Assembly: GCF_001750725.1 (NCBI RefSeq) | Contig: NZ_CP017279.1 | Location: forward strand, 3,534,001-3,598,000 | DNA from: Enterobacter ludwigii | GTDB taxonomy: Bacteria > Pseudomonadota > Gammaproteobacteria > Enterobacterales > Enterobacteriaceae | DNA length: 64,000 nt | Direction: 5' to 3' | Shown: piece by piece, positions 1-64,000 of the stretch | Numbering within the stretch: the stretch's first letter is position 1 | Layout: every line of letters begins with the position of its first letter | The notes under the pieces: model-generated | The model's input: only the letters and a program-made list of their open reading frames with translations | The model's database searches: none | What the model was told of the DNA's origin: nothing | Translations under genes and position numbers: made by a program

Positions 1-510
1 CGCGACCTGAAGGCGCTGTATCCGCATAAAATCGTGCTGGCGGATGCCAAGATTGCCGATGCGGGCAAAATTCTTTCCCGTATGTGTTTTGAAGCCAATG
101 CCGACTGGGTCACCGTTATTTGCTGTGCGGATATCAACACGGCTAAAGGTGCGCTGGATGTGGCAAAAGAGTTCAACGGTGATGTGCAGATTGAGCTGAC
201 CGGGTTCTGGACCTGGGAGCAGGCGCAGGAGTGGCGTGACGCGGGCATTCAACAGGTGGTTTATCACCGCAGCCGTGATGCGCAGGCCGCTGGGGTAGCG
301 TGGGGGGAAGCGGATATCAGCGCGATTAAGCGTCTGGCCGATATGGGCTTCAAAGTGACCGTGACCGGAGGCCTGGCGCTGGAAGATCTGCCGCTGTTCA
401 AAGGTATCCCAATTCATGTCTTTATCGCAGGCCGTAGCATCCGTGATGCCGCCTCTCCGGTAGAAGCCGCGCGTCAGTTCAAACGCTCAATCGCTCAGCT
501 TTGGGGCTAA
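1..510 (+). CDS. ulaD: 3-keto-L-gulonate-6-phosphate decarboxylase UlaD (5' partial)
   Basis: Decarboxylates 3-keto-L-gulonate 6-phosphate to L-xylulose 5-phosphate in cytoplasmic L-ascorbate catabolism. The window opens inside the gene: the frame is open from base 1 and the first residue corresponds to about residue 48 of the 216-residue E. coli protein. The family DxK metal and catalytic motif ([10 protein letters not shown]) lies at bases 40-69. The C-terminal phosphate-binding part (VTGGLAL, FIAGRSI) is intact. The fragment follows the E. coli protein almost residue for residue. ulaE starts 9 bases downstream, so this is the middle of the ula operon; the transporter genes would lie before base 1. 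Confidence 0.97.
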
Positions 511-519
511 GGAGCGGGT

Positions 520-1380
520 ATGTTGTCTAAACAAGTCCCGCTCGGCATCTATGAAAAGGCACTCCCTGCGGGGGAGTGCTGGCTGGAGCGGCTGCAACTG
601 GCGAAACAACTCAGCTTCGATTTTGTTGAAATGTCAGTGGATGAGACGGACGAACGCCTGTCTCGCCTGGACTGGAGCCGCGAACAGCGTCTGGCACTGG
701 TTAGCGCCATTGCTGAAACGGGGGTACGTGTGCCTTCCCTGTGCCTCAGCGCCCATCGTCGTTTTCCGCTTGGCAGTGAAGATGATGCTGTGCGTGCTCA
801 GGGGCTGGAGATCATGCGTAAAGCCATTCGCTTTGCCCAGGATGTCGGCATCCGTGTGATCCAGCTGGCGGGGTATGACGTTTACTATCAGGACGCCAAT
901 AATGAAACGCGCCGTCGTTTTCGTGACGGCCTGAAAGAGAGCGTCGACATGGCCAGCCGTGCTCAGGTGACGCTGGCGATGGAGATCATGGATTATCCGT
1001 TAATGAACTCCATCAGCAAGGCGCTGGGTTACGCGCACTACCTGAATAATCCGTGGTTCCAGCTCTACCCTGATATCGGCAATCTGTCAGCCTGGGATAA
1101 CGACGTGCAGATGGAACTGCAGGCGGGTATTGGTCATATCGTGGCGGTTCATGTCAAAGATACCCGGCCTGGTGTATTCAAAAATGTTCCGTTCGGCACC
1201 GGGGTGGTGGATTTCGAACGGTGCTTCCAGACGCTCAAACAGACAGGGTATTGCGGGCCTTACCTGATTGAGATGTGGAGTGAAACGTCGGACGACCCGG
1301 CAGCCGAAGTGGCGAAGGCGCGGGACTGGGTCCGTGAACGTATGGCGCGGGCTGGGTTGATGGAGGCTGAGCATGCATAA
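520..1380 (+). CDS. ulaE: L-ribulose-5-phosphate 3-epimerase UlaE
   Basis: Interconverts L-xylulose 5-phosphate and L-ribulose 5-phosphate, the second cytosolic step of ascorbate breakdown. It is a 286-residue TIM-barrel protein, against 284 in E. coli. The four metal ligands known for this enzyme appear at the expected positions: E155 (AMEIMD), D185 (YPDIGN), H211 (AVHVKD) and E251 (IEMWSE). The start ATG has GGAG six bases upstream. The 3' end overlaps ulaF by 8 bases, which suggests translational coupling. Confidence 0.97.
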
Positions 1381-2059
1381 GCTTAAGCAGCAGGTCTTTG
1401 AGGCCAATATGGATCTACCTCGCTACGGTCTGGTGACGTTTACCTGGGGTAACGTCAGCGCCATTGACCGTGAGCAGGGGCGGGTCGTGATTAAGCCCAG
1501 CGGTGTGCCCTATGAATCCATGACCGCCGACGACATGGTGGTTGTCGATCTCCATGGCAACGTGGTTGACGGAAAGTGGCGTCCTTCTTCTGATACCGCC
1601 ACCCATCTGGCACTGTATCAGCGTTATCCCTCCCTGGGCGGCGTTGTACATACACACTCGACCCATGCCACGGCCTGGGCGCAGGCAGGGCTGCCCATTC
1701 CGGCTCTTGGCACCACGCATGCAGACTACTTCTTTGGCGATATTCCCTGCACGCGGGCATTAACGCAGGCCGAAGTGGAAGGGGAGTATGAACTCAACAC
1801 CGGTCGCGTCATTATCGACACGCTGGCTGAGCGTGAGCCGCTGCATACGCCGGGTATTGTGGTGTATCAGCACGGTCCATTCTCGTGGGGAAAAGACGCT
1901 CACGATGCCGTGCATAACGCGGTGGTGATGGAGGAAGTGGCGCGAATGGCGTGGATCGCCCGCGGCATCAATCCGCAGCTTCAGGGCATTGATGATTACC
2001 TTATGAATAAACATTTCATGCGTAAACATGGGCCCAACGCCTATTACGGGCAGAAGTGA
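1373..2059 (+). CDS. ulaF: L-ribulose-5-phosphate 4-epimerase UlaF
   Basis: Class II aldolase/AraD-type zinc enzyme that converts L-ribulose 5-phosphate to D-xylulose 5-phosphate, feeding the pentose phosphate pathway. It has 228 residues, the same as the E. coli enzyme. The zinc-binding HTH lies at residues 93-95 and a third histidine at residue 167 (QHGPF). The N-terminal phosphate-binding region (TWGNVSA, KPSGV) is present. It is the last gene of the ula operon; its start codon lies inside ulaE. It is distinguished from AraD and SgbE by context and by near-identity to UlaF throughout. Confidence 0.97.
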
Positions 2060-2065
2060 ATAAGT

Positions 2066-2111
2066 GCTCTGGAATACCGAAAAACAGTTGTAACCGGTGG
2101 TATTTCAGAGC
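2066..2111 (+). other. 13-bp stem-loop at the 3' end of the ula operon
   Basis: GCTCTGGAATACC (2066-2078) can pair with GGTATTTCAGAGC (2099-2111) over 13 positions, with one G-U wobble and a 20-base loop. No U-tract follows on the plus strand, so it is not a textbook terminator. It may protect the 3' end of the transcript. Confidence 0.5.
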
Positions 2112-2118
2112 CATTAGC

Positions 2119-2143
2119 AAAAAAAAGCCCCCGGGCAGGGGGC
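2119..2143 (-). terminator. Rho-independent terminator, read leftward after yjfY
   Basis: GCCCCC (2127-2132) and GGGGGC (2138-2143) form a 6-bp GC stem with a five-base loop. Eight A residues at 2119-2126 become a U-tract on the minus strand, so it would end transcripts coming from yjfY. Confidence 0.8.
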
Positions 2144-2200
2144 AAGTTAAACTATGGCTATGTTCTCTTTGTTGGCTTTCCTGGTGCTAGCGTTAAAGCG

Positions 2201-2476
2201 TTATCGGTAGATATCTGCACTGGCGTGCATATTGCCGTTGCTGCCGGGCTCACGCATCAGTATGACGTGATAATATTGTGCACCCTGAGCATCGGTCTCT
2301 TGATTGAGTGCCTGATCTGCTTCACTTTCAGTGGCGAAATTATGATTGATGTAGATTACGCCTAAGCTCTGCACATCATCCATGTTTTGGGCCTGCCGGC
2401 CGTCTATCTTGATGGCTGCCATCGCGTTTGCACTGAGCAAAAGTGCAGCCATTACGGCAAATGCGATTTTTTTCAT
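2201..2476 (-). CDS. yjfY: YjfY, small secreted YhcN/DUF1471-family protein
   Basis: A 91-residue protein with a signal peptide (MKKIAFAVMAALLLSANAMA) and a mature DUF1471 domain with the characteristic SLGVIYINHNFATESEAD and YYHVILMREPGSNG stretches. Family members (YhcN, BhsA, McbA) are small periplasmic or outer-membrane-associated stress and biofilm proteins; YjfY itself has no firm role. The ATG at 2476 was chosen over the longer frame because it starts a proper signal peptide and is preceded by GGAGC. It is transcribed convergently to the ula operon. Confidence 0.9.
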   Translation of the reverse strand: MKKIAFAVMAALLLSANAMAAIKIDGRQAQNMDDVQSLGVIYINHNFATESEADQALNQETDAQGAQYYHVILMREPGSNGNMHASADIYR

Positions 2477-2689
2477 GATATGCGCTCCACGACTGCGTGC
2501 TGTGAAAGGGGGTGTTGCTCTCCTTTTATAAATAAGGTCTCTGATTAAAGTGTAATCATTTATCCGGCGGGGATGCGTGACCATTTCTGATGCTGTTGTT
2601 CAAAAAAACAACGCTTCCTGATGTGATTAATTTTAAATCACCCACTTAGACCAGCTTTACGCTTTGTGCGAATTATTTGTGCAATCAGC

Positions 2690-2718
2690 TTGAGTTTCCA
2701 GGGGCGCGCAAGTATTAT
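2690..2718 (+). promoter_or_regulatory. Sigma-70 promoter of rpsF-priB-rpsR-rplI
   Basis: TTGAGT (2690-2695) and TATTAT (2713-2718) are separated by 17 bases. It lies about 100 bases before rpsF, and no other good promoter is seen ahead of the operon. The rest of the 2477-2690 gap toward yjfY shows no clear feature. Confidence 0.7.
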
Positions 2719-2732
2719 GACGCGTCAATTTT

Positions 2733-3213
<481 letters not shown>

Positions 3214-3219
3214 TTTCTG

Positions 3220-3766
<547 letters not shown>

Positions 3767-3795
3767 TCGGGCACGGTCCATTAATACGACTTTAA

Positions 3796-4257
<462 letters not shown>

Positions 4258-4279
4258 TTTTACTCTGCTCACGTCGAAG

Positions 4280-4310
4280 CGCCGGCCTTGTGCCGGCGTT
4301 TTGCTTTTTT
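4280..4310 (+). terminator. Terminator of the rpsF-rplI operon
   Basis: CGCCGGC (4280-4286) pairs with GCCGGCG (4292-4298) around a five-base loop, followed by TTTTGCTTTTTT. Confidence 0.9.
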
Positions 4311-4407
4311 AAGGGACCAGGCTCGCGCTTTAGTGCTTGTAGGGTCGCTATTCCTGGCGCATTCTCTGATAATAAAATGAAACGCAATTTTATTTATGAG
4401 ATTCGAC

Positions 4408-5337
4408 ATGGAAACCGCTCTGCCCACGCCCGTATTTGCCCGTCGAAAGGTGGCCTATGCCTGCGCCACGCTCTGCTGTCTGCTTTGGGGTAGCTCTTAC
4501 CCGGCCATAAAAAGCGGCTATGAACTCTTCCAGATTGCCACCGATGATATTCCCTCAAAGGTCGTGTTCGCCGGTTACCGTTTTCTGTTTGCGGGTGTGC
4601 TGCTGCTTCTCTTTGCGTTAGCACAGCGCAAGCCCATCGGCAGGTTCACGCCCGGGCAGTTTGGGCAATTGACCGTCCTGGGACTGACGCAGACGAGCAT
4701 TCAGTACACCTTCTTTTATATCGGACTGGCCTACACGACAGGTGTGAACGGCTCGATCATGAACGCCACCGGCACTTTCTTCAGCGTGCTGCTGGCGCAC
4801 TTCATCTACCACAACGACAAGCTCAGCTATAACAAAACGCTTGGCTGTATTCTGGGCTTTGCCGGAGTGATGCTGGTTAACTTCCACGGCGGGTTAAGCG
4901 AATTCAGCTTCGTCTGGAAGGGCGACGGGTTTGTGGTGCTGGCAGCCTTTATCCTTTCTGCCGCCACGCTTTACGGAAAACGCATCTCCCAGACCGTCGA
5001 CCCGACAGTAATGACCGGCTGGCAGCTGGCTATCGGCGGCGCGGCGCTGGTGGCGGGTGGCTATCTCACGGGAGGGACGCTGGAAGTGCATAGCATGACG
5101 GCCGTCGCGGTGCTGGGGTATCTGACGTTACTCTCTTCGGTAGCGTTCGCCCTCTGGAGCGCGCTGCTGAAAGTGAACCGCGTAAGTATGATTGCCCCGT
5201 TCAACTTTGTGATCCCCGTTGCCGGGACGGTGCTGTCCGCCATTTTCCTCGGTGAAAACATTCTGGACATCAAATATGCGATTGCGCTGGTGCTGGTCTG
5301 CTCGGGGATCTGGTGGGTCAATAAGCGGAGTCACTAA
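4408..5337 (+). CDS. EamA-family (DMT superfamily) inner-membrane transporter
   Basis: A 309-residue, ten-helix drug/metabolite transporter with two EamA repeats. The first has LLWGSSYPAIK near the N-terminus; the second starts around residue 165 (AAFILSAATLYGKR) and ends with FLGE and GIWWVNKRSH. The substrate cannot be read from the sequence. An in-frame ATG four codons earlier (4396) is also possible, but its upstream region is poor. The gene sits between rplI and ytfB, where E. coli K-12 has other genes, so it is an accessory insertion. It ends convergently to ytfB with a REP-like palindrome between them. Confidence 0.88.
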   Translation: METALPTPVFARRKVAYACATLCCLLWGSSYPAIKSGYELFQIATDDIPSKVVFAGYRFLFAGVLLLLFALAQRKPIGRFTPGQFGQLTVLGLTQTSIQYTFFYIGLAYTTGVNGSIMNATGTFFSVLLAHFIYHNDKLSYNKTLGCILGFAGVMLVNFHGGLSEFSFVWKGDGFVVLAAFILSAATLYGKRISQTVDPTVMTGWQLAIGGAALVAGGYLTGGTLEVHSMTAVAVLGYLTLLSSVAFALWSALLKVNRVSMIAPFNFVIPVAGTVLSAIFLGENILDIKYAIALVLVCSGIWWVNKRSH

Positions 5338-5347
5338 GAAGGGCATT

Positions 5348-5376
5348 GCCGGGGGGCTGGCTCGCCTTACCCGGCC
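5348..5376. repeat. REP-like palindrome between convergent genes
   Basis: GCCGGGGGG and CCTTACCCGGC form imperfect arms around GCTGGCTCG, the layout of enterobacterial repetitive extragenic palindromes. It lies between the EamA gene and ytfB. Confidence 0.6.
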
Positions 5377-5382
5377 GGAACA

Positions 5383-6027
5383 TTAACGTGCTCTGATAAA
5401 ACTGCCGTCAGGCTGGCGGGTAAACAGCACCTGCTGGCCATTTCCCGTATCAATCGTGAGCCCGGTGACGACGCCGCTGGCATTCTGACGTATCTGCACC
5501 AGCTGGCCGTTCTGCAAATTACTGAGCGGCTTGCCCGCGCCTTCCACCTGCGCCATGGCATACACATCGGTTGGCGGCAGATTGTGGTCGCGGAACAGCT
5601 GCGCAAGGGTTTTACCTGGCTCTACGCGATAGGAACGCCACTGCTGCTCAATGCCGGTTGGCTGCTGAGCCTGTGGCTCTGCCGGGGCCGCTGCCTGTTC
5701 CTGTGGCTGTTCATCCTGAATGGGTTCCGGTTCAACAGGCGCAACCTGTCCCGGATCGTTCGACGGGGTGACCAGTTGCGTCTGCACAGGCTGGGTGTCC
5801 GGCTGCGGTCGCGTTTGCGACTGAATATCCAGCTGGGCATTGCGGGTCACCGTCGCGGTGTCGGCGTCATCGCCACCGGAAGGAAGCAGGAAACCCACGA
5901 TCACCATCAGCGCGCCAATGATGATCCCTCTGCGATGCAGAGGCGGCAGCGGGTCCATGATGCGAAAATTGTCCGGCGCCTGCCAGATTTTCGCCAGGGT
6001 AGGTTTCAGTTCAAATCGCCCGGGCAT
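5383..6027 (-). CDS. ytfB: Cell-division-associated protein YtfB (OapA family)
   Basis: A 214-residue membrane-anchored protein of the opacity-associated-protein A family. It has a cytoplasmic N-terminus, one transmembrane helix (IIIGALMVIVGFLL at about 34-47), a low-complexity Pro/Gln/Glu periplasmic linker (about 60-130) and a C-terminal LysM/OapA-type domain (YRVEPGKTLAQLFRDHNLP). In E. coli YtfB associates with the divisome and binds peptidoglycan glycans. It is transcribed divergently from fklB across a 233-base gap. Confidence 0.93.
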   Translation of the reverse strand: MPGRFELKPTLAKIWQAPDNFRIMDPLPPLHRRGIIIGALMVIVGFLLPSGGDDADTATVTRNAQLDIQSQTRPQPDTQPVQTQLVTPSNDPGQVAPVEPEPIQDEQPQEQAAAPAEPQAQQPTGIEQQWRSYRVEPGKTLAQLFRDHNLPPTDVYAMAQVEGAGKPLSNLQNGQLVQIRQNASGVVTGLTIDTGNGQQVLFTRQPDGSFIRAR

Positions 6028-6260
6028 GGCTCTCCTCCTGCTCCGCGTCTTTTTTATCCTGTGCTCCGAAGTATAGTTTGCTAACTGCCTGAACGGCGTA
6101 GCAAACCCGACATCCGTGACATTCGTTCGGGATTAATCCTGGTTCTCTCTATTGTTTCTGTTTCGTCGCGGTTTGTCACCTTAACTTCAGACAAAGTTTT
6201 ACCCATAAGGGCATGGCTGATATGCTGCCCGCTACTTTAAATGTGATGGAAGGAAAACCC

Positions 6261-6881
6261 ATGACCACCCCGACTTTTGACACTATCGAAGCGCAGGCAA
6301 GTTACGGTATCGGCTTGCAGGTAGGACAGCAGCTGAGCGAATCCGGCCTGGAAGGTCTGTTACCCGAAGCGCTGGTGGCGGGTATCGCTGATGCGCTGGA
6401 AGGCAACAACCCGGCAGTTCCGGTTGATGTTGTGCACCGTGCGCTGCGTGAAATCCACGAACGTGCTGACGCCGTGCGTCGCGCGCGTTTCGAAGAGATG
6501 GCTGCAGAAGGCGTGAAATATCTGGAAGAGAACCGTGAGCGTGAAGGCGTGAACAGCACCGAGTCTGGCCTGCAGTTCCGCGTGATCAATCAGGGCGACG
6601 GCGCAATCCCGGCGCGTACTGACCACGTTCGCGTGCACTACACCGGTAAACTGATCGACGGTACGGTGTTCGACAGCTCTGTAGCACGTGGCGAACCGGC
6701 TGAATTCCCGGTTAACGGCGTTATCGCGGGCTGGATCGAAGCGCTGACCCTGATGCCAGTGGGTTCCAAATGGGAACTGACTATCCCGCACAACCTGGCG
6801 TACGGCGAGCGTGGCGCTGGTGCGTCCATCCCGCCATTCAGCACCCTGGTGTTTGAAGTCGAGCTGCTGGAAATTCTGTAA
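6261..6881 (+). CDS. fklB: FKBP-type peptidyl-prolyl isomerase FklB (FKBP22)
   Basis: Catalyses cis-trans isomerisation of Xaa-Pro bonds. It has 206 residues, the E. coli FklB length: an N-terminal helical dimerisation domain (about 1-90) and a C-terminal FKBP domain with [16 protein letters not shown] and [24 protein letters not shown]. No signal peptide, so it is cytosolic. The ATG at 6261 is preferred over an upstream in-frame ATG because AAGGA lies just before it and the length matches. Confidence 0.97.
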
Positions 6882-6895
6882 TCAGCTTTTCTTAT

Positions 6896-6921
6896 TTCCT
6901 CTCTTCTTCGGGGGAGAGGAA
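6896..6921 (+). terminator. Possible fklB transcript-end hairpin
   Basis: TTCCTCTC (6896-6903) pairs with GAGAGGAA (6914-6921). There is no U-tract, so termination is uncertain. Confidence 0.35.
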
Positions 6922-7149
6922 TATAGTGATAAAACCTATAGTTACGACGGAATCAACATTTTATCTTGCAAACGAAACTGTTGCGTGTATTTTTGTGAGC
7001 TGTTTCGCGTTGTATGAGTGATATGACACTCACTTTAAACATATTATTAACATAATATCCAAATCATAGTATTCATCCCGCCGATTCTTACCTAATATCG
7101 ATGAGTCCTTTCATGGGGACCGTTATTTTTTTGACGTATTTAAAGGCCA

Positions 7150-7194
7150 GAAGAGCCTTAACAACACAGACAGGCATAAACAGGAAAATATCAC
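7150..7194 (+). promoter_or_regulatory. cycA leader with CA-rich element, candidate GcvB sRNA target
   Basis: The 313-base gap between fklB and cycA is AT-rich and holds the cycA promoter, which is not resolved here. Just upstream of the start codon is a C/A-rich stretch (AACAACACAGACAGG at about 7160-7174). In E. coli and Salmonella cycA mRNA is repressed by GcvB, whose GU-rich seed targets such sequences. This is an inference from composition and position. Confidence 0.35.
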
Positions 7195-8604
7195 ATGGTA
7201 GATCAGGTTAAAGTCGTCGCCGACGAAGAGGCGTCGTCTGAACAGTCGCTACGGCGCAATCTCACAAACCGTCATATTCAGCTCATTGCCATTGGGGGTG
7301 CCATCGGTACCGGGCTGTTTATGGGGTCAGGTAAAACCATCAGTCTTGCCGGGCCGTCGATCATTTTCGTTTATATGATCATCGGTTTTATGCTCTTCTT
7401 CGTGATGCGTGCAATGGGTGAATTGCTGCTCTCGAACCTCGAATACAAGTCCTTTAGCGATTTCGCTTCCGACCTGCTTGGCCCCTGGGCGGGCTATTTC
7501 ACCGGCTGGACCTACTGGTTCTGCTGGGTGGTGACCGGCATGGCGGATGTGGTCGCCATCACGGCCTACGCGCAGTTCTGGTTCCCTGGGTTATCGGACT
7601 GGGTGGCCTCGCTGGCGGTGATTGTTCTGCTGCTGAGCCTTAACCTCGCCACCGTTAAAATGTTCGGTGAGATGGAGTTCTGGTTTGCGATGATCAAAAT
7701 CGTGGCGATTATCGCCCTGATTGTTGTCGGCCTGGTGATGGTACTGACGCACTTCCAGTCTCCAACCGGCGTTCAGGCTTCGTTCGCGCATCTGTGGAAT
7801 GACGGCGGCTGGTTCCCGAAAGGCATCAGTGGCTTCTTTGCCGGTTTCCAGATTGCGGTGTTTGCCTTTGTGGGGATTGAGCTGGTCGGTACCACGGCGG
7901 CGGAAACTAAAGATCCGGAGAAATCCCTGCCGCGCGCGATTAACTCCATCCCGATTCGTATCATTATGTTCTACGTGTTCGCGCTGATTATCATCATGTC
8001 CGTGACGCCGTGGAGCTCCGTTGTACCGACCAAGAGCCCGTTCGTTGAGCTGTTTGTGCTGGTTGGACTGCCTGCGGCGGCAAGCCTGATTAACTTCGTG
8101 GTGCTGACCTCCGCGGCCTCTTCGGCCAACAGTGGGGTGTTCTCTACCAGCCGTATGCTGTTTGGTCTGGCACAGGAAGGGGTTGCGCCACGCGCGTTTG
8201 CCAAACTGTCTAAGCGTGCGGTGCCGGCGAAAGGGCTGACCTTCTCCTGTATCTGCCTGCTGGGCGGTGTGGTGATGCTCTATGTGAACCCGAGTGTGAT
8301 CGGTGCGTTTACCATGATCACCACGGTCTCTGCGATCCTGTTCATGTTCGTCTGGACCATCATCCTGTGTTCTTACCTGGTGTACCGCAAACAGCGTCCG
8401 CACCTGCATGAAAAATCGATCTACAAAATGCCGCTGGGCAAGCTGATGTGCTGGGTGTGCATGGCGTTCTTCGTCTTCGTGCTGGTTCTGCTGACGCTGG
8501 AAGACGATACCCGTCAGGCGTTAATCGTCACGCCACTGTGGTTCATCGCGCTGGGGCTGGGATGGTTATTTATCGGTAAGAAACGTATGGCAGGCATGCG
8601 TTAA
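7195..8604 (+). CDS. cycA: D-serine/D-alanine/glycine:H+ symporter CycA
   Basis: APC-superfamily amino-acid transporter (AAT family) of 469 residues and 12 transmembrane helices. The N-terminal signature GGAIGTGLFMGSG lies at about 34-46 and the AAETKDPEKSLPRAI loop is family-typical. CycA imports glycine, D-serine, D-alanine and D-cycloserine. It matches the E. coli protein closely and sits in the conserved place next to fklB and ytfE. It ends in a terminator interlocked with that of ytfE. Confidence 0.97.
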   Translation: MVDQVKVVADEEASSEQSLRRNLTNRHIQLIAIGGAIGTGLFMGSGKTISLAGPSIIFVYMIIGFMLFFVMRAMGELLLSNLEYKSFSDFASDLLGPWAGYFTGWTYWFCWVVTGMADVVAITAYAQFWFPGLSDWVASLAVIVLLLSLNLATVKMFGEMEFWFAMIKIVAIIALIVVGLVMVLTHFQSPTGVQASFAHLWNDGGWFPKGISGFFAGFQIAVFAFVGIELVGTTAAETKDPEKSLPRAINSIPIRIIMFYVFALIIIMSVTPWSSVVPTKSPFVELFVLVGLPAAASLINFVVLTSAASSANSGVFSTSRMLFGLAQEGVAPRAFAKLSKRAVPAKGLTFSCICLLGGVVMLYVNPSVIGAFTMITTVSAILFMFVWTIILCSYLVYRKQRPHLHEKSIYKMPLGKLMCWVCMAFFVFVLVLLTLEDDTRQALIVTPLWFIALGLGWLFIGKKRMAGMR

Positions 8605-8611
8605 TAAAAAA

Positions 8612-8630
8612 GGCCACAGATGCTGTGGCC
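8612..8630 (-). terminator. Terminator for ytfE, located inside the cycA 3' region
   Basis: GGCCACA (8612-8618) pairs with TGTGGCC (8624-8630). The A-run before it gives a U-tract on the minus strand only. Confidence 0.8.
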
Positions 8631-8647
8631 GAATGATAACCTCAGGA

Positions 8648-8671
8648 AGGCGCTCTCGGGCGCCTTTTTTT
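8648..8671 (+). terminator. Terminator for cycA, abutting the ytfE stop codon
   Basis: AGGCGC (8648-8653) pairs with GCGCCT (8660-8665), followed by a run of T. The U-tract overlaps the ytfE stop codon at 8670-8672. Confidence 0.85.
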
Positions 8672-9332
8672 ATTCACCTGCGAGGGCACGCGGGAACAGG
8701 ACATTGTTCTCAAGACTGATGTGCTCCATCAGGTCGTCGATCATCTCGTTAATGCCGTTGTACATCGCTTTCCACGTGGTGCACGCCTCTGGTGGCGGTG
8801 TAACGTTATGGGTAGTGTGTTTAATCACTTCCAGCAGTTCGCCTGCATCATCATGTTCGCTTTCCATGACGCTGATGGGCCCCATCGCCTGGCCGCCCAT
8901 ACCCTGTTTGATTATCGGGAAGAGGATTTGCTCCTCTTTCATCATGTGGCTGGAAAGCTCTTCGTGAAGCAGGGTCAGGTATTTCGCCAGACCGCGCGGT
9001 ACGGAAGGTTTGTCGGCGTGAACGCGCTCCACTTTTGTCGCCTGCAGGATCAGTTCAGGCAGTTGTTCACGGTGACGGTCGTGAAAACGCACAATGATAT
9101 GGTCGATGATGTCGGCAAGGGCTGCAGTGCGCCAGTCTTTCTCAATAGGCTGCTCAGCCAGTTGCGCCAGCTCCGCTTCAATGAGCCCCACATCCAGCTC
9201 TTTACGCGAGGCGGCACGTGCCAGGGTTTGCTTACCGCCACAGCAGTAATCCATATCGTATTTACGAAACAGCGCGGACGCGCGCGGGATGGAGAGCGCC
9301 AGCTCGCCAAGGGGTTGGTCGCGGAAGGCCAT
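8670..9332 (-). CDS. ytfE: Iron-sulfur cluster repair protein YtfE (RIC)
   Basis: Di-iron hemerythrin-like protein that repairs iron-sulfur clusters damaged by nitric oxide or peroxide. It has 220 residues: an N-terminal ScdA-type domain with the DYCCGG motif (C30, C31) and a C-terminal four-helix bundle with His/Glu ligands ([43 protein letters not shown]). The upstream site at 9361-9382 matches the NsrR operator, the expected nitric-oxide control. Confidence 0.97.
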
Positions 9333-9360
9333 AGCAGTTACCTCATCATCAATAATATAA

Positions 9361-9382
9361 AGTGCATTTTAAATGCATCTTT
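9361..9382 (-). promoter_or_regulatory. NsrR-type operator upstream of ytfE
   Basis: A 22-base imperfect palindrome made of the half-site AAGTGCATTTT and its near mirror AAATGCATCTT. This is the NsrR consensus (AAGATGCATTT repeats) and lies 29 bases upstream of the ytfE start, as in E. coli, where NsrR represses ytfE until nitric oxide appears. Confidence 0.8.
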
Positions 9383-9510
9383 AAGGCGACGCTATAACCC
9401 TTTAGAGGGAAGGGGCAAAGTGAGAACCAGATCACAAAAAATAATGACTTTTAACTTGCTGAATGAATGCAGGAAATTACTTTAGAAAGTTTTTTAACGT
9501 GGGGAAACAG

Positions 9511-9537
9511 TAAACAACTCGCCGTGCCTGCCGATAT
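9511..9537 (+). promoter_or_regulatory. FliA (sigma-28) flagellar-class promoter
   Basis: TAAA (9511-9514), exactly 15 bases, then GCCGATAT (9530-9537). The enteric class 3 flagellar consensus is TAAA-N15-GCCGATAA. It lies 40 bases upstream of the chemoreceptor. Confidence 0.88.
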
Positions 9538-9576
9538 ATCCACGTCAGACAAACCTGCATATAAAAAAGGCAACGC

Positions 9577-11226
9577 ATGTTTAAACGTATAAAAGTCATT
9601 ACCCTTCTTATTTCGGTGCTGCTTGTGCTCGGCATCATGCAAGTCATTTCCGCCGGCATTTTTATCAACGCGCTGAATAACGACAAAGATAACTTCACCG
9701 TCTCGCAGCTCTCAAGCCAGAATGTCGCCGAGTTTACCGATGCATGGATCAGCCTCAACCAGGCCCGCGTGACCCTGAACCGCGGCATGCTGCGTCTGCA
9801 AAGCAGCATGGCGTCTCAGATTAACGGCGGCCAGTTGAATGAACTGGTGAACACGGCGAAGAACCTGCTGGCGGATGCGCAGTCCCATTACGATAAATAC
9901 TACGCTTTGCCTAATACTCCGGGTCTGGACGAGAATCTGGCTAACCGTCTGGAAGAGCAGTACCGTATTTACTCCGCCACGCTGACGCAAATGAACGTCC
10001 TGCTGGGCCAGGGCAATCTGGAAGATATGTTCAAGCAGAATGCGGAGCAGAAACAGACCGCGATGCAGAACGTGTACCGTGAATGGCGTGAAGCGCAGGC
10101 CGTCCTCACGGACAGAGGGATTAAAGATAACGAAAACGATTATAAACGTATCCTGTGGATCCTCTCTGCGGTCATGCTGCTGGTGATTGCCGTGATCGTC
10201 TCCAGCTGGATTGCGATGCGCCGCGTTCTGCTGCTGCCGTTGCAGGATGTGATTGGCCATATCCGCGCCATTGCCGCAGGGGATTTGACCCAGCCGATTC
10301 AGGCAGAGGGTAAGAATGAAATGGCAATCCTGGCGCGCAACGTTCAGGAGATGCAAACCTCGCTGGCAAACACGGTGGGCGTGGTGCGTGAAGGTGCAGA
10401 CACCATTTACACCGGTGCAGGGGAAATCTCTGCGGGCAGCAACGACCTCTCTTCCCGTACCGAGCAGCAGGCCGCCTCTCTGGAAGAGACGGCTGCCAGC
10501 ATGGAACAACTGACCGCCACGGTAAAACAAAACGCCGATAACGCACGTCAGGCTTCCCGTCTGGCGCTCGATGCCTCCTCAACCGCGAAGAAGGGCGGTA
10601 ACGTGGTGGAGGGTGTGGTGCGCACCATGGACGACATTGCGACCAGTTCCAGCAAAATTGCGCAAATTACCAACGTAATCGACGGCATTGCCTTCCAGAC
10701 CAACATCCTGGCGCTGAACGCGGCGGTGGAAGCCGCGCGTGCAGGCGAGCAGGGCCGTGGCTTTGCGGTGGTCGCAGGTGAGGTGCGTACCCTGGCCCAG
10801 CGTAGCGCTCAGGCGGCAAAAGAGATTAAAGCGCTGATCGATGATTCCGGCGAGCGCGTGAATGCCGGCTCACAGCTGGTAAACGAAGCCGGGGCGACGA
10901 TGGCGGAGATCGTGAATGCGGTCACCCGCGTGACCGACATCATGGGCGAGATTGCCTCTGCCTCTGACGAGCAGAGCCGCGGTATCGATCAGGTAGGTCA
11001 GGCGGTGGCCGAGATGGATCGCGTGACCCAGCAGAACGCCTCGCTGGTAGAGGAGTCTGCGGCAGCGGCGGCCGCGCTGGAAGATCAGGCGGCACGCCTG
11101 AACGAAGCGGTGGCGGTGTTTAAAATTACCCGCAACCCGGTGGTCAACGCCGCGCCGGTGAAAAGCTACACTCCAGCGGCTAAACCTGTCGCGGCGACGT
11201 CTGAAGCGAACTGGGAAACGTTTTAA
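9577..11226 (+). CDS. Tsr-like methyl-accepting chemotaxis protein with NWETF tail
   Basis: A 549-residue transmembrane chemoreceptor: TM1 (about 7-30), four-helix periplasmic ligand domain (31-190), TM2 (about 190-212), HAMP and a signalling domain with methylation helices (EQQAASLEETAASMEQ) and the conserved hairpin tip (AFQTNILALNAAVEAARAGE). The last five residues NWETF are the CheR/CheB tether of high-abundance receptors. Aligned without gaps to E. coli Tsr, the pocket keeps R64, N68 and F152 but has M151 and A156 where Tsr has F151 and T156. It may therefore bind an amino acid other than serine. It lies between ytfE and ytfF, adjacent in E. coli. Confidence 0.93.
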   Translation: MFKRIKVITLLISVLLVLGIMQVISAGIFINALNNDKDNFTVSQLSSQNVAEFTDAWISLNQARVTLNRGMLRLQSSMASQINGGQLNELVNTAKNLLADAQSHYDKYYALPNTPGLDENLANRLEEQYRIYSATLTQMNVLLGQGNLEDMFKQNAEQKQTAMQNVYREWREAQAVLTDRGIKDNENDYKRILWILSAVMLLVIAVIVSSWIAMRRVLLLPLQDVIGHIRAIAAGDLTQPIQAEGKNEMAILARNVQEMQTSLANTVGVVREGADTIYTGAGEISAGSNDLSSRTEQQAASLEETAASMEQLTATVKQNADNARQASRLALDASSTAKKGGNVVEGVVRTMDDIATSSSKIAQITNVIDGIAFQTNILALNAAVEAARAGEQGRGFAVVAGEVRTLAQRSAQAAKEIKALIDDSGERVNAGSQLVNEAGATMAEIVNAVTRVTDIMGEIASASDEQSRGIDQVGQAVAEMDRVTQQNASLVEESAAAAAALEDQAARLNEAVAVFKITRNPVVNAAPVKSYTPAAKPVAATSEANWETF

Positions 11227-12188
11227 CTCTCTGAAGCCGGAACGACCATCGGTTTTTCCGGCTTTGCTCTCACCGCCATCACGACCCCAACGACCAGCAA
11301 TATAATCCCGCAGGCGGTTAACAGCGGCGGTACGCTCTGGCGCATCAGGAAGGTGTAAAGCAGCCCGGCCAGCATTTCGAATACAATCAACGGCCCTAAA
11401 ATCACCGTCGGCAGCTTCTGGCTGGCGATATTCCAGCACAGCGCACCCACCCACGAGCAGAGCACCGCAATCGCCAGCATCAGCCCGACAAAGACCCACG
11501 GTCTCGGCCCGAACGGTTGAGCGAAATCCGGTTGCTGATGGCCTAACCAGAGACAGGCCCCCACATAGCCCATAAGCGAAACCGGGAGCGTGACCAACGC
11601 CTGAGCCGTCGCCCACATCATCGGGTGTTTATCCGGGTTTTCCCGCAGCCAGCGCGCATTGCGCAGGGCATACCACGCCCAGCACACCACGGAAACGAAT
11701 GCCAGCAGGATGCCAGAACCGTAACGCAACAGTGAGAAGTTCTCCAGCCCATGCTGCAGCTCGGCAATGTTGACGCAGACCAGCCCCACGGCGGTACACA
11801 CCAACGCTGGTACCATTTTTGACCACGCCAGTTTCCCGTCGCGGTGGCTGTAAAGCAGGTTAGCGAAGACCGGGATCACCACGGGCAGCGTGCCGATAAT
11901 CATGGTAGATACCGGTGCCCCGGTTCGCTGAATGGCGCTCGCCAGGCAAACATAATAGATAAGGTTGCCCATCATGGTCAGCGCCAGCGCGGTGAACCAG
12001 TCCTGCCGGCCGAGCTGACGCAAACGTGCACGACCGAGCCACGCCAGCGGGAGAGCAATCAGTCCCAGTGCCAGATAACGTCCGGTCGACTGCAGTATTG
12101 CCGGGTACTCCGGCACGATCAGCGGGCCGACAAAAATCAGTCCCCACATCAGACCCGCAAGCAGGGCATACAACACACCACTAATCAT
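11223..12188 (-). CDS. ytfF: Inner-membrane transporter YtfF (DMT superfamily)
   Basis: A 321-residue ten-helix DMT-type protein, the E. coli YtfF length, starting MISGVLYALLAGLMWGLIFVG. Two EamA-like halves are visible. The C-terminus (GVVMAVRAKPEKPM) is cytoplasmic. The substrate is unknown. The ATG at 12188 is used; an in-frame GTG lies four codons upstream. Its stop codon overlaps the chemoreceptor stop by 4 bases. It lies 75 bases downstream of an AraC-type gene on the same strand. Confidence 0.92.
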   Translation of the reverse strand: MISGVLYALLAGLMWGLIFVGPLIVPEYPAILQSTGRYLALGLIALPLAWLGRARLRQLGRQDWFTALALTMMGNLIYYVCLASAIQRTGAPVSTMIIGTLPVVIPVFANLLYSHRDGKLAWSKMVPALVCTAVGLVCVNIAELQHGLENFSLLRYGSGILLAFVSVVCWAWYALRNARWLRENPDKHPMMWATAQALVTLPVSLMGYVGACLWLGHQQPDFAQPFGPRPWVFVGLMLAIAVLCSWVGALCWNIASQKLPTVILGPLIVFEMLAGLLYTFLMRQSVPPLLTACGIILLVVGVVMAVRAKPEKPMVVPASES

Positions 12189-12263
12189 TTTTCCATCCAC
12201 ATCGGTTTATTCTGCGTTCAGTGTAGGAGGGGGAAGGGCGCGCGTATTGTATGAGGTTGCGCA

Positions 12264-13103
12264 TCAGCGCTTAACGACCTGTTTCTGGTAGCGCACGGGG
12301 GTAATGCCATAGCGGCGGGTAAAGGCGCGAGTCAAATGGGACTGATCGGTCAGCCCGGTCGCGGTGGCGACTTCGGCGGCGGGCATGCCGTGTGTGAGAA
12401 ACGCTTTGGCGCGCCACAGGCGGATAGCCATCAGCATCTGATGCGGAGTGACATGGAAATGCGCCTTGAACTGGCGCTGAAAATGGTAGGGGCTGAGTGA
12501 GACTACGTTGGCCAGCTCGTCCAGCGTCAGGGCGTGCATGTAGTTGTCGTGCATATACTCACGAACCCGTTCGAACCGGTGTGCACCTTCCCGGGTAACC
12601 GGCGCGTGGCGGGCTAACGGCTGGAAGGTCTCGATCAGATCCAGCAGCAAGCCTTTTTGCGCCAGCGGGTCGTCCGTATGCCACAGGCCATAGATAAGCC
12701 TGCCGATTTGCTGTGAGCGCAGCGGGTCATGGCGGGTTACGTCGCTAAACCACCAGTGGCGAAGACCGGTTACCTCTTCCAGCAGATCGGGTTCAATGTA
12801 AACCATCCGGTAGCGCCAGCCGCCATCCGTCGCCGATTCCCCGGTGTGGATCTCGTCCGGGTTCATGGTCACGACGGATTTTTCCGCCGCGAGATGCTGA
12901 GTACCGCGATAGCGAAAGCGTTCGGCACCGGTTTCAATGGTGCCGATGCCGAAGGCTTCATGCGTATGAGGCTCAAAGGCGTAGTCAGAAATATGCGCGT
13001 GATAAAGCTCCAGGCCCGGCAAATGCGCCAGATGGCGAAAGCGCGCGCTGTCTCTCTCATCAATGAACTGTTCCGGTACGCCCTGCACGGTGAACCTCCT
13101 CAT
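12264..13103 (-). CDS. AraC-family transcriptional regulator
   Basis: A 279-residue regulator with an N-terminal AraC-binding cupin domain (YAFEPHTHEAFGIGTIETG, about 40-60) and a C-terminal double HTH (about 175-275; LDELANVVSLSPYHFQRQFK, then VATATGLTDQSHLTRAFTRRYG and PVRYQ). This is the subgroup that often sits upstream of amino-acid or drug exporters. It directly precedes ytfF, so YtfF expression is its most likely target. It is not part of the E. coli K-12 ytfE-ytfH order. Confidence 0.88.
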   Translation of the reverse strand: MRRFTVQGVPEQFIDERDSARFRHLAHLPGLELYHAHISDYAFEPHTHEAFGIGTIETGAERFRYRGTQHLAAEKSVVTMNPDEIHTGESATDGGWRYRMVYIEPDLLEEVTGLRHWWFSDVTRHDPLRSQQIGRLIYGLWHTDDPLAQKGLLLDLIETFQPLARHAPVTREGAHRFERVREYMHDNYMHALTLDELANVVSLSPYHFQRQFKAHFHVTPHQMLMAIRLWRAKAFLTHGMPAAEVATATGLTDQSHLTRAFTRRYGITPVRYQKQVVKR

Positions 13104-13169
13104 GAGTCATCTCTCCATTATCAGAGATGACCCGAGGGGATGCTACAAAAAATAACCATTTTGCAACAT

Positions 13170-14018
13170 TTACAGGATGGCTTTAATGCTCTCTGAAAGC
13201 GGTGTGGTTGGACGCCCGATCAGTTTGCTCAGCGTATGGCTGTCGTCAAACAGACCGCCTTTAGACGCGCCCACATCGGAGTCTGCCAGCATATCCGCCA
13301 GCCCGGCAGGCAGGCCAACGCCCTTCAGCGCCGCGGCAAAATCCGCCTCGCTCATGTTCTGATACGTCACGTTTTTGCCGCTCTGTTTGCTGAGTTCGGC
13401 TGCCAGTTCGCTCAGCGTCCAGGCGTGGTCGCCGGCCAGCTCGTATACGTTGCCTGCATGGCCGTCCCCGGAGATGACTTTTGCCGCGGCAGCCGCGTAA
13501 TCCGCACGGGTGGCCGAGGCGATTTTGCCTTCACCGGCCGCGCCAATAAATACGCCGTGCTCCAGCGCGGGCGGTGCGCTCGCCAGATAGTTTTCGGTGT
13601 ACCAGCCGTTACGCAGCAGGGCGTAAGGGATGCCGGACTCTGCCAGCGCCTTCTCCGTCGTGACGTGTTCAACGTGCAGACCCAGCGGCGATTTATCCGC
13701 ATGCAGCAGGCTGGTATAGGCGATGAATTTCACGCCAGCGGCTTTGGCAGCATTAATGACGTTCTGATGTTGGGTGGCGCGCTGACCCACTTCGCTGGAG
13801 GAGATCAGCAGCAGCTTATCTATGCCCTTAAGCGCGGAGGTCATTGTGCTTTCGTCAGCGTAATCCCCCTGACGAACGGTAATTCCCTGCTGGCTCAGGG
13901 CTTCAGCTTTTGCCGGATTGCGGACAATCGCCACAATCTGGTTTGCCGGTACGGTGTTTAACAGCTGTTCGATAACGAGCTGGCCAAGCTGGCCGGTTGC
14001 GCCGGTAATTGCGATCAT
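13170..14018 (-). CDS. qorB: NAD(P)H:quinone oxidoreductase 2, QorB (YtfG)
   Basis: NmrA-like atypical short-chain reductase of 282 residues. The Rossmann glycine motif TGATGQLGQLV lies at residues 5-15, with TSLLHADKSPLGL and YELAGDHAWTLSELA further on, closely following E. coli QorB (286 residues). It reduces quinones using NADPH. The start at 14018 is set by AGAGGA upstream and by the family N-terminus. It is divergent from the HxlR-type ytfH, its likely redox regulator. Confidence 0.94.
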   Translation of the reverse strand: MIAITGATGQLGQLVIEQLLNTVPANQIVAIVRNPAKAEALSQQGITVRQGDYADESTMTSALKGIDKLLLISSSEVGQRATQHQNVINAAKAAGVKFIAYTSLLHADKSPLGLHVEHVTTEKALAESGIPYALLRNGWYTENYLASAPPALEHGVFIGAAGEGKIASATRADYAAAAAKVISGDGHAGNVYELAGDHAWTLSELAAELSKQSGKNVTYQNMSEADFAAALKGVGLPAGLADMLADSDVGASKGGLFDDSHTLSKLIGRPTTPLSESIKAIL

Positions 14019-14067
14019 GATGAATCCTCTTCGTGTTTGTCTGGTGTTGTGGCACACTAGCACCATA

Positions 14068-14102
14068 GCTAACTTTTAGTAAGTACGTACATAAAGGTAA
14101 GT
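14068..14102. promoter_or_regulatory. qorB-ytfH divergent control region
   Basis: Holds the palindrome GTACGTAC (14083-14090) and a direct repeat of AGTAAGTA and GGTAAGTA on either side. HxlR-type repressors bind short repeats in such divergent gaps; this is a candidate only. Confidence 0.4.
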
Positions 14103-14489
14103 ATGAAAACAACGATACCGACACTCAGCGAACAAATGCGCGATGGCAACCTCTTCGCGGAACAGTGTCCTTCCAGAGAGGTTCTCAAACATGTCACCAG
14201 CCGCTGGGGCGTGCTGATTCTGGTGGCCCTGCGGCAGGGAACCCACCGTTTCAGCGACCTGCGCCGAAAAATGGGAGGCGTCAGCGAAAAGATGCTGGCC
14301 CAGTCGCTACAGGCGCTGGAACAGGACGGGTTTGTTAATCGCGTCTCGTATCCGGTTGTACCACCGCACGTTGAGTATAGCCTGACGCTGTTAGGGACAG
14401 AGGTGAGTGAGAAAGTGGCCGCGCTGGCGGACTGGATAGAAGTGCATACGCCGCAGGTGATGGCGAACCGGGAAGAACGCGCGGCGTAA
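14103..14489 (+). CDS. ytfH: HxlR-family transcriptional regulator YtfH
   Basis: A 128-residue winged-helix regulator starting near the single conserved cysteine (LFAEQCPSREVLKHVTSRWGVLIL; C20). The HxlR core (RFSDLRRKMGGVSEKMLAQSLQALEQDGFV) is intact. In related proteins (YodB, QorR, HypR) that cysteine senses quinones, diamide or disulfide stress. Together with the divergent quinone reductase qorB this suggests a quinone-responsive switch. The regulatory pairing is inferred. Confidence 0.92.
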   Translation: MKTTIPTLSEQMRDGNLFAEQCPSREVLKHVTSRWGVLILVALRQGTHRFSDLRRKMGGVSEKMLAQSLQALEQDGFVNRVSYPVVPPHVEYSLTLLGTEVSEKVAALADWIEVHTPQVMANREERAA

Positions 14490-14495
14490 AGGCAG

Positions 14496-14523
14496 GCCGG
14501 GTAAGGCGAAGCCGCTACCCGGC
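14496..14523. repeat. REP element between ytfH and cpdB
   Basis: GCCGGGTA (14496-14503) and TACCCGGC (14516-14523) form a perfect 8-bp stem around a 12-base loop with GGCGAAGCCGC, the enterobacterial REP layout. It lies between convergent genes. Confidence 0.75.
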
Positions 14524-14533
14524 ACACACCGCG

Positions 14534-16477
14534 TTACTTGCTTAAATCCACCTGATAAATGGCGAAGCCAATATCATCCGTTGCAACTTTCTTCATCGGA
14601 TAGTGGGCTTTATCGTTAATAAACGCCGCCGCTTTATCGGACGGTGAAGTTTCAAAACGGATGTCCAGCGGCGTGTCGCTGTGAATGGGAGCCAGGCGCC
14701 AGTTGTTGTCCACTGCCGGATGAATGCCCCCCGCTTTTTTGGACTCCGCGCTGATCCACGCCGCCAGCACCGAGCGGTTCTCGTCCGGTGAGGCAAAGGC
14801 AATATGGCTATCTCCCGTGCCGGCAAACTTGCCGCCGTAGGCGCGGTAGTTATTGGTTACCACCAGGAAGGTGGCATTCGGGTCGATGGCTTTGCCCTTA
14901 AAGGTCAGGTTTTTGATGCGCTCGGCCTGCGGGTTAATGACCTGGCATTCACCGTCATATTTTGCAGGCTGGGTAACATCAATCTGATACTCTACGCCGT
15001 CAATCACGTCAAAGTTATAGGTCCGGAACCCGTCCCAGTTAATCAGCGACTGCGGCTTGCTGCTGTGCGGATCAATCTGATTAAACTGCCCGGCGGAGCA
15101 CTCCAGCCACGCTTTCACCTCTTTGCCCGTCGCTTTGACCACCACCAGGGTGTTCGGATAGAGGTAGAGATCGGCGGCGTTACGGAAGGTCAGCTGGCCC
15201 TTTTCGACTTCAACGTAGCTTGCCGGGTCATTCTTACGCCCGCCCACTTTGAACGGTGCCGCGGCCGACAGCACCGGCAGTTTTGCCAGGTCCGGGTCGC
15301 CCTGAATAACGTGTTCGACATAGGCTTTTTGCGCCATGTTAACCACCTGAACAGTCGGGTCATCCTGCACCAGCGCCAGGTAGCTGTACATGTTATCCGC
15401 CGATTTACCGATCGGCTTGCTGACGAAGTCGCGGGTGGCGTCGTGATCGTGCTTCAGCACGTCGACCAGTTTTTTATCTTCGGCGGCCAGTGATTTTTTA
15501 GCCGCAGCGTCGTAAATCGGGCGCGCCTCTGCTTTTGACTGAGTGACCTTCCAGTCGCCGCCGTCGTTATTGAGGACCAGATCCACCACACCAAGGTGAT
15601 CGCCCCACATGCCCGGCATCACCGACGGCACGCCATTGAGCGTCCCTTTCTCGATGTCTGCACCCTTAATGTTGGCAAAGTCCTTACCCGGGAAGACCGC
15701 GTGGGCGTGGCCGAACAGAATCGCATCGACGCCCGGGACTTCACTCAGATAATAAACGGAGTTTTCCGCCATGGCCTGATACGGATCGGCGGAGAGTCCC
15801 GAGTGCGCAACCACCACCACCAGATCTGCGCCTTTTTCGCGCATTTCCGGCACGTATTTGCGCGCAGTTTCGGTAATATCGTTAACGGTCACTTTACCGT
15901 CGAGGTTGGCTTTATCCCAGATCATGATTTGCGGCGGTACAAAGCCGATATAGCCGATTTTAAGCGTCTGTTTTTTACCGTCCTGATCGACAACCTCGGT
16001 CTCTTTAATCAGATAGGGGGTAAAGAGCGGCTTCTGCGTCTTAACGTCGATGATATTGGCGTTAACGTACGGGAATTTCGCGCCAGCCAGCGCATCGTGC
16101 AGGTACTTCAGGCCGTAGTTAAATTCGTGGTTGCCCAGGTTGCCGACGGTATAGTCCAGGGTGTTCATCGCTTTATACACCGGGTGGATCTCGCCTTTCT
16201 TCAGCCCCTTCGCCGCCATATAGTCCCCGAGCGGGCTACCCTGAATGAGATCGCCGTTGTCGACCAGTACGCTGTTTTTAACTTCATTGCGGGCGGCAGC
16301 GATCAAACTTGCCGTGCGTACCAGTCCGAATTTTTCCGTCGGGGTATCTTTGTAGTAATCGAAGTCCATCATGTTGCTGTGCAGGTCGGTAGTTTCCAGA
16401 ATTCGCAGGTCTACCGTCGCCGCCTGTACGCTCACTGCAATCAGCGTCGCCAGGAGCGTTGCGCTAAACTTAATCAT
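14534..16477 (-). CDS. cpdB: 2',3'-cyclic-nucleotide 2'-phosphodiesterase/3'-nucleotidase CpdB
   Basis: Periplasmic bifunctional nucleotidase of 647 residues, the E. coli length. Signal peptide 1-19 ([19 protein letters not shown]). N-terminal metallophosphatase domain with [13 protein letters not shown] and GHAHAVFPG metal motifs, then a 5'-nucleotidase C-terminal domain with the NNYRAYGG stretch that stacks the base. It hydrolyses 2',3'-cyclic nucleotides to 3'-nucleotides and then to nucleosides. The start was placed at the signal peptide. Divergent from cysQ. Confidence 0.97.
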
Positions 16478-16667
16478 CAGAGGAGTCCTTTTTTCGATCC
16501 AGGCCACAAAAGAGTATGTATCTATAGCGTGTTGCTTACAGAAATGTGAATCCTGACAGAAAAAAGCGCCATGAAACCAGAATTGCTTCACAGATAGCGG
16601 AATTGTTCCCATTACGATATAACTAAAACAAAGAGTTAACCCCACTGCGTTAACAAAGAGGTGGAGA

Positions 16668-17408
16668 ATGTTAGATAAGATTTGTCAGCTCGCACGGGAT
16701 GCGGGAGATGCCATCATGCAGGTGTATGACGGTGCAAAACCGATGGAGGTCGTCAGCAAGGCAGATGACTCTCCGGTCACCGCGGCAGATATCGCGGCTC
16801 ACAAGGTGATCCTGCAAGGGCTGCAGGCCTTAACGCCGGATATCCCGGTCCTGTCAGAAGAAGCGCCGCAGAGCTGGGACGAACGTCAGCACTGGCAGCG
16901 TTACTGGCTGGTGGACCCCCTCGACGGCACCAAAGAGTTTATCAAGCGTAACGGTGAGTTCACCGTCAACATCGCGCTGATTGAAAAAGGCAAAGCGGTG
17001 CTTGGGGTGGTATACGCGCCGGTGATGAAAGTCATGTACAGCGCTGCAGACGGTAAGGCGTGGAAGGAAGAGTGCGGCGTGCGTAAGCAGATTCAGGTGC
17101 GCGATGCGCGTCCACCGCTGGTGGTGATCAGCCGGTCGCACAGCGACAGCGAACTGCAGGAATATCTGCAACAGCTGGGTGAACACCAGACGACCTCGAT
17201 TGGTTCATCACTGAAATTCTGTCTGGTGGCGGAAGGTCATGCTCAGCTCTACCCTCGCTTTGGGCCAACGAACGTCTGGGATACCGCGGCAGGGCATGCG
17301 GTCGCCACGGCCGCCGGGGCACATGTTCATGACTGGCAGGGTAAGCCGCTGGACTACACCCCGCGCGAATCCTTCCTTAACCCCGGCTTCCGCGTCTCTA
17401 TTTATTGA
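16668..17408 (+). CDS. cysQ: 3'(2'),5'-bisphosphate nucleotidase CysQ
   Basis: Removes 3'-phosphoadenosine 5'-phosphate (PAP) formed in sulfate assimilation. It has 246 residues of the inositol-monophosphatase fold: EEAP (metal), [10 protein letters not shown] (about 83-92) and [14 protein letters not shown] (second metal site). The start is preceded by GAGGTGGAG. Pairing with the divergent cpdB, also a 3'-nucleotide phosphatase, is conserved in enterics. The 3' end overlaps that of ytfJ by 7 bases. Confidence 0.97.
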
Positions 17409-17959
17409 GCCAGCAGTTTGTGCAGCAGGGCGACAACCTGCTGCACCTCTTCCTGGGTTAATGCCCCGTCTTTCACCCATTGCACGCGGCCGTCTTTATC
17501 CAGCACGATGATTGCGGAACTCTCTTCCTCCAGCTGCCACGCCTTACGCGTCACGCCGTTGCTATCGACAATAAACTGCGACCACGGATAGAGTTTTTTA
17601 TTGCTCTCAAGGCTTGAACGCACAAACATGCCGGAGCCAGGAATGGCATCGTCAGTATTAACAATCGTGGTGGTCTGGTAGCGGTCGTGTGGGAATTTTG
17701 CGGCCTTGATCGCTTCCACCAGGTTGGCATTTTTCTCTTTTGCGGATGTACGACCGGCAATATGTTGTACAACTCTCACTTTGCCTGCGAGCTGCGCGCT
17801 ATTCCACGCTTTGTAGCTAAACTTATCATTGTCGAGAATCAATTCTCCCCGGTCAGCAATGCCGACTGGTGGTACTCGTTGTCCTTTTTCAATCGCGTGA
17901 GCGCTAGCCCACAGGGGCAGAAGCAGGCAGGCTGCTGCAAGGATAGTACGTAGGGTCAT
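17402..17959 (-). CDS. ytfJ: Periplasmic protein YtfJ
   Basis: A 185-residue exported protein with a signal peptide ([20 protein letters not shown]) and a thioredoxin-like fold ([40 protein letters not shown]). The usual CxxC is missing, so it is unlikely to be a disulfide oxidoreductase. The function is not established. It is convergent with cysQ. Confidence 0.92.
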
Positions 17960-18139
17960 GGTGTTTCCTTATTGTTTGCAGGTGATCCGACCACTTGGTC
18001 ATACGCTTTTAATCATAAGTGCGATCAATGTGGTTTTCCCGCAATCCCGATGCCAGTTTGCGGGTGAACGCACATATCCATGAAAAAACGACGGCTTATA
18101 CTGCCCTGAGTGAAGCTTTGCAAAGATTATTCTGAATAA

Positions 18140-18201
18140 TTGTAATCAAACGGTAAATAAACTTATGCATACTGGGTAACACCGTAGTTCTGGTCTATAG
18201 T
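18140..18201 (+). promoter_or_regulatory. ytfK upstream region with 11-bp-periodic heptamers
   Basis: The 324-base gap between ytfJ and ytfK contains four heptamers at exact 11-base spacing from 18140 (TTGTAAT, CGGTAAA, CTTATGC, TGGGTAA), then a possible -10, TATAGT (18196-18201). PhoB boxes have this period, and E. coli ytfK belongs to the Pho regulon, but the match to CTGTCAT is weak. Confidence 0.25.
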
Positions 18202-18283
18202 CTTTGGGCAACAAAATTTGCGCTCAGGACAGTCGGGCCGATTGTGGCACCGCAAGAGCGTATGATTCGCAGGAGATACAAGA

Positions 18284-18490
18284 ATGAAAATTTTCCAACG
18301 CTACAACCCGCTTCAGGTGGCGAAGTACGTGAAGATCCTGTTCCGTGGACGGTTGTATATCAAGGATGTTGGCGCTTTTGAGTTTGATAAGGGCAAGATC
18401 CTTATCCCAAAAGTGAAGGACAAGCAGCACCTGTCTGTGATGTCTGAAGTCAACCGTCAGGTTATGCGTCTGCAAACTGAGATGGCTTAA
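18284..18490 (+). CDS. ytfK: Stringent-response modulator YtfK (DUF1107)
   Basis: A 68-residue protein ([30 protein letters not shown]) nearly identical to E. coli YtfK. In E. coli it promotes (p)ppGpp accumulation by acting on SpoT during phosphate or fatty-acid starvation. The start has AGGAG eight bases upstream. It is monocistronic, with a hairpin after it. Confidence 0.95.
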
Positions 18491-18525
18491 CCAACGTGCT
18501 ATGCAGTAGTTAAAAACGCAGTTGA

Positions 18526-18553
18526 TAAAAAAACGGCTCCCGATGGGAGCCGT
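18526..18553 (-). terminator. ytfL terminator, possibly bidirectional
   Basis: ACGGCTCCC (18533-18541) and GGGAGCCGT (18545-18553) form a 9-bp stem with loop GAT. The A-run before it gives a U-tract for ytfL; the plus-strand side (TGATGTTT) is weaker for ytfK. Confidence 0.8.
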
Positions 18554-18568
18554 TGATGTTTATGGGCC

Positions 18569-19906
18569 TTACGCCGACACTTTCTCTTCTGCATCAGGCA
18601 TCCGCGGCACCAGCACGGTCGGTTTATTATCGATACGCGTCACCAGCAGCTGGTCGATGCGGTAGTTATCAATATCCACCACTTCAAACTTGTAGCCAGA
18701 GAACTTCACCGAGTCGGTACGTTTCGGGATTTTTCGCAGCATAAACATCATAAAGCCGCCAATGGTCTCGTAATTACCTGACTGCGGGAACTCGTCGATA
18801 TCCAGCACGCGCATGACATCGTCAATCGGCGTACCGCCGTCGATAAGCCATGAGTTCTCGTCACGCTGAACAATCTGCTCTTCCAGACCCTGGCCAACCA
18901 GGTCGCCCATCAGCGTGGTCATCACATCGTTGAGGGTGATGATGCCCACCACCAGCGCGTATTCGTTCATGATAACGGCAAAATCTTCACCGGCCGTTTT
19001 GAAACTTTCCAGCGCTTCAGAGAGGGTGAGGGTATCCGGAACAATCAGGGTATTGCGGATCTGAACGCCGCTGTTGAGCGCCAGGCTCTGGTTGGCCAGC
19101 ACGCGGTTCAGCAGGTCTTTCGAGTCCACATAACCGATGATGTGGTCGATATCTTCATTACAGACCAGGAACTTAGAGTGCGGGTGCTCGGCCACCTTTT
19201 GCTTCAGGCTCTGCTCGTCTTCGTGCAGGTCGAACCAAATCACGTTTTCGCGTCCGGTCATGGATGACGGTACGGTACGGGATTCCAGCTCAAACACGTT
19301 CTCAATCAACTCGTGCTCCTGCTTGCGCAGCACGCCCGCCAGGGCACCCGCTTCGAAGACCGCATAGATATCATCAGAGGTGATATCGTCTTTTCGCACC
19401 ATCGGAATTTTAAACAGGCGGAAAATGCTGTTGGCCAGGCCGTTGAAGAACCACACCAGCGGACGGAACAGGAACAGGCAGAAGCGCATCGGGTTGATGA
19501 TGCGCAAAGCCACAGCTTCTGGCGCAATCATACCGATGCGTTTCGGGGTCAGATCAGCGAAGAGGATGAACAGGCCAGTCACCAGCGAGAAGGAGAGAAT
19601 AAAACTCAGTTGCTCGGAGAGTTCAGGTGAAAAGTAGCGTGCGAAGAGGCCATGAAACACCGGTGAAAATGCTGCATCCCCCACGATACCGCCCAGGATG
19701 GCGACCGCGTTCAGGCCAATCTGCACCACGGTGAAAAACATTCCCGGGTTTTCCTGCATTTTGAGTATGCGTGATGCGTTAACGTTGCCTTCGTCAGCAA
19801 GCAGTTTCAGTTTGATTTTACGGGAGGCGGCCAGCGAGATCTCGGATATCGAGAAAAATGCACTGACGGCAATGAGACAAAGTATCACTAAAATACTGTT
19901 TAACAT
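18569..19906 (-). CDS. ytfL: Polyamine-export-linked CNNM/CBS membrane protein YtfL (PaeA)
   Basis: A 445-residue inner-membrane protein: a DUF21/CNNM transmembrane domain (about 1-190), two CBS domains (about 200-335; TVPSSMTGRENVIWFDLHEDE, FAVIMNEYALVVGIITLNDVM) and a CorC/HlyC C-terminal domain (SWLIDGGTPIDDVMRVLDI). In E. coli and Salmonella it is reported to export putrescine and cadaverine. Length and sequence match the E. coli protein. The gap upstream to 20099 is about 190 bases with no other gene. Confidence 0.94.
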   Translation of the reverse strand: MLNSILVILCLIAVSAFFSISEISLAASRKIKLKLLADEGNVNASRILKMQENPGMFFTVVQIGLNAVAILGGIVGDAAFSPVFHGLFARYFSPELSEQLSFILSFSLVTGLFILFADLTPKRIGMIAPEAVALRIINPMRFCLFLFRPLVWFFNGLANSIFRLFKIPMVRKDDITSDDIYAVFEAGALAGVLRKQEHELIENVFELESRTVPSSMTGRENVIWFDLHEDEQSLKQKVAEHPHSKFLVCNEDIDHIIGYVDSKDLLNRVLANQSLALNSGVQIRNTLIVPDTLTLSEALESFKTAGEDFAVIMNEYALVVGIITLNDVMTTLMGDLVGQGLEEQIVQRDENSWLIDGGTPIDDVMRVLDIDEFPQSGNYETIGGFMMFMLRKIPKRTDSVKFSGYKFEVVDIDNYRIDQLLVTRIDNKPTVLVPRMPDAEEKVSA

Positions 19907-20067
19907 AGTTTATCCGGCTTCAGCCAGATCCTCGGAAGGGAAGTTAATTACATTTGTGTGAAGACACATAGAACGTCAGCTCGTAGCGTTGAGCTGATTA
20001 TTTCAGCGGGTAGTATAGCGTAAAGGCGTGTAAATCTGCCAGAGGTCACATTTTGGCATAAAACCGG

Positions 20068-20090
20068 CCGGACAGCGAAGCGCTGTCCGG
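20068..20090 (-). terminator. Terminator of the GPH symporter gene
   Basis: CCGGACAGCG (20068-20077) pairs with CGCTGTCCGG (20081-20090), a perfect 10-bp stem with loop AAG, followed on the minus strand by a short T-rich stretch. Confidence 0.7.
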
Positions 20091-20099
20091 TACGTACGG

Positions 20100-21647
20100 C
20101 TATTTTACTGCGGATAAACTGGCGTTTCCTGCCGCCCGGCGCGTGGCATCCCCTCCCCACACCTGGTCATACTCATAGCCGGTGAGCTGTTTGATCACCA
20201 CGCGGGTGTTGGCGTCGCAGTCGCGATAATCTCCGCCCAGCTTGCGGCGCGCAATCTCCTTCAGCAGCAGCTTGTGCGTCTCGCGGGTCAGTTTAAATTT
20301 GTAGGTCGTGAAGAAGCTCACGGCCAGAAGGGCCGCCGTCGCGAAAATCAGCAGGCCGATAATGGCCCCCAGCGCGCTTTCAGGCTGTGCGCCGCTGCCC
20401 TTCACAAACCCTGACTCCTGCAGCACCAGGCCGATGATCATAATGGCAATTGCCACGGTGCTTTTGCGGGTCAATACCATCACGCCGGCAAAAATCCCTT
20501 CGCGGCGCTGCTGCGTTACAATCTCATCAATATCAGGGATGAAACTGTAGATATTCCACGGGATGTAATAAAGACCAGAGCGGGCGGCACCGAGCAGGAT
20601 AAAGACCCCCGAGAACAGCAGCGTTGGCACCTGCGTTTTGGTGAGGTAGACCGTAAACAGGAATACCAGCACGGCGAAGATACAGCCATAGGAGAGGCGT
20701 AGCGCGGCGGACGGCGTGATATTCAGCCGGTTCAAAAGCAGCATAAATCCGTACGTGCCTGGTACCGAGGCAAAGGCGGCAATGCTCAGCCAGCCCGACA
20801 CGGCCGCCGCATCCTGGCTCAGACAATAAACGACATAATAGGTAAAGACCGAGCCGAAGACGTCCATCGCAGTAAACGAGAAGATATAAATAATGATATG
20901 CAGGCGGAATGCGCGGATGCGAAAGGACGAAAAGAGGTCCAGTACCAGATATTTCAGATGATTGGCTACCCCGCTGCTGCGCTGGTTATCTATCTTAAAA
21001 TCGGACTCCTGATGCACATCTTTCGCTTCCCAGGTGGTGTACCACGTAATAAACACCGCAAGGCAAAAAACGCAGGAAAATATCAGGCCGGTGAGCGTAT
21101 AGGTAAACGGATTGTCTTTCCCGGTGAACTGCATAATGACACCGGGGACGGAAACGGCAAGGAACCCCCCAAGCTGGGAGCAGATCATGCGCACCCCTGA
21201 AAGTCGGCTGCGCTCTTCGTAGCGGTTCGTCATTTCTGCGGCCAGCGTCTCCCAAGGCACCAGCACCATCGCCGACAGCAGTTCAATCGAGAGATAGGTT
21301 CCCAGGTAATACCAGTACCCCATATCCGTCAGCCATAACAGGGCATACAAAAACATTAATGGGGAACTCAGTAATAAAAAGAAACGGCGACGGCCAAATT
21401 TACGGCCGAGCCAGGTACCCGCAAAATTATCAGTGATATAACCCATGATCGGGCTTAACAACGCATCAATGACGCGGGCGATAGCAAATATAGAGCCCGC
21501 TTCAATAACAGACAGCCCGCAATAGGTCGTGTAAAAAAATAACAGCCAGGTGCCGATAATGGCGAAAGCGCCTCCGCCAAACAGATCGGTTATGCCGTAG
21601 CCAAGCGCCACGCCATAACCAACTCTACGTTCAGTTGGTTTGACCAT
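20100..21647 (-). CDS. GPH-family sugar:cation symporter (MelB/YicJ type)
   Basis: A 515-residue, 12-helix transporter of the glycoside-pentoside-hexuronide family. It shows the family signature after TM2 (SPIMGYITDNFAGTWLGRKFGRRRFFLL) and a second loop motif (YIPWNIYSFIPDIDEIVTQQRREG). A long polar C-terminal tail (about 455-515) is unusual. The substrate is unknown; GPH members carry glycosides, disaccharides and uronides. It is last in line with four oxidoreductase genes on the same strand, 67 bases after 21715-22749, so it is probably the uptake step for that pathway. No homologue lies here in E. coli K-12. Confidence 0.9.
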   Translation of the reverse strand: MVKPTERRVGYGVALGYGITDLFGGGAFAIIGTWLLFFYTTYCGLSVIEAGSIFAIARVIDALLSPIMGYITDNFAGTWLGRKFGRRRFFLLLSSPLMFLYALLWLTDMGYWYYLGTYLSIELLSAMVLVPWETLAAEMTNRYEERSRLSGVRMICSQLGGFLAVSVPGVIMQFTGKDNPFTYTLTGLIFSCVFCLAVFITWYTTWEAKDVHQESDFKIDNQRSSGVANHLKYLVLDLFSSFRIRAFRLHIIIYIFSFTAMDVFGSVFTYYVVYCLSQDAAAVSGWLSIAAFASVPGTYGFMLLLNRLNITPSAALRLSYGCIFAVLVFLFTVYLTKTQVPTLLFSGVFILLGAARSGLYYIPWNIYSFIPDIDEIVTQQRREGIFAGVMVLTRKSTVAIAIMIIGLVLQESGFVKGSGAQPESALGAIIGLLIFATAALLAVSFFTTYKFKLTRETHKLLLKEIARRKLGGDYRDCDANTRVVIKQLTGYEYDQVWGGDATRRAAGNASLSAVK

Positions 21648-21714
21648 AATAATATCCAGTGTAGGGTAATGATTAACCCGTTTTACGGGGCGTATTTTTA
21701 TTAACGTCTGGAAT

Positions 21715-22749
21715 TCAAATTACGTTCTGGTTGTTGATATTTATCCATTGTCTTGTTTGAGATGACCGATAAATAGCCTCCACAAGGGTGAGTGATTTTC
21801 CGGCGGTACGGATATCGATATAGTCTCTGTTTTCCGGATGATGAACGGCAGTATAAAACCGGCGGATCGCCTGCTGATGACCCAGCCCCCAGTAGCTTTT
21901 TACCGTGCCGTCGGGGGAATCATCGCTTGCCAGTTTTAACCGCTCACCCGGCGTGACGCGCCAGAGAGTGTTGTCATTCAGCAGCAGCGAGCCGCGTTCA
22001 CAGTGGATCTCCAGCAGGAGAGGGGCGTCCGTGGTGTGGCAATTGCTGGCATAAAACAGGCCGCGGGCGCCGTTGGCGAAGTGTAGTGTGGCCATTGCGC
22101 TGTCTTCGCCTTCGGTCACCTCTGCCAGCTCACCGCTATCCACCACACCTTTCACTCGCGTCACGCCTTCACCGAACCACTGCATCAGGTCGAGCGTATG
22201 GATTGCCTGGTTGATCAGCAGACTCCCGCCTTCTGTTGCCAGCCGACCGCGCCAGGGGCTTTGCGTGTAGTAAGCGCCCGCGCGTGACCATGTGAGTACT
22301 GCCCTGATGCTGAGCATTTTCCCCAGCTGTCCATGGCCTAACTCCTGCCGAATACGCTGGCTGGTGGGGTTGAGCCGGTTCTGATAGCACACGCCGAGCA
22401 GGCTCTGAGCCCGATCGGCGGCACGGGTGATATCAATGAGTTCACGGGTGTTCATGCCCACCGGCTTTTCGCAAAAAACATGCTTCCCGGCGGCAAGTGC
22501 CGCCAGAATCATCTCTTTATGCTCGAAATGGGGCGTACAGATGTGTACCACGTCGATGGCATCATGCAGCAGCATTTCCCGGTAATCCTGATAAAAACGG
22601 CATTGATAGTCTTTCGCCAGCGCCAGTCCTTTAACGCTGTCGATGTCGACCAGCGCACGCAGTGCGACGTTGGGTATCTGGCGCAGGGCATTGACATGGC
22701 AGCCATGAATCGCCCCGCCGCCGATGATAGCGGTATTCAGGATAGTCAT
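21715..22749 (-). CDS. Gfo/Idh/MocA-family oxidoreductase (copy 4 of 4)
   Basis: A 344-residue NAD(P)-dependent sugar or cyclitol dehydrogenase. The N-terminal Rossmann motif IGGGAIHG (9-16) is present. CEKP supplies the catalytic-site lysine; the LLINQAIHTLDLMQW helix gives the substrate-site histidine. The C-terminal beta-sheet domain is complete. Family reactions include oxidation of a sugar C3 or C2 hydroxyl or its reverse. It lies 12 bases after the preceding dehydrogenase with GGGGAG before its start. The four copies are clearly diverged, so different reactions or substrates are likely. Confidence 0.9.
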   Translation of the reverse strand: MTILNTAIIGGGAIHGCHVNALRQIPNVALRALVDIDSVKGLALAKDYQCRFYQDYREMLLHDAIDVVHICTPHFEHKEMILAALAAGKHVFCEKPVGMNTRELIDITRAADRAQSLLGVCYQNRLNPTSQRIRQELGHGQLGKMLSIRAVLTWSRAGAYYTQSPWRGRLATEGGSLLINQAIHTLDLMQWFGEGVTRVKGVVDSGELAEVTEGEDSAMATLHFANGARGLFYASNCHTTDAPLLLEIHCERGSLLLNDNTLWRVTPGERLKLASDDSPDGTVKSYWGLGHQQAIRRFYTAVHHPENRDYIDIRTAGKSLTLVEAIYRSSQTRQWININNQNVI

Positions 22750-22761
22750 CTTCGGCTCCCC

Positions 22762-23829
22762 TTAACCCGCCGCGTTGGCGAGCATTTGAGCCTTCACGCA
22801 GAGCTCCGCAGCCTTGAAGGCGTGCGCCTGCGTCATGGCATTTTCAGTCCGATGGAGACAGTCGAGGATCAGTTCGCCAAAGAACGGGAATCCGACCTGG
22901 CCTGCCACCGGATAACGGAACTCCCCCTCTTTATTGACGAGATAAACCACATCCTGCTCGCCACGGGTTAAATCGACGTATTTGCGGATTTCGATGTAAC
23001 CCTCGGTGCCGAGCAGCGTCAGTCGTCCGTCACCCCATGTGGACAGCCCGTCCGGGGTAAACCAGTCGCAGCGGAAGTAGCCGCTGGCGCCGTTTTCGCC
23101 TTTGAGCATTGCGTCGCCAAAATCTTCAAAGGCGGGGTACTGCGGGTGTTTAACGTTCCGGACCTGGCTTGCTATCACGGTGGCATCGCGGTTGCCGGTG
23201 TAAAAAAGGAACTGCTCAATCTGATGGCTGCCGATGTCACACAGGATGCCGCCGAAGTATCGCCGATCGTAAAACCAGTCTGGCCTTCCTTCGCCTTCAC
23301 GGTGTGGGCCTGTCCCCAGCGTTTGTACCACGTCGCCGATGGCACCTTGCTTTACCAGTTGACCGGCAAAGACAGCACTCTCAACATGCAGACGTTCGCT
23401 GTAGTAAACCGCGTATTTCTTACCGGTTTTTTCAACCATCGCTTTGGCATCTGCCAGCTGTTCAAGGGTGGTGAGCGGCGCTTTGTCGGTAAAGTAATCC
23501 TTCCCCGCCGCCATCGATTTCAGCCCCAGCGCACAGCGCTCAGAGGGGATGGCGGCGCCTGCCACCAGACGCACCTCGTTATCGGCGAGGATCGCCTCCA
23601 GCGAATCCGCCACTCTGGCCTGCGGATACTGCTGGATAAATTTATCCACTCTGGACGGATCGGGATCGTAAACCCATTTCAGCGTGGCGCCGGCTTCAAT
23701 CAGCCCGTTACACATTCCATAAATATGCCCGTGGTCGAGCGCGGCAGCGGCAAAGACAAACTCACCTTCCCGGACAACGGGCTGAGGTTTGCCGACTGGC
23801 GCGTAGTTCATTCCGTCATGTTTATTCAT
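22762..23829 (-). CDS. Atypical Gfo/Idh/MocA-family oxidoreductase (copy 3 of 4)
   Basis: A 355-residue member of a divergent branch. In place of the GxGxxG nucleotide loop it has AAALDHGHIYGMCNGLIEAG (about 28-47), and the catalytic EKP is replaced by DKA (FTDKAPLT). The later GGILCDIGSHQIEQFLFYTG helix keeps the substrate-site His. DHGHIYG-type members occur in 3-keto-glycoside gene clusters, but their reactions are poorly known. The ribosome-binding site (GAGGAA) lies inside the last codons of the upstream gene; only 2 bases separate the genes. Co-translation is likely. Confidence 0.85.
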   Translation of the reverse strand: MNKHDGMNYAPVGKPQPVVREGEFVFAAAALDHGHIYGMCNGLIEAGATLKWVYDPDPSRVDKFIQQYPQARVADSLEAILADNEVRLVAGAAIPSERCALGLKSMAAGKDYFTDKAPLTTLEQLADAKAMVEKTGKKYAVYYSERLHVESAVFAGQLVKQGAIGDVVQTLGTGPHREGEGRPDWFYDRRYFGGILCDIGSHQIEQFLFYTGNRDATVIASQVRNVKHPQYPAFEDFGDAMLKGENGASGYFRCDWFTPDGLSTWGDGRLTLLGTEGYIEIRKYVDLTRGEQDVVYLVNKEGEFRYPVAGQVGFPFFGELILDCLHRTENAMTQAHAFKAAELCVKAQMLANAAG

Positions 23830-23831
23830 CT

Positions 23832-25010
23832 TCAGATTCCTCGATCCAGATCTTTACCCAGGGGGATAGCGCCCACTTCGCTGAAGTTGGCCACGCTTGT
23901 GGATTTCTCATGAAAACGGGGGGCGAGGGTGTTAATCCCGCCGGTACGGTAAAACGGATCGTCACGTGGAATGGGGAGCGAGACCACGGTGCGGGTGATG
24001 GCAGATTTATAAATTGCGGTAATCAACTCCAGCGAGCGTTTTCCCTGTAATCCATCCACCAGCGGAGCCGTGCCGCGTTCAATACTCAGCAGCAGGTCGT
24101 TAATCTGCCCGGTATGCAACGTCCACGCGAGTGCTGGTGTCTGCGCAAAAACAGCGTTGAGCTGTGCTTCCCGCTGCTGGTCGTGAGTTTCCTGAGGAAA
24201 ACCGTTATCGGCACTCACGCTGGCACAGGCTTGCCAGGGGGCAGAGATGCGCGCGCGATCGCCCTGGATGACGATCTTCTGATCTTCGCCGTGATGCACC
24301 ACCGAGGCGGTAAGCTGCGTGAGTGCGCCGCTGGGATATTTGAATATTGCGGCGCTGAGGTCTTCCACTTCGGCATTGTCATGCGCCACGTTGGTCATCA
24401 TCGCCACCACCTCGGATGGAAACCCGAGCATCCACTGAATAGCGTCGATATGGTGAACCGCGTGATTGAGCGTGCAGCCGCCCCCCTCTTTTTCCCAGGT
24501 GCCACGCCACCATAGATCGTAATAGCAGTGGCCGCGCCACCAGAACGAATCCACCTGCGCATGGCAGATTTTGCCCGCGAGGCCGGAATCCAGCGCTGCT
24601 TTTAAGCGCCAGAAGGCATCGGTAAAACGATTTTGCGCAATGATGGAGAGCGTTTTGCCGCTGGCCTGCTGAGCCGCAATCATCGCGTCGCACTCCTCAA
24701 GCGAGGCGGCCATCGGCTTTTCACACAGCACATGGCACCCGGCCTCCAGTGCATCAATGCTGATCTGTGCGTGGACATACGGCGGGGTGCAGACATCGAC
24801 GATATCGACGTCTGGCTCGGATGCCAGCATCTGCTGATGGCTCTCATACACGCGGGCCTGCGTCAGGCCGTAGCGCGTTTTTTTCTCGTGCGCTTTTTCC
24901 GGGTAGATATCCACCAGCGCGACAATCCGGCAGCGCTGACCAAACTGCAAATAACCCTGAATATGGTTATGTGAGATATTGCCTGTACCTACAATGGCGA
25001 TATTTAGCAT
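23832..25010 (-). CDS. Gfo/Idh/MocA-family oxidoreductase (copy 2 of 4)
   Basis: A 392-residue dehydrogenase. The Rossmann motif VGTGNISHNH lies at 6-15, CEKP at about 100-103, and GGGCTLNHAVHHIDAIQWMLG carries the substrate-site histidines. It has a tail of some 35 residues beyond the usual fold (PRDDPFYRTGGINTLAPRF onward). The start ATG (25010) has GGAG eight bases upstream and begins at the Rossmann strand; the longer in-frame extension is rejected. It lies 16 bases after copy 1. Confidence 0.9.
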   Translation of the reverse strand: MLNIAIVGTGNISHNHIQGYLQFGQRCRIVALVDIYPEKAHEKKTRYGLTQARVYESHQQMLASEPDVDIVDVCTPPYVHAQISIDALEAGCHVLCEKPMAASLEECDAMIAAQQASGKTLSIIAQNRFTDAFWRLKAALDSGLAGKICHAQVDSFWWRGHCYYDLWWRGTWEKEGGGCTLNHAVHHIDAIQWMLGFPSEVVAMMTNVAHDNAEVEDLSAAIFKYPSGALTQLTASVVHHGEDQKIVIQGDRARISAPWQACASVSADNGFPQETHDQQREAQLNAVFAQTPALAWTLHTGQINDLLLSIERGTAPLVDGLQGKRSLELITAIYKSAITRTVVSLPIPRDDPFYRTGGINTLAPRFHEKSTSVANFSEVGAIPLGKDLDRGI

Positions 25011-25026
25011 CGTGTCGTCTCCGGAG

Positions 25027-26178
25027 TTACCAGGTGCCTGAGGCATCAAGCGTCACGTTTATGGCCTCTTTAGCAACTGAGGTGCTGATGCGTTGCTGGA
25101 GCAGGCGCAAGTAGTGTTTCTCGTTGATCGGCAGTTCGACCCAGTCGTCAGTCCAGGTGGAAAGATGCATGGCATTGGAGAGCGTCAGGCCGTGGATCCC
25201 GTCCAGGCCCGGCGCAATCAGCGGTTCACCGCGTAGGATGGCGGTGCAGAAGTTTGCGGTAATGACATGATGTTCGCTGCATTCGGCGGCGACAGGAATG
25301 TCGACCTCCCAGCATTCAGGCTCCCCAAAACCGTTTTGCCAGCGGGCGTTAAAGTCGGTTTCGGACTCACGTAGCCGCCAGTAGCGAAGCCGCCCCTCTT
25401 CGACGACCACTTTGCCGCGATCCCCGACGATCTCCAGGCGATTTGTCCCCGGCGTTTCTGCCACGGTAGTGATAAATACACCGGTAGCCCCACCGGCATA
25501 CTCGGCATAGGCGGTGACCTCGTCTTCCACTTCAATGTCACGATGTTTGCCGAACTGGCAAAACGCGCGCAGGCGGACCGGCATGCCCACCAGCCACTGC
25601 CAGAGATCGAGCTGATGCGGATCCTGGTTGAGCAAGACGCCGCCGCCTTCTCCTTTCCAGGTCGCGCGCCAGCCGCCGGAGTTGTAGTAGCTCTGCGAGC
25701 GGTACCAGTTGGTGATTATCCAGTTAGAACGGCGGATCTCGCCCAGCTCGCCGCTGTCGATAAGATCCTTAACCTTCCGGTAGAGCGGGTTTGGTCGCTG
25801 GTTGTACATGATGCCAAACACCACGTCGCACTCGCGCGCGCAGGCGTTCATCTCCTGCACCTGCGCCGTATAAACGCCTGCCGGTTTTTCACACAGGGTA
25901 TGAATGCCGTTACGCATCGCCAGCATCGACAGGCGCGGATGTTCGTAATGGGGCGTGGCGACAATCACCGCGTCGATAAGCCCGCTCTGGATCATCTCCT
26001 GGGCATCACTGAACAGGGGAATGGCCCCCACCAGCTGGCGAATGGCCGGGTGTTTTTCCGGTGCATTGTCACAAACCGCCGTCAGGCAGGCGTCATTGAC
26101 CGTACCCGCGAGTAAATAACGTGCGTGGACCGTACCGATATTACCTATACCAATAATGCCAAAACGTACCTTCTCCAT
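25027..26178 (-). CDS. Gfo/Idh/MocA-family oxidoreductase (copy 1 of 4, promoter-proximal)
   Basis: A 383-residue dehydrogenase with IGIGNIGTVHARYL (about 9-22), CEKPAGVY, and GGGVLLNQDPHQLDLWQWLVG. The sequence GGWRATWKGEGGG before that helix resembles 1,5-anhydrofructose reductase and levoglucosan-dehydrogenase-type enzymes, suggesting a sugar-ring substrate; this is resemblance only. It is first in the operon and divergent from the LacI-type gene. The start at 26178 is set by AAGG upstream. Confidence 0.9.
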   Translation of the reverse strand: MEKVRFGIIGIGNIGTVHARYLLAGTVNDACLTAVCDNAPEKHPAIRQLVGAIPLFSDAQEMIQSGLIDAVIVATPHYEHPRLSMLAMRNGIHTLCEKPAGVYTAQVQEMNACARECDVVFGIMYNQRPNPLYRKVKDLIDSGELGEIRRSNWIITNWYRSQSYYNSGGWRATWKGEGGGVLLNQDPHQLDLWQWLVGMPVRLRAFCQFGKHRDIEVEDEVTAYAEYAGGATGVFITTVAETPGTNRLEIVGDRGKVVVEEGRLRYWRLRESETDFNARWQNGFGEPECWEVDIPVAAECSEHHVITANFCTAILRGEPLIAPGLDGIHGLTLSNAMHLSTWTDDWVELPINEKHYLRLLQQRISTSVAKEAINVTLDASGTW

Positions 26179-26253
26179 GTCACACCTTAATTTCAGTTGA
26201 AAAGAAGTGATGACCGGAAAATAGGAAAGGCGAGGCGTAGCGACAATGTGTTT

Positions 26254-26271
26254 TTGTGAGAATACTCGCAA
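26254..26271. promoter_or_regulatory. Candidate LacI-type operator O1
   Basis: TTGTGAGAATACTCGCAA, an 18-base near-palindrome in the gap between the divergent oxidoreductase operon and the regulator, closer to the oxidoreductases. Confidence 0.5.
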
Positions 26272-26330
26272 GGTGAATAAGTAATCTCCAGGCTTTCTGA
26301 AATTTGGTTTTAAAATCAAAAGGCTGTTTC

Positions 26331-26344
26331 TGCAAATATTTGCA
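26331..26344. promoter_or_regulatory. Candidate LacI-type operator O2
   Basis: TGCAAATATTTGCA, a perfect 14-base palindrome 28 bases before the LacI-type start codon, suitable for autorepression. Centre-to-centre distance to O1 is 75 bases. Confidence 0.5.
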
Positions 26345-26371
26345 AAAACTGATTGAGAGCGAGGTCACACT

Positions 26372-27430
26372 ATGCCGGGCAGGTTAAAAATGGAGGAGAT
26401 CGCGGCCCTCACGGGATATTCCGTTAGCACGGTGTCGAGGGTATTAAGCGGCAAGTCATATACCAGCGATAAAGCCCGGGATGCGATCGTTCGCACCGCA
26501 CGAGAGCTGGGCGTGCTTGAGTCCATGGCCAGTGGACGGCTGTTGATTAACGGTATTGCCGTTTTTGCTCCGGAAAGAACCTTTCAGGGGCGCGGCGATA
26601 TTTTTTATCTTGAGGTGACCAAAGGGATTGCTGAGGCCTGCTCGCCACACAATGTGTGGGTCAGCTGTTGCGGATTAGAAGAACAACACGCCGATGTAAA
26701 ATTATTTATGGAAAAGGCCAGCCAGAAGAACATCAACGCGATAATTATTATTGGTACTGATGATGCCACCATATTTAAACTGGCCAGCACGCTCAATAAA
26801 CCCTGCGTCTTAATTAATTCCGTGGACCGGGAGCGGGTACTGGATTCGGTATCACCCGATCACCGGGCGATCGGCTTCACTGCCATGCAGTATCTCTTTG
26901 AACAGGGGCACCGGCGGGTCCTGACGCTGACCTGCCTTCGGCGAGATACGCTTTATGCTCGTCTGGATGGCATTAAAGAGGCGTATCGCCATTTTCACGT
27001 TGCCTTTGAGCCGCAGCGTGATTTACTCGTGACGGAATGGTTTACCGCAGACGAAGCCGAGCGGGCGCTGGATGAGTGGCTGCTGAGTCATGACAGAGCG
27101 CAGTGGCCAGAGGTGATTTTCCCGAACAGCACCAGCATGACCGAAGGTGTGGTGAGGGCATTAACCCGCCACGGGCTGCGCGTTCCGGAAGACATCTCTC
27201 TGATTACCACCGATTTTGCCTGGAATTTAGCGCACCGGTTGGAAAAACCGGTCACGGGGGTCACGGTGCCCTGCCGCGAACTGGGGATTGAGGCCGTGCA
27301 CCTGCTGCAGACCCGCCTTAACAGGCCGCAGGCACCGGTTTTTAACCTGCTGTTGCAGGGAAAAGTCATGAATTATGGGTCGGTCAGTAACGCCACGCGC
27401 CACGCGGCTCGCGTGGCGCTAGACCAGTAA
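26372..27430 (+). CDS. LacI-family transcriptional regulator of the oxidoreductase locus
   Basis: A 352-residue LacI/GalR-type repressor. The HTH and hinge occupy residues 3-60 (MEEIAALTGYSVSTVSRVLSG). A periplasmic-binding-protein-like sensor follows, with the core strand LINSVDRERVLDSVSPDHRAIG. Such regulators normally respond to the sugar or intermediate of the adjacent pathway. It is divergent from the four dehydrogenase genes over a 193-base gap holding two palindromes. The start is supported by GAGG eight bases upstream. Confidence 0.9.
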   Translation: MPGRLKMEEIAALTGYSVSTVSRVLSGKSYTSDKARDAIVRTARELGVLESMASGRLLINGIAVFAPERTFQGRGDIFYLEVTKGIAEACSPHNVWVSCCGLEEQHADVKLFMEKASQKNINAIIIIGTDDATIFKLASTLNKPCVLINSVDRERVLDSVSPDHRAIGFTAMQYLFEQGHRRVLTLTCLRRDTLYARLDGIKEAYRHFHVAFEPQRDLLVTEWFTADEAERALDEWLLSHDRAQWPEVIFPNSTSMTEGVVRALTRHGLRVPEDISLITTDFAWNLAHRLEKPVTGVTVPCRELGIEAVHLLQTRLNRPQAPVFNLLLQGKVMNYGSVSNATRHAARVALDQ

Positions 27431-28072
27431 TCAGGCCAGCTGTGGCGGCAGGCAGACGCCGATACCCCCGATACCGCAGTAGCCGTACGGGTTTTTATGC
27501 AGGTACTGCTGGTGGTCGTCTTCCGCATAGTAGAACGGTTTGGCAGAGGCGATTTCCGTGGTGACCTCGCGGTTGTCACCGGCATCGTGCATCGCTTTCT
27601 GGAAGCGCTCAAGGCTTGCGCGGGCGGCCGTCTCCTGCTCAGGAGTGAGAGGGTAGATAGCCGAGCGGTACTGGGTGCCGTGGTCGTTACCCTGACGCAT
27701 GCCCTGGGCCGGGTCGTGGTTTTCCCAGAACACCTGCAGAAGTTGCTCATAGCTAATGACGGCAGGGTCATACACCACGCGCACGGCTTCGGCATGACCG
27801 GTCTCGCCAGAGCACACTTCGCGGTAGGTTGGGTTTGGCGTATACCCCCCCGTGTAGCCCGCCGCGGTGCTGTAAACGCCGGGGAGTTGCCAGAAGAGGC
27901 GTTCTACGCCCCAGAAGCAGCCCATGGCGAACAGGGCGATTTCCATTCCATCAGGAACGTTTGTCATTGAATGGCCATTCACGGCGTGTAAGGTCGCCAC
28001 AGGCATAGGGGTGTTGCGTCCCGGTAATGCATCAGCTTGTGAAACAAGATGCTTTTTGTCGAATAAACTCAC
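27431..28072 (-). CDS. msrA: Peptide-methionine (S)-S-oxide reductase MsrA
   Basis: Repairs oxidised methionine (S epimer) using thioredoxin. It has 213 residues against 212 in E. coli. The catalytic cysteine is C52 in [10 protein letters not shown], with [24 protein letters not shown] downstream and resolving cysteines near the C-terminus ([10 protein letters not shown]). It is divergent from tamA, the usual enteric arrangement; the Gfo/Idh/MocA locus is inserted between it and ytfL. Confidence 0.97.
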
Positions 28073-28297
28073 GATGGGGGCCTCCCGGGCTGCGATGTTT
28101 CGGTTAAGGTTGTCACGAAGCGTTTAATTGAACACAATAAATGCGCTGAATGAGTCTAGATTTAATCATAAGAAATATTTGGGTGTTACACCCGTTTTCA
28201 ACCCGTGATGTGGGTTTTTGGCTAACAGGCCGTATTTTGCCGCGGAGCGGCACTTCATTTGCTTCCAGGGTGGAAAAAGGGATATTCAGGAGAAAAC

Positions 28298-30031
28298 GTG
28301 ACAAAAATCCGCCAGTTATGTTTGGTCAGTTTATTGCTGACAAGCGGGGTTGCCAGCGCGGCGAATGTCCGTTTGCAGGTTGAGGGGTTATCCGGGGCGC
28401 TGGAAAAAAACGTGCGTGCGCAGCTGTCGACCATCGAGAGCGACGAAGTGACGCCGGACCGGCGTTTTCGCGCGCGCGTGGATGATGCGATCCGCGAAGG
28501 GCTGAAAGCGCTGGGTTATTACGAACCCACCATTGATTTCGATCTCCGTCCGCCGCCAAAGAAGGGGCGACAGGTGCTTATTGCCCGCGTTTCACCGGGT
28601 GAGCCGGTCTTGATCGGCGGCACTAACGTCATTCTGCGCGGCGGCGCGCGTACGGACCGGGATTACCTGGATCTGCTCAGCACGCGGCCGAAAAACGGTA
28701 CCGTGCTGAACCACGGTGACTACGACCATTTCAAAAAAGAGCTGACGAGCGTCTCCCTGCGTAAGGGTTACTTTGACAGCCAGTTCGACAAAAGCCAGCT
28801 GGGCATTGCGCTCGACAGGCACCAGGCCTTCTGGGATATCGATTATGACAGCGGCGAACGTTATCGTTTCGGCGATGTGACCTTCGAAGGCTCACAAATT
28901 CGTGAAGAGTATCTGCAAAACCTCGTGCCTTTCAAAAAAGGCGATTACTACCAGTCGCGTGATCTGGCGGAGCTGAACCGCCGCCTCTCCGCCACCGGGT
29001 GGTTTAACTCGGTGGTTGTCGCGCCGGAGTTTGATAAATCGCGCAAAACCAAGGTGTTGCCGCTGCATGGCGTTGTTTCGCCGCGCACCGAGAACACCAT
29101 TGAGACCGGTGTTGGTTATTCGACCGACGTCGGTCCGCGCGTGAAAGCCACGTGGAAAAAGCCGTGGATGAACTCATACGGCCACAGCCTGACCACCAGC
29201 GCCAGTATCTCGGCGCCGGAACAACAGCTCGATTTCAGCTACAAAATGCCGCTGCTGAAAAACCCGCTTGAACAGTATTACCTTGTTCAGGGCGGTTTTA
29301 AGCGTACCGACCTGAATGATACCGAGGCAGATTCCACCACGCTTGCGGTATCGCGATACTGGGACCTCTCCAGCGGCTGGCAGCGCGCCATTAACCTGCG
29401 CTGGAGTCTGGACCACTTTACCCAGGCCAACGTCACCAACACCACCATGCTGCTCTACCCGGGGGTGATGATCAGCCGTACCCGCTCGCGCGGCGGCCTG
29501 ATGCCAACCTGGGGCGATTCCCAGCGTTATTCCATCGATTACTCCAACACCATGTGGGGCTCCGATGTGGATTTCTCGGTAATTCAGGCGCAAAACGTCT
29601 GGATCCGCACGCTGTATGACAAACACCGCTTCGTGATGCGCGGCAACCTCGGCTGGATTGAAACCGGCGACTTCGACAAAGTTCCGCCGGATCTGCGCTT
29701 CTTCGCCGGTGGCGACCGCAGTATTCGCGGTTACAAATACAAATCCATCGCGCCGAAAGATGATGACGGCAAGCTGATTGGTGCCTCCAAGCTGGCTACC
29801 GGCTCGCTGGAGTACCAGTACAACGTCAGCGGAAAATGGTGGGGCGCGATGTTTGTCGACGGCGGCGAAGCGGTAAGCGATATCCGCCGCAGCGACTTTA
29901 AAACCGGCGCGGGCGTGGGCGTACGCTGGCAGTCTCCCGTCGGGCCAATCAAGCTCGATTTCGCCGTGCCGGTGGGTGATAAAGAAGAACACGGTTTACA
30001 GTTTTACATCGGTCTGGGGCCTGAATTATGA
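28298..30031 (+). CDS. tamA: Translocation and assembly module subunit TamA
   Basis: Omp85-family outer-membrane protein that with TamB moves phospholipids and helps assemble some outer-membrane proteins. It has 577 residues, the E. coli length: signal peptide (about 1-22), three POTRA domains (about 23-265) and a 16-strand barrel with family motifs ([29 protein letters not shown]) ending in FYIGLGPEL. It starts at GTG 28298 with CAGGAG before it; the longer ATG frame would spoil the signal peptide. tamB overlaps by 4 bases. Confidence 0.96.
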
Positions 30032-33000
30032 GTTTATGGAAGAAGATAAGCCTCGGGGTGCTGATTTTTATCGTACTGCTGCTCGGTACGGTGGCGTTTC
30101 TGGTCGGAACGACGTCTGGCCTGCATCTGCTGTTTAACGCGGCTAACCGCTGGGTTCCTGGGCTGGAAATTGGCCAGGTGACAGGCGGCTGGCGCGATCT
30201 GCGTCTGAAAAACATCCGCTACGAGCAGCCTGGCGTGGCGGTAAACGCGGGGGAATTTCATCTCGCGGTGAAGCTGGGCTGCCTGCGGGACAGCAAGCTG
30301 TGCGTTAACGATCTGTCGCTGAAAGACGTGAACGTGGCGATAGATTCGAAGAAAATGCCGAAATCGGCACCCGTTGAGGAAGAGGATAGCGGCCCGCTGA
30401 ATCTCTCCACACCGTATCCGATTGCCCTCTATCGGGTGGCGCTGGATAACGTCAATGTCAAAATCGACGACACCACCGTCTCCGTCATGGATTTCACCTC
30501 CGGCCTGCGCTGGCAGGAGAAAAACCTCACCCTGACGCCAACCTCCCTTCAGGGGCTGCTGATTGCGCTGCCGAAAGTGGCGGACGTGGCGCAGGAAGAA
30601 ATTGTCGAACCGAAGATCCAGAACCCGCAGCCGGAAGAGAAACCGCTGGGCGAAACGCTGAAAGATCTCTTCTCTAAACCTGTGCTGCCGGAGATGACGG
30701 ACGTTCATCTGCCGCTGAACCTGAATATCGAAGAGTTTAAAGGCGAGCAGCTGCGTCTCACCGGCGATACCGATCTGACGGTCTTCCACATGCTGCTTAA
30801 AGTCAGCAGCATCGACGGCAACATGAAGCTCGACGCGCTGGATATCGACACCAACCAGGGCTCGGTTAACGCGTCAGGGAATGCCCTGCTGCGCGACAAC
30901 TGGCCGGTGGATATCACCCTGAACAGTTCGCTCAACATCGACCCGCTGAAAGGCGAAAAAGTGAAGGTCAAAGTGGGCGGGGCGCTGCGCGATAAACTGG
31001 ATGTCGGCGTTAACCTCTCCGGCCCGGTGGATATGGATCTGCGCGCGCAAACGCAGCTGGCGGAAGCGGGGCTGCCGCTCAACCTTGAGGTTGTCAGTAA
31101 GCAGCTCTACTGGCCGTTCACCGGCGAAAAACAGTTCCAGGCCGATGACCTGAAGCTCAAGCTGAGCGGCAAAATGACCGATTACACCCTGTCGTTCCGC
31201 ACGGCGGTGAAGGGGCAAGGTGTTCCGCCTGCGACGATTACGCTGGATGCTAAAGGCAACGAGCAGCAGGTGAATCTCGACAAACTGACCGTTGCGGCGC
31301 TGGAAGGCAAAACGGAACTCACCGCGCTGCTCGACTGGCAGCAGGCGATCAGCTGGCGCGGCGAGCTGAAGCTGACGGGGATCAACACGGCCAAAGAGGT
31401 GCCGGACTGGCCATCAAAACTGGACGGTCTGATCAAAACCCGCGGCAGCCTGTATGGCGGTACGTGGCAGATGGACGTGCCGGAAATCAAGCTTACCGGT
31501 AACGTGAAGCAGAATAAGGTCAACGTTGAAGGCTCGCTGAAGGGCAACAGCTATCTGCAGTGGGTGATCCCGGGTCTGCACGTGGCGCTGGGCCGTAACA
31601 CGGCGGATATCAAAGGCGAGCTGGGGGTGAAAGATCTTAATCTGGAGGCCACCATTGATGCGCCAAATCTGGATAACGCCCTGCCAGGGCTGGGCGGCAC
31701 GGCGAAAGGGTTAGTGAAGGTGCGCGGCACGGTAGAGGCTCCGCAGCTGCTGGCCGATATCACCGCCAGCAACCTGCGCTGGCAGGCGCTGACCGTTGCG
31801 CGGGTTCGCATCGAAGGGGATGTGAAATCCACCGATCAGATTGGCGGTAACCTGAACCTGCGCGTGGAGCGCATTTCTCAGCCCGACGTGAACATTAATC
31901 TGGTCACTCTGGATGCCAAAGGTAACGAAAAACAGCACGATCTCCAGCTTAAGGTGCAGGGCGAGCCGGTATCCGGTCAGCTTCATCTGACCGGAAGCTT
32001 TGATCGCAAACAGGCGCGCTGGAAAGGGACGCTGGACAATACCCGCTTCAACACCCCGGTAGGGCCGCTGGCACTGTCCCGCTCTATCGCGCTGGACTAC
32101 CGCAACGCCGAACAAAAGATCAGTATCGGACCGCACTGCTGGACCAACCCGAATGCGGAACTGTGCGTGCCGCAGACCATTGATGCGGGGGCTGAAGGGC
32201 GTGCGCAGATCAACCTTAATCGCTTCGACCTGGCGATGCTAAAACCGTTTATGCCGGAGACGACTCAGGCCAGCGGCGTCTTTAGCGGGAAAGCCGATGT
32301 CGCGTGGGACACGACCAAAGAGGGGCTGCCGCAGGGTAGCGTGACGCTCTCTGGTCGTAACGTGAAGGTGATACAGGAGGTGAACGACGCACCGCTGCCG
32401 GTGGCGTTTGATACCCTCAACCTGAGTGCCGATCTGCATAACAACCGCGCGGAGCTGGGGTGGCTTATCCGTCTGACCAATAACGGTCAGTTTGACGGGC
32501 AGGTGCAGATTACCGATCCGCAAGGACGCCGTAATCTCGCCGGTAACGTTAATATCCGCAACTTCAACCTGGCGATGGCCAACCCGATTTTCTCACGCGG
32601 AGAAAAAGCGGAGGGGATGCTCAGCGCGAACCTGCGCCTGGCGGGCAATGCGCAAAGCCCGCAGCTGTTTGGCCAGATGCAGCTTAACGGCGTGGATATC
32701 GACGGCAACTTTATGCCGTTTGATATGCAGCCAAGCCAGATTGCGATGAACTTCAACGGCATGAGCTCGACCCTCGCCGGGGTGGTGCGTACCCAGCAGG
32801 GGCAAATCAACCTCAGCGGCGACGCCGACTGGAGCCAGCTTGATAACTGGCGGGCCCGTGTTGCGGCCAAAGGCAGCAAGGTGCGGATCACCGTACCGCC
32901 GATGGTACGTCTGGACGTATCCCCGGATATTGTCTTTGAAGCCACCCCAAGCCTCTTCACGCTGGACGGCAACGTGGACGTACCGTGGGCACGCATCGTG

Positions 33001-33804
33001 GTGCACGAGGTGCCTGAGAGCGCGGTGGGCGTCTCCAGTGACGAAGTCATGCTCAATGAAAATCTCAAACCCGTTGAGCAGAAGAGCGCCGGTATTCCGA
33101 TCAACAGTAACCTCACCGTTCACGTCGGCAATAACGTGCGTCTGGATGCGTTTGGGCTGAAGGCGAGACTGACAGGGGATCTGAAAGTCGCGCAGGACAA
33201 GCAGGGGCTGGGGCTGAACGGCCAAATCAATATTCCTGAAGGGCGCTTCCATGCCTATGGTCAGGATCTGATTGTGCGTAAAGGTGAACTGCTGTTCTCC
33301 GGCCCGCCGGATCAGCCACTGCTCAATATCGAAGCGATTCGTAACCCGGAAGCCACCGAAAACGACGTTATTGCGGGTGTTCGCGTTACCGGCTCTGCTG
33401 ATGAACCGAAGGCGGAGATCTTCTCCGACCCGGCAATGTCCCAACAGGAAGCCCTGTCTTACCTGCTGCGTGGGCAAGGACTGGAGAGCGGCCAGAGCGA
33501 CAGTGCAGCGATGACCTCGATGTTAGTGGGTCTGGGGGTTGCACAAAGTGGGCAGGTTGTGGGTAAAATCGGCGAGACGTTCGGCGTAAGCAATCTGGCA
33601 CTGGACACCCAGGGCGTGGGTGACTCCTCGCAAGTGGTGGTCAGTGGCTATGTACTGCCGGGTCTGCAGGTAAAATATGGCGTGGGGATCTTTGACTCAC
33701 TGGCAACACTCACGTTACGCTATCGCCTTATGCCTAAGCTATATCTGGAAGCAGTGTCCGGCGTAGACCAGGCACTTGATCTGCTCTATCAGTTTGAGTT
33801 TTAG
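30028..33804 (+). CDS. tamB: Translocation and assembly module subunit TamB
   Basis: AsmA-like, 1258-residue inner-membrane-anchored protein that bridges the periplasm to TamA and carries lipid. The N-terminal transmembrane anchor lies at about 6-28 ([21 protein letters not shown]). A very long beta-taco region follows, and the C-terminal DUF490 domain ends in [29 protein letters not shown]. It overlaps tamA by ATGA, so it is translationally coupled. The length agrees with E. coli TamB (1259). Confidence 0.97.
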
Positions 33805-33806
33805 CA

Positions 33807-34151
33807 ATGCGAATATTTGTCTACGGCAGTTTACGAACCAAGCAAGGCAACAGTCACTGGATGACCAATGCCCTGCTGCTGGGGAATTACAATATCGAGA
33901 ACTACCAGTTGTATAGCCTGGGCCACTATCCAGGCGCGGTTCCTGGGGAAGGAACAGTACAGGGTGAAGTTTATCGTATTGATAATGCTACTCTTGCCGA
34001 ACTTGATGCCTTGCGCACCAGGGGCGGTGAATACGCTCGCCAGTTGATCCAGACGCCGTATGGAAGTGCGTGGATGTACGTCTACCAGCGTCCGGTCGAG
34101 GGGTTAAAGCGGATTGTAAGCGGTAACTGGTTAGACAGAGACCAGTACTGA
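33807..34151 (+). CDS. ytfP: Gamma-glutamylcyclotransferase-like protein YtfP
   Basis: A 114-residue GGCT-fold protein. It shows the family start RIFVYGSLRTKQGNSHWM (substrate loop), GAVPGEGTVQGEVYRID with the glutamate typical of the active site, and LDALRTRGGEYAR. Whether it acts on gamma-glutamyl peptides is unproven. It begins 2 bases after tamB, so it is the third gene of that operon. Confidence 0.93.
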   Translation: MRIFVYGSLRTKQGNSHWMTNALLLGNYNIENYQLYSLGHYPGAVPGEGTVQGEVYRIDNATLAELDALRTRGGEYARQLIQTPYGSAWMYVYQRPVEGLKRIVSGNWLDRDQY

Positions 34152-34156
34152 AAAAA

Positions 34157-34187
34157 ACAACGCCACCGTCAGGTGGCGTTGTTTTTT
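34157..34187. terminator. Bidirectional terminator after ytfP
   Basis: ACAACGCCACC (34157-34167) pairs with GGTGGCGTTGT (34172-34182), an 11-bp stem with loop GTCA. It has A-runs before and T-runs after, serving both ytfP and the minus-strand gene at 34194. Confidence 0.92.
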
Positions 34188-34193
34188 ATGGGC

Positions 34194-34517
34194 TTAGCTC
34201 TCTTCTGTGCTTCGGCGTCGGGTCAAAAACAGCGGAACAAAAAGCATGATGTACGGAGCAACCAGCCATATCAGACACAGGGCGCGTGAAAAGCCGTAGT
34301 AGTTGATGCACCGCGTATTGCTTGAAATGACGGGAATAAAAAACAGTAAAAACAGCAAAATGGCATAATCGCTACGGTAGGGGATCCATAAATAAAACAA
34401 AAACCAGGCGAGCTGGAATGTCATGATGCAGAGATACTGCCATTTGCTGTCTTTGCCGTAACAGTCAAACGCCTTTATGTAGCCCATCTTTATGCTGTGA
34501 AGAAAGAAACGTAGCAT
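34194..34517 (-). CDS. Small multi-helix membrane protein, divergent DUF805-like
   Basis: Up to 107 residues with about three hydrophobic segments (TFQLAWFLFYLWI, AILLFLLFFIPVI, ALCLIWLVAPYIMLFVPLFL). The pattern YIKAFDCYGKDSKWQYL, then a polar NTRCINYYGFSR turn between helices, resembles DUF805 proteins (FxGRxSRxEYW and RRLHDxGxSGW), but the key arginines are mostly lost. An internal ATG at residue 11 is an alternative start. Codon use is AT-richer than neighbouring genes. The assignment is tentative. It lies where E. coli has chpSB. Confidence 0.5.
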   Translation of the reverse strand: MLRFFLHSIKMGYIKAFDCYGKDSKWQYLCIMTFQLAWFLFYLWIPYRSDYAILLFLLFFIPVISSNTRCINYYGFSRALCLIWLVAPYIMLFVPLFLTRRRSTEES

Positions 34518-34749
34518 GTAAAACGCTCACGATTGCGACGGTCAGGAGTGTGCTGGCCAGCAACGCAATTAAAAAATAGCTATGGGTGATATTAGTAGCA
34601 CCTGAGCTCAGGGTATGCCATTTACTCTACCCGCCGTACATTGCAACAAAAAGGGTAGACACACCTGTCTTCATAAAGCCCTGAAGCAGACACGAAACGG
34701 GCATATTCGTCGGTAATTGTTTTAACGCAGCGAGTAGGGCAAATGCAGG
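34465..34749 (-). pseudogene. Decayed membrane-protein gene with in-frame TAG
   Basis: Read on the minus strand from 34749, an open frame gives PAFALLAALKQLPTNMPVSC, then LLQGFMKTGVSTLFVAMYGG, a TAG at 34627-34629, and continues in the same frame with THSYFLIALLASTLLTVAIV to a TGA at 34465. Both halves look like transmembrane protein; TAA TAG precede the first half. The end resembles the last helices of a 14-helix MFS exporter (a HSYFLIALL-type final segment), but that is a guess. The fragment overlaps the 34194-34517 gene in another frame. The rest of the gap up to ppa (34750-34950) shows no gene. Confidence 0.4.
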
Positions 34750-34954
34750 CTATTAATAGCGTTAGATGATATCAAAGACCTATCTCGGTAAATATCAGGT
34801 CATCACTCTCATAATACCCTGCAAGCTCTTCAAACAGGTCGGCTCTGCCGGGGACAAAACCTGGGGTCACAAGCTCATATATTCTGCTGGTTCCTTGAGA
34901 TGTTACCCGCTATACCGTATTTAGCGTGCCAGTATCGCGTCAGACGCAAGGTAC

Positions 34955-34977
34955 AAAAAAGCCCCGACTCGCGGGGC
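34955..34977 (-). terminator. ppa terminator
   Basis: GCCCCG (34961-34966) pairs with CGGGGC (34972-34977); six A residues before it give a U-tract on the minus strand. Confidence 0.88.
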
Positions 34978-34998
34978 CTTATTATTCAGCGGTAAGAA

Positions 34999-35529
34999 TT
35001 ACTTCTTCGCAGCGCGTTCGAAAGAGGAGATGATTTCCGCTTTCGCTGCTTCTGCGTTTTCCCAGCCGTCAACTTTAACCCACTTGCCTTTTTCGAGGTC
35101 TTTGTAGTGCTCGAAGAAGTGAGTGATCTGCGCTTTCAGCAGTTCTGGCAGGTCGTTCACATCTTTGATGTGATCGTACTCTTTGCTCAGTTTGGTGTGC
35201 GGAACAGCAACCAGTTTCGCATCTTCACCAGATTCGTCGGTCATTTTCAGCACGCCAACAGGACGGCAGCGAATGACTGCGCCTGGCTGCAGTGGGTATG
35301 GCGTTGGGACCAGTACGTCAACTGGGTCACCGTCCAGAGACAGGGTGTGGTTGATGTAACCGTAGTTGCATGGGTAGAACATGGCGGTAGACATGAAACG
35401 GTCTACAAACAGCGCACCGCTCTCTTTGTCCACTTCGTATTTGATAGGATCTGCGTTAGCCGGGATTTCGATAACTACGTAGATGTCTTCTGGCAGTTCT
35501 TTACCCGCAGGGACGTTGAGTAAGCTCAT
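34999..35529 (-). CDS. ppa: Inorganic pyrophosphatase
   Basis: Family I soluble pyrophosphatase, 176 residues as in E. coli. It hydrolyses PPi to drive biosynthesis. Visible are the substrate and metal residues of [44 protein letters not shown] (including the DGDPVDVL signature) and [22 protein letters not shown]. The start [10 protein letters not shown] at 35529 is fixed by length. A TATAAT -10 lies 41 bases upstream. Confidence 0.98.
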
Positions 35530-35569
35530 GTCTGTGTCCTTTAAAATGGATGGTAAACAAGTGGCAGGT

Positions 35570-35597
35570 ATTATAGCCAACTGGCGCTGAATGTCTC
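35570..35597 (-). promoter_or_regulatory. ppa promoter
   Basis: On the minus strand, GAGACA (35597-35592) and a perfect TATAAT (35575-35570) are 16 bases apart, about 40 bases before the ppa start. Confidence 0.6.
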
Positions 35598-35693
35598 CGC
35601 CTGTTTTCGTCTTCTCTCCACGTTCTCCCCACTTTTCAGACCGATTCCATGACAGGAAAATCCATAAACTCAGCCGCTTTTTTAATGGTGAAA

Positions 35694-35707
35694 TGAAAGC
35701 GATTACA
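35694..35707 (+). promoter_or_regulatory. LacI/GalR-type operator-like site upstream of ytfQ
   Basis: TGAAAGCGATTACA is a near-palindrome with the central CG of LacI/GalR operators (compare GalR sites with AACGATT cores). GalR is a plausible regulator given the galactose-type substrate; this is inferred. Confidence 0.4.
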
Positions 35708-35747
35708 AACTTGTGATTAACGTTTTATTCACTTTTCTGAAGTGTGA

Positions 35748-35766
35748 TGTAACGCAATTCGTTACA
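35748..35766 (+). promoter_or_regulatory. Perfect inverted repeat in the ytfQ promoter
   Basis: TGTAACG, five bases, CGTTACA form a perfect 7-7 inverted repeat, 12 bases before a possible -10, TATAGT (35779-35784). It is placed to act as an operator over the -35 region. Confidence 0.5.
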
Positions 35767-35838
35767 TATTTCATTGGCTATAGTCATTTCGCAGAACATC
35801 TTTTAACCAACAATAAACACCCCTACGAGGACGTTCAT

Positions 35839-36795
35839 ATGTGGAAGCGCTTACTTCTTGTCACAGCAGTTTCGGCAGCCATGTCGTCTATGGCGATGGC
35901 CGCCCCTTTAACCGTAGGTTTTTCCCAGGTCGGCTCTGAATCCGGCTGGCGAGCGGCAGAAACCAACGTTGCGAAAAGCGAGGCCCAGAAACGCGGTATC
36001 ACCCTGAAAATCGCCGATGCGCAGCAAAAACAGGAAAACCAGATCAAAGCCGTGCGGTCATTTATCGCCCAGGGCGTTGATGCCATCTTTATTGCGCCGG
36101 TCGTGGCCACAGGCTGGGAGCCGGTCCTGAAGGAAGCGAAAGACGCTGAGATCCCGGTTGTTTTGCTCGATCGTTCCATTGATGTAAAAGACAAATCTCT
36201 CTATATGACCACCGTCACCGCCAACAACGTTCTCGAGGGCCAATTAATTGGTGACTGGCTGGTGAAACAGGTAGATGGCAAGCCGTGTAACGTCGTTGAG
36301 TTGCAGGGGACCGTCGGGGCGAGCGTGGCCATCGATCGTAAGAAAGGCTTCGCGGAAGCCATCGCCAAAGCGCCAAACATTAAGATTATCCGCTCTCAGT
36401 CCGGCGACTTTACCCGCAGTAAAGGTAAAGAGGTCATGGAGAGCTTTATCAAGGCTGAAAACAACGGCAAGAACATTTGCATGGTTTACGCCCACAACGA
36501 TGACATGGTGATCGGGGCTATCCAGGCCATCAAAGAAGCGGGGCTGAAGCCGGGCAAAGATATCCTCACCGGCTCTATCGATGGCGTACCGGATATCTAT
36601 AAAGCGATGATGGACGGCGAAGCGAACGCCAGCGTGGAGCTGACGCCAAACATGGCTGGCCCGGCATTCGATGCGCTGGAGAAATTCAAGAAAGACGGCA
36701 CCCTGCCTGAAAAAGTGACGATCACCAAATCGACGCTCTACCTGCCTGACACCGCGAAAGAAGAGTTAGAGAAGAAGAAAAATATGGGCTACTAA
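35839..36795 (+). CDS. ytfQ: Galactofuranose ABC importer, periplasmic binding protein YtfQ
   Basis: A 318-residue type I sugar-binding protein. The signal peptide is MWKRLLLVTAVSAAMSSMAMA, and the mature part starts APLTVGFSQVGSESGWR. E. coli YtfQ binds galactofuranose. Conserved ligand-loop stretches QKQENQIKAVRSFIAQGVDAIFIAPV and VYAHNDDMVIGAIQAIKEAG are present. The ATG at 35839 begins the signal peptide. It is first in ytfQ-ytfR-ytfT-yjfF; a paired palindromic repeat separates it from ytfR. Confidence 0.96.
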   Translation: MWKRLLLVTAVSAAMSSMAMAAPLTVGFSQVGSESGWRAAETNVAKSEAQKRGITLKIADAQQKQENQIKAVRSFIAQGVDAIFIAPVVATGWEPVLKEAKDAEIPVVLLDRSIDVKDKSLYMTTVTANNVLEGQLIGDWLVKQVDGKPCNVVELQGTVGASVAIDRKKGFAEAIAKAPNIKIIRSQSGDFTRSKGKEVMESFIKAENNGKNICMVYAHNDDMVIGAIQAIKEAGLKPGKDILTGSIDGVPDIYKAMMDGEANASVELTPNMAGPAFDALEKFKKDGTLPEKVTITKSTLYLPDTAKEELEKKKNMGY

Positions 36796-36802
36796 GGCCT
36801 TT

Positions 36803-36915
36803 TCCCTCGCCCCTTACCCCACTCCTCTCCCCTGAGGGGAGAGGGTATACAAGGGCGGGTAGACTGGCATGAACATTTCCCTCTCCCCAACCGGGAGAGG
36901 GCGAGGGTGAGGGGG
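36803..36915. repeat. Paired-palindrome repeat, copy 1 (ytfQ-ytfR)
   Basis: Two inner hairpins, CCTCTCCCC/GGGGAGAGG (36824-36844) and CCCTCTCCC/GGGAGAGGG (36879-36901), lie inside outer arms CCCTCGCC (36804-36811) and GGCGAGGG (36900-36907). The same design recurs at 53487 and 57760, and in part at 45200. It fills the ytfQ-ytfR gap. Confidence 0.85.
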
Positions 36916-36919
36916 AAAC

Positions 36920-38422
36920 ATGACCGACACACAACACCAGGAAATCCTCCGCACAGAGGGCTTAAGCAAGTTTTTCCCCGGTGTAAAAGCGCTGGATAAC
37001 GTTGATTTTAGCCTGCGACGCGGTGAGATTATGGCGCTGCTGGGAGAGAACGGTGCGGGAAAATCGACGCTGATTAAGGCACTTACCGGCGTTTACCATG
37101 CCGATCGCGGCACAATCTGGCTAGAAGGCAACGCCATTTCGCCAAAAAACACCGCCCATGCACAACAGCTGGGGATTGGGACGGTTTACCAGGAAGTGAA
37201 CCTGCTGCCGAATATGTCGGTGGCGGATAACCTGTTTATCGGCCGTGAGCCAAGACGCTTCGGCCTGCTGCGACGCAAAGAGATGGAAGCGCGGGCCACC
37301 AGGCTGATGGAATCCTATGGCTTCTCCCTGGACGTTCGCGAACCGCTGAACCGTTTTTCCGTCGCGATGCAGCAAATTGTCGCGATTTGCCGGGCGATCG
37401 ATCTCTCCGCGAAAGTGCTGATCCTTGATGAGCCTACCGCGAGCCTTGATACCCAGGAAGTTGAAATGCTCTTTACCCTGATGCGCCAGCTGCGCGATCA
37501 GGGGGTAAGCCTGATCTTCGTCACCCACTTCCTCGATCAGGTGTATGAGGTCAGCGATCGCATCACGGTGCTGCGCAACGGCAGCTTTGTCGGCTGCCGC
37601 GAAACCCGCGAGCTGCCGCAGATAGAACTGGTCAAAATGATGCTGGGCCGCGAGCTGGAAACCAACGCGCTTCAGCGTGCAGGCCGCACGCTGCTCAGCG
37701 AGAAACCGGTCGCGGCCTTCAGCGATTTTGGCAAAAAAGGGGTGATCTCGCCCTTTAATCTGGACGTGCGGCCCGGTGAAATTGTTGGGCTGGCGGGCCT
37801 GCTGGGTTCCGGGCGCACCGAAACCGCCGAGGTGATCTTCGGGATCAAACCTGCGGACAGCGGCAGCGCGCTGATCAAAGGTAAACCGCAGCCCCTGCGA
37901 TCGCCGCATCAGGCCTCCTGCCTGGGCGTGGGCTTCTGCCCGGAAGACAGGAAAACCGATGGCATAATTGCCGCCGCCTCGGTGCGGGAAAATATCATTC
38001 TGGCTCTGCAGGCGCAGCGCGGATGGCTACGCCCCATCCCGCGGAAAGAACAAAACGCCATTGCCGAGCGATTTATCCGTCAGCTCGGTATACGTACGCC
38101 GAGCGCTGAACAGCCCATTGAATTTCTCTCCGGTGGCAACCAGCAGAAGGTATTGCTGTCACGCTGGCTGCTGACTAAACCCCAGTTTCTGATCCTCGAT
38201 GAACCGACGCGCGGTATCGACGTCGGGGCACATGCCGAAATTATCCGGCTTATCGAAACGCTGTGTGCAGACGGTCTGGCGCTGCTGGTTATCTCATCCG
38301 AGCTGGAAGAGCTGGTGGGGTATGCCGATCGCGTCATCATCATGCGCGATCGTAAGCAGGTGGCAGAGATCCCGCTGGATAAACTGTCCGTTCCGGCAAT
38401 CATGAATGCCATCGCGGCGTAA
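36920..38422 (+). CDS. ytfR: Galactofuranose ABC importer, ATP-binding protein YtfR
   Basis: A 500-residue double ATPase of the ribose/galactose importer type. The first nucleotide-binding domain has Walker A GENGAGKST (42-50) and Walker B LILDEPTAS with a relaxed signature (FSVAMQQ). The second has the degenerate Walker A GLLGSGRTE usual in this family, signature LSGGNQQK and LILDEPTRGID. The first site is catalytic and the second weakened, as in RbsA. It follows the repeat element and precedes ytfT by 10 bases. Confidence 0.96.
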   Translation: MTDTQHQEILRTEGLSKFFPGVKALDNVDFSLRRGEIMALLGENGAGKSTLIKALTGVYHADRGTIWLEGNAISPKNTAHAQQLGIGTVYQEVNLLPNMSVADNLFIGREPRRFGLLRRKEMEARATRLMESYGFSLDVREPLNRFSVAMQQIVAICRAIDLSAKVLILDEPTASLDTQEVEMLFTLMRQLRDQGVSLIFVTHFLDQVYEVSDRITVLRNGSFVGCRETRELPQIELVKMMLGRELETNALQRAGRTLLSEKPVAAFSDFGKKGVISPFNLDVRPGEIVGLAGLLGSGRTETAEVIFGIKPADSGSALIKGKPQPLRSPHQASCLGVGFCPEDRKTDGIIAAASVRENIILALQAQRGWLRPIPRKEQNAIAERFIRQLGIRTPSAEQPIEFLSGGNQQKVLLSRWLLTKPQFLILDEPTRGIDVGAHAEIIRLIETLCADGLALLVISSELEELVGYADRVIIMRDRKQVAEIPLDKLSVPAIMNAIAA

Positions 38423-38432
38423 GGAGTTAATC

Positions 38433-39458
38433 GTGATGCCCCGTTCGCTTCCGCAAACCGGTGCAACCAGGCGCCGCTTCACCTGGCCTACCGGCACGCC
38501 GCAAATTATCGCGTTGCTACTGGTGCTGCTGATCGATAGCCTGGTCGCCCCGCATTTCTTTCAGATTATCGTGCAGGATGGCCGGCTGTTTGGCAGTCCG
38601 ATAGACATTTTAAACCGTGCCGCCCCGGTGGCGCTTCTGGCCATTGGTATGACGCTGGTGATCGCCACCGGCGGGATTGACCTCTCCGTCGGTGCGGTGA
38701 TGGCCATCGCCGGCGCCACGGCAGCGTCCATGACCGTCGCCGGGCACAGCCTGCCGGTGGTGCTGCTGGCTGCATTAGGTACCGGGGTGCTGGCCGGACT
38801 GTGGAACGGCATTCTGGTGGCGGTCCTGAAAATTCAGCCGTTTGTCGCCACTCTCATCCTGATGGTGGCCGGACGCGGTGTGGCACAGCTTATCACCTCG
38901 GGTCAGATTGTGACCTTTAACTCCCCCGGCCTGGCATGGCTTGGCAGCGGTAAACTGTTCTTCTTCCCGACGCCGATCGTTATTGCGCTGGTCACATTAG
39001 TCGTGTTCTGGCTCTTTACCCGTAAAACGGCGCTGGGCATGTTCATTGAAGCGGTCGGAATTAACATCCGTGCGGCGCGAAACGCCGGGGTTAATACGCG
39101 GCTGATGGTCATGCTGACCTACGTGCTGAGCGGCATTTGCGCCGCCATTGCCGGGGTGATCGTCGCGGCGGACATCCGTGGTGCGGATGCCAACAACGCC
39201 GGGTTATGGCTGGAGCTGGATGCGATCCTGGCGGTGGTTATCGGTGGCGGATCGCTGATGGGCGGGCGGTTTAATCTGCTGCTCTCGGTGATCGGCGCGC
39301 TGATTATTCAGGGTATGAATACCGGGATCCTGCTCTCCGGTTTTCAGCCGGAACTCAACCAGGTGGTGAAAGCGGTGGTCGTGCTCTGCGTGCTGATCGT
39401 CCAGTCGCCGCGCTTTGTCAGCATCATTAAAGGGATCCGTGGCCATGATAAAACGTAA
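38433..39458 (+). CDS. ytfT: Galactofuranose ABC importer, permease YtfT
   Basis: A 341-residue BPD_transp_2-type permease with eight to ten helices. The family motif GMTLVIATGGIDLSVGAVMA and the coupling-loop sequence GRGVAQLITSGQIV are present. The GTG at 38433 gives MMPRSLP, matching E. coli YtfT, with AAGGAG six bases before it; the ATG one codon later is equally usable. The end overlaps yjfF by 14 bases. Confidence 0.95.
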   Translation: MMPRSLPQTGATRRRFTWPTGTPQIIALLLVLLIDSLVAPHFFQIIVQDGRLFGSPIDILNRAAPVALLAIGMTLVIATGGIDLSVGAVMAIAGATAASMTVAGHSLPVVLLAALGTGVLAGLWNGILVAVLKIQPFVATLILMVAGRGVAQLITSGQIVTFNSPGLAWLGSGKLFFFPTPIVIALVTLVVFWLFTRKTALGMFIEAVGINIRAARNAGVNTRLMVMLTYVLSGICAAIAGVIVAADIRGADANNAGLWLELDAILAVVIGGGSLMGGRFNLLLSVIGALIIQGMNTGILLSGFQPELNQVVKAVVVLCVLIVQSPRFVSIIKGIRGHDKT

Positions 39459-40446
39459 TTTACCGTTAATGATCACCCTGGGCGTGTTTGTGCTGGGTTA
39501 TCTCTACTGCCTGACGCAATTCCCGGGCTTTGCCTCTACCCGGGTGATTTGCAACATTCTGACGGATAACGCCTTTTTAGGCATTATCGCCGTTGGCATG
39601 ACCTTTGTGATCCTCTCCGGTGGGATCGATCTCTCGGTTGGGTCGGTGATCGCTTTCACGGGTGTATTCCTCGCAAAAGCGATCGGTTTCTGGGGGATCT
39701 CGCCGCTGCTGGCCTTCCCGCTGGTGCTGGTGATGGGCTGCGCGTTTGGCGCCTTTATGGGGCTTTTGATCGACGCGCTGAAAATTCCGGCCTTTATTAT
39801 CACCCTCGCCGGCATGTTCTTCCTGCGCGGCGTGAGCTACCTGGTCTCGGAAGAATCGATTCCGATTAACCATCCTGTCTACGACACGCTCTCCAGCCTG
39901 GCGTGGAAAATCCCCGGGGGCGGTCGTCTGAGCGCGATGGGGTTGCTGATGCTGGGCGTGGTGGTGGTGGGGATCTTCCTTGCCCACCGTACCCGGTTTG
40001 GTAATCAGGTCTATGCCATTGGCGGCAGTGCCACCTCGGCAAACCTGATGGGGATCTCCACCCGCAGCACCACAATCCGCATCTATATGCTCTCGACCGG
40101 ACTGGCGACGCTGGCGGGGATCGTCTTCTCGATTTATACCCAGGCGGGTTATGCCCTGGCAGGCGTCGGGGTGGAACTTGATGCCATCGCCTCGGTGGTG
40201 ATTGGCGGCACGTTGCTCAGCGGCGGCGTTGGCACGGTGCTGGGGACGCTGTTCGGCGTGGCGATCCAGGGACTGATCCAGACCTATATCAACTTTGACG
40301 GCACGCTCAGTTCATGGTGGACCAAGATCGCCATTGGCATTCTGTTGTTTATTTTTATCGCCCTGCAGCGCGGCCTGACGGTGCTCTGGGAGAACCTACA
40401 AAGCTCGCCTGTTACCCGTGTAAACACTTCAGTAACAGAGACATAA
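39445..40446 (+). CDS. yjfF: Galactofuranose ABC importer, permease YjfF
   Basis: Second permease of the YtfQRT-YjfF system, 333 residues, close to E. coli YjfF from MIKRNLPLMI on. The family stretches GMTFVILSGGIDLSVGSVIAFTG and GVELDAIASVVIGGTLLSGGVGTV are clear. The two permeases form a heterodimer with a YtfR dimer. The start lies within ytfT, so translation is coupled. No terminator is seen before the next gene, but that gene has its own FliA promoter. Confidence 0.95.
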   Translation: MIKRNLPLMITLGVFVLGYLYCLTQFPGFASTRVICNILTDNAFLGIIAVGMTFVILSGGIDLSVGSVIAFTGVFLAKAIGFWGISPLLAFPLVLVMGCAFGAFMGLLIDALKIPAFIITLAGMFFLRGVSYLVSEESIPINHPVYDTLSSLAWKIPGGGRLSAMGLLMLGVVVVGIFLAHRTRFGNQVYAIGGSATSANLMGISTRSTTIRIYMLSTGLATLAGIVFSIYTQAGYALAGVGVELDAIASVVIGGTLLSGGVGTVLGTLFGVAIQGLIQTYINFDGTLSSWWTKIAIGILLFIFIALQRGLTVLWENLQSSPVTRVNTSVTET

Positions 40447-40468
40447 CACGCTGAATTTGCTTAAAGTC

Positions 40469-40495
40469 TAAACATTTTCCGGTAGCGGCCGATAC
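40469..40495 (+). promoter_or_regulatory. FliA (sigma-28) promoter of second chemoreceptor
   Basis: TAAA (40469-40472), exactly 15 bases, then GCCGATAC (40488-40495). It lies 45 bases before the start codon. Confidence 0.88.
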
Positions 40496-40539
40496 TCTTT
40501 TTTTATGCCCAGAAATATCTCGCTACCGGAAATAATATC

Positions 40540-42111
40540 ATGCTTAAAACGCTATCGATTCGTACCGGCTTGCTCTCTTTACTGGCCGTTATGACCCTTC
40601 TGCTGCTGATTGTCAGCGGCATTGGCATTTATGCCCTCACACAGAGTTCTTCTTCACTCCAGCGCATCAACCACCTTCAGGGTGAGCAGATGGTGCAGCT
40701 TAATTCTGGCTATACCCTGATCCTGCGCGCGCGTAATGAAGCGGGTCAGGCGGTCCGGATGATGGAAATCGGCATGATGGATGACGCGGCCAAATCGGTG
40801 AAAAACATCAATCAGGAGATTGCCCAGGCCCGTAAAACGCTGAAAGGCGTGATCGACGGCGGGGTGGCGGATGAACAGGGACAAAAACTGCTGGATAAGG
40901 TGGCCGCGAGCCTGGCGACCTATAACCAGCAGGGGATCGACCCGATGCTGAAAGCCCTGAACGATCAGAGCGCAGACAGCTATTACGATCTGCTGGAGAA
41001 CACGCTGATCCCGGTGGCGGCGCAGTTTGATAATGATATGCAGGTCTTTCAGAAATGGAGCGAAGCGCGCGGGAAAGCGGAAGTGAAGGCCGTGCAGTCG
41101 AGCAAAAACCGGGTACTGATCCTGATCGTGGTGGCCGCGCTGCTGACGGCTGGCATTATTGTGCTGGCGTGGCTGGTACTGCGTCACATGCTGCTCAAAC
41201 CGCTTTCGGCCTCCATTGCTCAGCTGGAGAACGTGGCGGCGGGCGATTTAACCCATACGCTGAATGACCCGGCGAGCCAGGAGTTTAACCGCCTGAACGC
41301 GGCCATTGAGGGGATGCGGCAGTCTTTGATGAACTCGGTTTTACGGGTACGTGATGCCAGCTCGCAAATTGATACCGGCAGCCGCGAGCTGACGGCGGGG
41401 AACATGGATCTTGCCCAGCGCACGGAATCCACCGCGACATCGCTTGAGCAGACGGCCGCCAGCATGGAAGAGATCACCGCCACGGTGAAACTCAATGCAG
41501 ACAACGCCGAGCAGGCGCACCAGCTGGCGAAATCCGTGTCTGACACCGCCGATCACGGCAGCGAAATGGTCTGCTACGTCATTGAAAAAATGCGTGATAT
41601 CGCCGGCAGTTCGGCACGCATCGCCGATATTCTGAGCGTCATTGACGGCATTGCCTTCCAGACCAATATTCTGGCGCTGAACGCCTCGGTGGAAGCGGCG
41701 CGCGCGGGTGAGCAGGGGCGCGGGTTTGCCGTTGTCGCCGGTGAAGTGCGAAACCTCGCCAGCCGCAGCGCTGACGCAGCAAAAGAGATCCGTTCGCTTA
41801 TCAGTGATTCTCAGACCCATGTAAACGAAGGCAGCGAGCTGGCGCAGCAGGCTGGCGAAACGATGGATGAGATCGCAACAGAAGTACTGCGCATGACCAA
41901 ACTGATGCGCGAGATTGCGACCGCGTCCCAGGAGCAGAGTCGCGGCATTGAGCAGGTGAATATTGCCGTGAATCAGATGGACGAAACCGCGCAGCAGAAT
42001 GCGGCGCTGGTCCAGCAATCTTCTGCCGCGACGCGCTCGCTGGAAGAGCAATCGCGTCAGCTGATGGACGCCATGGCATCATTTAAACTGACGGCTCAGA
42101 CAGCGGCATAA
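40540..42111 (+). CDS. Methyl-accepting chemotaxis protein without CheR/CheB tether
   Basis: A 523-residue chemoreceptor: TM1 (about 8-33), periplasmic helical bundle (34-190; QLNSGYTLILRARNEAGQAV), TM2 (about 193-215), HAMP, and a signalling domain with the hairpin tip AFQTNILALNASVEAARAGE. It ends SFKLTAQTAA, with no NWETF/NWESF pentapeptide, so it would rely on other receptors for efficient methylation, like Trg or Tap. The ligand is not readable from the sequence. It is placed directly after the galactofuranose importer operon and absent from E. coli between yjfF and fbp. Confidence 0.92.
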   Translation: MLKTLSIRTGLLSLLAVMTLLLLIVSGIGIYALTQSSSSLQRINHLQGEQMVQLNSGYTLILRARNEAGQAVRMMEIGMMDDAAKSVKNINQEIAQARKTLKGVIDGGVADEQGQKLLDKVAASLATYNQQGIDPMLKALNDQSADSYYDLLENTLIPVAAQFDNDMQVFQKWSEARGKAEVKAVQSSKNRVLILIVVAALLTAGIIVLAWLVLRHMLLKPLSASIAQLENVAAGDLTHTLNDPASQEFNRLNAAIEGMRQSLMNSVLRVRDASSQIDTGSRELTAGNMDLAQRTESTATSLEQTAASMEEITATVKLNADNAEQAHQLAKSVSDTADHGSEMVCYVIEKMRDIAGSSARIADILSVIDGIAFQTNILALNASVEAARAGEQGRGFAVVAGEVRNLASRSADAAKEIRSLISDSQTHVNEGSELAQQAGETMDEIATEVLRMTKLMREIATASQEQSRGIEQVNIAVNQMDETAQQNAALVQQSSAATRSLEEQSRQLMDAMASFKLTAQTAA

Positions 42112-42439
42112 TATTTTCCCGCCCCGGCGCATTCTGTGTCGGGGTTTTATGTGTCGCTGAATTTAATGCGCCAATATTATCGTGAATGTCGCCCATTAAT
42201 ATTTCCAGAGACTGGGTTAATGCTAATGCATTTTCAGTCGGCTCGAGATATAACCCTTTGCGGAAAAATAGCGGCTCGTCAAACAGCTGATTAAAGCGTT
42301 TTAATGCCAGACTCACCGCGGGGCGCGACATCTCCAGACGTACAGAGGCTTTTGCCATACTGCCGCAGCGGACCACTTCAATAAAAACAGGGATAAGATT
42401 TAAATCAATGCCGGTATTAGCACGGGAATAATTTTTCAT
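42083..42439 (-). pseudogene. Truncated LysR-type regulator (HTH only)
   Basis: A 118-residue frame with a complete LysR HTH (GIDLNLIPVFIEVVRCGSMA, then SRPAVSLALKRFNQLFDEPLFFRK) and the start of the linker helix, stopping at about residue 90. The last 26 codons (NSATHKTPTQNAPGRENIM onward) are read from the terminator and 3' end of the convergent chemoreceptor gene and do not resemble a LysR effector domain. The whole inducer-binding domain (about 200 residues) is missing. The start at 42439 has GGAG ten bases upstream. It could still make a DNA-binding fragment. Confidence 0.65.
42122..42148 (+). terminator. Terminator of second chemoreceptor, inside the LysR fragment
   Basis: CCCCGGCGCA pairs with TGTGTCGGGG (two G-U wobbles, loop TTC), followed by TTTTA. 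Confidence 0.8.
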
Positions 42440-42555
42440 GACGATTAGGCTCCAGGAAATATTTGTCAAACTGTTATGGAAATAATGCAGGAGCAAAACC
42501 GAATATTAAAGCGTGTTTTTTATAAACACTTATACGGTAAAATATATAAATGAAG

Positions 42556-42578
42556 CGGGGAGCCTGAAGGGCTCCCCG
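42556..42578 (-). terminator. fbp terminator
   Basis: CGGGGAGCC (42556-42564) pairs with GGCTCCCCG (42570-42578), a 9-bp stem just past the fbp stop; the minus-strand tail is only moderately T-rich. Confidence 0.7.
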
Positions 42579-42587
42579 TGTTATGGG

Positions 42588-43586
42588 TTATGCGTCCGGA
42601 TACTCACGGATAAAACGTTCAACGTCATCAACCATATGGGTGTTGCCGACAAAGAACGAACGACGCTGGTGCAGGCTTTCCGGCACGATGTCCAGAATAC
42701 GCTCTTTACCGTCGCTCGCCTTGCCGCCAGCCTGTTCGGCCAGGAACGCCATTGGGTTGCATTCATACAGCAGACGCAGCTTGCCGTCAGGGTGGCTTGC
42801 CGTGCTTGGGTAGAGGTAGATACCGCCTTTCAGCAGGTTGCGGTGGAAGTCAGCAACCAGCGAGCCGATATAGCGGGACGTGTACGGGCGCTGAGTGGCT
42901 TTATCTTCTTCCTGGCAGAACTTGATGTATTTCTTCACGCCGTTCGGGAATCGGATGTAGTTGCCTTCGTTGATGGAGTAGGTGTTGCCCTTCTCCGGGA
43001 AGCGCATACGTTCCTGGCTCAGGCAGAAAACGCCCAGCGAGGGATCGTAAGTAAAGGCGTGAACGCCGCAGCCCGTGGTGTACACCAGCATGGTGGAGGA
43101 GCCATAAACGACGTAACCGGCTGCCACCTGGTTACTGCCCGGCTGCAGGAAATCTTCCTCTGTCACCGGCGTGCCAACAGGCGTGACGCGGCGGTAGATG
43201 GAGAAAATGGTACCGACAGAAACGTTAACGTCGATGTTAGAGGAACCGTCCAGCGGATCCATCAGCACAACGTATTTAGCGTGTTCACACCCTTCGAAAA
43301 CGACAATTTCATCTTCTTCTTCGGAGGCGATACCCGCCACGATGTCGCGCGCGCGCAGTGCAGCTTTCAGTTTTTCATTTGCGAACAGATCGAGTTTCTG
43401 TTGAACCTCGCCCTGAACGTTCTCGGCACCGCTGGCACCCAGGATATCGACCAGACCGGCCTTGTTGATATCACGGTGGATGATCTTAGCGCCCAGCTTT
43501 ATTGCCGACAGCAAAGCAGTGAGTTCACCCGTAGCATGAGAAAACTCGTGCTGCTTTTCGACAATAAATTCACCTAACGTTTTCAT
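42588..43586 (-). CDS. fbp: Fructose-1,6-bisphosphatase class I
   Basis: Gluconeogenic enzyme hydrolysing fructose 1,6-bisphosphate. It has 332 residues, the E. coli length. Metal-site motifs [11 protein letters not shown] and [25 protein letters not shown] are present, as are the substrate residues around [23 protein letters not shown]. The start [12 protein letters not shown] at 43586 is chosen by family N-terminus and length. It is divergent from mpl. Confidence 0.98.
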
Positions 43587-43783
43587 AACACTTTCCCTGC
43601 ATCTTTGTGAGTAGAGCGATTGTATGTTCACTAAAACGACTAAAGCCCAACAATCTTAACAAACATTCAAATATTAGCGCAGAGGTGAATCGCGCCAGCA
43701 ATATACGGATTTACCTGAAATGCGTTTCGCTGTCGCTGACATGTGAGTAAAATGTGCGCCACATTGAAGAAGGATAGTGACGT

Positions 43784-45160
43784 ATGCGCATTCATATATT
43801 GGGGATTTGTGGCACTTTCATGGGCGGACTGGCAATGCTGGCGCGCTCTCTGGGCCATGAAGTGACAGGTTCGGACGCCAATGTGTATCCGCCGATGAGC
43901 ACGCTTCTGGAGAAACAGGGCATCTCTCTGATTCAGGGATACGATGCCAGCCAGCTGGATCCTGAGCCGGATCTGGTGATCATTGGCAACGCCATGACCC
44001 GCGGTAATCCGTGCGTTGAGGCGGTTCTGGAACGCAACATTCCGTTCATGTCTGGCCCGCAGTGGCTGCATGATTTCGTGCTGCGCGACCGTTGGGTCGT
44101 TGCCGTAGCCGGAACGCATGGCAAAACCACGACCGCCGGAATGGCGACCTGGATCCTCGAAGCCTGTGGTTATAAGCCAGGTTTTGTAATCGGGGGTGTA
44201 CCGGGTAATTTCGATGTTTCTGCGCGTCTGGGTGACAGCCCGTTCTTCGTGATCGAAGCCGACGAGTATGACTGCGCGTTCTTCGACAAGCGCTCCAAGT
44301 TCGTGCACTACTGCCCGCGGACGCTGATCCTCAACAACCTTGAGTTCGATCACGCCGATATTTTTGACGATCTGAAAGCGATTCAGAAACAGTTCCACCA
44401 TCTGGTGCGCATCGTTCCGGGTCAGGGCCGCATCATCCTGCCGGAAAACGACATCAACCTGAAGCAAACCCTGGCGATGGGATGCTGGAGCGAGCAGGAG
44501 CTGGTGGGCGAGCAGGGACACTGGCAGGCGAAAAAACTCAACGCGGATGCCTCCGAGTGGGAAGTGCTGCTCGACGGTGAGAAAGTGGGTGAGGTGAAGT
44601 GGGGCCTGGTGGGCGAGCACAACATGCACAACGGCCTGATGGCGATTGCCGCGGCACGTCATGTGGGCGTTCAGCCTGCGGATGCGGCGGATGCGTTAGG
44701 CTCGTTCATTAACGCCCGTCGTCGTCTGGAGCTGCGCGGTGAAGCCCACGGCGTCACGGTGTATGACGATTTTGCGCATCACCCGACCGCCATTCTGGCG
44801 ACGCTTGCAGCTTTACGCGGCAAAGTCGGCGGGACCGCCCGCATTCTGGCGGTGCTGGAACCGCGTTCGAACACCATGAAAATGGGCATCTGCAAAGACG
44901 ATCTTGCGCCATCCTTAGGGCGTGCCGATGAAGTCTTCCTGCTGCAGCCGCAGCATATTCCGTGGCAGGTGGCCGAAGTGGCCGATGCCTGCATTCAGCC
45001 TGCGCACTGGAGTGCGGATGTGGATGCGCTGGCGGATATGGTGGTGAAAGCCGCACAGCCTGGCGATCACATTCTGGTGATGAGCAACGGCGGTTTTGGC
45101 GGGATCCATCAGAAGCTGCTGGACGGTCTGGCGAAGAAAGCGCAGGCGGTCGCAGAGTAA
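43784..45160 (+). CDS. mpl: Murein tripeptide ligase Mpl
   Basis: Recycles cell-wall tripeptide by ligating L-Ala-D-Glu-meso-DAP to UDP-MurNAc. It is a 458-residue Mur-ligase-fold enzyme: N-terminal UDP-binding domain (HILGICGTFMGGLAMLARSLGHEVTGSD), central ATPase with GTHGKTTT (about 112-119), and C-terminal domain with LEPRSNTMKMG. It is preceded by AAGGATAG. It ends in a bidirectional terminator shared with darP. Confidence 0.97.
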   Translation: MRIHILGICGTFMGGLAMLARSLGHEVTGSDANVYPPMSTLLEKQGISLIQGYDASQLDPEPDLVIIGNAMTRGNPCVEAVLERNIPFMSGPQWLHDFVLRDRWVVAVAGTHGKTTTAGMATWILEACGYKPGFVIGGVPGNFDVSARLGDSPFFVIEADEYDCAFFDKRSKFVHYCPRTLILNNLEFDHADIFDDLKAIQKQFHHLVRIVPGQGRIILPENDINLKQTLAMGCWSEQELVGEQGHWQAKKLNADASEWEVLLDGEKVGEVKWGLVGEHNMHNGLMAIAAARHVGVQPADAADALGSFINARRRLELRGEAHGVTVYDDFAHHPTAILATLAALRGKVGGTARILAVLEPRSNTMKMGICKDDLAPSLGRADEVFLLQPQHIPWQVAEVADACIQPAHWSADVDALADMVVKAAQPGDHILVMSNGGFGGIHQKLLDGLAKKAQAVAE

Positions 45161-45161
45161 A

Positions 45162-45198
45162 AAAAAGCCCGGTAGCGTTCACGCTTACCGGGCTTTTT
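45162..45198. terminator. Bidirectional terminator between mpl and darP
   Basis: AGCCCGGTA (45166-45174) pairs with TACCGGGCT (45186-45194), and inner GCG pairs with CGC. An A-run lies before it and a T-run after. Confidence 0.9.
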
Positions 45199-45199
45199 C

Positions 45200-45234
45200 T
45201 CCCTCGCCCACAGGGAGAGGGGCGGGGTTAAGGG
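45200..45234. repeat. Partial copy of the CCCTC/GAGGG palindromic repeat
   Basis: CCCTCGCCC, ACA, GGGAGAGGGGCGGGGTTAAGG resembles half of the paired repeats at 36803, 53487 and 57760. Here it lies between convergent genes just after a terminator. Confidence 0.6.
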
Positions 45235-45252
45235 CACTCAACGATGCTGTGC

Positions 45253-45804
45253 TTACTCTTCGTTTTCAGACAGCTCACGCAGATACTGGAAAATCAGGCG
45301 TGCAGACTTCGGCGGCTTGTTCGCTTCTTTCTCTTTCTGGGCATTGCGGATCAACGAACGCAGCTGCTGGCGATCGGCATCCGGCCACAGGTTCAGTACT
45401 TCCGGTACCGCATCATCACCTTGTTCAATCAGACGATCGCGGATCTGCTCAAGCTTATGGAACAGCGCAACCTGCTGGTTGTGGCGGTTTTTCAGTTTGT
45501 CCAGCGCCTGGCGGATCGGTTCAACGTCACGCTGACGCAGCATTTTACCGATAAGCTGAAGCTGACGGCGACGGCCTTCTTTCTTGATTTTCTGTGCCAG
45601 TTCAATGGCATCGCGCAGATCCTGGTCGAGCGGGAGTTTATCCAGCGCGTTTTTACCCAGTTCTACCATTTCCGCGCCAAGCTGTTTTAACTCTTCGGCG
45701 TCACGTTTAATTTCACTTTTACTGACCCAGATGATCTCATCATCTTCGTCTTCGATGTCATCACCGGGAACGTCGTCGAGCCAGTCTTCGGGCTGCTTAG
45801 TCAT
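45253..45804 (-). CDS. darP: Ribosome biogenesis protein DarP (YjgA)
   Basis: A 183-residue factor associated with late 50S assembly, nearly identical in length to E. coli YjgA. It has an acidic N-terminus ([20 protein letters not shown]) and helical segments with many Lys/Arg ([40 protein letters not shown]). The start at 45804 has GGAGCC upstream. It is divergent from pmbA. Confidence 0.96.
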
Positions 45805-45898
45805 GTCAGGCTCCTTAAAAAAGAGGCTAATGTTACCAGTTAAGACGCGCACTGAAAAACGGTTCTCTGTTAGACTTCAATTAACTCTCTCTTACAGT

Positions 45899-47251
45899 AT
45901 GGCATTTGCGATGAAAGTAACCTCACAAGTTGAAGCGCAGCGTAAGATTCTGGAAGAAGCCGTCTCCACCGCGCTGACGCTCGCTTCAGGTAAATCAGAT
46001 GGCGCCGAAGTGGCGGTAAGCAAAACCACCGGCATCAGCGTCAGCACCCGCTACGGCGAAGTGGAAAATGTAGAATTCAACAGCGATGGCGCCCTGGGGA
46101 TCACGGTTTATCACCAGAATCGCAAAGGCAGCGCATCATCGACCGATCTCAGCCCGGATGCCATTGCCCGTACGGTGCAGGCTGCGCTGGATATTGCGCG
46201 TTACACCTCGCCCGATCCTTACGCCGGCGTTGCCGACAAAGAGCTGCTGGCATTCGATGCCCCGGATCTCGATCTTTTCCACCCGGCGGAAGTGACGCCG
46301 GACGAAGCGATCGAACTGGCTGCCCGTGCCGAGCAGGCGTCCCTGCAGGCCGATAAACGCATCACCAATACCGAAGGCGGAAGTTTTAACAGCCACTACG
46401 GTATCAAAGTGTTTGGTAACAGCCACGGGATGCTGCAGGGCTACTGCTCAACGCGCCATTCGCTCTCCAGCTGCGTTATCGCTGAAGAGAATGGGGATAT
46501 GGAGCGTGATTACGCCTACACCATCGGTCGCGCGCTGGGCGATTTGCAGTCTCCTGAGTGGGTTGGCGCAGAATGCGCGCAGCGCACGCTGTCCCGTCTG
46601 TCGCCACGTAAACTTTCCACCATGAAAGCCCCGGTCATTTTTGCCAATGAAGTGGCGACCGGCCTGTTTGGCCACCTGGTGGGGGCAATTGCCGGGGGCT
46701 CCGTTTACCGTAAATCGACGTTCTTGCTCGACTCGCTGGGCAAGCAGATCCTGCCGGAATGGTTGACCATTGAAGAGCATCCGCACCTGCTGAAAGGGCT
46801 GGCCTCGACGCCGTTCGACAGCGAAGGTGTTCGCACCGAGCGCCGCGATATCATCAAAGACGGCATTCTGACGCAGTGGCTGCTGACCAACTACTCCGCG
46901 CGCAAGCTGGGGCTGAAAAGCACCGGTCACGCGGGCGGCATTCACAACTGGCGAATCGCGGGTCAGGGCCTGAGCTTTGAGCAGATGCTTAAAGAGATGG
47001 GCACCGGTCTGGTCGTCACAGAGTTAATGGGCCAGGGCGTAAGCGGCATTACCGGCGATTACTCGCGCGGCGCGGCGGGCTTCTGGGTTGAGAACGGTGA
47101 AATTCAGTATCCGGTAAGCGAAATTACCATCGCCGGCAACCTGAAAGACATGTGGCGCAATATTGTTACTGTCGGTAACGATATTGAAACACGTAGCAAT
47201 ATACAGTGTGGTTCAGTCCTCTTACCGGAGATGAAAATCGCCGGGCAGTAA
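45899..47251 (+). CDS. pmbA: Metalloprotease subunit PmbA (TldE)
   Basis: TldE half of the TldD/TldE heterodimeric peptidase, which matures microcin B17 and degrades the CcdA antitoxin. It has 450 residues, the E. coli length. PmbA lacks the metal-binding HExxxH of TldD; here too only the pseudo-protease fold is seen, with [35 protein letters not shown] and [20 protein letters not shown]. The ATG at 45899 gives MAFAMKV, matching E. coli MALAMKV. Confidence 0.97.
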
Positions 47252-47292
47252 TACCCGTAAAGGCGTTTTAATAATAAAAAAGGAAGTGAGCA

Positions 47293-47679
47293 ATGCGTAA
47301 ACACCTGTTAGCGATCGTCGCAGCGTCAACGCTGGTTCTTGGTTCTTCTGCGTTTGCTGCCGATCTTGAAGACGACATGGGCATCCTCAGTGAAAACCTG
47401 AAGGTGGTGCAGAAAACGGACAATGCGGCGGAAATGAAAGGCGCATTGACCAAAATGCGTGAAGCGGCACTGGACGCGCAGAAATCCACGCCGCCAAAGC
47501 TGGAAAACAAAGCGGCAGACAGCGCTGAGATGAAAGACTACCGCCACGGCTTTGACGTGCTGGTCGGTCAGATTGACGGTGCACTGAAGCTTGCCAACGA
47601 AGGCAAAGTGAAGGAAGCCCAGGCGGCAGCCGACCAGTTTGTGACCACGCGTAATACCTATCACAAAAAGTATCGTTAA
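47293..47679 (+). CDS. cybC: Soluble cytochrome b562
   Basis: Periplasmic four-helix-bundle haem protein of 128 residues. The signal peptide ends SSAFA, and the mature protein starts ADLEDDM. The axial haem ligands are Met7 and His102 in mature numbering, both present ([12 protein letters not shown]). The electron partner is unknown. The start has AGGAAGTGAG upstream. In E. coli K-12 nrdG follows; here about 9.5 kb of accessory genes intervene. Confidence 0.97.
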
Positions 47680-47701
47680 TTCTCGCTACGCGCTTTCCCC
47701 G

Positions 47702-47727
47702 TGCGGGGGCGGTTAATCGCCCCCGCA
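47702..47727 (+). terminator. cybC terminator
   Basis: TGCGGGGGCG (47702-47711) pairs with CGCCCCCGCA (47718-47727), a 10-bp GC stem; the tail TGTTTGCTTT is only moderately T-rich. Confidence 0.75.
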
Positions 47728-47829
47728 TGTTTGCTTTCCGGGCATAAGAAAACCTTATCCACCTCACATATTTGCACGCCTGCCCATAATCTTTTTCGCT
47801 CCCACGCCCCCTTAATTGCCGTCAGATAG

Positions 47830-47845
47830 CGTGATATTCATCACG
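47830..47845 (+). promoter_or_regulatory. CRP-like site upstream of the catabolic operon
   Basis: CGTGAT-ATTC-ATCACG keeps the CRP core GTGA-N6-TCAC with perfect symmetry. A second, weaker match, TGTGGC-ACAG-ATCACT, lies at 47881-47896. Catabolite control of a carbon-use operon would be expected. Confidence 0.5.
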
Positions 47846-47909
47846 TAAATACAGTGATTTATCTATATTCAGCATATTTATGTGGCACAGATCACTGCCG
47901 GTGCTCGCC

Positions 47910-47929
47910 TTTCCACTTCGAAGTGGAAA
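47910..47929 (+). promoter_or_regulatory. Perfect 20-bp palindrome, candidate operator
   Basis: TTTCCACTTCGAAGTGGAAA is fully self-complementary and lies 87 bases before the PRD gene, downstream of the CRP-like sites. It is the obvious candidate site for the PRD/EIIB/EIIA regulator encoded at 54755-56665. The rest of the 336-base gap is AT-rich promoter DNA. Confidence 0.5.
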
Positions 47930-48015
47930 ACAACTCGCTACAAACAATTCCCCCCCAACGTTAGTTTTATTCCAGAGCCATTAACGGGGTAAGACGAGTG
48001 ATTAACGGAGCGGTA

Positions 48016-48336
48016 ATGAACGACGTTGGAGATCAGGCGGTGCAAACAGAGCAGCTCGCTAACACCATGCTGGCGCAGGTGTATGCCCTGCTGGCCCGGC
48101 ACAACATCATCCCCAACGCAGTACAGGAACAGATGCTCACCTCCCACGTTCGCGCGATGGCGCACCGGTCCGTGACCGGCGAGCCGCTGCCGGAGGTTGA
48201 AGCCGAGCTGTTCGACGAAATTTCTCCCGATTCAATGCGGCTTGCCCGTGAAGTGGTCGCGCAGTTTGGCAACCTTCCTGATGAAGAGGCCTGGCTGCTT
48301 TCCGTTCACTTCGAAGTCGCGAAAGACAACCTTTAA
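48016..48336 (+). CDS. Stand-alone PRD-domain protein
   Basis: A 106-residue protein that is essentially one PTS regulation domain: MLTSHVRAMAHRSVTGEPLP carries the first conserved His/Arg block and EEAWLLSVHFEVA the second. PRDs normally sit inside antiterminators and activators and are phosphorylated by HPr or EIIB. A lone PRD with no DNA- or RNA-binding domain at the head of an operon is unusual. GGAG precedes the ATG by six bases; a GTG six codons earlier is an alternative. The next gene starts 10 bases on. Confidence 0.8.
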   Translation: MNDVGDQAVQTEQLANTMLAQVYALLARHNIIPNAVQEQMLTSHVRAMAHRSVTGEPLPEVEAELFDEISPDSMRLAREVVAQFGNLPDEEAWLLSVHFEVAKDNL

Positions 48337-48346
48337 GGAGCAACAC

Positions 48347-48709
48347 ATGGAACAGATTACAGTCGTGATTGGCGATCGCCTGGGTAAAGGTCAGAAAGTG
48401 GCGGCAGGCGTTGAAAAAGCCGGTGGACGCGCGGTTGTCGTGCCGGGTGTGGCGGCAGACATGAAGCTCGGTGACGTGATGAAAGCGGAAAATGCCACCT
48501 TCGGCATCTCCTTCTGCGGCAGCGGCGGCGCGGGTGCCATCACCGCACAAACCAAATATGGCTACAAAGCCAAATACGGCATGCGTTCAGTGGATGAAGG
48601 CGTCACCGCCATCAATGAAGGCTGCAATGTGCTGGGCTTTGGCTTTATGGATAAAGAAGAGCTGGGCGAGCGTCTGGTTCAGGCGTGGCAGAAGAAACAC
48701 GGCGCATAA
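48347..48709 (+). CDS. SFCGS-family glycine-rich protein
   Basis: A 120-residue soluble protein: an N-terminal strand (MEQITVVIGDRLGKGQ), then TFGISFCGSGGAGAI (52-66) with the family-naming SFCGS and a single prominent cysteine C57. A GYKAKYG loop and a GFGFMDKEELGERLV helix follow. No biochemical role is known to me. Its place beside a PRD protein and two membrane proteins suggests a cytosolic component of a transporter, perhaps EIIB-like; that is inference. The start has AAGGAG before it. Confidence 0.82.
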   Translation: MEQITVVIGDRLGKGQKVAAGVEKAGGRAVVVPGVAADMKLGDVMKAENATFGISFCGSGGAGAITAQTKYGYKAKYGMRSVDEGVTAINEGCNVLGFGFMDKEELGERLVQAWQKKHGA

Positions 48710-48711
48710 GC

Positions 48712-49011
48712 ATGAAAGAACAGTTCACAACCACGGTGAGGGTGAAGGGCAAAGGCGACGCTAAAGCGCGCGCCTTCGCTGATGCGCTCAACCACGTTCA
48801 GGCCGCGGTGATGAAAGCCTCACCGCATATCTTACTGCGTATTGAGCCACAGGATGTGCAGGTCGTTCAGGCGCAAGAAGCGGTGCGTAAAGAAGCTTTT
48901 CTGTTCTTCTTTCTGCGCCGGGAAAGACGCACCTACAGCGTGGAGCTGGATGTGACCGTCAACGTGACTGCCATCAATCTCGACCAGGTGGATTTCGTCA
49001 CGCAACGCTGA
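48712..49011 (+). CDS. DUF4312-family small protein
   Basis: A 99-residue soluble protein starting MKEQFTTTVRVKGKGDAKARAF, with a mid segment EAVRKEAFLFFFLRRERRTYS and an alternating-strand end (VELDVTVNVTAINLDQVDFV). This is the pattern of the DUF4312 family that always accompanies SFCGS, DUF4311 and DUF4310 genes. The start lies 2 bases after the previous stop without a clear ribosome-binding site, so translation is probably coupled. Function unknown. Confidence 0.8.
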   Translation: MKEQFTTTVRVKGKGDAKARAFADALNHVQAAVMKASPHILLRIEPQDVQVVQAQEAVRKEAFLFFFLRRERRTYSVELDVTVNVTAINLDQVDFVTQR

Positions 49012-49033
49012 TTATTCATAAAAGGGCAGACTG

Positions 49034-49810
49034 ATGTTCTTAATTATATTAATAAAATCGCTCATCATTGGCGGCCTGGTTGGCGTCGGTGTGGGGGCCG
49101 GGGCTGCACGCATGTTTCATGCGCCTACCACTCAGGGTATGGGCGCGTTTCGTACGTTGGGGGAACTGAACTCCTGTGAAGGGGATCCGGCTTCTCACTT
49201 CTCCTTTGGGTTAGGCTTCTTCTTTAACGCCTGGGCCTCTTCCGTGGCTGCAGGTGCATTCACACAGGACGTTGACCACCGTATCATCCCGAACTGGGGT
49301 GCTGCAGCACTGATGATTAAAAACCGTAACGTCGGCGAAACGCTGCACGATCCGCGCAAAATGGCAATTGCCTGCGGCGTGATCGGCATGATTGTCGTCA
49401 CCTTCCTTAACCTCACCGCCTCTTCTGTTCCGGCTGCGCTTCAGGTAACCGCCGTGAAGGTGCTGGTGCCTGCAGCAAACCTGCTGGTCAACACCGTGAT
49501 GCCGGTGATCTTCTGGCTGGCCGCCATCGATGCGGGTAAAAAATCGGGCTTCTGGGCCACCATTTTTGGCGGCGCGGCGCAGCTGATCATGGGTAACGCC
49601 GTACCGGGTCTGGTGCTGGGTATCCTGATCGGTAAGGGCGTTGAAGAGAGCGGATGGAACCACGTCACCAAAGTGATGATGGCGGCCATCGTGGCGCTGT
49701 TCGTGCTGAGCGGTTTCTTCCGTGGCTTCGACATGAAGATGATCGAATCCTTCCATCTGACCGTGCCGAACTGGCTCGACATGATCCACAACGCGCTCAG
49801 CGGTAAATAA
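49034..49810 (+). CDS. DUF4311-type integral membrane protein
   Basis: A 258-residue inner-membrane protein with about six to seven helices. The N-terminus is IILIKSLIIGGLVGVGVGAGAARMF. A conserved polar loop (FRTLGELNSCEGDPASHFSFGLGFFFNAW) and Gly-rich helices (FGGAAQLIMGNAVPGLVLGI) follow. The Gly-rich re-entrant-looking segments suit a transport channel. It is probably one half of a two-subunit transporter with the next gene. The family number is from memory and could be swapped with DUF4310. Confidence 0.78.
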   Translation: MFLIILIKSLIIGGLVGVGVGAGAARMFHAPTTQGMGAFRTLGELNSCEGDPASHFSFGLGFFFNAWASSVAAGAFTQDVDHRIIPNWGAAALMIKNRNVGETLHDPRKMAIACGVIGMIVVTFLNLTASSVPAALQVTAVKVLVPAANLLVNTVMPVIFWLAAIDAGKKSGFWATIFGGAAQLIMGNAVPGLVLGILIGKGVEESGWNHVTKVMMAAIVALFVLSGFFRGFDMKMIESFHLTVPNWLDMIHNALSGK

Positions 49811-49823
49811 CAGGAGCCTCGAC

Positions 49824-50465
49824 ATGGAACAGAATAAAGGTTTTTGGTATGCCGACTGGTCGTTCCCGATCTTCGTTGGCCTGCTCTCTTCCGGTGTTTT
49901 CGCCGGGACGCATATGTACTACCTCTACGGCATCGGCGCGTTCAACGAAGTGGCCTTCGTGGCGATGCTGAAAGCGGGGATGGATACCGGCGTTTACGGC
50001 GCGGTGGCGGCGTTCGGTGCCAGCTTCCTGTTCGCCCGTATTATCGAAGGGTCGCTGGTCGGTATCCTTGATATCGGCGGGGCGATCCAGACCGGGGTGG
50101 GTCTCGGGGTTCCGGCGCTGCTGCTGGGCGCGGGCATCATGTTCCCGGTGACCAACTTTATTGCCGCGCTGATCACCGGCCTGGTGATTGGCCTGGCAAT
50201 TGGCTACGTCATCATCCTGGCGCGTAAGTTCACCATCAATCAGAGCAACTCCACCTACGGGGCGGACGTGATGATGGGCGCCGGTAACGCCTCCGGTCGT
50301 TTCCTCGGGCCGTTGATTATCCTCAGCGCCATGACCGCCTCCATTCCTATTGGTGTCGGCTCTCTGGTGGGTGCGCTGCTGTTCTATATCTGGCAGAAGC
50401 CGATTACCGGTGGCGCCATTCTCGGTGCAATGATTCTGGGCTGGCTGTTCCCGGTCGCCCTTTAA
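49824..50465 (+). CDS. DUF4310-type integral membrane protein
   Basis: A 213-residue inner-membrane protein with about five to six helices: WSFPIFVGLLSSGVFAGTHMYY, FGASFLFARIIEGSLVGILD, VGLGVPALLLGAGIMFPVTN and the C-terminal GGAILGAMILGWLFPVAL. It starts 13 bases after the DUF4311-type gene with CAGGAG upstream. The two are presumed to form a membrane complex. No homology to known PTS EIIC, MFS or ABC permeases is recognisable by eye. Confidence 0.78.
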   Translation: MEQNKGFWYADWSFPIFVGLLSSGVFAGTHMYYLYGIGAFNEVAFVAMLKAGMDTGVYGAVAAFGASFLFARIIEGSLVGILDIGGAIQTGVGLGVPALLLGAGIMFPVTNFIAALITGLVIGLAIGYVIILARKFTINQSNSTYGADVMMGAGNASGRFLGPLIILSAMTASIPIGVGSLVGALLFYIWQKPITGGAILGAMILGWLFPVAL

Positions 50466-50470
50466 TGCCC

Positions 50471-50490
50471 GCGGGCGCTCCGGCGCCCGC
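50471..50490 (+). other. Perfect GC hairpin inside the operon
   Basis: GCGGGCGC (50471-50478), TCCG, GCGCCCGC (50483-50490) directly follows the DUF4310-type stop and is not followed by a U-tract. It sits between the transporter genes and the enzyme genes and could protect or punctuate the mRNA. Confidence 0.65.
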
Positions 50491-50507
50491 CTTATCAGGA
50501 GATCCTC

Positions 50508-51641
50508 ATGTTCGATTTACTCCTGCGCCGTGCGCGCCTCACCGACGATACCCTGACCGATATCGCCATTCAGGACGGAAAAATCGCGGCGGTGGGCGAC
50601 ATTACCGCGCCCGCCCGCAAAACGGTTGAGTTGAACGGTGAAGTGTTCGTCAGCGCAGGCTGGATTGACTCCCACGTTCACTGCTACCCGAACTCCCCTA
50701 TTTATCACGACGAGCCGGACAGCGTGGGCATCGCCACCGGCGTGACCTCAGTGGTGGATGCCGGCAGTACCGGCGCGGATGACGTGGACGATTTTTATGA
50801 AATCACCCGTAAAGCCTCAACCGACGTTTATGCCTTACTGAACATCTCCCGCGTGGGGCTGATTGCCCAGAACGAACTGGCCAATATGGCCAACATTGAT
50901 GCGAAGGCCGTGAAGCAGGCCGTCACGCGCTACCCGGATTTTATCGTTGGCCTGAAAGCGCGCATGAGCAGCAGCGTGGTCGGCGAAAACGGCATTACGC
51001 CGCTTGAGCACGCGAAAGCCATCCAGAAAGAGAACGGCGACCTGCCGCTGATGGTGCACATCGGCAACAACCCGCCCAACCTCGATGAAATTGCCGACCT
51101 GCTCAGCTCAGGCGACATCATCACCCACTGCTACAACGGCAAGCCGAACCGCATTCTGACGCCATCCGGTGAACTGCGTGCGTCCATCACCTCCGCCCTG
51201 AAACGCGGTGTGCGCCTGGACGTCGGACACGGTACGGCGAGCTTTAGCTTTGAGGTGGCGAGACGCGCCATTGCGATGGGCATTCTGCCACACACCATCA
51301 GCTCGGATATTTACTGCCGCAACCGCATTAACGGCCCGGTAGGGTCGCTGGCAAGCGTGATGTCGAAGTTTCTCGCCATCGGCATGTCGCTGCCGCAGGT
51401 GATTGAGTGCGTCACCGCGAACGCCGCCGACGGGCTGCGTCTGACGCACAAAGGCCGTATTCAGCCAGGCCTCGATGCCGACCTGACGCTGTTCACGATA
51501 AAACGCCAGCCAACGCTGCTGGTGGATGCTGAAAATGACAGCCTGCAGGCTGAACACATTCTGGTGCCGCTTGCCGCCATCCGCGCAGGCAAGGGCTACA
51601 TGACCGAACAAGGGAGCACAGAACATGCCTTCGATTTATGA
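50508..51641 (+). CDS. cog3964-type amidohydrolase/deacetylase metalloenzyme
   Basis: A 377-residue amidohydrolase-superfamily TIM barrel. Metal ligands: H56 and H58 (DSHVH), K150 for carbamylation (GLKARMS), H184 (MVHIGN), H207 (THCYNG), with catalytic D267 (ISSD). It is often misnamed dihydroorotase; characterised cog3964 relatives deacetylate alpha-acetylated carboxylates. In this operon it probably removes an acyl group before the PLP step. It overlaps the next gene by 17 bases. Confidence 0.87.
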   Translation: MFDLLLRRARLTDDTLTDIAIQDGKIAAVGDITAPARKTVELNGEVFVSAGWIDSHVHCYPNSPIYHDEPDSVGIATGVTSVVDAGSTGADDVDDFYEITRKASTDVYALLNISRVGLIAQNELANMANIDAKAVKQAVTRYPDFIVGLKARMSSSVVGENGITPLEHAKAIQKENGDLPLMVHIGNNPPNLDEIADLLSSGDIITHCYNGKPNRILTPSGELRASITSALKRGVRLDVGHGTASFSFEVARRAIAMGILPHTISSDIYCRNRINGPVGSLASVMSKFLAIGMSLPQVIECVTANAADGLRLTHKGRIQPGLDADLTLFTIKRQPTLLVDAENDSLQAEHILVPLAAIRAGKGYMTEQGSTEHAFDL

Positions 51642-52743
51642 GAAGTATCACTTAAAGCAAGTCATCAACACCTCAGGCCGTATGACGGCGCTGGGTGTTT
51701 CCACGCCGCGCCCGGACGTGGTGCAGGCGGCGATGGATGGCATGAATCACTATTTCGAGATGAAGGATCTGGTCAACAAAACCGGCGAATACATCGCAAA
51801 GCTGCTGGATGTGGAAGGGGCGACGGTGGTCTCCTGCGCGTCAGCGGGCATCGCCCAGTCCGTGGCGGCGGTGCTGGTCAAAAACAGCGACTGGCTGCTG
51901 GAGAACCTGCACGTCACCCCAATTGAGAACAACGAAATCGTGCTGCCGAAAGGCCATAACGTTAACTTTGGCGCACCGGTAGGCACCATGGTGGCGCTGG
52001 GCGGCGGCAAGCTGGTGGAAGCGGGCTACGCGAACGAATGCTCCGCCGATCAGCTGGCGGCGGCCATCACGCCGCGTACCGCGGCCATCCTTTACATCAA
52101 GTCTCACCACTGCGTGCAGAAAAGCATGCTCAGCGTAGAGCAGGCGGCAGTGGTGGCGCGTAAGCACGATCTGCCGCTGATCGTGGATGCGGCCGCGGAA
52201 GAGGATCTTCACGTTTACTATCGCTCCGGTGCCGATCTGGTTATCTACAGCGGTGCGAAAGCGATTGAAGGGCCAACCAGCGGGCTGGTGATCGGCAAAA
52301 CGCAGTATGTTGAGTGGGTGAAACGCCAGACGGCGGGGATTGGCCGCGCAATGAAAGTGGGTAAAGAGGGGATCCTCGGCCTTACCTGTGCCATCGAACA
52401 CTACCTGACGGCGACCAAAGAGAGCGGCGAAGAGATGGTGGCGAAGATGACGCCCTTTATTGACGCGCTTAATACCCTTAACGGCGTGACGGCACGCGTG
52501 GTCTGGGACAGTGCCGGTCGCGATATCGCCCGTACCGAGATTAAGTTTGATGAAGCCACCACCGGTGTTGGCACCGGCGACCTGGTGACCGCGCTGAAGC
52601 AAGGCGAGTACGCCATTTACTTCCGTGGCTACAAGGCCAACGAAGGGATTATCGAAGCGGACGTGCGCAGCGTGAATGCCGATCAGCTGAACATTGTTTA
52701 TCGCCGCATGAGTGAAGTGTTAGGACAGGAGAAAAAGGCATGA
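51625..52743 (+). CDS. DgaE-family PLP-dependent ammonia-lyase (SelA-like fold)
   Basis: A 372-residue fold-type I PLP enzyme. The PLP-binding lysine is K212 in the SGAKAIEGPTSG motif, and DAAAEEDLH supplies the pyridine-nitrogen aspartate. DgaE of Salmonella dehydrates and deaminates D-glucosaminate 6-phosphate to 2-keto-3-deoxy-6-phosphogluconate. Here it pairs with a DgaF-like aldolase as in the dga operon, but without the mannose-type PTS. Older annotations call such proteins L-seryl-tRNA(Sec) selenium transferase-like. Its end overlaps the next gene by ATGA. Confidence 0.88.
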   Translation: MPSIYEKYHLKQVINTSGRMTALGVSTPRPDVVQAAMDGMNHYFEMKDLVNKTGEYIAKLLDVEGATVVSCASAGIAQSVAAVLVKNSDWLLENLHVTPIENNEIVLPKGHNVNFGAPVGTMVALGGGKLVEAGYANECSADQLAAAITPRTAAILYIKSHHCVQKSMLSVEQAAVVARKHDLPLIVDAAAEEDLHVYYRSGADLVIYSGAKAIEGPTSGLVIGKTQYVEWVKRQTAGIGRAMKVGKEGILGLTCAIEHYLTATKESGEEMVAKMTPFIDALNTLNGVTARVVWDSAGRDIARTEIKFDEATTGVGTGDLVTALKQGEYAIYFRGYKANEGIIEADVRSVNADQLNIVYRRMSEVLGQEKKA

Positions 52744-53480
52744 AACTGACCCCCAACTTTTACCGTGACCGCGTCTGCCTGAACGTGCTGGCAGGATCGA
52801 AAGCCAACGCCAGCGCCATTTACGAGGCGGCGGAAGGCCACGTGCTGGTGGGCGTGCTCTCCAAAAATTACCCGGATGTCGCCAGTGCGGTTGCCGATAT
52901 GCGCGACTACGCTCAGCTTATCGATAATGCGCTCTCTGTGGGCCTCGGCGCAGGCGATCCGAACCAGTCCGGGATGGTCAGTGAGATCGCCCGTCAGGTG
53001 CAGCCGCAGCACGTTAACCAGGTGTTCACCGGCGTGGCAACCAGCCGTGCGCTGCTGGGGCAGAGTGAATCCGTGGTCAACGGCCTGGTCTCTCCGACCG
53101 GCACCGTTGGCAAGGTGAAAATCTCCACCGGTCCGCTGAGCAGCACGGCGCCGGACGGCATTGTGCCGGTTGAAACCGCGATTGCCCTGCTGAAAGATTT
53201 TGGCGGCAGCTCCATCAAATACTTCCCGATGGGAGGCCTGGCGTGTCGGGACGAATACCAGGCAGTGGCGGAAGCCTGCGCCCGTCACGATTTCTGGCTG
53301 GAGCCGACCGGTGGGATCGATCTGGAGAACTATGAAGCGATCCTGCTGATCGCCCTTGATGCGGGCGTGAGTAAAATCATTCCGCATATCTACAGCTCGA
53401 TTATCGACAAAGCCAGCGGCGACACGCGTCCGGAAGATGTGCGTACGCTGCTGGAGATGACGAAGAAGCTGGCTAAGTAG
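52740..53480 (+). CDS. DgaF-family KDGP aldolase
   Basis: A 246-residue class I aldolase-type TIM barrel. The Schiff-base lysine candidate is K160 in SSIKYFPMGG; LEPTGGID closes the phosphate site. DgaF splits 2-keto-3-deoxy-6-phosphogluconate into pyruvate and glyceraldehyde 3-phosphate, so the pathway would end in central metabolism. The start overlaps the ammonia-lyase stop (ATGA). A paired palindromic repeat follows. Confidence 0.88.
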   Translation: MKLTPNFYRDRVCLNVLAGSKANASAIYEAAEGHVLVGVLSKNYPDVASAVADMRDYAQLIDNALSVGLGAGDPNQSGMVSEIARQVQPQHVNQVFTGVATSRALLGQSESVVNGLVSPTGTVGKVKISTGPLSSTAPDGIVPVETAIALLKDFGGSSIKYFPMGGLACRDEYQAVAEACARHDFWLEPTGGIDLENYEAILLIALDAGVSKIIPHIYSSIIDKASGDTRPEDVRTLLEMTKKLAK

Positions 53481-53486
53481 TCTTTA

Positions 53487-53568
53487 CCCCTCACCCCGGC
53501 CCTCTCCCCTTTGGGGAGAGGGTGTAATCGTCCCCTCTCCCCAAAGGGGAGAGGGTTAGGGTGAGGGG
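53487..53568. repeat. Paired-palindrome repeat, copy 2 (aldolase-lactonase)
   Basis: Outer arms CCCCTCACCC and GGGTGAGGGG (53559-53568) enclose two hairpins, each of CCCTCTCCCC and GGGGAGAGGG arms with loops TTT and AAA. It fills the gap between two co-directional genes. Confidence 0.88.
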
Positions 53569-53598
53569 CACAAACCGCACAAAACCAAAGGAGCCACC

Positions 53599-54735
53599 AT
53601 GCACACCCGCAATCTGCTCGTCGCTTCACTCTCGTTACTCGCTACCACCGCCATCGCCCAGACGCAGTACGCCTGGGTCGGGACGTACAACCCCAACGGC
53701 GAGGGGCTGTACCGCTTTACCCTCGACCCGCAAACCGGTGCGCTCGCGAATAAAACGCTGGTCAGCACGTTGCCAAACGCCGCGCAGCTCACCGTCTCGC
53801 AGGATGGTAAGACGCTCTATCTGGCGAGCGAAGTGGAGCAGGGCGTGGTGCAGGCGCTGCGCGTGGGCGATAACGGCGAACTGAGCGAGCTTAATCAGGT
53901 GGCGTCCGGCGGAGCGGGGCCGGTCTATCTCTCCCTGACGCCAAAGGGTCACCACCTGCTGGTGGCGAACTACGTCAGCGGCTCGATTGCTGTTCTGCCC
54001 GTTAATGCAGACGGCAGTCTGGGGGAGGCCACGGACACGCATCAGGATCGGGGAGAGCCGGGCGCGGCGAAACCGGTGGCGGCGGTGGAAGGCAGTTTTG
54101 CCATTAGCGATCACAATGGCCCTCATGCGCACATGATCGCCGCCGATCCGCGCGGGAAATACGTTTTTTCTACCGATCTGGGTCTGGATCGTATCTACCA
54201 GTACCGTTTTGACGATCAAACAGGCAAGCTGACGCCGAACGATCCGCCGTTTATCAGTACCTCCTCGAAAGGGGCCGGTCCGCGGCATTTCGTCTTTACG
54301 CCGAAAGGCGATGCGTTATGGCTGATTAACGAAGAGGCATCCACGCTCACGCACTATACGCTGGATGCCCGGGGCAGGCTGCAGGAGGGGAAAACCCTCT
54401 CCGCCCTGCCACACGGCTATAAAGGCACCAGCTTTGCCGCCGGGCTGGCGCTCAGTGCCGATGGCAAACAGCTGTATGTGGCTAACCGTTTGCATAACAG
54501 CATCGGGCACTTTACCGTAACAGCGGATGGCACGCTGACGCATCAGGACGATGTGTGGACGCGTGGTGATTACCCGCGCACCCTGACGCTCGACAAACAG
54601 GGGCGCTGGCTGTACGTCATGAATCAGCGCAGCGACAACATTACCCGTTTTCGCGTGGCGCAGGACGGCAAACTCAGCGCCGAGCCGGACTATACCCCGG
54701 TCGGCAGCCCATCCCAGATGGTCATTTCACCCTAA
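53599..54735 (+). CDS. Exported seven-bladed beta-propeller lactonase (YbhE family)
   Basis: A 378-residue protein with a signal peptide (MHTRNLLVASLSLLATTAIA) and repeated propeller blades (YAWVGTYNPNGEGLYRFTLD, GPHAHMIAADPRGKYVFSTD, KQLYVANRLHNSIGHFTV, RWLYVMNQRSDNITRFRV). Family members such as Pgl open 6-phosphogluconolactone in the cytosol, but this one is built for the periplasm. It may hydrolyse a lactone form of the operon substrate before uptake; the substrate is unknown. GGAG precedes the start. Confidence 0.85.
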   Translation: MHTRNLLVASLSLLATTAIAQTQYAWVGTYNPNGEGLYRFTLDPQTGALANKTLVSTLPNAAQLTVSQDGKTLYLASEVEQGVVQALRVGDNGELSELNQVASGGAGPVYLSLTPKGHHLLVANYVSGSIAVLPVNADGSLGEATDTHQDRGEPGAAKPVAAVEGSFAISDHNGPHAHMIAADPRGKYVFSTDLGLDRIYQYRFDDQTGKLTPNDPPFISTSSKGAGPRHFVFTPKGDALWLINEEASTLTHYTLDARGRLQEGKTLSALPHGYKGTSFAAGLALSADGKQLYVANRLHNSIGHFTVTADGTLTHQDDVWTRGDYPRTLTLDKQGRWLYVMNQRSDNITRFRVAQDGKLSAEPDYTPVGSPSQMVISP

Positions 54736-54754
54736 GCCGTAAGAGGACAACCCC

Positions 54755-56665
54755 GTGCGATTTCCGAACCAACGTTTAGCGCAACTTTTCGATCTGTTGC
54801 AAAACGAGACGCTGCCGCAGGACGAACTGGCGCAGCGGCTGTCGGTCTCCACGCGAACCGTCCGCGCTGATATCACCGCCCTGAACGCGCTGCTGGCGAG
54901 CCACGGTGCGCAGTTTATTCTCAGCCGCGGCAATGGCTATCAGCTCAAAATTGACGATGCAGAACGCTATCAGCAGCTTCAGTCCTCACACCCGCGCGCG
55001 CTGCGCATTCCCCGCACCGGGCCGGAGCGCGTGCACTATCTGGTGGTCCGTTTTCTTACCTCCGCGTTTTCGCTCAAGCTGGAGGATCTGGCGGATGAGT
55101 GGTTTGTCAGCCGTGCGACGCTGCAAAGTGACATGGTGGAAGTGCGCGAGTGGTTCCACCGCTATAACCTGACGCTGGAAACCCGACCGCGCCACGGCAT
55201 GAAGCTGTTTGGCAGCGAGATGGCGACCCGCGCCTGTCTCACCGATCTGCTCTGGGAGCTGGCGCAGCAGGATAGCCTGAACCCGCTGGTGACCGACGTT
55301 GCGCTCAATGCGGGGGTGGCGGAGCAGATGGTTCCCGTGCTGCACGATGCGCTGACGCGGCATCACATTCGTCTGACTGACGAGGGCGAGCTGTTCCTGC
55401 GCCTGTACTGTGCGGTGTCGGTGCGTCGCATCAGCGAGGGCTATCCGCTGCCGGAATTTCACGCAGAAGATGTGGCCGAGAATGTCCGTGAGGCGGCGAA
55501 AGACATCGCTGTGACCATTCAACAGCTGGCGGATAAAGCGCTTTCGCCTTCAGAAGAGAGCTGGCTCTGCGTTCACATCGCGGCACGTCAGATCCAGGAG
55601 ATTGCCCCCAGTGCCATCAATGCCGATGACGACGAAGCGCTGGTCAATTACATCCTGCGCTACATCAATACCCACTATAACTACAACCTGCTCAGCGACG
55701 AGCAACTGCATGCGGATTTGCTCACCCACATCAAAACCATGATCACCCGCGTGCGCTATCAAATCATGATCCCGAATCCGCTTTTGGATAACATCAAGCA
55801 GCACTACCCGATGGCGTGGGATATGACCCTCGCGGCAGTGTCGAGCTGGGGGAAATACACGCCGTATGTGATCAGCGAAAACGAGATCGGTTTCCTGGTG
55901 CTGCATATCGGCGTCGGGCTGGAGCGCCACTACAACATCGGCTACCAGCGCCAGCCGCGGGTGCTGTTAGTTTGCGATGCCGGGAATGCGATGGTCCGGA
56001 TGATTGAAGCGGTGCTGCAGCGCAAATATCCGCAGATTGAGGTGACCCGCACGCTCACGCTGCGCGAGTATGAGCTGGCGGAACCGATCGGCGAAGACTT
56101 TGTTATCTCGACCGCCCGGGTGAGCGAAAAGTCTAAACCGGTGGTGATGATCGCCCCGTTCCCGACGGACTACCAGCTTGAGCAGATAGGTAAGCTGGTG
56201 CTGGTGGACCGAACCCGCCCGTGGATGCTGGATAAATACTTCGATGCCGCCCATTTTCGCATTATCGACAGGCCGATTGACCAGCAAACGCTGTTCCGGG
56301 AGCTGTGCGAGCAGCTCGAAGAAGAGGGGTTTGTTGGCGCGGAGTTTCTGGATTCGGTGGTTGAGCGAGAGGCCATCGTCAGCACCATGCTGGGCGACGG
56401 CATTGCGCTGCCGCACTCCCTCGGGCTACTGGCACAAAAAACGGTGGTTTATACCGTGCTGGCACCACAGGGTATTGCCTGGGGGGATGAAACCGCCCAC
56501 GTGATTTTCCTGCTCGCCATCAGCAAGCGCGAGTACGAAGAGGCGATGGCGATTTACGATATTTTCGTGACTTTCCTGCGTGAGCGCGCCATGTCACGGC
56601 TGTGCAGTTGCAATGATTTCGCCGGGTTTAAAGCGGTGGCGATGGAGAGTGTGAGCCGGTTTTGA
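54755..56665 (+). CDS. PRD/EIIB/EIIA transcriptional activator (MtlR/ManR type)
   Basis: A 636-residue PTS-controlled regulator. HTH_11 at 4-60 (LPQDELAQRLSVSTRTVRAD), second Mga-type HTH at about 85-150, PRD1 at about 185-285, PRD2 at about 290-395 with H325 and H384, EIIB(Gat)-like domain at about 400-490 with C407 (VCDAGNAM), and EIIA(Fru)-like domain from about 500 with H554 (LPHS). PRD1 seems to lack its first histidine (LRLYCAVSVRR). It starts at GTG 54755 with AGAGGA before it. It likely activates the operon from 48016, although the transporter is not a recognisable PTS. Confidence 0.9.
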   Translation: MRFPNQRLAQLFDLLQNETLPQDELAQRLSVSTRTVRADITALNALLASHGAQFILSRGNGYQLKIDDAERYQQLQSSHPRALRIPRTGPERVHYLVVRFLTSAFSLKLEDLADEWFVSRATLQSDMVEVREWFHRYNLTLETRPRHGMKLFGSEMATRACLTDLLWELAQQDSLNPLVTDVALNAGVAEQMVPVLHDALTRHHIRLTDEGELFLRLYCAVSVRRISEGYPLPEFHAEDVAENVREAAKDIAVTIQQLADKALSPSEESWLCVHIAARQIQEIAPSAINADDDEALVNYILRYINTHYNYNLLSDEQLHADLLTHIKTMITRVRYQIMIPNPLLDNIKQHYPMAWDMTLAAVSSWGKYTPYVISENEIGFLVLHIGVGLERHYNIGYQRQPRVLLVCDAGNAMVRMIEAVLQRKYPQIEVTRTLTLREYELAEPIGEDFVISTARVSEKSKPVVMIAPFPTDYQLEQIGKLVLVDRTRPWMLDKYFDAAHFRIIDRPIDQQTLFRELCEQLEEEGFVGAEFLDSVVEREAIVSTMLGDGIALPHSLGLLAQKTVVYTVLAPQGIAWGDETAHVIFLLAISKREYEEAMAIYDIFVTFLRERAMSRLCSCNDFAGFKAVAMESVSRF

Positions 56666-56687
56666 GAGACGTTATCCAGAATTCGAT

Positions 56688-56725
56688 GTAATGCAAATGT
56701 AATGCTAAAATGCATTACGCATTCG
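56688..56725 (+). promoter_or_regulatory. relBE operator
   Basis: Direct and inverted copies of GTAATGC (56688-56694 and 56699-56705) and GCATTAC (56712-56718), the inner pair six bases apart, with TAAAAT as a possible -10. This is a typical autoregulatory site for RelB/RelBE. Confidence 0.65.
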
Positions 56726-56742
56726 ATTTCACTGGAGGCATA

Positions 56743-56985
56743 ATGGCCACGCTGAACGTCCGTCTGGATGACAAACTCAAAAACGAGGCTTATGCCGTGC
56801 TTGAAAAACTCAATATCACGCCAACGGAAGCCGTTCGGTTACTGTTTCAGTACGTTGCGGAGACGGGGCGTATGCCGGTGAAAACGGTCACTGTTAGCGA
56901 CAGTGAAGATGAACTCATACAGACAGTCCGGGAGCGGCTGGCTAATCCGCAAAAAGGAATTAAGGTTAGGCTGGATGACTTATGA
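56743..56985 (+). CDS. relB: RelB/DinJ-family antitoxin
   Basis: An 80-residue ribbon-helix-helix antitoxin: MATLNVRLDDKLKNEAYAVL, then the helix LNITPTEAVRLLFQYVAETG, with an acidic toxin-binding tail (ERLANPQKGIKVRLDDL). It is preceded by GGAGG. It overlaps the toxin gene by 11 bases, the usual coupling that keeps antitoxin in excess. The module sits at the 3' end of the accessory insertion, beside nrdG. Confidence 0.92.
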   Translation: MATLNVRLDDKLKNEAYAVLEKLNITPTEAVRLLFQYVAETGRMPVKTVTVSDSEDELIQTVRERLANPQKGIKVRLDDL

Positions 56986-57259
56986 ACTCGTATTTGATCC
57001 GAGGGCGTTCAAGGAGTGGACCAGGCTGGGTGATACCGTAAAAAATCAGTTTAAGAAGAAGCTTGCGAACGTGTTGGTGAACCCCAGGGTTGAATCGGCT
57101 CGCCTGTATGGCCTGCCTGATTGCGACAAGATAAAACTCAGATCCCAGGGTTATAGTTTGGTCTATCAGGTTCATGACAACGTTGTGACGGTATGTGTTA
57201 TTACTATCGGTAAGAGAGAGAAATCAGCCGTTTATCATGACGCAAACAAACGGCTTTAG
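56975..57259 (+). CDS. relE: RelE-family mRNA interferase toxin
   Basis: A 94-residue toxin that aligns without gaps to E. coli RelE (FDPRAFKEWTRLGDTVKNQF, PDCDKIKLRSQGYSLVYQV, IGKREKSAVY). RelE cleaves mRNA in the ribosomal A site. Catalytic residues K52, K54, R81 and Y87 are kept, but R61 is replaced by Ser (GYS for GYR). Activity may be reduced or altered. The start codon lies within relB. It is convergent with nrdG, three bases away, with no terminator in between. Confidence 0.92.
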   Translation: MTYELVFDPRAFKEWTRLGDTVKNQFKKKLANVLVNPRVESARLYGLPDCDKIKLRSQGYSLVYQVHDNVVTVCVITIGKREKSAVYHDANKRL

Positions 57260-57262
57260 CGA

Positions 57263-57727
57263 TCACCGCAAATGATGCACAACCTGGTTGCTACTGCCGC
57301 GCCAGATCAGCGCAGGGTCTTTTAAATCCTGCACAAACTTGCCGTCAACCAGCACGTTAATCAAATCCACCACTTCCCTCTGTTCAGCATTCAGTTCTTC
57401 AAGCTTATAACCCGTCCAGACCCAGATATCCTTGCCTGCACATTCGCGGCGAATGCGTTTTATCAGCTTCAGAATGTCCGGCACGTTTTGCGGGTGAAGC
57501 GGGTCGCCACCGGAGAGTGAAATCCCCTGGCGATGAATGCGCGTGTCGTTGAGATCGTGGATGATCCGCTGTTCCATTTCCGCGGTGAACGGCAGGCCTG
57601 AATTTACGCGCCAGGTGCTTTTGTTGTAACAGCCGGGGCATTCATGGACGCAGCCTGAGACAAACAGGGTGCAGCGGGTGCCGGGGCCGTTGACGATGTC
57701 GACGGGATAGTATTGATGATATCGCAT
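57263..57727 (-). CDS. nrdG: Anaerobic ribonucleotide reductase-activating protein NrdG
   Basis: Radical-SAM activase of 154 residues that makes the glycyl radical on NrdD. The [4Fe-4S] cluster cysteines are C26, C30 and C33 (GCVHECPGCYNK), a CxxxCxxC motif. The SAM-site GGDPLHP stretch follows. The start MRYHQYYPVD at 57727 gives the E. coli length. It follows nrdD with a 138-base gap holding a paired palindromic repeat. Confidence 0.97.
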   Translation of the reverse strand: MRYHQYYPVDIVNGPGTRCTLFVSGCVHECPGCYNKSTWRVNSGLPFTAEMEQRIIHDLNDTRIHRQGISLSGGDPLHPQNVPDILKLIKRIRRECAGKDIWVWTGYKLEELNAEQREVVDLINVLVDGKFVQDLKDPALIWRGSSNQVVHHLR

Positions 57728-57759
57728 AAGAAGATGTCCAGAGTGTGTGTGCGCGGGTG

Positions 57760-57851
57760 CCCTCACCCCAGCCCTCTTCCACAGGGAGAGGGGGAAAACG
57801 TAGGTGCGCGTTCGGTTCCCTCTCCCTGAGGGAGAGGGGTAGGGTGAGGGG
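57760..57851. repeat. Paired-palindrome repeat, copy 3 (nrdD-nrdG)
   Basis: Outer arms CCCTCACCCC (57760-57769) and GGGTGAGGGG (57842-57851) enclose CCCTCTTCC/GGGAGAGGG and CCCTCTCCC/GGGAGAGGG hairpins. It is the same design as the copies at 36803 and 53487. Confidence 0.87.
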
Positions 57852-57865
57852 AAACCCCCGACGCC

Positions 57866-60004
57866 TTAACCGATCTGCCCATTCCCCAAATGCTTCACGC
57901 GTCGCTTAACCTCTTCCTGCTTACCGGCGTTAAACGGACGCGCATCGGGACTTCCGAGATAGCCACACACGCGGCGGGTCACCGAGACGCGAGCCGCATC
58001 GTGGTTACCGCATTTCGGGCAGGTGAAGCCTTTGCTGGTGCACTCAAACTCACCGGTAAAGCCACACTCGTAGCACTCGTCAATCGGGGTGTTGGTCCCG
58101 TAATACGGCACGTGCTGATAGCTGTAATCCCAGACATCTTCCAGCGCCTTCAGGTTGTGCTGAATGTTAGGATACTCGCCGTAGCAGATGAAGCCACCGT
58201 TCGCGACGGGCGGATACGCGGCTTCAAAGTCGATCTTGTCGTAAGGGTTCACCTTCTTCTCCACGTCGAGGTGGAAGCTGTTGGTGTAGTACCCTTTGTC
58301 GGTTACCCCTTCGACAATGCCAAATTCAGCGGTATCCAGGCGGCAGAAACGGTCACACAGGTTTTCACTCGGGGTGCTGTACAGGCTGAAGCCGTAGCCG
58401 GTTTCGTCTTTCCACTGGTCAACCGCATCGCGCAGGCGCTGAACAATGGCGACACCTTTTTCACGCAGGGCGTCGCTGTCATACATGTGCTGGTTGCCGA
58501 ACAGCGCGTTGATCGTTTCGTGAATACCGATGTAGCCCAGAGAAATCGACGCGCGACCATTTTTGAAGATCTCCGACACGTCATCGTCCGCCTTCAGGCG
58601 CACGCCGCAGGCCCCTTCCATATACAGGATGGGCGCAACGCGGGCTTTCACCCCTTCCAGACGCGCGATACGGGTCATGAGGGCCTTTCGTGCGAGCTGC
58701 AGACGTTCGTCCAGTAGCGCCCAGAAGGCCGCTTCGTCGCCTTTGGCTTCGAGGGCGATACGCGGCAGGTTGAGGCTGATCACGCCGAGGTTGTTACGGC
58801 CGTCGTGAACCTGTTCGCCGTTTTCGTCTTCATACACGCCGAGGAAGCTGCGGCAGCCCATCGGCGTTTTAAACGAGCCGGTCACTTTGACTACCTGGTC
58901 GTAGTTCAGGATGTCCGGGTACATGCGCTTGCTCGCACACTCCAGCGCCAGCTGTTTGATGTCGTAGTTAGGATCGCCAAACTTGTGGTTCAGGCCGTCG
59001 CGGATAGCGAACACCAGTTTCGGGAACACCGCTGTCTTACGGTTTTTACCAAGCCCGGAGATACGGTTGCGCAGGATAGATTGCTGAATCAGGCGTGATT
59101 CCCAGCTGGTACCCAGACCAAAACCGAAGGTCACAAACGGCGTCTGACCGTTGGCGGTATGCAGGGTGTTCACCTCGTATTCCAGCGACTGGAACGCGTC
59201 GTAGCACTCTTTTTCGGTACGGGAGTGCGCGTAGCCCTCGGCGTCCGGGATTTGCCATTCTTCAGCGGTTTGACGGTGTTTATTGAAGCTTGCCGTGACG
59301 AACGGTGCCAGTACTTCATCAATGCGGTTAATGGTGGTGCCGCCGTAAATATGGCTGGCGACCTGAGCGATAATCTGCGCTGTGACCGCAGTGGCCGTGG
59401 AGATCGATTTTGGCGGCTCAATCTCGGCATTACCCATTTTAAAACCGTGGGTCAGCATGCCTTTCAGGTCGATGAGCATGCAGTTGAACATCGGGAAGAA
59501 GGGCGAGTAATCGAGATCGTGATAGTGGATCTCACCGCGCTCATGCGCCGAGACCACGTCGCGCGGCAGCAGGTGCTGACGGGCATAGTGTTTGGCAACA
59601 ATACCGGCCAGCAGGTCGCGCTGGGTGGGGATCACTTTGCTGTCTTTGTTGGCATTTTCATTCAGCAGGGCGGAGTTGGTCTGCTCCACCAGGCCACGAA
59701 TCTCCTGATTAAGACGACCGCGTTTCTCACGCTGAACGTCCCGATCGTGGCGGTATTCGATATAGGCGCGGGCTAACTGCTTGTAGGGGCCCGCCATCAA
59801 CTGGTTTTCAACCGCGGTCTGGATCTCATTGATATCGACCTGGCTGCGTTCGTTCATCTGGCTGCTAACGACTTCTGCGACGGTGGCGCAGTAATCTGCG
59901 TCATCGACACCCGCTGCTTTAGCTGCACGCAGAATGGCTTCCTGGATGCGCTCTGATTTAAACGGCACTTTACAGCCATCACGTTTCATCACATGCGGTG
60001 TCAT
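57866..60004 (-). CDS. nrdD: Anaerobic ribonucleoside-triphosphate reductase NrdD
   Basis: Class III ribonucleotide reductase, 712 residues as in E. coli, making dNTPs without oxygen. It has an N-terminal ATP-cone (about 3-92) for allosteric control, a catalytic barrel and a C-terminal zinc site (CYECGFTGEFECTSKGFTC, CPKCG). The glycyl-radical loop RRVCGYLGSPDARPF is present. The ATG at 60004 has GGAG five bases upstream. The upstream gap holds FNR- and NrdR-like sites. Confidence 0.98.
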   Translation of the reverse strand: MTPHVMKRDGCKVPFKSERIQEAILRAAKAAGVDDADYCATVAEVVSSQMNERSQVDINEIQTAVENQLMAGPYKQLARAYIEYRHDRDVQREKRGRLNQEIRGLVEQTNSALLNENANKDSKVIPTQRDLLAGIVAKHYARQHLLPRDVVSAHERGEIHYHDLDYSPFFPMFNCMLIDLKGMLTHGFKMGNAEIEPPKSISTATAVTAQIIAQVASHIYGGTTINRIDEVLAPFVTASFNKHRQTAEEWQIPDAEGYAHSRTEKECYDAFQSLEYEVNTLHTANGQTPFVTFGFGLGTSWESRLIQQSILRNRISGLGKNRKTAVFPKLVFAIRDGLNHKFGDPNYDIKQLALECASKRMYPDILNYDQVVKVTGSFKTPMGCRSFLGVYEDENGEQVHDGRNNLGVISLNLPRIALEAKGDEAAFWALLDERLQLARKALMTRIARLEGVKARVAPILYMEGACGVRLKADDDVSEIFKNGRASISLGYIGIHETINALFGNQHMYDSDALREKGVAIVQRLRDAVDQWKDETGYGFSLYSTPSENLCDRFCRLDTAEFGIVEGVTDKGYYTNSFHLDVEKKVNPYDKIDFEAAYPPVANGGFICYGEYPNIQHNLKALEDVWDYSYQHVPYYGTNTPIDECYECGFTGEFECTSKGFTCPKCGNHDAARVSVTRRVCGYLGSPDARPFNAGKQEEVKRRVKHLGNGQIG

Positions 60005-60163
60005 GATCACTCCATTTTTAAAAACAGGTTATCCACAAAGGTGGAGAAGTGTTCACCGGGCGTATTGTCAGCCAGGCCAGAGACTTCCCTCGTTCCCAAC
60101 GCGTGTTATCCACAATTCCGGAGAGCTGAGTCGCCGTCTTGTTGTTGGAATAGTAGACGATAA

Positions 60164-60220
60164 ATACAATATGTTGGGTCGGCGTGCATTTTAAGTTCTA
60201 CATATAGTGATTTGCATCAA
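60164..60220 (-). promoter_or_regulatory. nrdDG control region: two NrdR-like boxes and an FNR site
   Basis: ATACAATATGTTGG (60164-60177) and, on the other strand, TCACTATATGTAGA (60210-60197) each fit 11 of 14 positions of the NrdR box. GTGAT-TTGC-ATCAA (60207-60220) fits the FNR site TTGAT-N4-ATCAA with one mismatch. FNR activation and NrdR repression of nrdDG are established in E. coli. The remaining gap to 60371 holds only the terminator below. Confidence 0.6.
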
Positions 60221-60339
60221 ACATGTTTGCGATTTATTTGATTCAGAACAAAGTAAAAAGACGAGAGTACAAACGACGGGCACTCCAGCGTTTGTAAGGA
60301 CGAGAGGGAAAATTCTGATTAATTATTCAACAAAAACAA

Positions 60340-60364
60340 GCGCTCAGCAGCATGTGCCGAGCGC
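60340..60364 (-). terminator. Terminator of the GH38-PTS operon
   Basis: GCGCTC (60340-60345) pairs with GAGCGC (60359-60364); on the minus strand it is followed by TTGTTTTTG. Confidence 0.7.
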
Positions 60365-60371
60365 CGGTCGG

Positions 60372-60944
60372 TTAACTCACCCCGCATGCCCAGTTCAGTC
60401 CGGCCTGGAGAAAGGCTGCCGCCGCAATACTCCCGAGTATCAGCGGGATAACAAGTGAGCGCCCGGGTTCGGCGTCCGCGTTTTGTGGCGTTTCTCTGCG
60501 CAACGCGGACAGCGCTTCTTCGCCGGTGCGCGCCGCCAGAAGCGCGTTACGCACCCGCTCTTCCGCCAGCGAACTGGTCAGCGTCGTCAGCAGCTGCATA
60601 TGCGTACTGCCGGCCTCGGCGTGTGGAATGGCGAGCAGAAAAACCATCCTGACCGCTTCATCGCCTTCCAGCCCCGGCCAGATAACCGGCTCATCAAAAA
60701 GCGCCAGGCAAAACGCCGCCTGCTGCACCGCGTCTGATTTACCGTGCGGAACGGCCAGCGCTTCGCCCAGCGCGGTGGGACCTTCACTTTCGCGGTGTAA
60801 GACGCTCTGGATAAAGGCGTCTTTATCGGTGATGACGTTTCGCCCGACAAGCGGTTCGGAGAGCCAGCGGATCAGCGCTTCAGGCGTGCGGCAGGGTGGG
60901 TTAATAAACACCAGTTCGGGGTGCGTGAGTTCAAGCAAGTTCAT
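60372..60944 (-). CDS. Fructose-type PTS EIIA protein with C-terminal membrane segment
   Basis: A 190-residue protein. Residues 1-150 form an EIIA(Fru/Mtl) domain with the phosphorylatable histidine H67 in AVPHGKS and the family stretch FLLAIPHAEAGSTHMQLLTTL. After a polar linker (RRETPQNADAEPGRS) there is one hydrophobic helix (LVIPLILGSIAAAAFLQAGL). EIIA proteins of this family are normally soluble or fused to EIIB/EIIC, so the single membrane tail is unusual. It starts one base after the mannosidase stop codon. It probably passes phosphate to the EII protein encoded from 63554. Confidence 0.85.
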   Translation of the reverse strand: MNLLELTHPELVFINPPCRTPEALIRWLSEPLVGRNVITDKDAFIQSVLHRESEGPTALGEALAVPHGKSDAVQQAAFCLALFDEPVIWPGLEGDEAVRMVFLLAIPHAEAGSTHMQLLTTLTSSLAEERVRNALLAARTGEEALSALRRETPQNADAEPGRSLVIPLILGSIAAAAFLQAGLNWACGVS

Positions 60945-60945
60945 G

Positions 60946-63543
60946 TTAAGCCTCAATCAAAAAATCACAGGTCGCAGAAGGGGGGATCATCGTCACCGAT
61001 GGTACGTGTTCTTCCAGATAATTGAGCTGGGGACGCTCTGCCAGGCCAGCCGGAACAGGGACAGGCTGCGTCCCGGCGTTGAACACGCGGGCGATCGTGC
61101 CAGGCGATCGTTGCGCATGAGGCAGGGCTGAAAGAACGAGCGGTTCCGGTAAGGCGAATAACGAAAATTCTGCCGGCAGCGTGCGTTCGGGCAGGCGCAG
61201 CGAAAAACGCTCAAGCCGGTTATCGAGGGTATGCAGCGTTTGCCGTTGATAGGTGAAGGGGTGACCCGTCGCCTGATTCTCCAGCTGGCGCAGCGTCAGA
61301 TGGTCTGCGTTATCGGCCAGCGCCACGGTGAAGGAAAAGTGCAGCGGTTTGAGCAGCTGCGCATCGGGCGTATCGACCACCGTATTGTTAATGCCAGATG
61401 CCCGGCCGGGTCGCCAGTCAAGATCGCTGCGCCCCAGTACGCCGGTTGATTTGAATAAGGTCAGGGCAATGACTGCCGGATCGCGTCCAATAACCTGAAA
61501 CTCTTTCATGCCGCGGCTATTCACGACCAGCGCTTTGCCCGCTTGCGCGATAGCGATAATGCCCTCGCTGGTTTCGATATCCACGGGCTTCTCACGATAG
61601 CGCTCCTGCCAGTGAGTCTCGTCGTACCCCGTTTCGCGCTCGATTATTGAGAACGGCTGCGAGGCGAGGGAGTGACGGGTGCAAATATCGCTGTTGATCA
61701 GTAAACGCAGCCGGTGATCGCAGTGGCTGTTTACCAGCGAGCTATCAACATGCAGGTTCGGATCGTCGTGACGTAACTCGCACACTATGCGCATTGATAA
61801 CGGCGCGCGGGTATTTTCCCGGCGTCCAGCGAGATCCGGCGGCAGCGACATGATCGCCTCAAGCACCATCGTTTGGCAAAGAGGGGTTTTGCTGCAGTCG
61901 ATCATCGTGAAATGCGCGCAGCGCGTCGGTTCATCGCCCGGGAGCGGCGAGAAATCATAGCTGTCTCCGGCATCCGCGCAGTCTTCAAGACTGAATAACG
62001 ACGTGATGCGCCTGGCGTTGCGCTTGTCTTCAAGCACCAGCGTACCGGCCTCCAGCGTCAGTCGATAAACCGTATTCTCTATCGCCTCTCCTTTCGCGGC
62101 GCAGGTCCTGGCAAACGGAGCCGGCGTGTCTTTTAGGTTGACGGTGATATAGCCCACCGGCGGCAGGAGAGGCGTCTGCAGAACAACATGCCAGCGGAAA
62201 TAAGGCGGAAGGTGCGTTTCGCGTTCACCCTCACAGGTGAGGGAGATGGCCGTTCCTCCGGGTAACGTCTCGCATTCCAGAACGTCGAAGGGCAGCGGCT
62301 GGCCCTGATACGTCAGGGTGATATTGTCGGCCCGACTGTACAGGGTGGTGTGGATCACGCAGCGGGTCGGGGTGGCCAGCGGGTTGAAAATGAGCAGGTC
62401 CCCCTCCTGACAGCATGCGGCGGCCAGTGACTTCACCACCAGATTCCACAGGCTGTGACAAAGCTGCTCTGTCTGCTCGAGTCGATGAAGAATGTCGCGG
62501 TTAGTGGCATCGCTGTTGCAGCCGCCCATGGAGTCGTGGGCATGGCTTCGCAGAAGCTTCTTCCAGAGGGTGTCCACAATCGGGAGCGTGACCGGAATGC
62601 CCTGATGACGCGCCATGGCGATGGTGGGCTCCAGCTGTCGCAGGATGAACTGCTCGATGTCGGCATTTTTCTTTTTGATATCGTAACGCACAGACCCGAT
62701 CGTTTTGTGAATGCGGGTGTAGCGCGGCGATTTCAGCTCACCTTCCCATAACGCCAGCTGTTCCCGTTTTGTGCGCAGCAGATCGACGTACTGCTCCAGC
62801 GAGCTGAGAACGTAACGGTCCTTCGTGGGAGAGTGCGCGCTGGCAGCCTGCAGGATATGCGGCAGCGCCGGGTCGATGCTGACCTGATCGCCGCCGCAGG
62901 GCAGGAGCAGGTCGTCAATCTGCGACCGTGAACGCAGCAGATCCACCATCGGGTAGATCTTGCCGTGCAGATGGCTGGCCTCCGCGCGCATATTCTTGGC
63001 CGCACCATACCCCAGCGCCATTGCACAGGCGATGATGGTTGCACCTGACGGCGCGCGCCAGAGAAACTGGCTGTTTTTGGCCTGAGTGTCGTGGTCGACA
63101 CCGCGCCAGAAAACGATATTATCGATATTGCAGCCCTGCAAAATCGTGGGCATCTGCGCGTTATGCCCAAAGGTATCCGGCAGATAACCGACCTGCATGG
63201 CATGCCCCAGCGCCCGAGCGGCGAAGATACCGTACTTGAGGTTGCGGATAATCGATTCGCCGTGAACGTTGTAGGTATCCGTCTGGGTGAACCACGGCCC
63301 GACAAACACGCTTTTCTCCCTGACCAGTTTTTCCAGCCGGGGCCGGTAATCGGGATTGATGGCGAGAAAGTCATCCACCACCGCCATCTGCCCGTCAAGG
63401 TGATAGCACTGCCAGGCCGGATCCTGCTCCAGCGTCTCGATGACCTCCGCAAAGTTGTATGACGCCAGCACCATGCTGTCCTGGCGGGTGAAATACCACT
63501 CCTGATCCCAGTGGGTATGGGCTATGACGTGGATCTGGCTCAT
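60946..63543 (-). CDS. GH38 alpha-mannosidase (mannosylglycerate hydrolase-like)
   Basis: An 865-residue cytosolic glycoside hydrolase of family 38. Metal-site motif HTHWDQEWY (9-17), catalytic nucleophile D123 in GYLPDTFGH, and a further metal histidine in SHAHDSMGGCNSD. It is similar in length and layout to E. coli MngB (877 residues), which cleaves 2-O-(6-phospho-mannosyl)-glycerate, but clearly diverged. Flanked by PTS genes, it likely acts on a phosphorylated mannoside imported by them; the exact substrate is open. No signal peptide. Confidence 0.88.
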   Translation of the reverse strand: MSQIHVIAHTHWDQEWYFTRQDSMVLASYNFAEVIETLEQDPAWQCYHLDGQMAVVDDFLAINPDYRPRLEKLVREKSVFVGPWFTQTDTYNVHGESIIRNLKYGIFAARALGHAMQVGYLPDTFGHNAQMPTILQGCNIDNIVFWRGVDHDTQAKNSQFLWRAPSGATIIACAMALGYGAAKNMRAEASHLHGKIYPMVDLLRSRSQIDDLLLPCGGDQVSIDPALPHILQAASAHSPTKDRYVLSSLEQYVDLLRTKREQLALWEGELKSPRYTRIHKTIGSVRYDIKKKNADIEQFILRQLEPTIAMARHQGIPVTLPIVDTLWKKLLRSHAHDSMGGCNSDATNRDILHRLEQTEQLCHSLWNLVVKSLAAACCQEGDLLIFNPLATPTRCVIHTTLYSRADNITLTYQGQPLPFDVLECETLPGGTAISLTCEGERETHLPPYFRWHVVLQTPLLPPVGYITVNLKDTPAPFARTCAAKGEAIENTVYRLTLEAGTLVLEDKRNARRITSLFSLEDCADAGDSYDFSPLPGDEPTRCAHFTMIDCSKTPLCQTMVLEAIMSLPPDLAGRRENTRAPLSMRIVCELRHDDPNLHVDSSLVNSHCDHRLRLLINSDICTRHSLASQPFSIIERETGYDETHWQERYREKPVDIETSEGIIAIAQAGKALVVNSRGMKEFQVIGRDPAVIALTLFKSTGVLGRSDLDWRPGRASGINNTVVDTPDAQLLKPLHFSFTVALADNADHLTLRQLENQATGHPFTYQRQTLHTLDNRLERFSLRLPERTLPAEFSLFALPEPLVLSALPHAQRSPGTIARVFNAGTQPVPVPAGLAERPQLNYLEEHVPSVTMIPPSATCDFLIEA

Positions 63544-63553
63544 TGCGCTCTCC

Positions 63554-64000
63554 TTATCTGGCGTTCTTTGGGCTGAGATAAAGCACGCCCAGGGCGCAAA
63601 TCAGTGCGCCAATAAAGACGCTTGCCAGGTACCCGACCACATTGGTCGCCAGCGGCCAGCCCCAGATAGCCGGAAGGGGCAACGTCTGCTTCACGCCGAG
63701 GGCAATCGCCACCAGCGCACCCGCGACGGCTCCTGTCATGAACACGGGGATCAGGCGTGGGTTTTTCAGGATGAACGGGATAGCGCCTTCTGAAATACCG
63801 ATAAAGCCCAGCAATAACGAAGTGCTGCCAACGGTTTTCTCTTCACGGCTGAACACATCCGGCAGGCCAAAACGCCCATTGAGGAACGCGGCGAGGCCTA
63901 CCCCAATAGAAGGAATCACGATGGAGAGCTCGCGGGCGGTTAAATCAAAAGTCTCGCTCATGCCGTTCAGGCCGAGCGCGACCGATCCTGCCGCCTTGTT
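63554..64000 (-). CDS. Fructose-family PTS EIIC component (5' partial)
   Basis: The frame is open to the window edge, so the start lies beyond base 64000. The 148 visible residues are the C-terminal part of a fructose-type EIIC: IVIPSIGVGLAAFLNGRFG, the conserved GISEGAIPF motif that contributes to the sugar site, and several helices ending GVLYLSPKNAR. It is probably an EIIBC or EIIC protein of the FrvB/MngA kind. It begins the operon EII, GH38, EIIA, with 10 bases between this stop and the mannosidase. Confidence 0.87.
   Translation of the reverse strand, partial: NKAAGSVALGLNGMSETFDLTARELSIVIPSIGVGLAAFLNGRFGLPDVFSREEKTVGSTSLLLGFIGISEGAIPFILKNPRLIPVFMTGAVAGALVAIALGVKQTLPLPAIWGWPLATNVVGYLASVFIGALICALGVLYLSPKNAR

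Follow-up and report, generated by a model that had tools for sequence, protein, structure and literature searches.

The closest described counterparts of the operon analyzed here are the dgaABCDEF D-glucosaminate operon of Salmonella and the ong pathway, by which Pseudoalteromonas and Vibrio catabolise GlcNAc1A, an oxidised chitin sugar. The former (PMC9529869) has a DgaE-family lyase and a DgaF aldolase in tandem, together with the PTS permease DgaABCD. The ong pathway (PMC9537276) comprises the conversion of an N-acetyl amino-sugar acid by deacetylation and deamination to KDG-6-P, with a D-aminoacylase-type OngB, the SSS symporter OngIT and phosphorylation in the last step, by KdgK. The operon itself belongs to a cluster named in NCBIfam, EF_0829–EF_0839/AHA_3910–3917, which is represented there by hypothetical equivalogs (TIGR03577–TIGR03583). 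A literature search covering few subscription papers retrieved no description of function for four of its families, SFCGS, DUF4312, DUF4311 and DUF4310.

The operon and its described relatives

We analyzed a 64,000-nucleotide stretch of Enterobacter ludwigii DNA, hereafter the window. Profile searches with curated cut-offs identified an operon of 10 co-directional genes at 47998/48016–56665 (Table 1). The gene positions and families proposed in the first-pass annotation were all recovered above these cut-offs; every gene that it listed was present, although it had counted nine and listed ten. Seven of the window proteins pass TIGR03577–TIGR03583 and the DgaE-type lyase passes TIGR01437, all in one cluster. 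The operon is the EF_0829–EF_0839 cluster, with no difference in its core, the exported lactonase being an accessory addition. The earlier description of this system as uncharacterised holds in that the NCBIfam models state no function, but the cluster was already present in NCBIfam as EF_0829 to EF_0839.

Table 1. Features of the operon, with positions in the window
Feature	Position	Strand	Profile score or basis
Two CRP-like sites upstream of the lone PRD gene	47827..47899	.	8/10 core bases each
Lone PRD-domain protein (TIGR03582, EF_0829 type)	47998..48336	+	138 bits, cut-off 69
SFCGS protein (TIGR03577, PF14272), soluble	48347..48709	+	TIGR03577 226 bits, cut-off 141
DUF4312 protein (TIGR03578), soluble	48712..49011	+	143 bits, cut-off 90
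DUF4311 integral membrane protein (TIGR03580)	49034..49810	+	513 bits, cut-off 301
DUF4310 integral membrane protein (TIGR03579)	49824..50465	+	395 bits, cut-off 215
cog3964-type amidohydrolase (TIGR03583, EF_0837 type), predicted N-deacylase	50508..51641	+	579 bits, cut-off 432
DgaE-family PLP ammonia-lyase (TIGR01437)	51625..52743	+	605.9 bits, cut-off 385.3
KDGP aldolase, DgaF type (TIGR03581, NF047796)	52740..53480	+	TIGR03581 400 bits, cut-off 222
7-bladed lactonase (PF10282), signal-peptide-like start by eye	53599..54735	+	324 bits, cut-off 22
HTH/Mga/PRD/EIIA_2 regulator, EIIB-like stretch by eye	54755..56665	+	passes HTH_11, Mga, PRD, EIIA_2

The operon shares with dga the tandem lyase and aldolase and the predicted KDG-6-P and its products, but the four families stand in place of DgaABCD, and no mannose-family EIIABCD permease subunit was found among the ten genes. 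Unlike dga, it has an extra N-deacylase and a PRD-type regulator, and its lyase scores below the cut-off of the strict model (377.7 bits against the DgaE equivalog NF047797, cut-off 600); the aldolase exceeds the cut-off of the DgaF equivalog NF047796 (387.3 bits, cut-off 300). The operon amounts to a version of the dga pathway in which the permease is of no known type. The predicted chemistry is also that of the ong pathway, but the operon has a cog3964-type deacylase, a DgaE-type lyase, PTS-type control and no operon kinase; neither an SSS symporter nor a PfkB kinase was detected among its ten genes.

Distribution, gene order and neighbouring genes

The order and strand of the nine core genes were kept in 92 of the 95 loci of at least 10 kb, all of which were picked for DUF4311 or DUF4310 and are not independent, 79 of them coming from the best 80 of 488 GTDB relatives and nearly all being titled Enterobacteriaceae or close kin. 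This nine-gene order was seen in Enterobacteriaceae, Vibrio, Aeromonas and a small-genome family that is probably Pasteurellaceae, as well as on Bartonella plasmids. A record of E. faecalis and an 8-kb record labelled Listeria phage contain these genes with the regulator in first place; the two together constitute the evidence from Bacillota, and the cluster is present in at least two phyla. For DUF4310, a database clustered at 90% identity yielded 1472 relatives (120 of them listed), and no relatives were found in the viral contigs collection. The four families were tightly linked to the deacylase, lyase and aldolase, and no intact locus examined contained them without the enzymes, in agreement with the co-occurrence that the first-pass annotation had proposed to check. 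The absence of a known transporter from the operon was also borne out: neither a transporter nor a sugar kinase was found in the compact operons or in the 30 flanking ORFs scanned, of 69 listed, from seven loci.

Some loci carry additional genes. The E. faecalis locus contains a lactose-family EIIC, MupG and, after the aldolase, a KDG-kinase-like PfkB gene. Both Bartonella plasmids, which count as one event, encode an HPr–Enzyme I fusion 64 bases after the regulator, and the Caballeronia relative (the one annotated example examined) adjoins a ptsG EIIBC gene. The lactonase had been presented as a member of the pathway, but it was found in 46 of the 95 long loci, confined in this set to some of the Enterobacteriaceae-type ones, so it is accessory rather than core; the signal peptide on which its putative export depends was judged by eye.

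A possible link to chitin was examined through the distribution of LPMO_10, which was found in 79 of the 295 genomes of the order sample: 16 of the 41 with DUF4311 above the cut-off, against 63 of the 254 others. Among the DUF4311 genomes, the frequency differed by family (f103, 11/11; f1, 4/16; f93, 1/1; f105, 0/12; f4, 0/1). By these counts an LPMO is not needed, and chitin was rejected as a general source. In three f1 genomes (G279, G370 and G591), the LPMO lies 17–27 kb from the cluster, but the intervening ORFs in G370 are what we take to be ordinary genes (P-type ATPase, trehalose and nrd genes), and we therefore claim no link between the two. For Aeromonas, homologues of LPMO, KdgK and KdgA are reported in PMC11653859, in which matches to OngB and OngC are distant or none.

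The SFCGS, DUF4312, DUF4311 and DUF4310 proteins

DUF4311 and DUF4310 each have five strongly hydrophobic stretches, and none of the other eight operon proteins has more than one. Since these two are the only proteins with multiple membrane segments and no transporter was found among the flanking ORFs scanned, the four-protein set is, by elimination, the candidate for uptake. In profile searches, none of the four proteins scored above the threshold for any transporter family, PTS EII families included, and neither DUF4311 nor DUF4310 matched any model of an EIIC membrane domain. Membership of a known transporter family, which the first-pass annotation had named as evidence against a new transporter type, thus did not emerge, DUF4311 and DUF4310 remaining below every transporter cut-off. 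Sub-cut-off matches were found to MMPL in 11 of 47 DUF4310 rows (best E 0.09) and to LrgA in 6 of 35 DUF4311 rows (best E 0.04).

DUF4311 and DUF4310 have no detectable kinship (hhalign probability 1%). No relative of the four proteins was found by sequence among solved structures, SFCGS alone reaching RpiB (E 0.36). The AlphaFold models of DUF4310 (pLDDT 55, 44 rows) and DUF4311 (pLDDT 61, 32 rows) were poor and gave no Foldseek match in the PDB at E ≤0.001, and for these reasons no fold is claimed for either protein. All 35 DUF4311 members weakly matched DUF2232 (best E 8e-4). Sub-cut-off matches to DUF4311 also occurred at four other places, as well as in the E. coli control; three were judged by eye to be due to chance, the fourth being that in G199.

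SFCGS leans weakly to RpiB and not to EIIB. It scored 16.4 bits against the RpiB model PF02502, under the gathering score of 24.7, and the hhalign comparison (probability 27%, P 7e-4, 81 columns) is not evidence by itself, because a control comparison of RpiB with PTS_IIB scored alike (probability 26%, P 7e-4, 19 columns). The likeness is weak and extends over about 75 residues, in which the cysteines of the CGTGxG loop of RpiB and the CGSGGAG loop of SFCGS align; by eye, the DHGG stretch of RpiB is DRLG in SFCGS, and the similarity does not imply function. The cysteine of this loop, Cys57, is invariant in SFCGS. DUF4312 has no invariant His, Cys or Asp and hence no phosphorylatable invariant residue. 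Within the set, DUF4311 shows the highest conservation, and the proportion of columns conserved at 98% or more was 49–55% in DUF4311, DUF4310 and SFCGS, against 32–43% in the enzymes. Conservation of membrane subunits above that of the enzymes is unusual for a simple permease, and this counts against an uptake role.

Predicted catabolic route, control and alternatives

The families of the three enzymes were confirmed above cut-offs, and the roles previously assigned to them, as a cog3964 deacylase, a DgaE-like lyase and a DgaF-like aldolase, are predicted from family: de-acylation, then loss of ammonia and an aldol cleavage of KDPG type. Among cog3964 proteins, an enzyme active on (R)-alpha-acyl acids is known. 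The amidohydrolase has a very close solved structure (8wzy) and a relative (2ics), and its match to solved D-aminoacylases is weak and confined to residues 15–86 (E ~1e-6). Our best guess for the substrate is an N-acyl-D-glucosaminate. In Salmonella DgaE, residues R301, R332 and R346 were placed at the 6-phosphate by manual docking (PMC9529869). The corresponding arginines were kept in 97 of 97 DgaE rows, including that of the window, and also in 8t7j, which makes them a trait of the family.

The lone PRD protein has two candidate starts (GTG 47998 or ATG 48016), and its His50 and His104 (numbering from 47998) are invariant in 108 of 108 rows. The larger regulator had been described as a PRD/EIIB/EIIA protein; its HTH_11, Mga, PRD and EIIA_2 domains were recognized, but the EIIB part was seen only by eye (VCDAGN motif), with no Pfam match. 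It contains EIIA His554, which is kept, and PRD His325 and His384, and the EIIB-like Cys407 is present in 88 of 96 rows. EIIA_2 was recognized in five of five proteobacterial regulators scanned, and in neither of two others, one of E. faecalis and one of the Listeria-labelled record. Two CRP-like sites, at 47827 and 47878, lie in the 47680–48015 stretch (mean of 0.14 in 500 shuffles), and a third (8/10) is located at 47647, outside the counted stretch and within the preceding gene. STM4441-2 is tabulated as Crp-regulated in PMC11000858.

By a modest balance of probability, we interpret the locus as a self-contained, PTS-controlled catabolic operon with a four-subunit uptake complex for an N-acylated 2-amino-2-deoxy-aldonate. 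SFCGS, DUF4312, DUF4311 and DUF4310 would form an inner-membrane complex of two membrane and two soluble subunits. The substrate, which we infer together with the control, would most likely be N-acetyl-D-glucosaminate or a close relative, present as the 6-phosphate on meeting the enzymes. The amidohydrolase would strip the acyl group. Elimination of ammonia by the DgaE-type lyase would then produce 2-keto-3-deoxy-gluconate 6-phosphate, which the aldolase would split into pyruvate and glyceraldehyde 3-phosphate. Expression would follow the state of PTS phosphorylation through the lone PRD protein and the PRD/EIIA regulator, with CRP as a further layer of control.

A less probable reading, which we nevertheless take seriously, is that the set is a non-phosphorylating (e.g., ion-coupled) permease, that the free acid is converted by de-acylation and deamination to 2-keto-3-deoxygluconate and then by a separate kinase to the 6-phosphate, and that the PTS acts through the regulators only. 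Marine bacteria handle GlcNAc1A along these lines, by means of a sodium symporter and KdgK (PMC9537276), and the KDG-kinase-like gene in E. faecalis, the Bacillota-type regulators without EIIA_2 and the lack of EII homology are consistent with it. However, no sugar kinase was found in the compact clusters or flanking ORFs scanned, and PTS dependence is backed by the phosphate-site arginines kept in all DgaE rows and by the Bartonella HPr–Enzyme I fusion, although the latter could serve the regulator alone. Given the E. faecalis extras and the missing EIIA_2 in two of two Bacillota-type regulators, phosphorylation may serve regulation only. If the set is the permease, we lean slightly against its being itself a phosphorylating one; it has no EII homology above cut-off, and DUF4312 offers no invariant candidate phospho-residue. 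It seems rather unlikely that the four proteins constitute a new PTS Enzyme II class, unrelated to known EIIC superfamilies, importing and 6-phosphorylating N-acyl amino-sugar acids, with phosphate passing from HPr to the regulator EIIA (or another EIIA) and perhaps to SFCGS Cys57, and feeding a phosphorylating catabolism of oxidised chitin (GlcNAc1A).

The aligned Cys loops of SFCGS and RpiB, and conservation above that of the enzymes, as catalytic machinery might show, would suit a membrane-bound enzyme or sensor complex with an RpiB-like SFCGS, the substrate entering via an unlinked general permease. We consider this improbable, since the RpiB similarity is no better than the control and no other transporter was found in the compact loci scanned, including an alphaproteobacterial plasmid copy that would need its own uptake system. 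Kinship with the methanogen sodium-pumping methyltransferase subunits MtrC/D/E, which would couple chemistry to ion transport, is very improbable: a Salmonella Infantis record notes a KEGG match between DUF4310 and MtrC (3e-4), but the Foldseek match to MtrD has an E of 7.3, stands among noise and comes from a poor model. Pfam MtrC, MtrD and MtrE match neither DUF4310 nor DUF4311 in their own genome, and homology to Mtr was dropped; one MtrC match (E 0.7) maps to another part of the genome.

These four proteins belong to a cluster present in at least two phyla and are without assigned function. If they form a permease, as we favour, bacteria would possess a sugar-acid uptake system of unknown type, whose genes seem to have spread together as a unit, plasmid copy included, and the cluster would be a candidate for the catabolism of GlcNAc1A in Aeromonas. 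If the set also phosphorylates its substrate, the PTS would gain a new permease class.

Gene content and conservation of the cluster

The cluster consists of ten plus-strand genes (see table), preceded by a cytochrome b562-like gene and followed by a RelB/RelE-type pair and then nrdG/nrdD. The core proteins scored above curated cut-offs. The genes are co-directional, as described in the first-pass annotation. The names EF_0829 to EF_0839 or AHA_3910 to AHA_3917, borne by seven of the models, show that curators had linked these proteins to a single neighbourhood without giving them a function; the cluster is known but unexplained. It begins at STM4440 in the Salmonella LT2 numbering and probably ends with STM4448, and its closest named loci, from Lelliottia and Enterobacter, have 99% identity in DUF4311 (among the best 80 of 488 GTDB relatives). 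No second DgaE-family gene exceeded the cut-off in the genome of the window. Two CRP-like sites lie upstream of the cluster, and STM4441-2 are marked as Crp-regulated in a table of PMC11000858. A toxin-antitoxin pair is annotated at the same position in a Salmonella record (L142 18397-18913).

Features of the cluster and of the loci compared with it
Feature	Record	Position	Strand	Match or context
Lone PRD protein	window		+	passes TIGR03582
SFCGS	window		+	passes TIGR03577
DUF4312	window		+	passes TIGR03578
DUF4311	window		+	passes TIGR03580
DUF4310	window		+	passes TIGR03579
Amidohydrolase	window		+	passes TIGR03583
DgaE family lyase	window		+	passes TIGR01437
KDGP aldolase	window		+	passes TIGR03581 and NF047796
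Lactonase	window		+	PF10282; signal-peptide-like start
Regulator	window		+	HTH, Mga, PRD and EIIA_2 domains
RelB/RelE-type toxin-antitoxin pair (by eye)	window	56710-56985 and 56903-57259	+	directly 3' of the operon
HPr-EI fusion	Bartonella plasmid (L094)	8047-10062		beside this operon
HPr-EI fusion	Caballeronia (L208)	8482-11019		beside ptsG

Comparison with the ten window proteins covered 95 loci no shorter than 10 kb. Of these, 79 came from the 80 best of 488 loci in the GTDB scan, after one of 6.6 kb was set aside; the others were four plasmid records, 11 genomes and one Salmonella record. Since all were selected by DUF4311 or DUF4310 and the majority are closely related, the conservation of order and strand of the nine core genes in 92 of the 95, and the joint presence of SFCGS, DUF4312, DUF4311, DUF4310 and the amidohydrolase in 40 of 41 shorter loci (some from the same genome), indicate constancy rather than independent events. 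The association of the four-protein set (SFCGS, DUF4312, DUF4311 and DUF4310) with DgaE and DgaF, implied by the first-pass annotation, is borne out in the intact loci examined. The remaining shorter locus begins at a contig end and contains DUF4311, DUF4310 and the amidohydrolase. Of the three exceptions among the longer loci, L056 is interrupted by a contig end before the regulator, and in Enterococcus faecalis (L093) the regulator comes first and extra genes are inserted. The third is a degenerate copy in the record of Aeromonas caviae KAM479 (4.9 Mb, a plasmid by its label): an in-frame fusion (L096:10714-11271) joins residues 4-39 of DUF4310 to residues 98-244 of DgaF, and the amidohydrolase and DgaE genes that would lie between them are missing. 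In an 8-kb record labelled as Listeria phage (L143), the regulator leads and the other genes follow in their usual order; the insertions seen in E. faecalis are absent. Several unannotated phage-labelled records (L143, hits H13, H14, H17-H20) contain DNA of this bacterial operon, probably as host carry-over. The plasmid label of the 748-kb L093 record is doubtful, because it carries the apparently chromosomal genes murF and D-alanine ligase.

Wider support for the linkage comes from the taxonomic spread of the cluster, which was found in Enterobacteriaceae, Vibrio, Aeromonas, a small-genome family of the same order that is probably Pasteurellaceae (f105), Bartonella plasmids, E. faecalis and the Listeria-labelled record. 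DUF4311 exceeded the cut-off in 41 of 295 sampled genomes of the order, and DUF4310 was present in 12 of 398 sampled genomes of the phylum. The cluster DNA had no match in 20,395 Escherichia coli records at megablast sensitivity. The regulators of the sampled Aeromonas family (f103) and the A. caviae record were 85-86% identical. In two Aeromonas loci (L139:839-3939 and L140:17124-17987), the cluster adjoins rapZ in the opposite direction, with rpoN nearby in L139, and is therefore presumably near the nitrogen-PTS genes.

The four-protein set as a candidate uptake system

Hydropathy analysis gave five strong membrane segments each for DUF4311 and DUF4310, none above the threshold for SFCGS, DUF4312, the lone PRD protein and the lactonase, and one each for the amidohydrolase, DgaE, DgaF and the regulator, families known to be soluble. 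Neither DUF4311 nor DUF4310 reached a transporter family among the curated profile models, or a solved structure by sequence; their predicted structures were poor (pLDDT 61 and 55), with no usable fold, and Foldseek retrieved nothing for them within a limit of E 0.001. The core of the operon encodes no other multi-span membrane protein. From 69 ORFs listed beside seven clusters (f105, Vibrio and Aeromonas), 30, mostly those nearest the cluster, were scanned; no family of transporters or sugar kinases was hit at E 1e-5, and for two ORFs there was no family match. In the distant host Bartonella, the plasmid-borne copy likewise lacks such genes, its one addition being an HPr-Enzyme I gene. Since the operon is otherwise complete, the four-protein set is, by elimination, the candidate uptake system. 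The earlier proposal of a new transporter type is consistent with the lack of matches to known families and of rival carriers in the core and scanned flanks.

Columns conserved at 98% or more made up 55% of DUF4311, 54% of DUF4310 and 49% of SFCGS, 32-43% of the three enzymes, 20% of DUF4312, 19% of the lone PRD protein and 8% of the regulator (between 76 and 108 distinct rows for each protein, after removal of short fragments). Identity between the window and E. faecalis was 67% for DUF4311, 73% for DUF4310, 74% for SFCGS and 46% for the amidohydrolase. SFCGS weakly resembles ribose-5-phosphate isomerase B, RpiB (Pfam E 0.009, NCBIfam E 0.004), its sole PDB match (E 0.36). Profile comparison aligned the invariant Cys57 loop with the RpiB cysteine loop (P 7e-4, probability 27%), but this similarity is a lead only, because RpiB set against PTS_IIB as a control scored alike (probability 26%, P 7e-4 over 19 columns). 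SFCGS against PTS_IIB gave 0.5%.

Predicted substrate

The combination of a deacylase, a D-amino-acid-type lyase and a KDG-6-P aldolase predicts an N-acyl 2-amino-2-deoxy-aldonate, for which N-acetyl-D-glucosaminate (GlcNAc1A) is the best natural candidate. GlcNAc1A is made by LPMOs on chitin and broken down in marine bacteria by the ong route, according to PMC9537276; that route differs from the one encoded here. Aeromonas carries this cluster, and its OngB and OngC matches are given as only distant or none in PMC11653859. Among the 41 genomes of the order sample with DUF4311, 25 lacked an LPMO_10 gene, all 12 from f105 among them; the substrate must therefore have a further source. Three Enterobacteriaceae-type genomes (G279:C1, G370:C22 and G591:C1) have an LPMO_10 gene at a distance of 17-27 kb from the cluster. 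The E. faecalis insertion of a lactose-family EIIC and MupG may indicate that a disaccharide supplies these enzymes; a 99-aa protein encoded between them (L093:14887-15186) had no Pfam or NCBIfam match. For the E. faecalis strains it analysed, PMC7396535 reports duplicated homologues of dgaE and dgaF (100% and 97.5%), and in PMC2912369 a urine screen recovered a fragment with the promoter of ef_0839 or ef_2975.

Possible phosphate and PTS dependence

The window aldolase passes the 2-dehydro-3-deoxy-phosphogluconate aldolase model. Arginines 301, 332 and 346 of Salmonella DgaE were placed near the substrate phosphate by manual docking, as described in PMC9529869. Their window equivalents, mapped by eye from the alignment (Arg303, Arg334 and Arg348), are kept in 97 of 97 rows, but they are also kept in 8t7j and so mark the DgaE family rather than this cluster. 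The carboxylate residue R226 corresponds to Lys225 in the window (83 Lys and 14 Arg in the column). Two histidines of the lone PRD protein are kept in all 108 rows, and regulator columns 325, 384 and 554 have His in 96 of 96 aligned rows, the EIIA column being untrustworthy for E. faecalis and the Listeria-labelled record because Pfam found no EIIA_2 domain in these regulators. These features point to PTS-type regulation of the operon.

The most telling sign of PTS dependence is the HPr-EI fusion located 64 bases 3' of the regulator on both Bartonella plasmids; the two plasmids are close relatives, their HPr-EI copies being 99.7% identical, and therefore represent one event. This fusion could serve the regulator alone. 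Among the matches listed, the next relatives (about 55%) were from Caballeronia and Paraburkholderia, and in the sole annotated record of the two examined (Caballeronia) the fusion is followed by a ptsG EIIBC gene. This suggests that HPr-EI fusions of this sort go with a PTS permease, a place that the four-protein set would hold in Bartonella. The Bartonella HY761 plasmid also has an inversely duplicated replication and ParA block (L095:121-3067 and 4139-7085).

The first-pass annotation, which described uptake and catabolism of an acylated 2-amino sugar acid through a possibly phosphorylating transporter, is thus confirmed in its observation and partly supported in its interpretation. The boldest reading, in which the four-protein set is a new class of PTS permease, seems rather unlikely. 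We lean towards reading the cluster as a variant of the D-glucosaminate (dga) pathway of Salmonella, with a permease unlike that of dga and of no recognised type. HPr-EI fusions beside single PTS-type systems are possibly self-contained portable phosphorelays.
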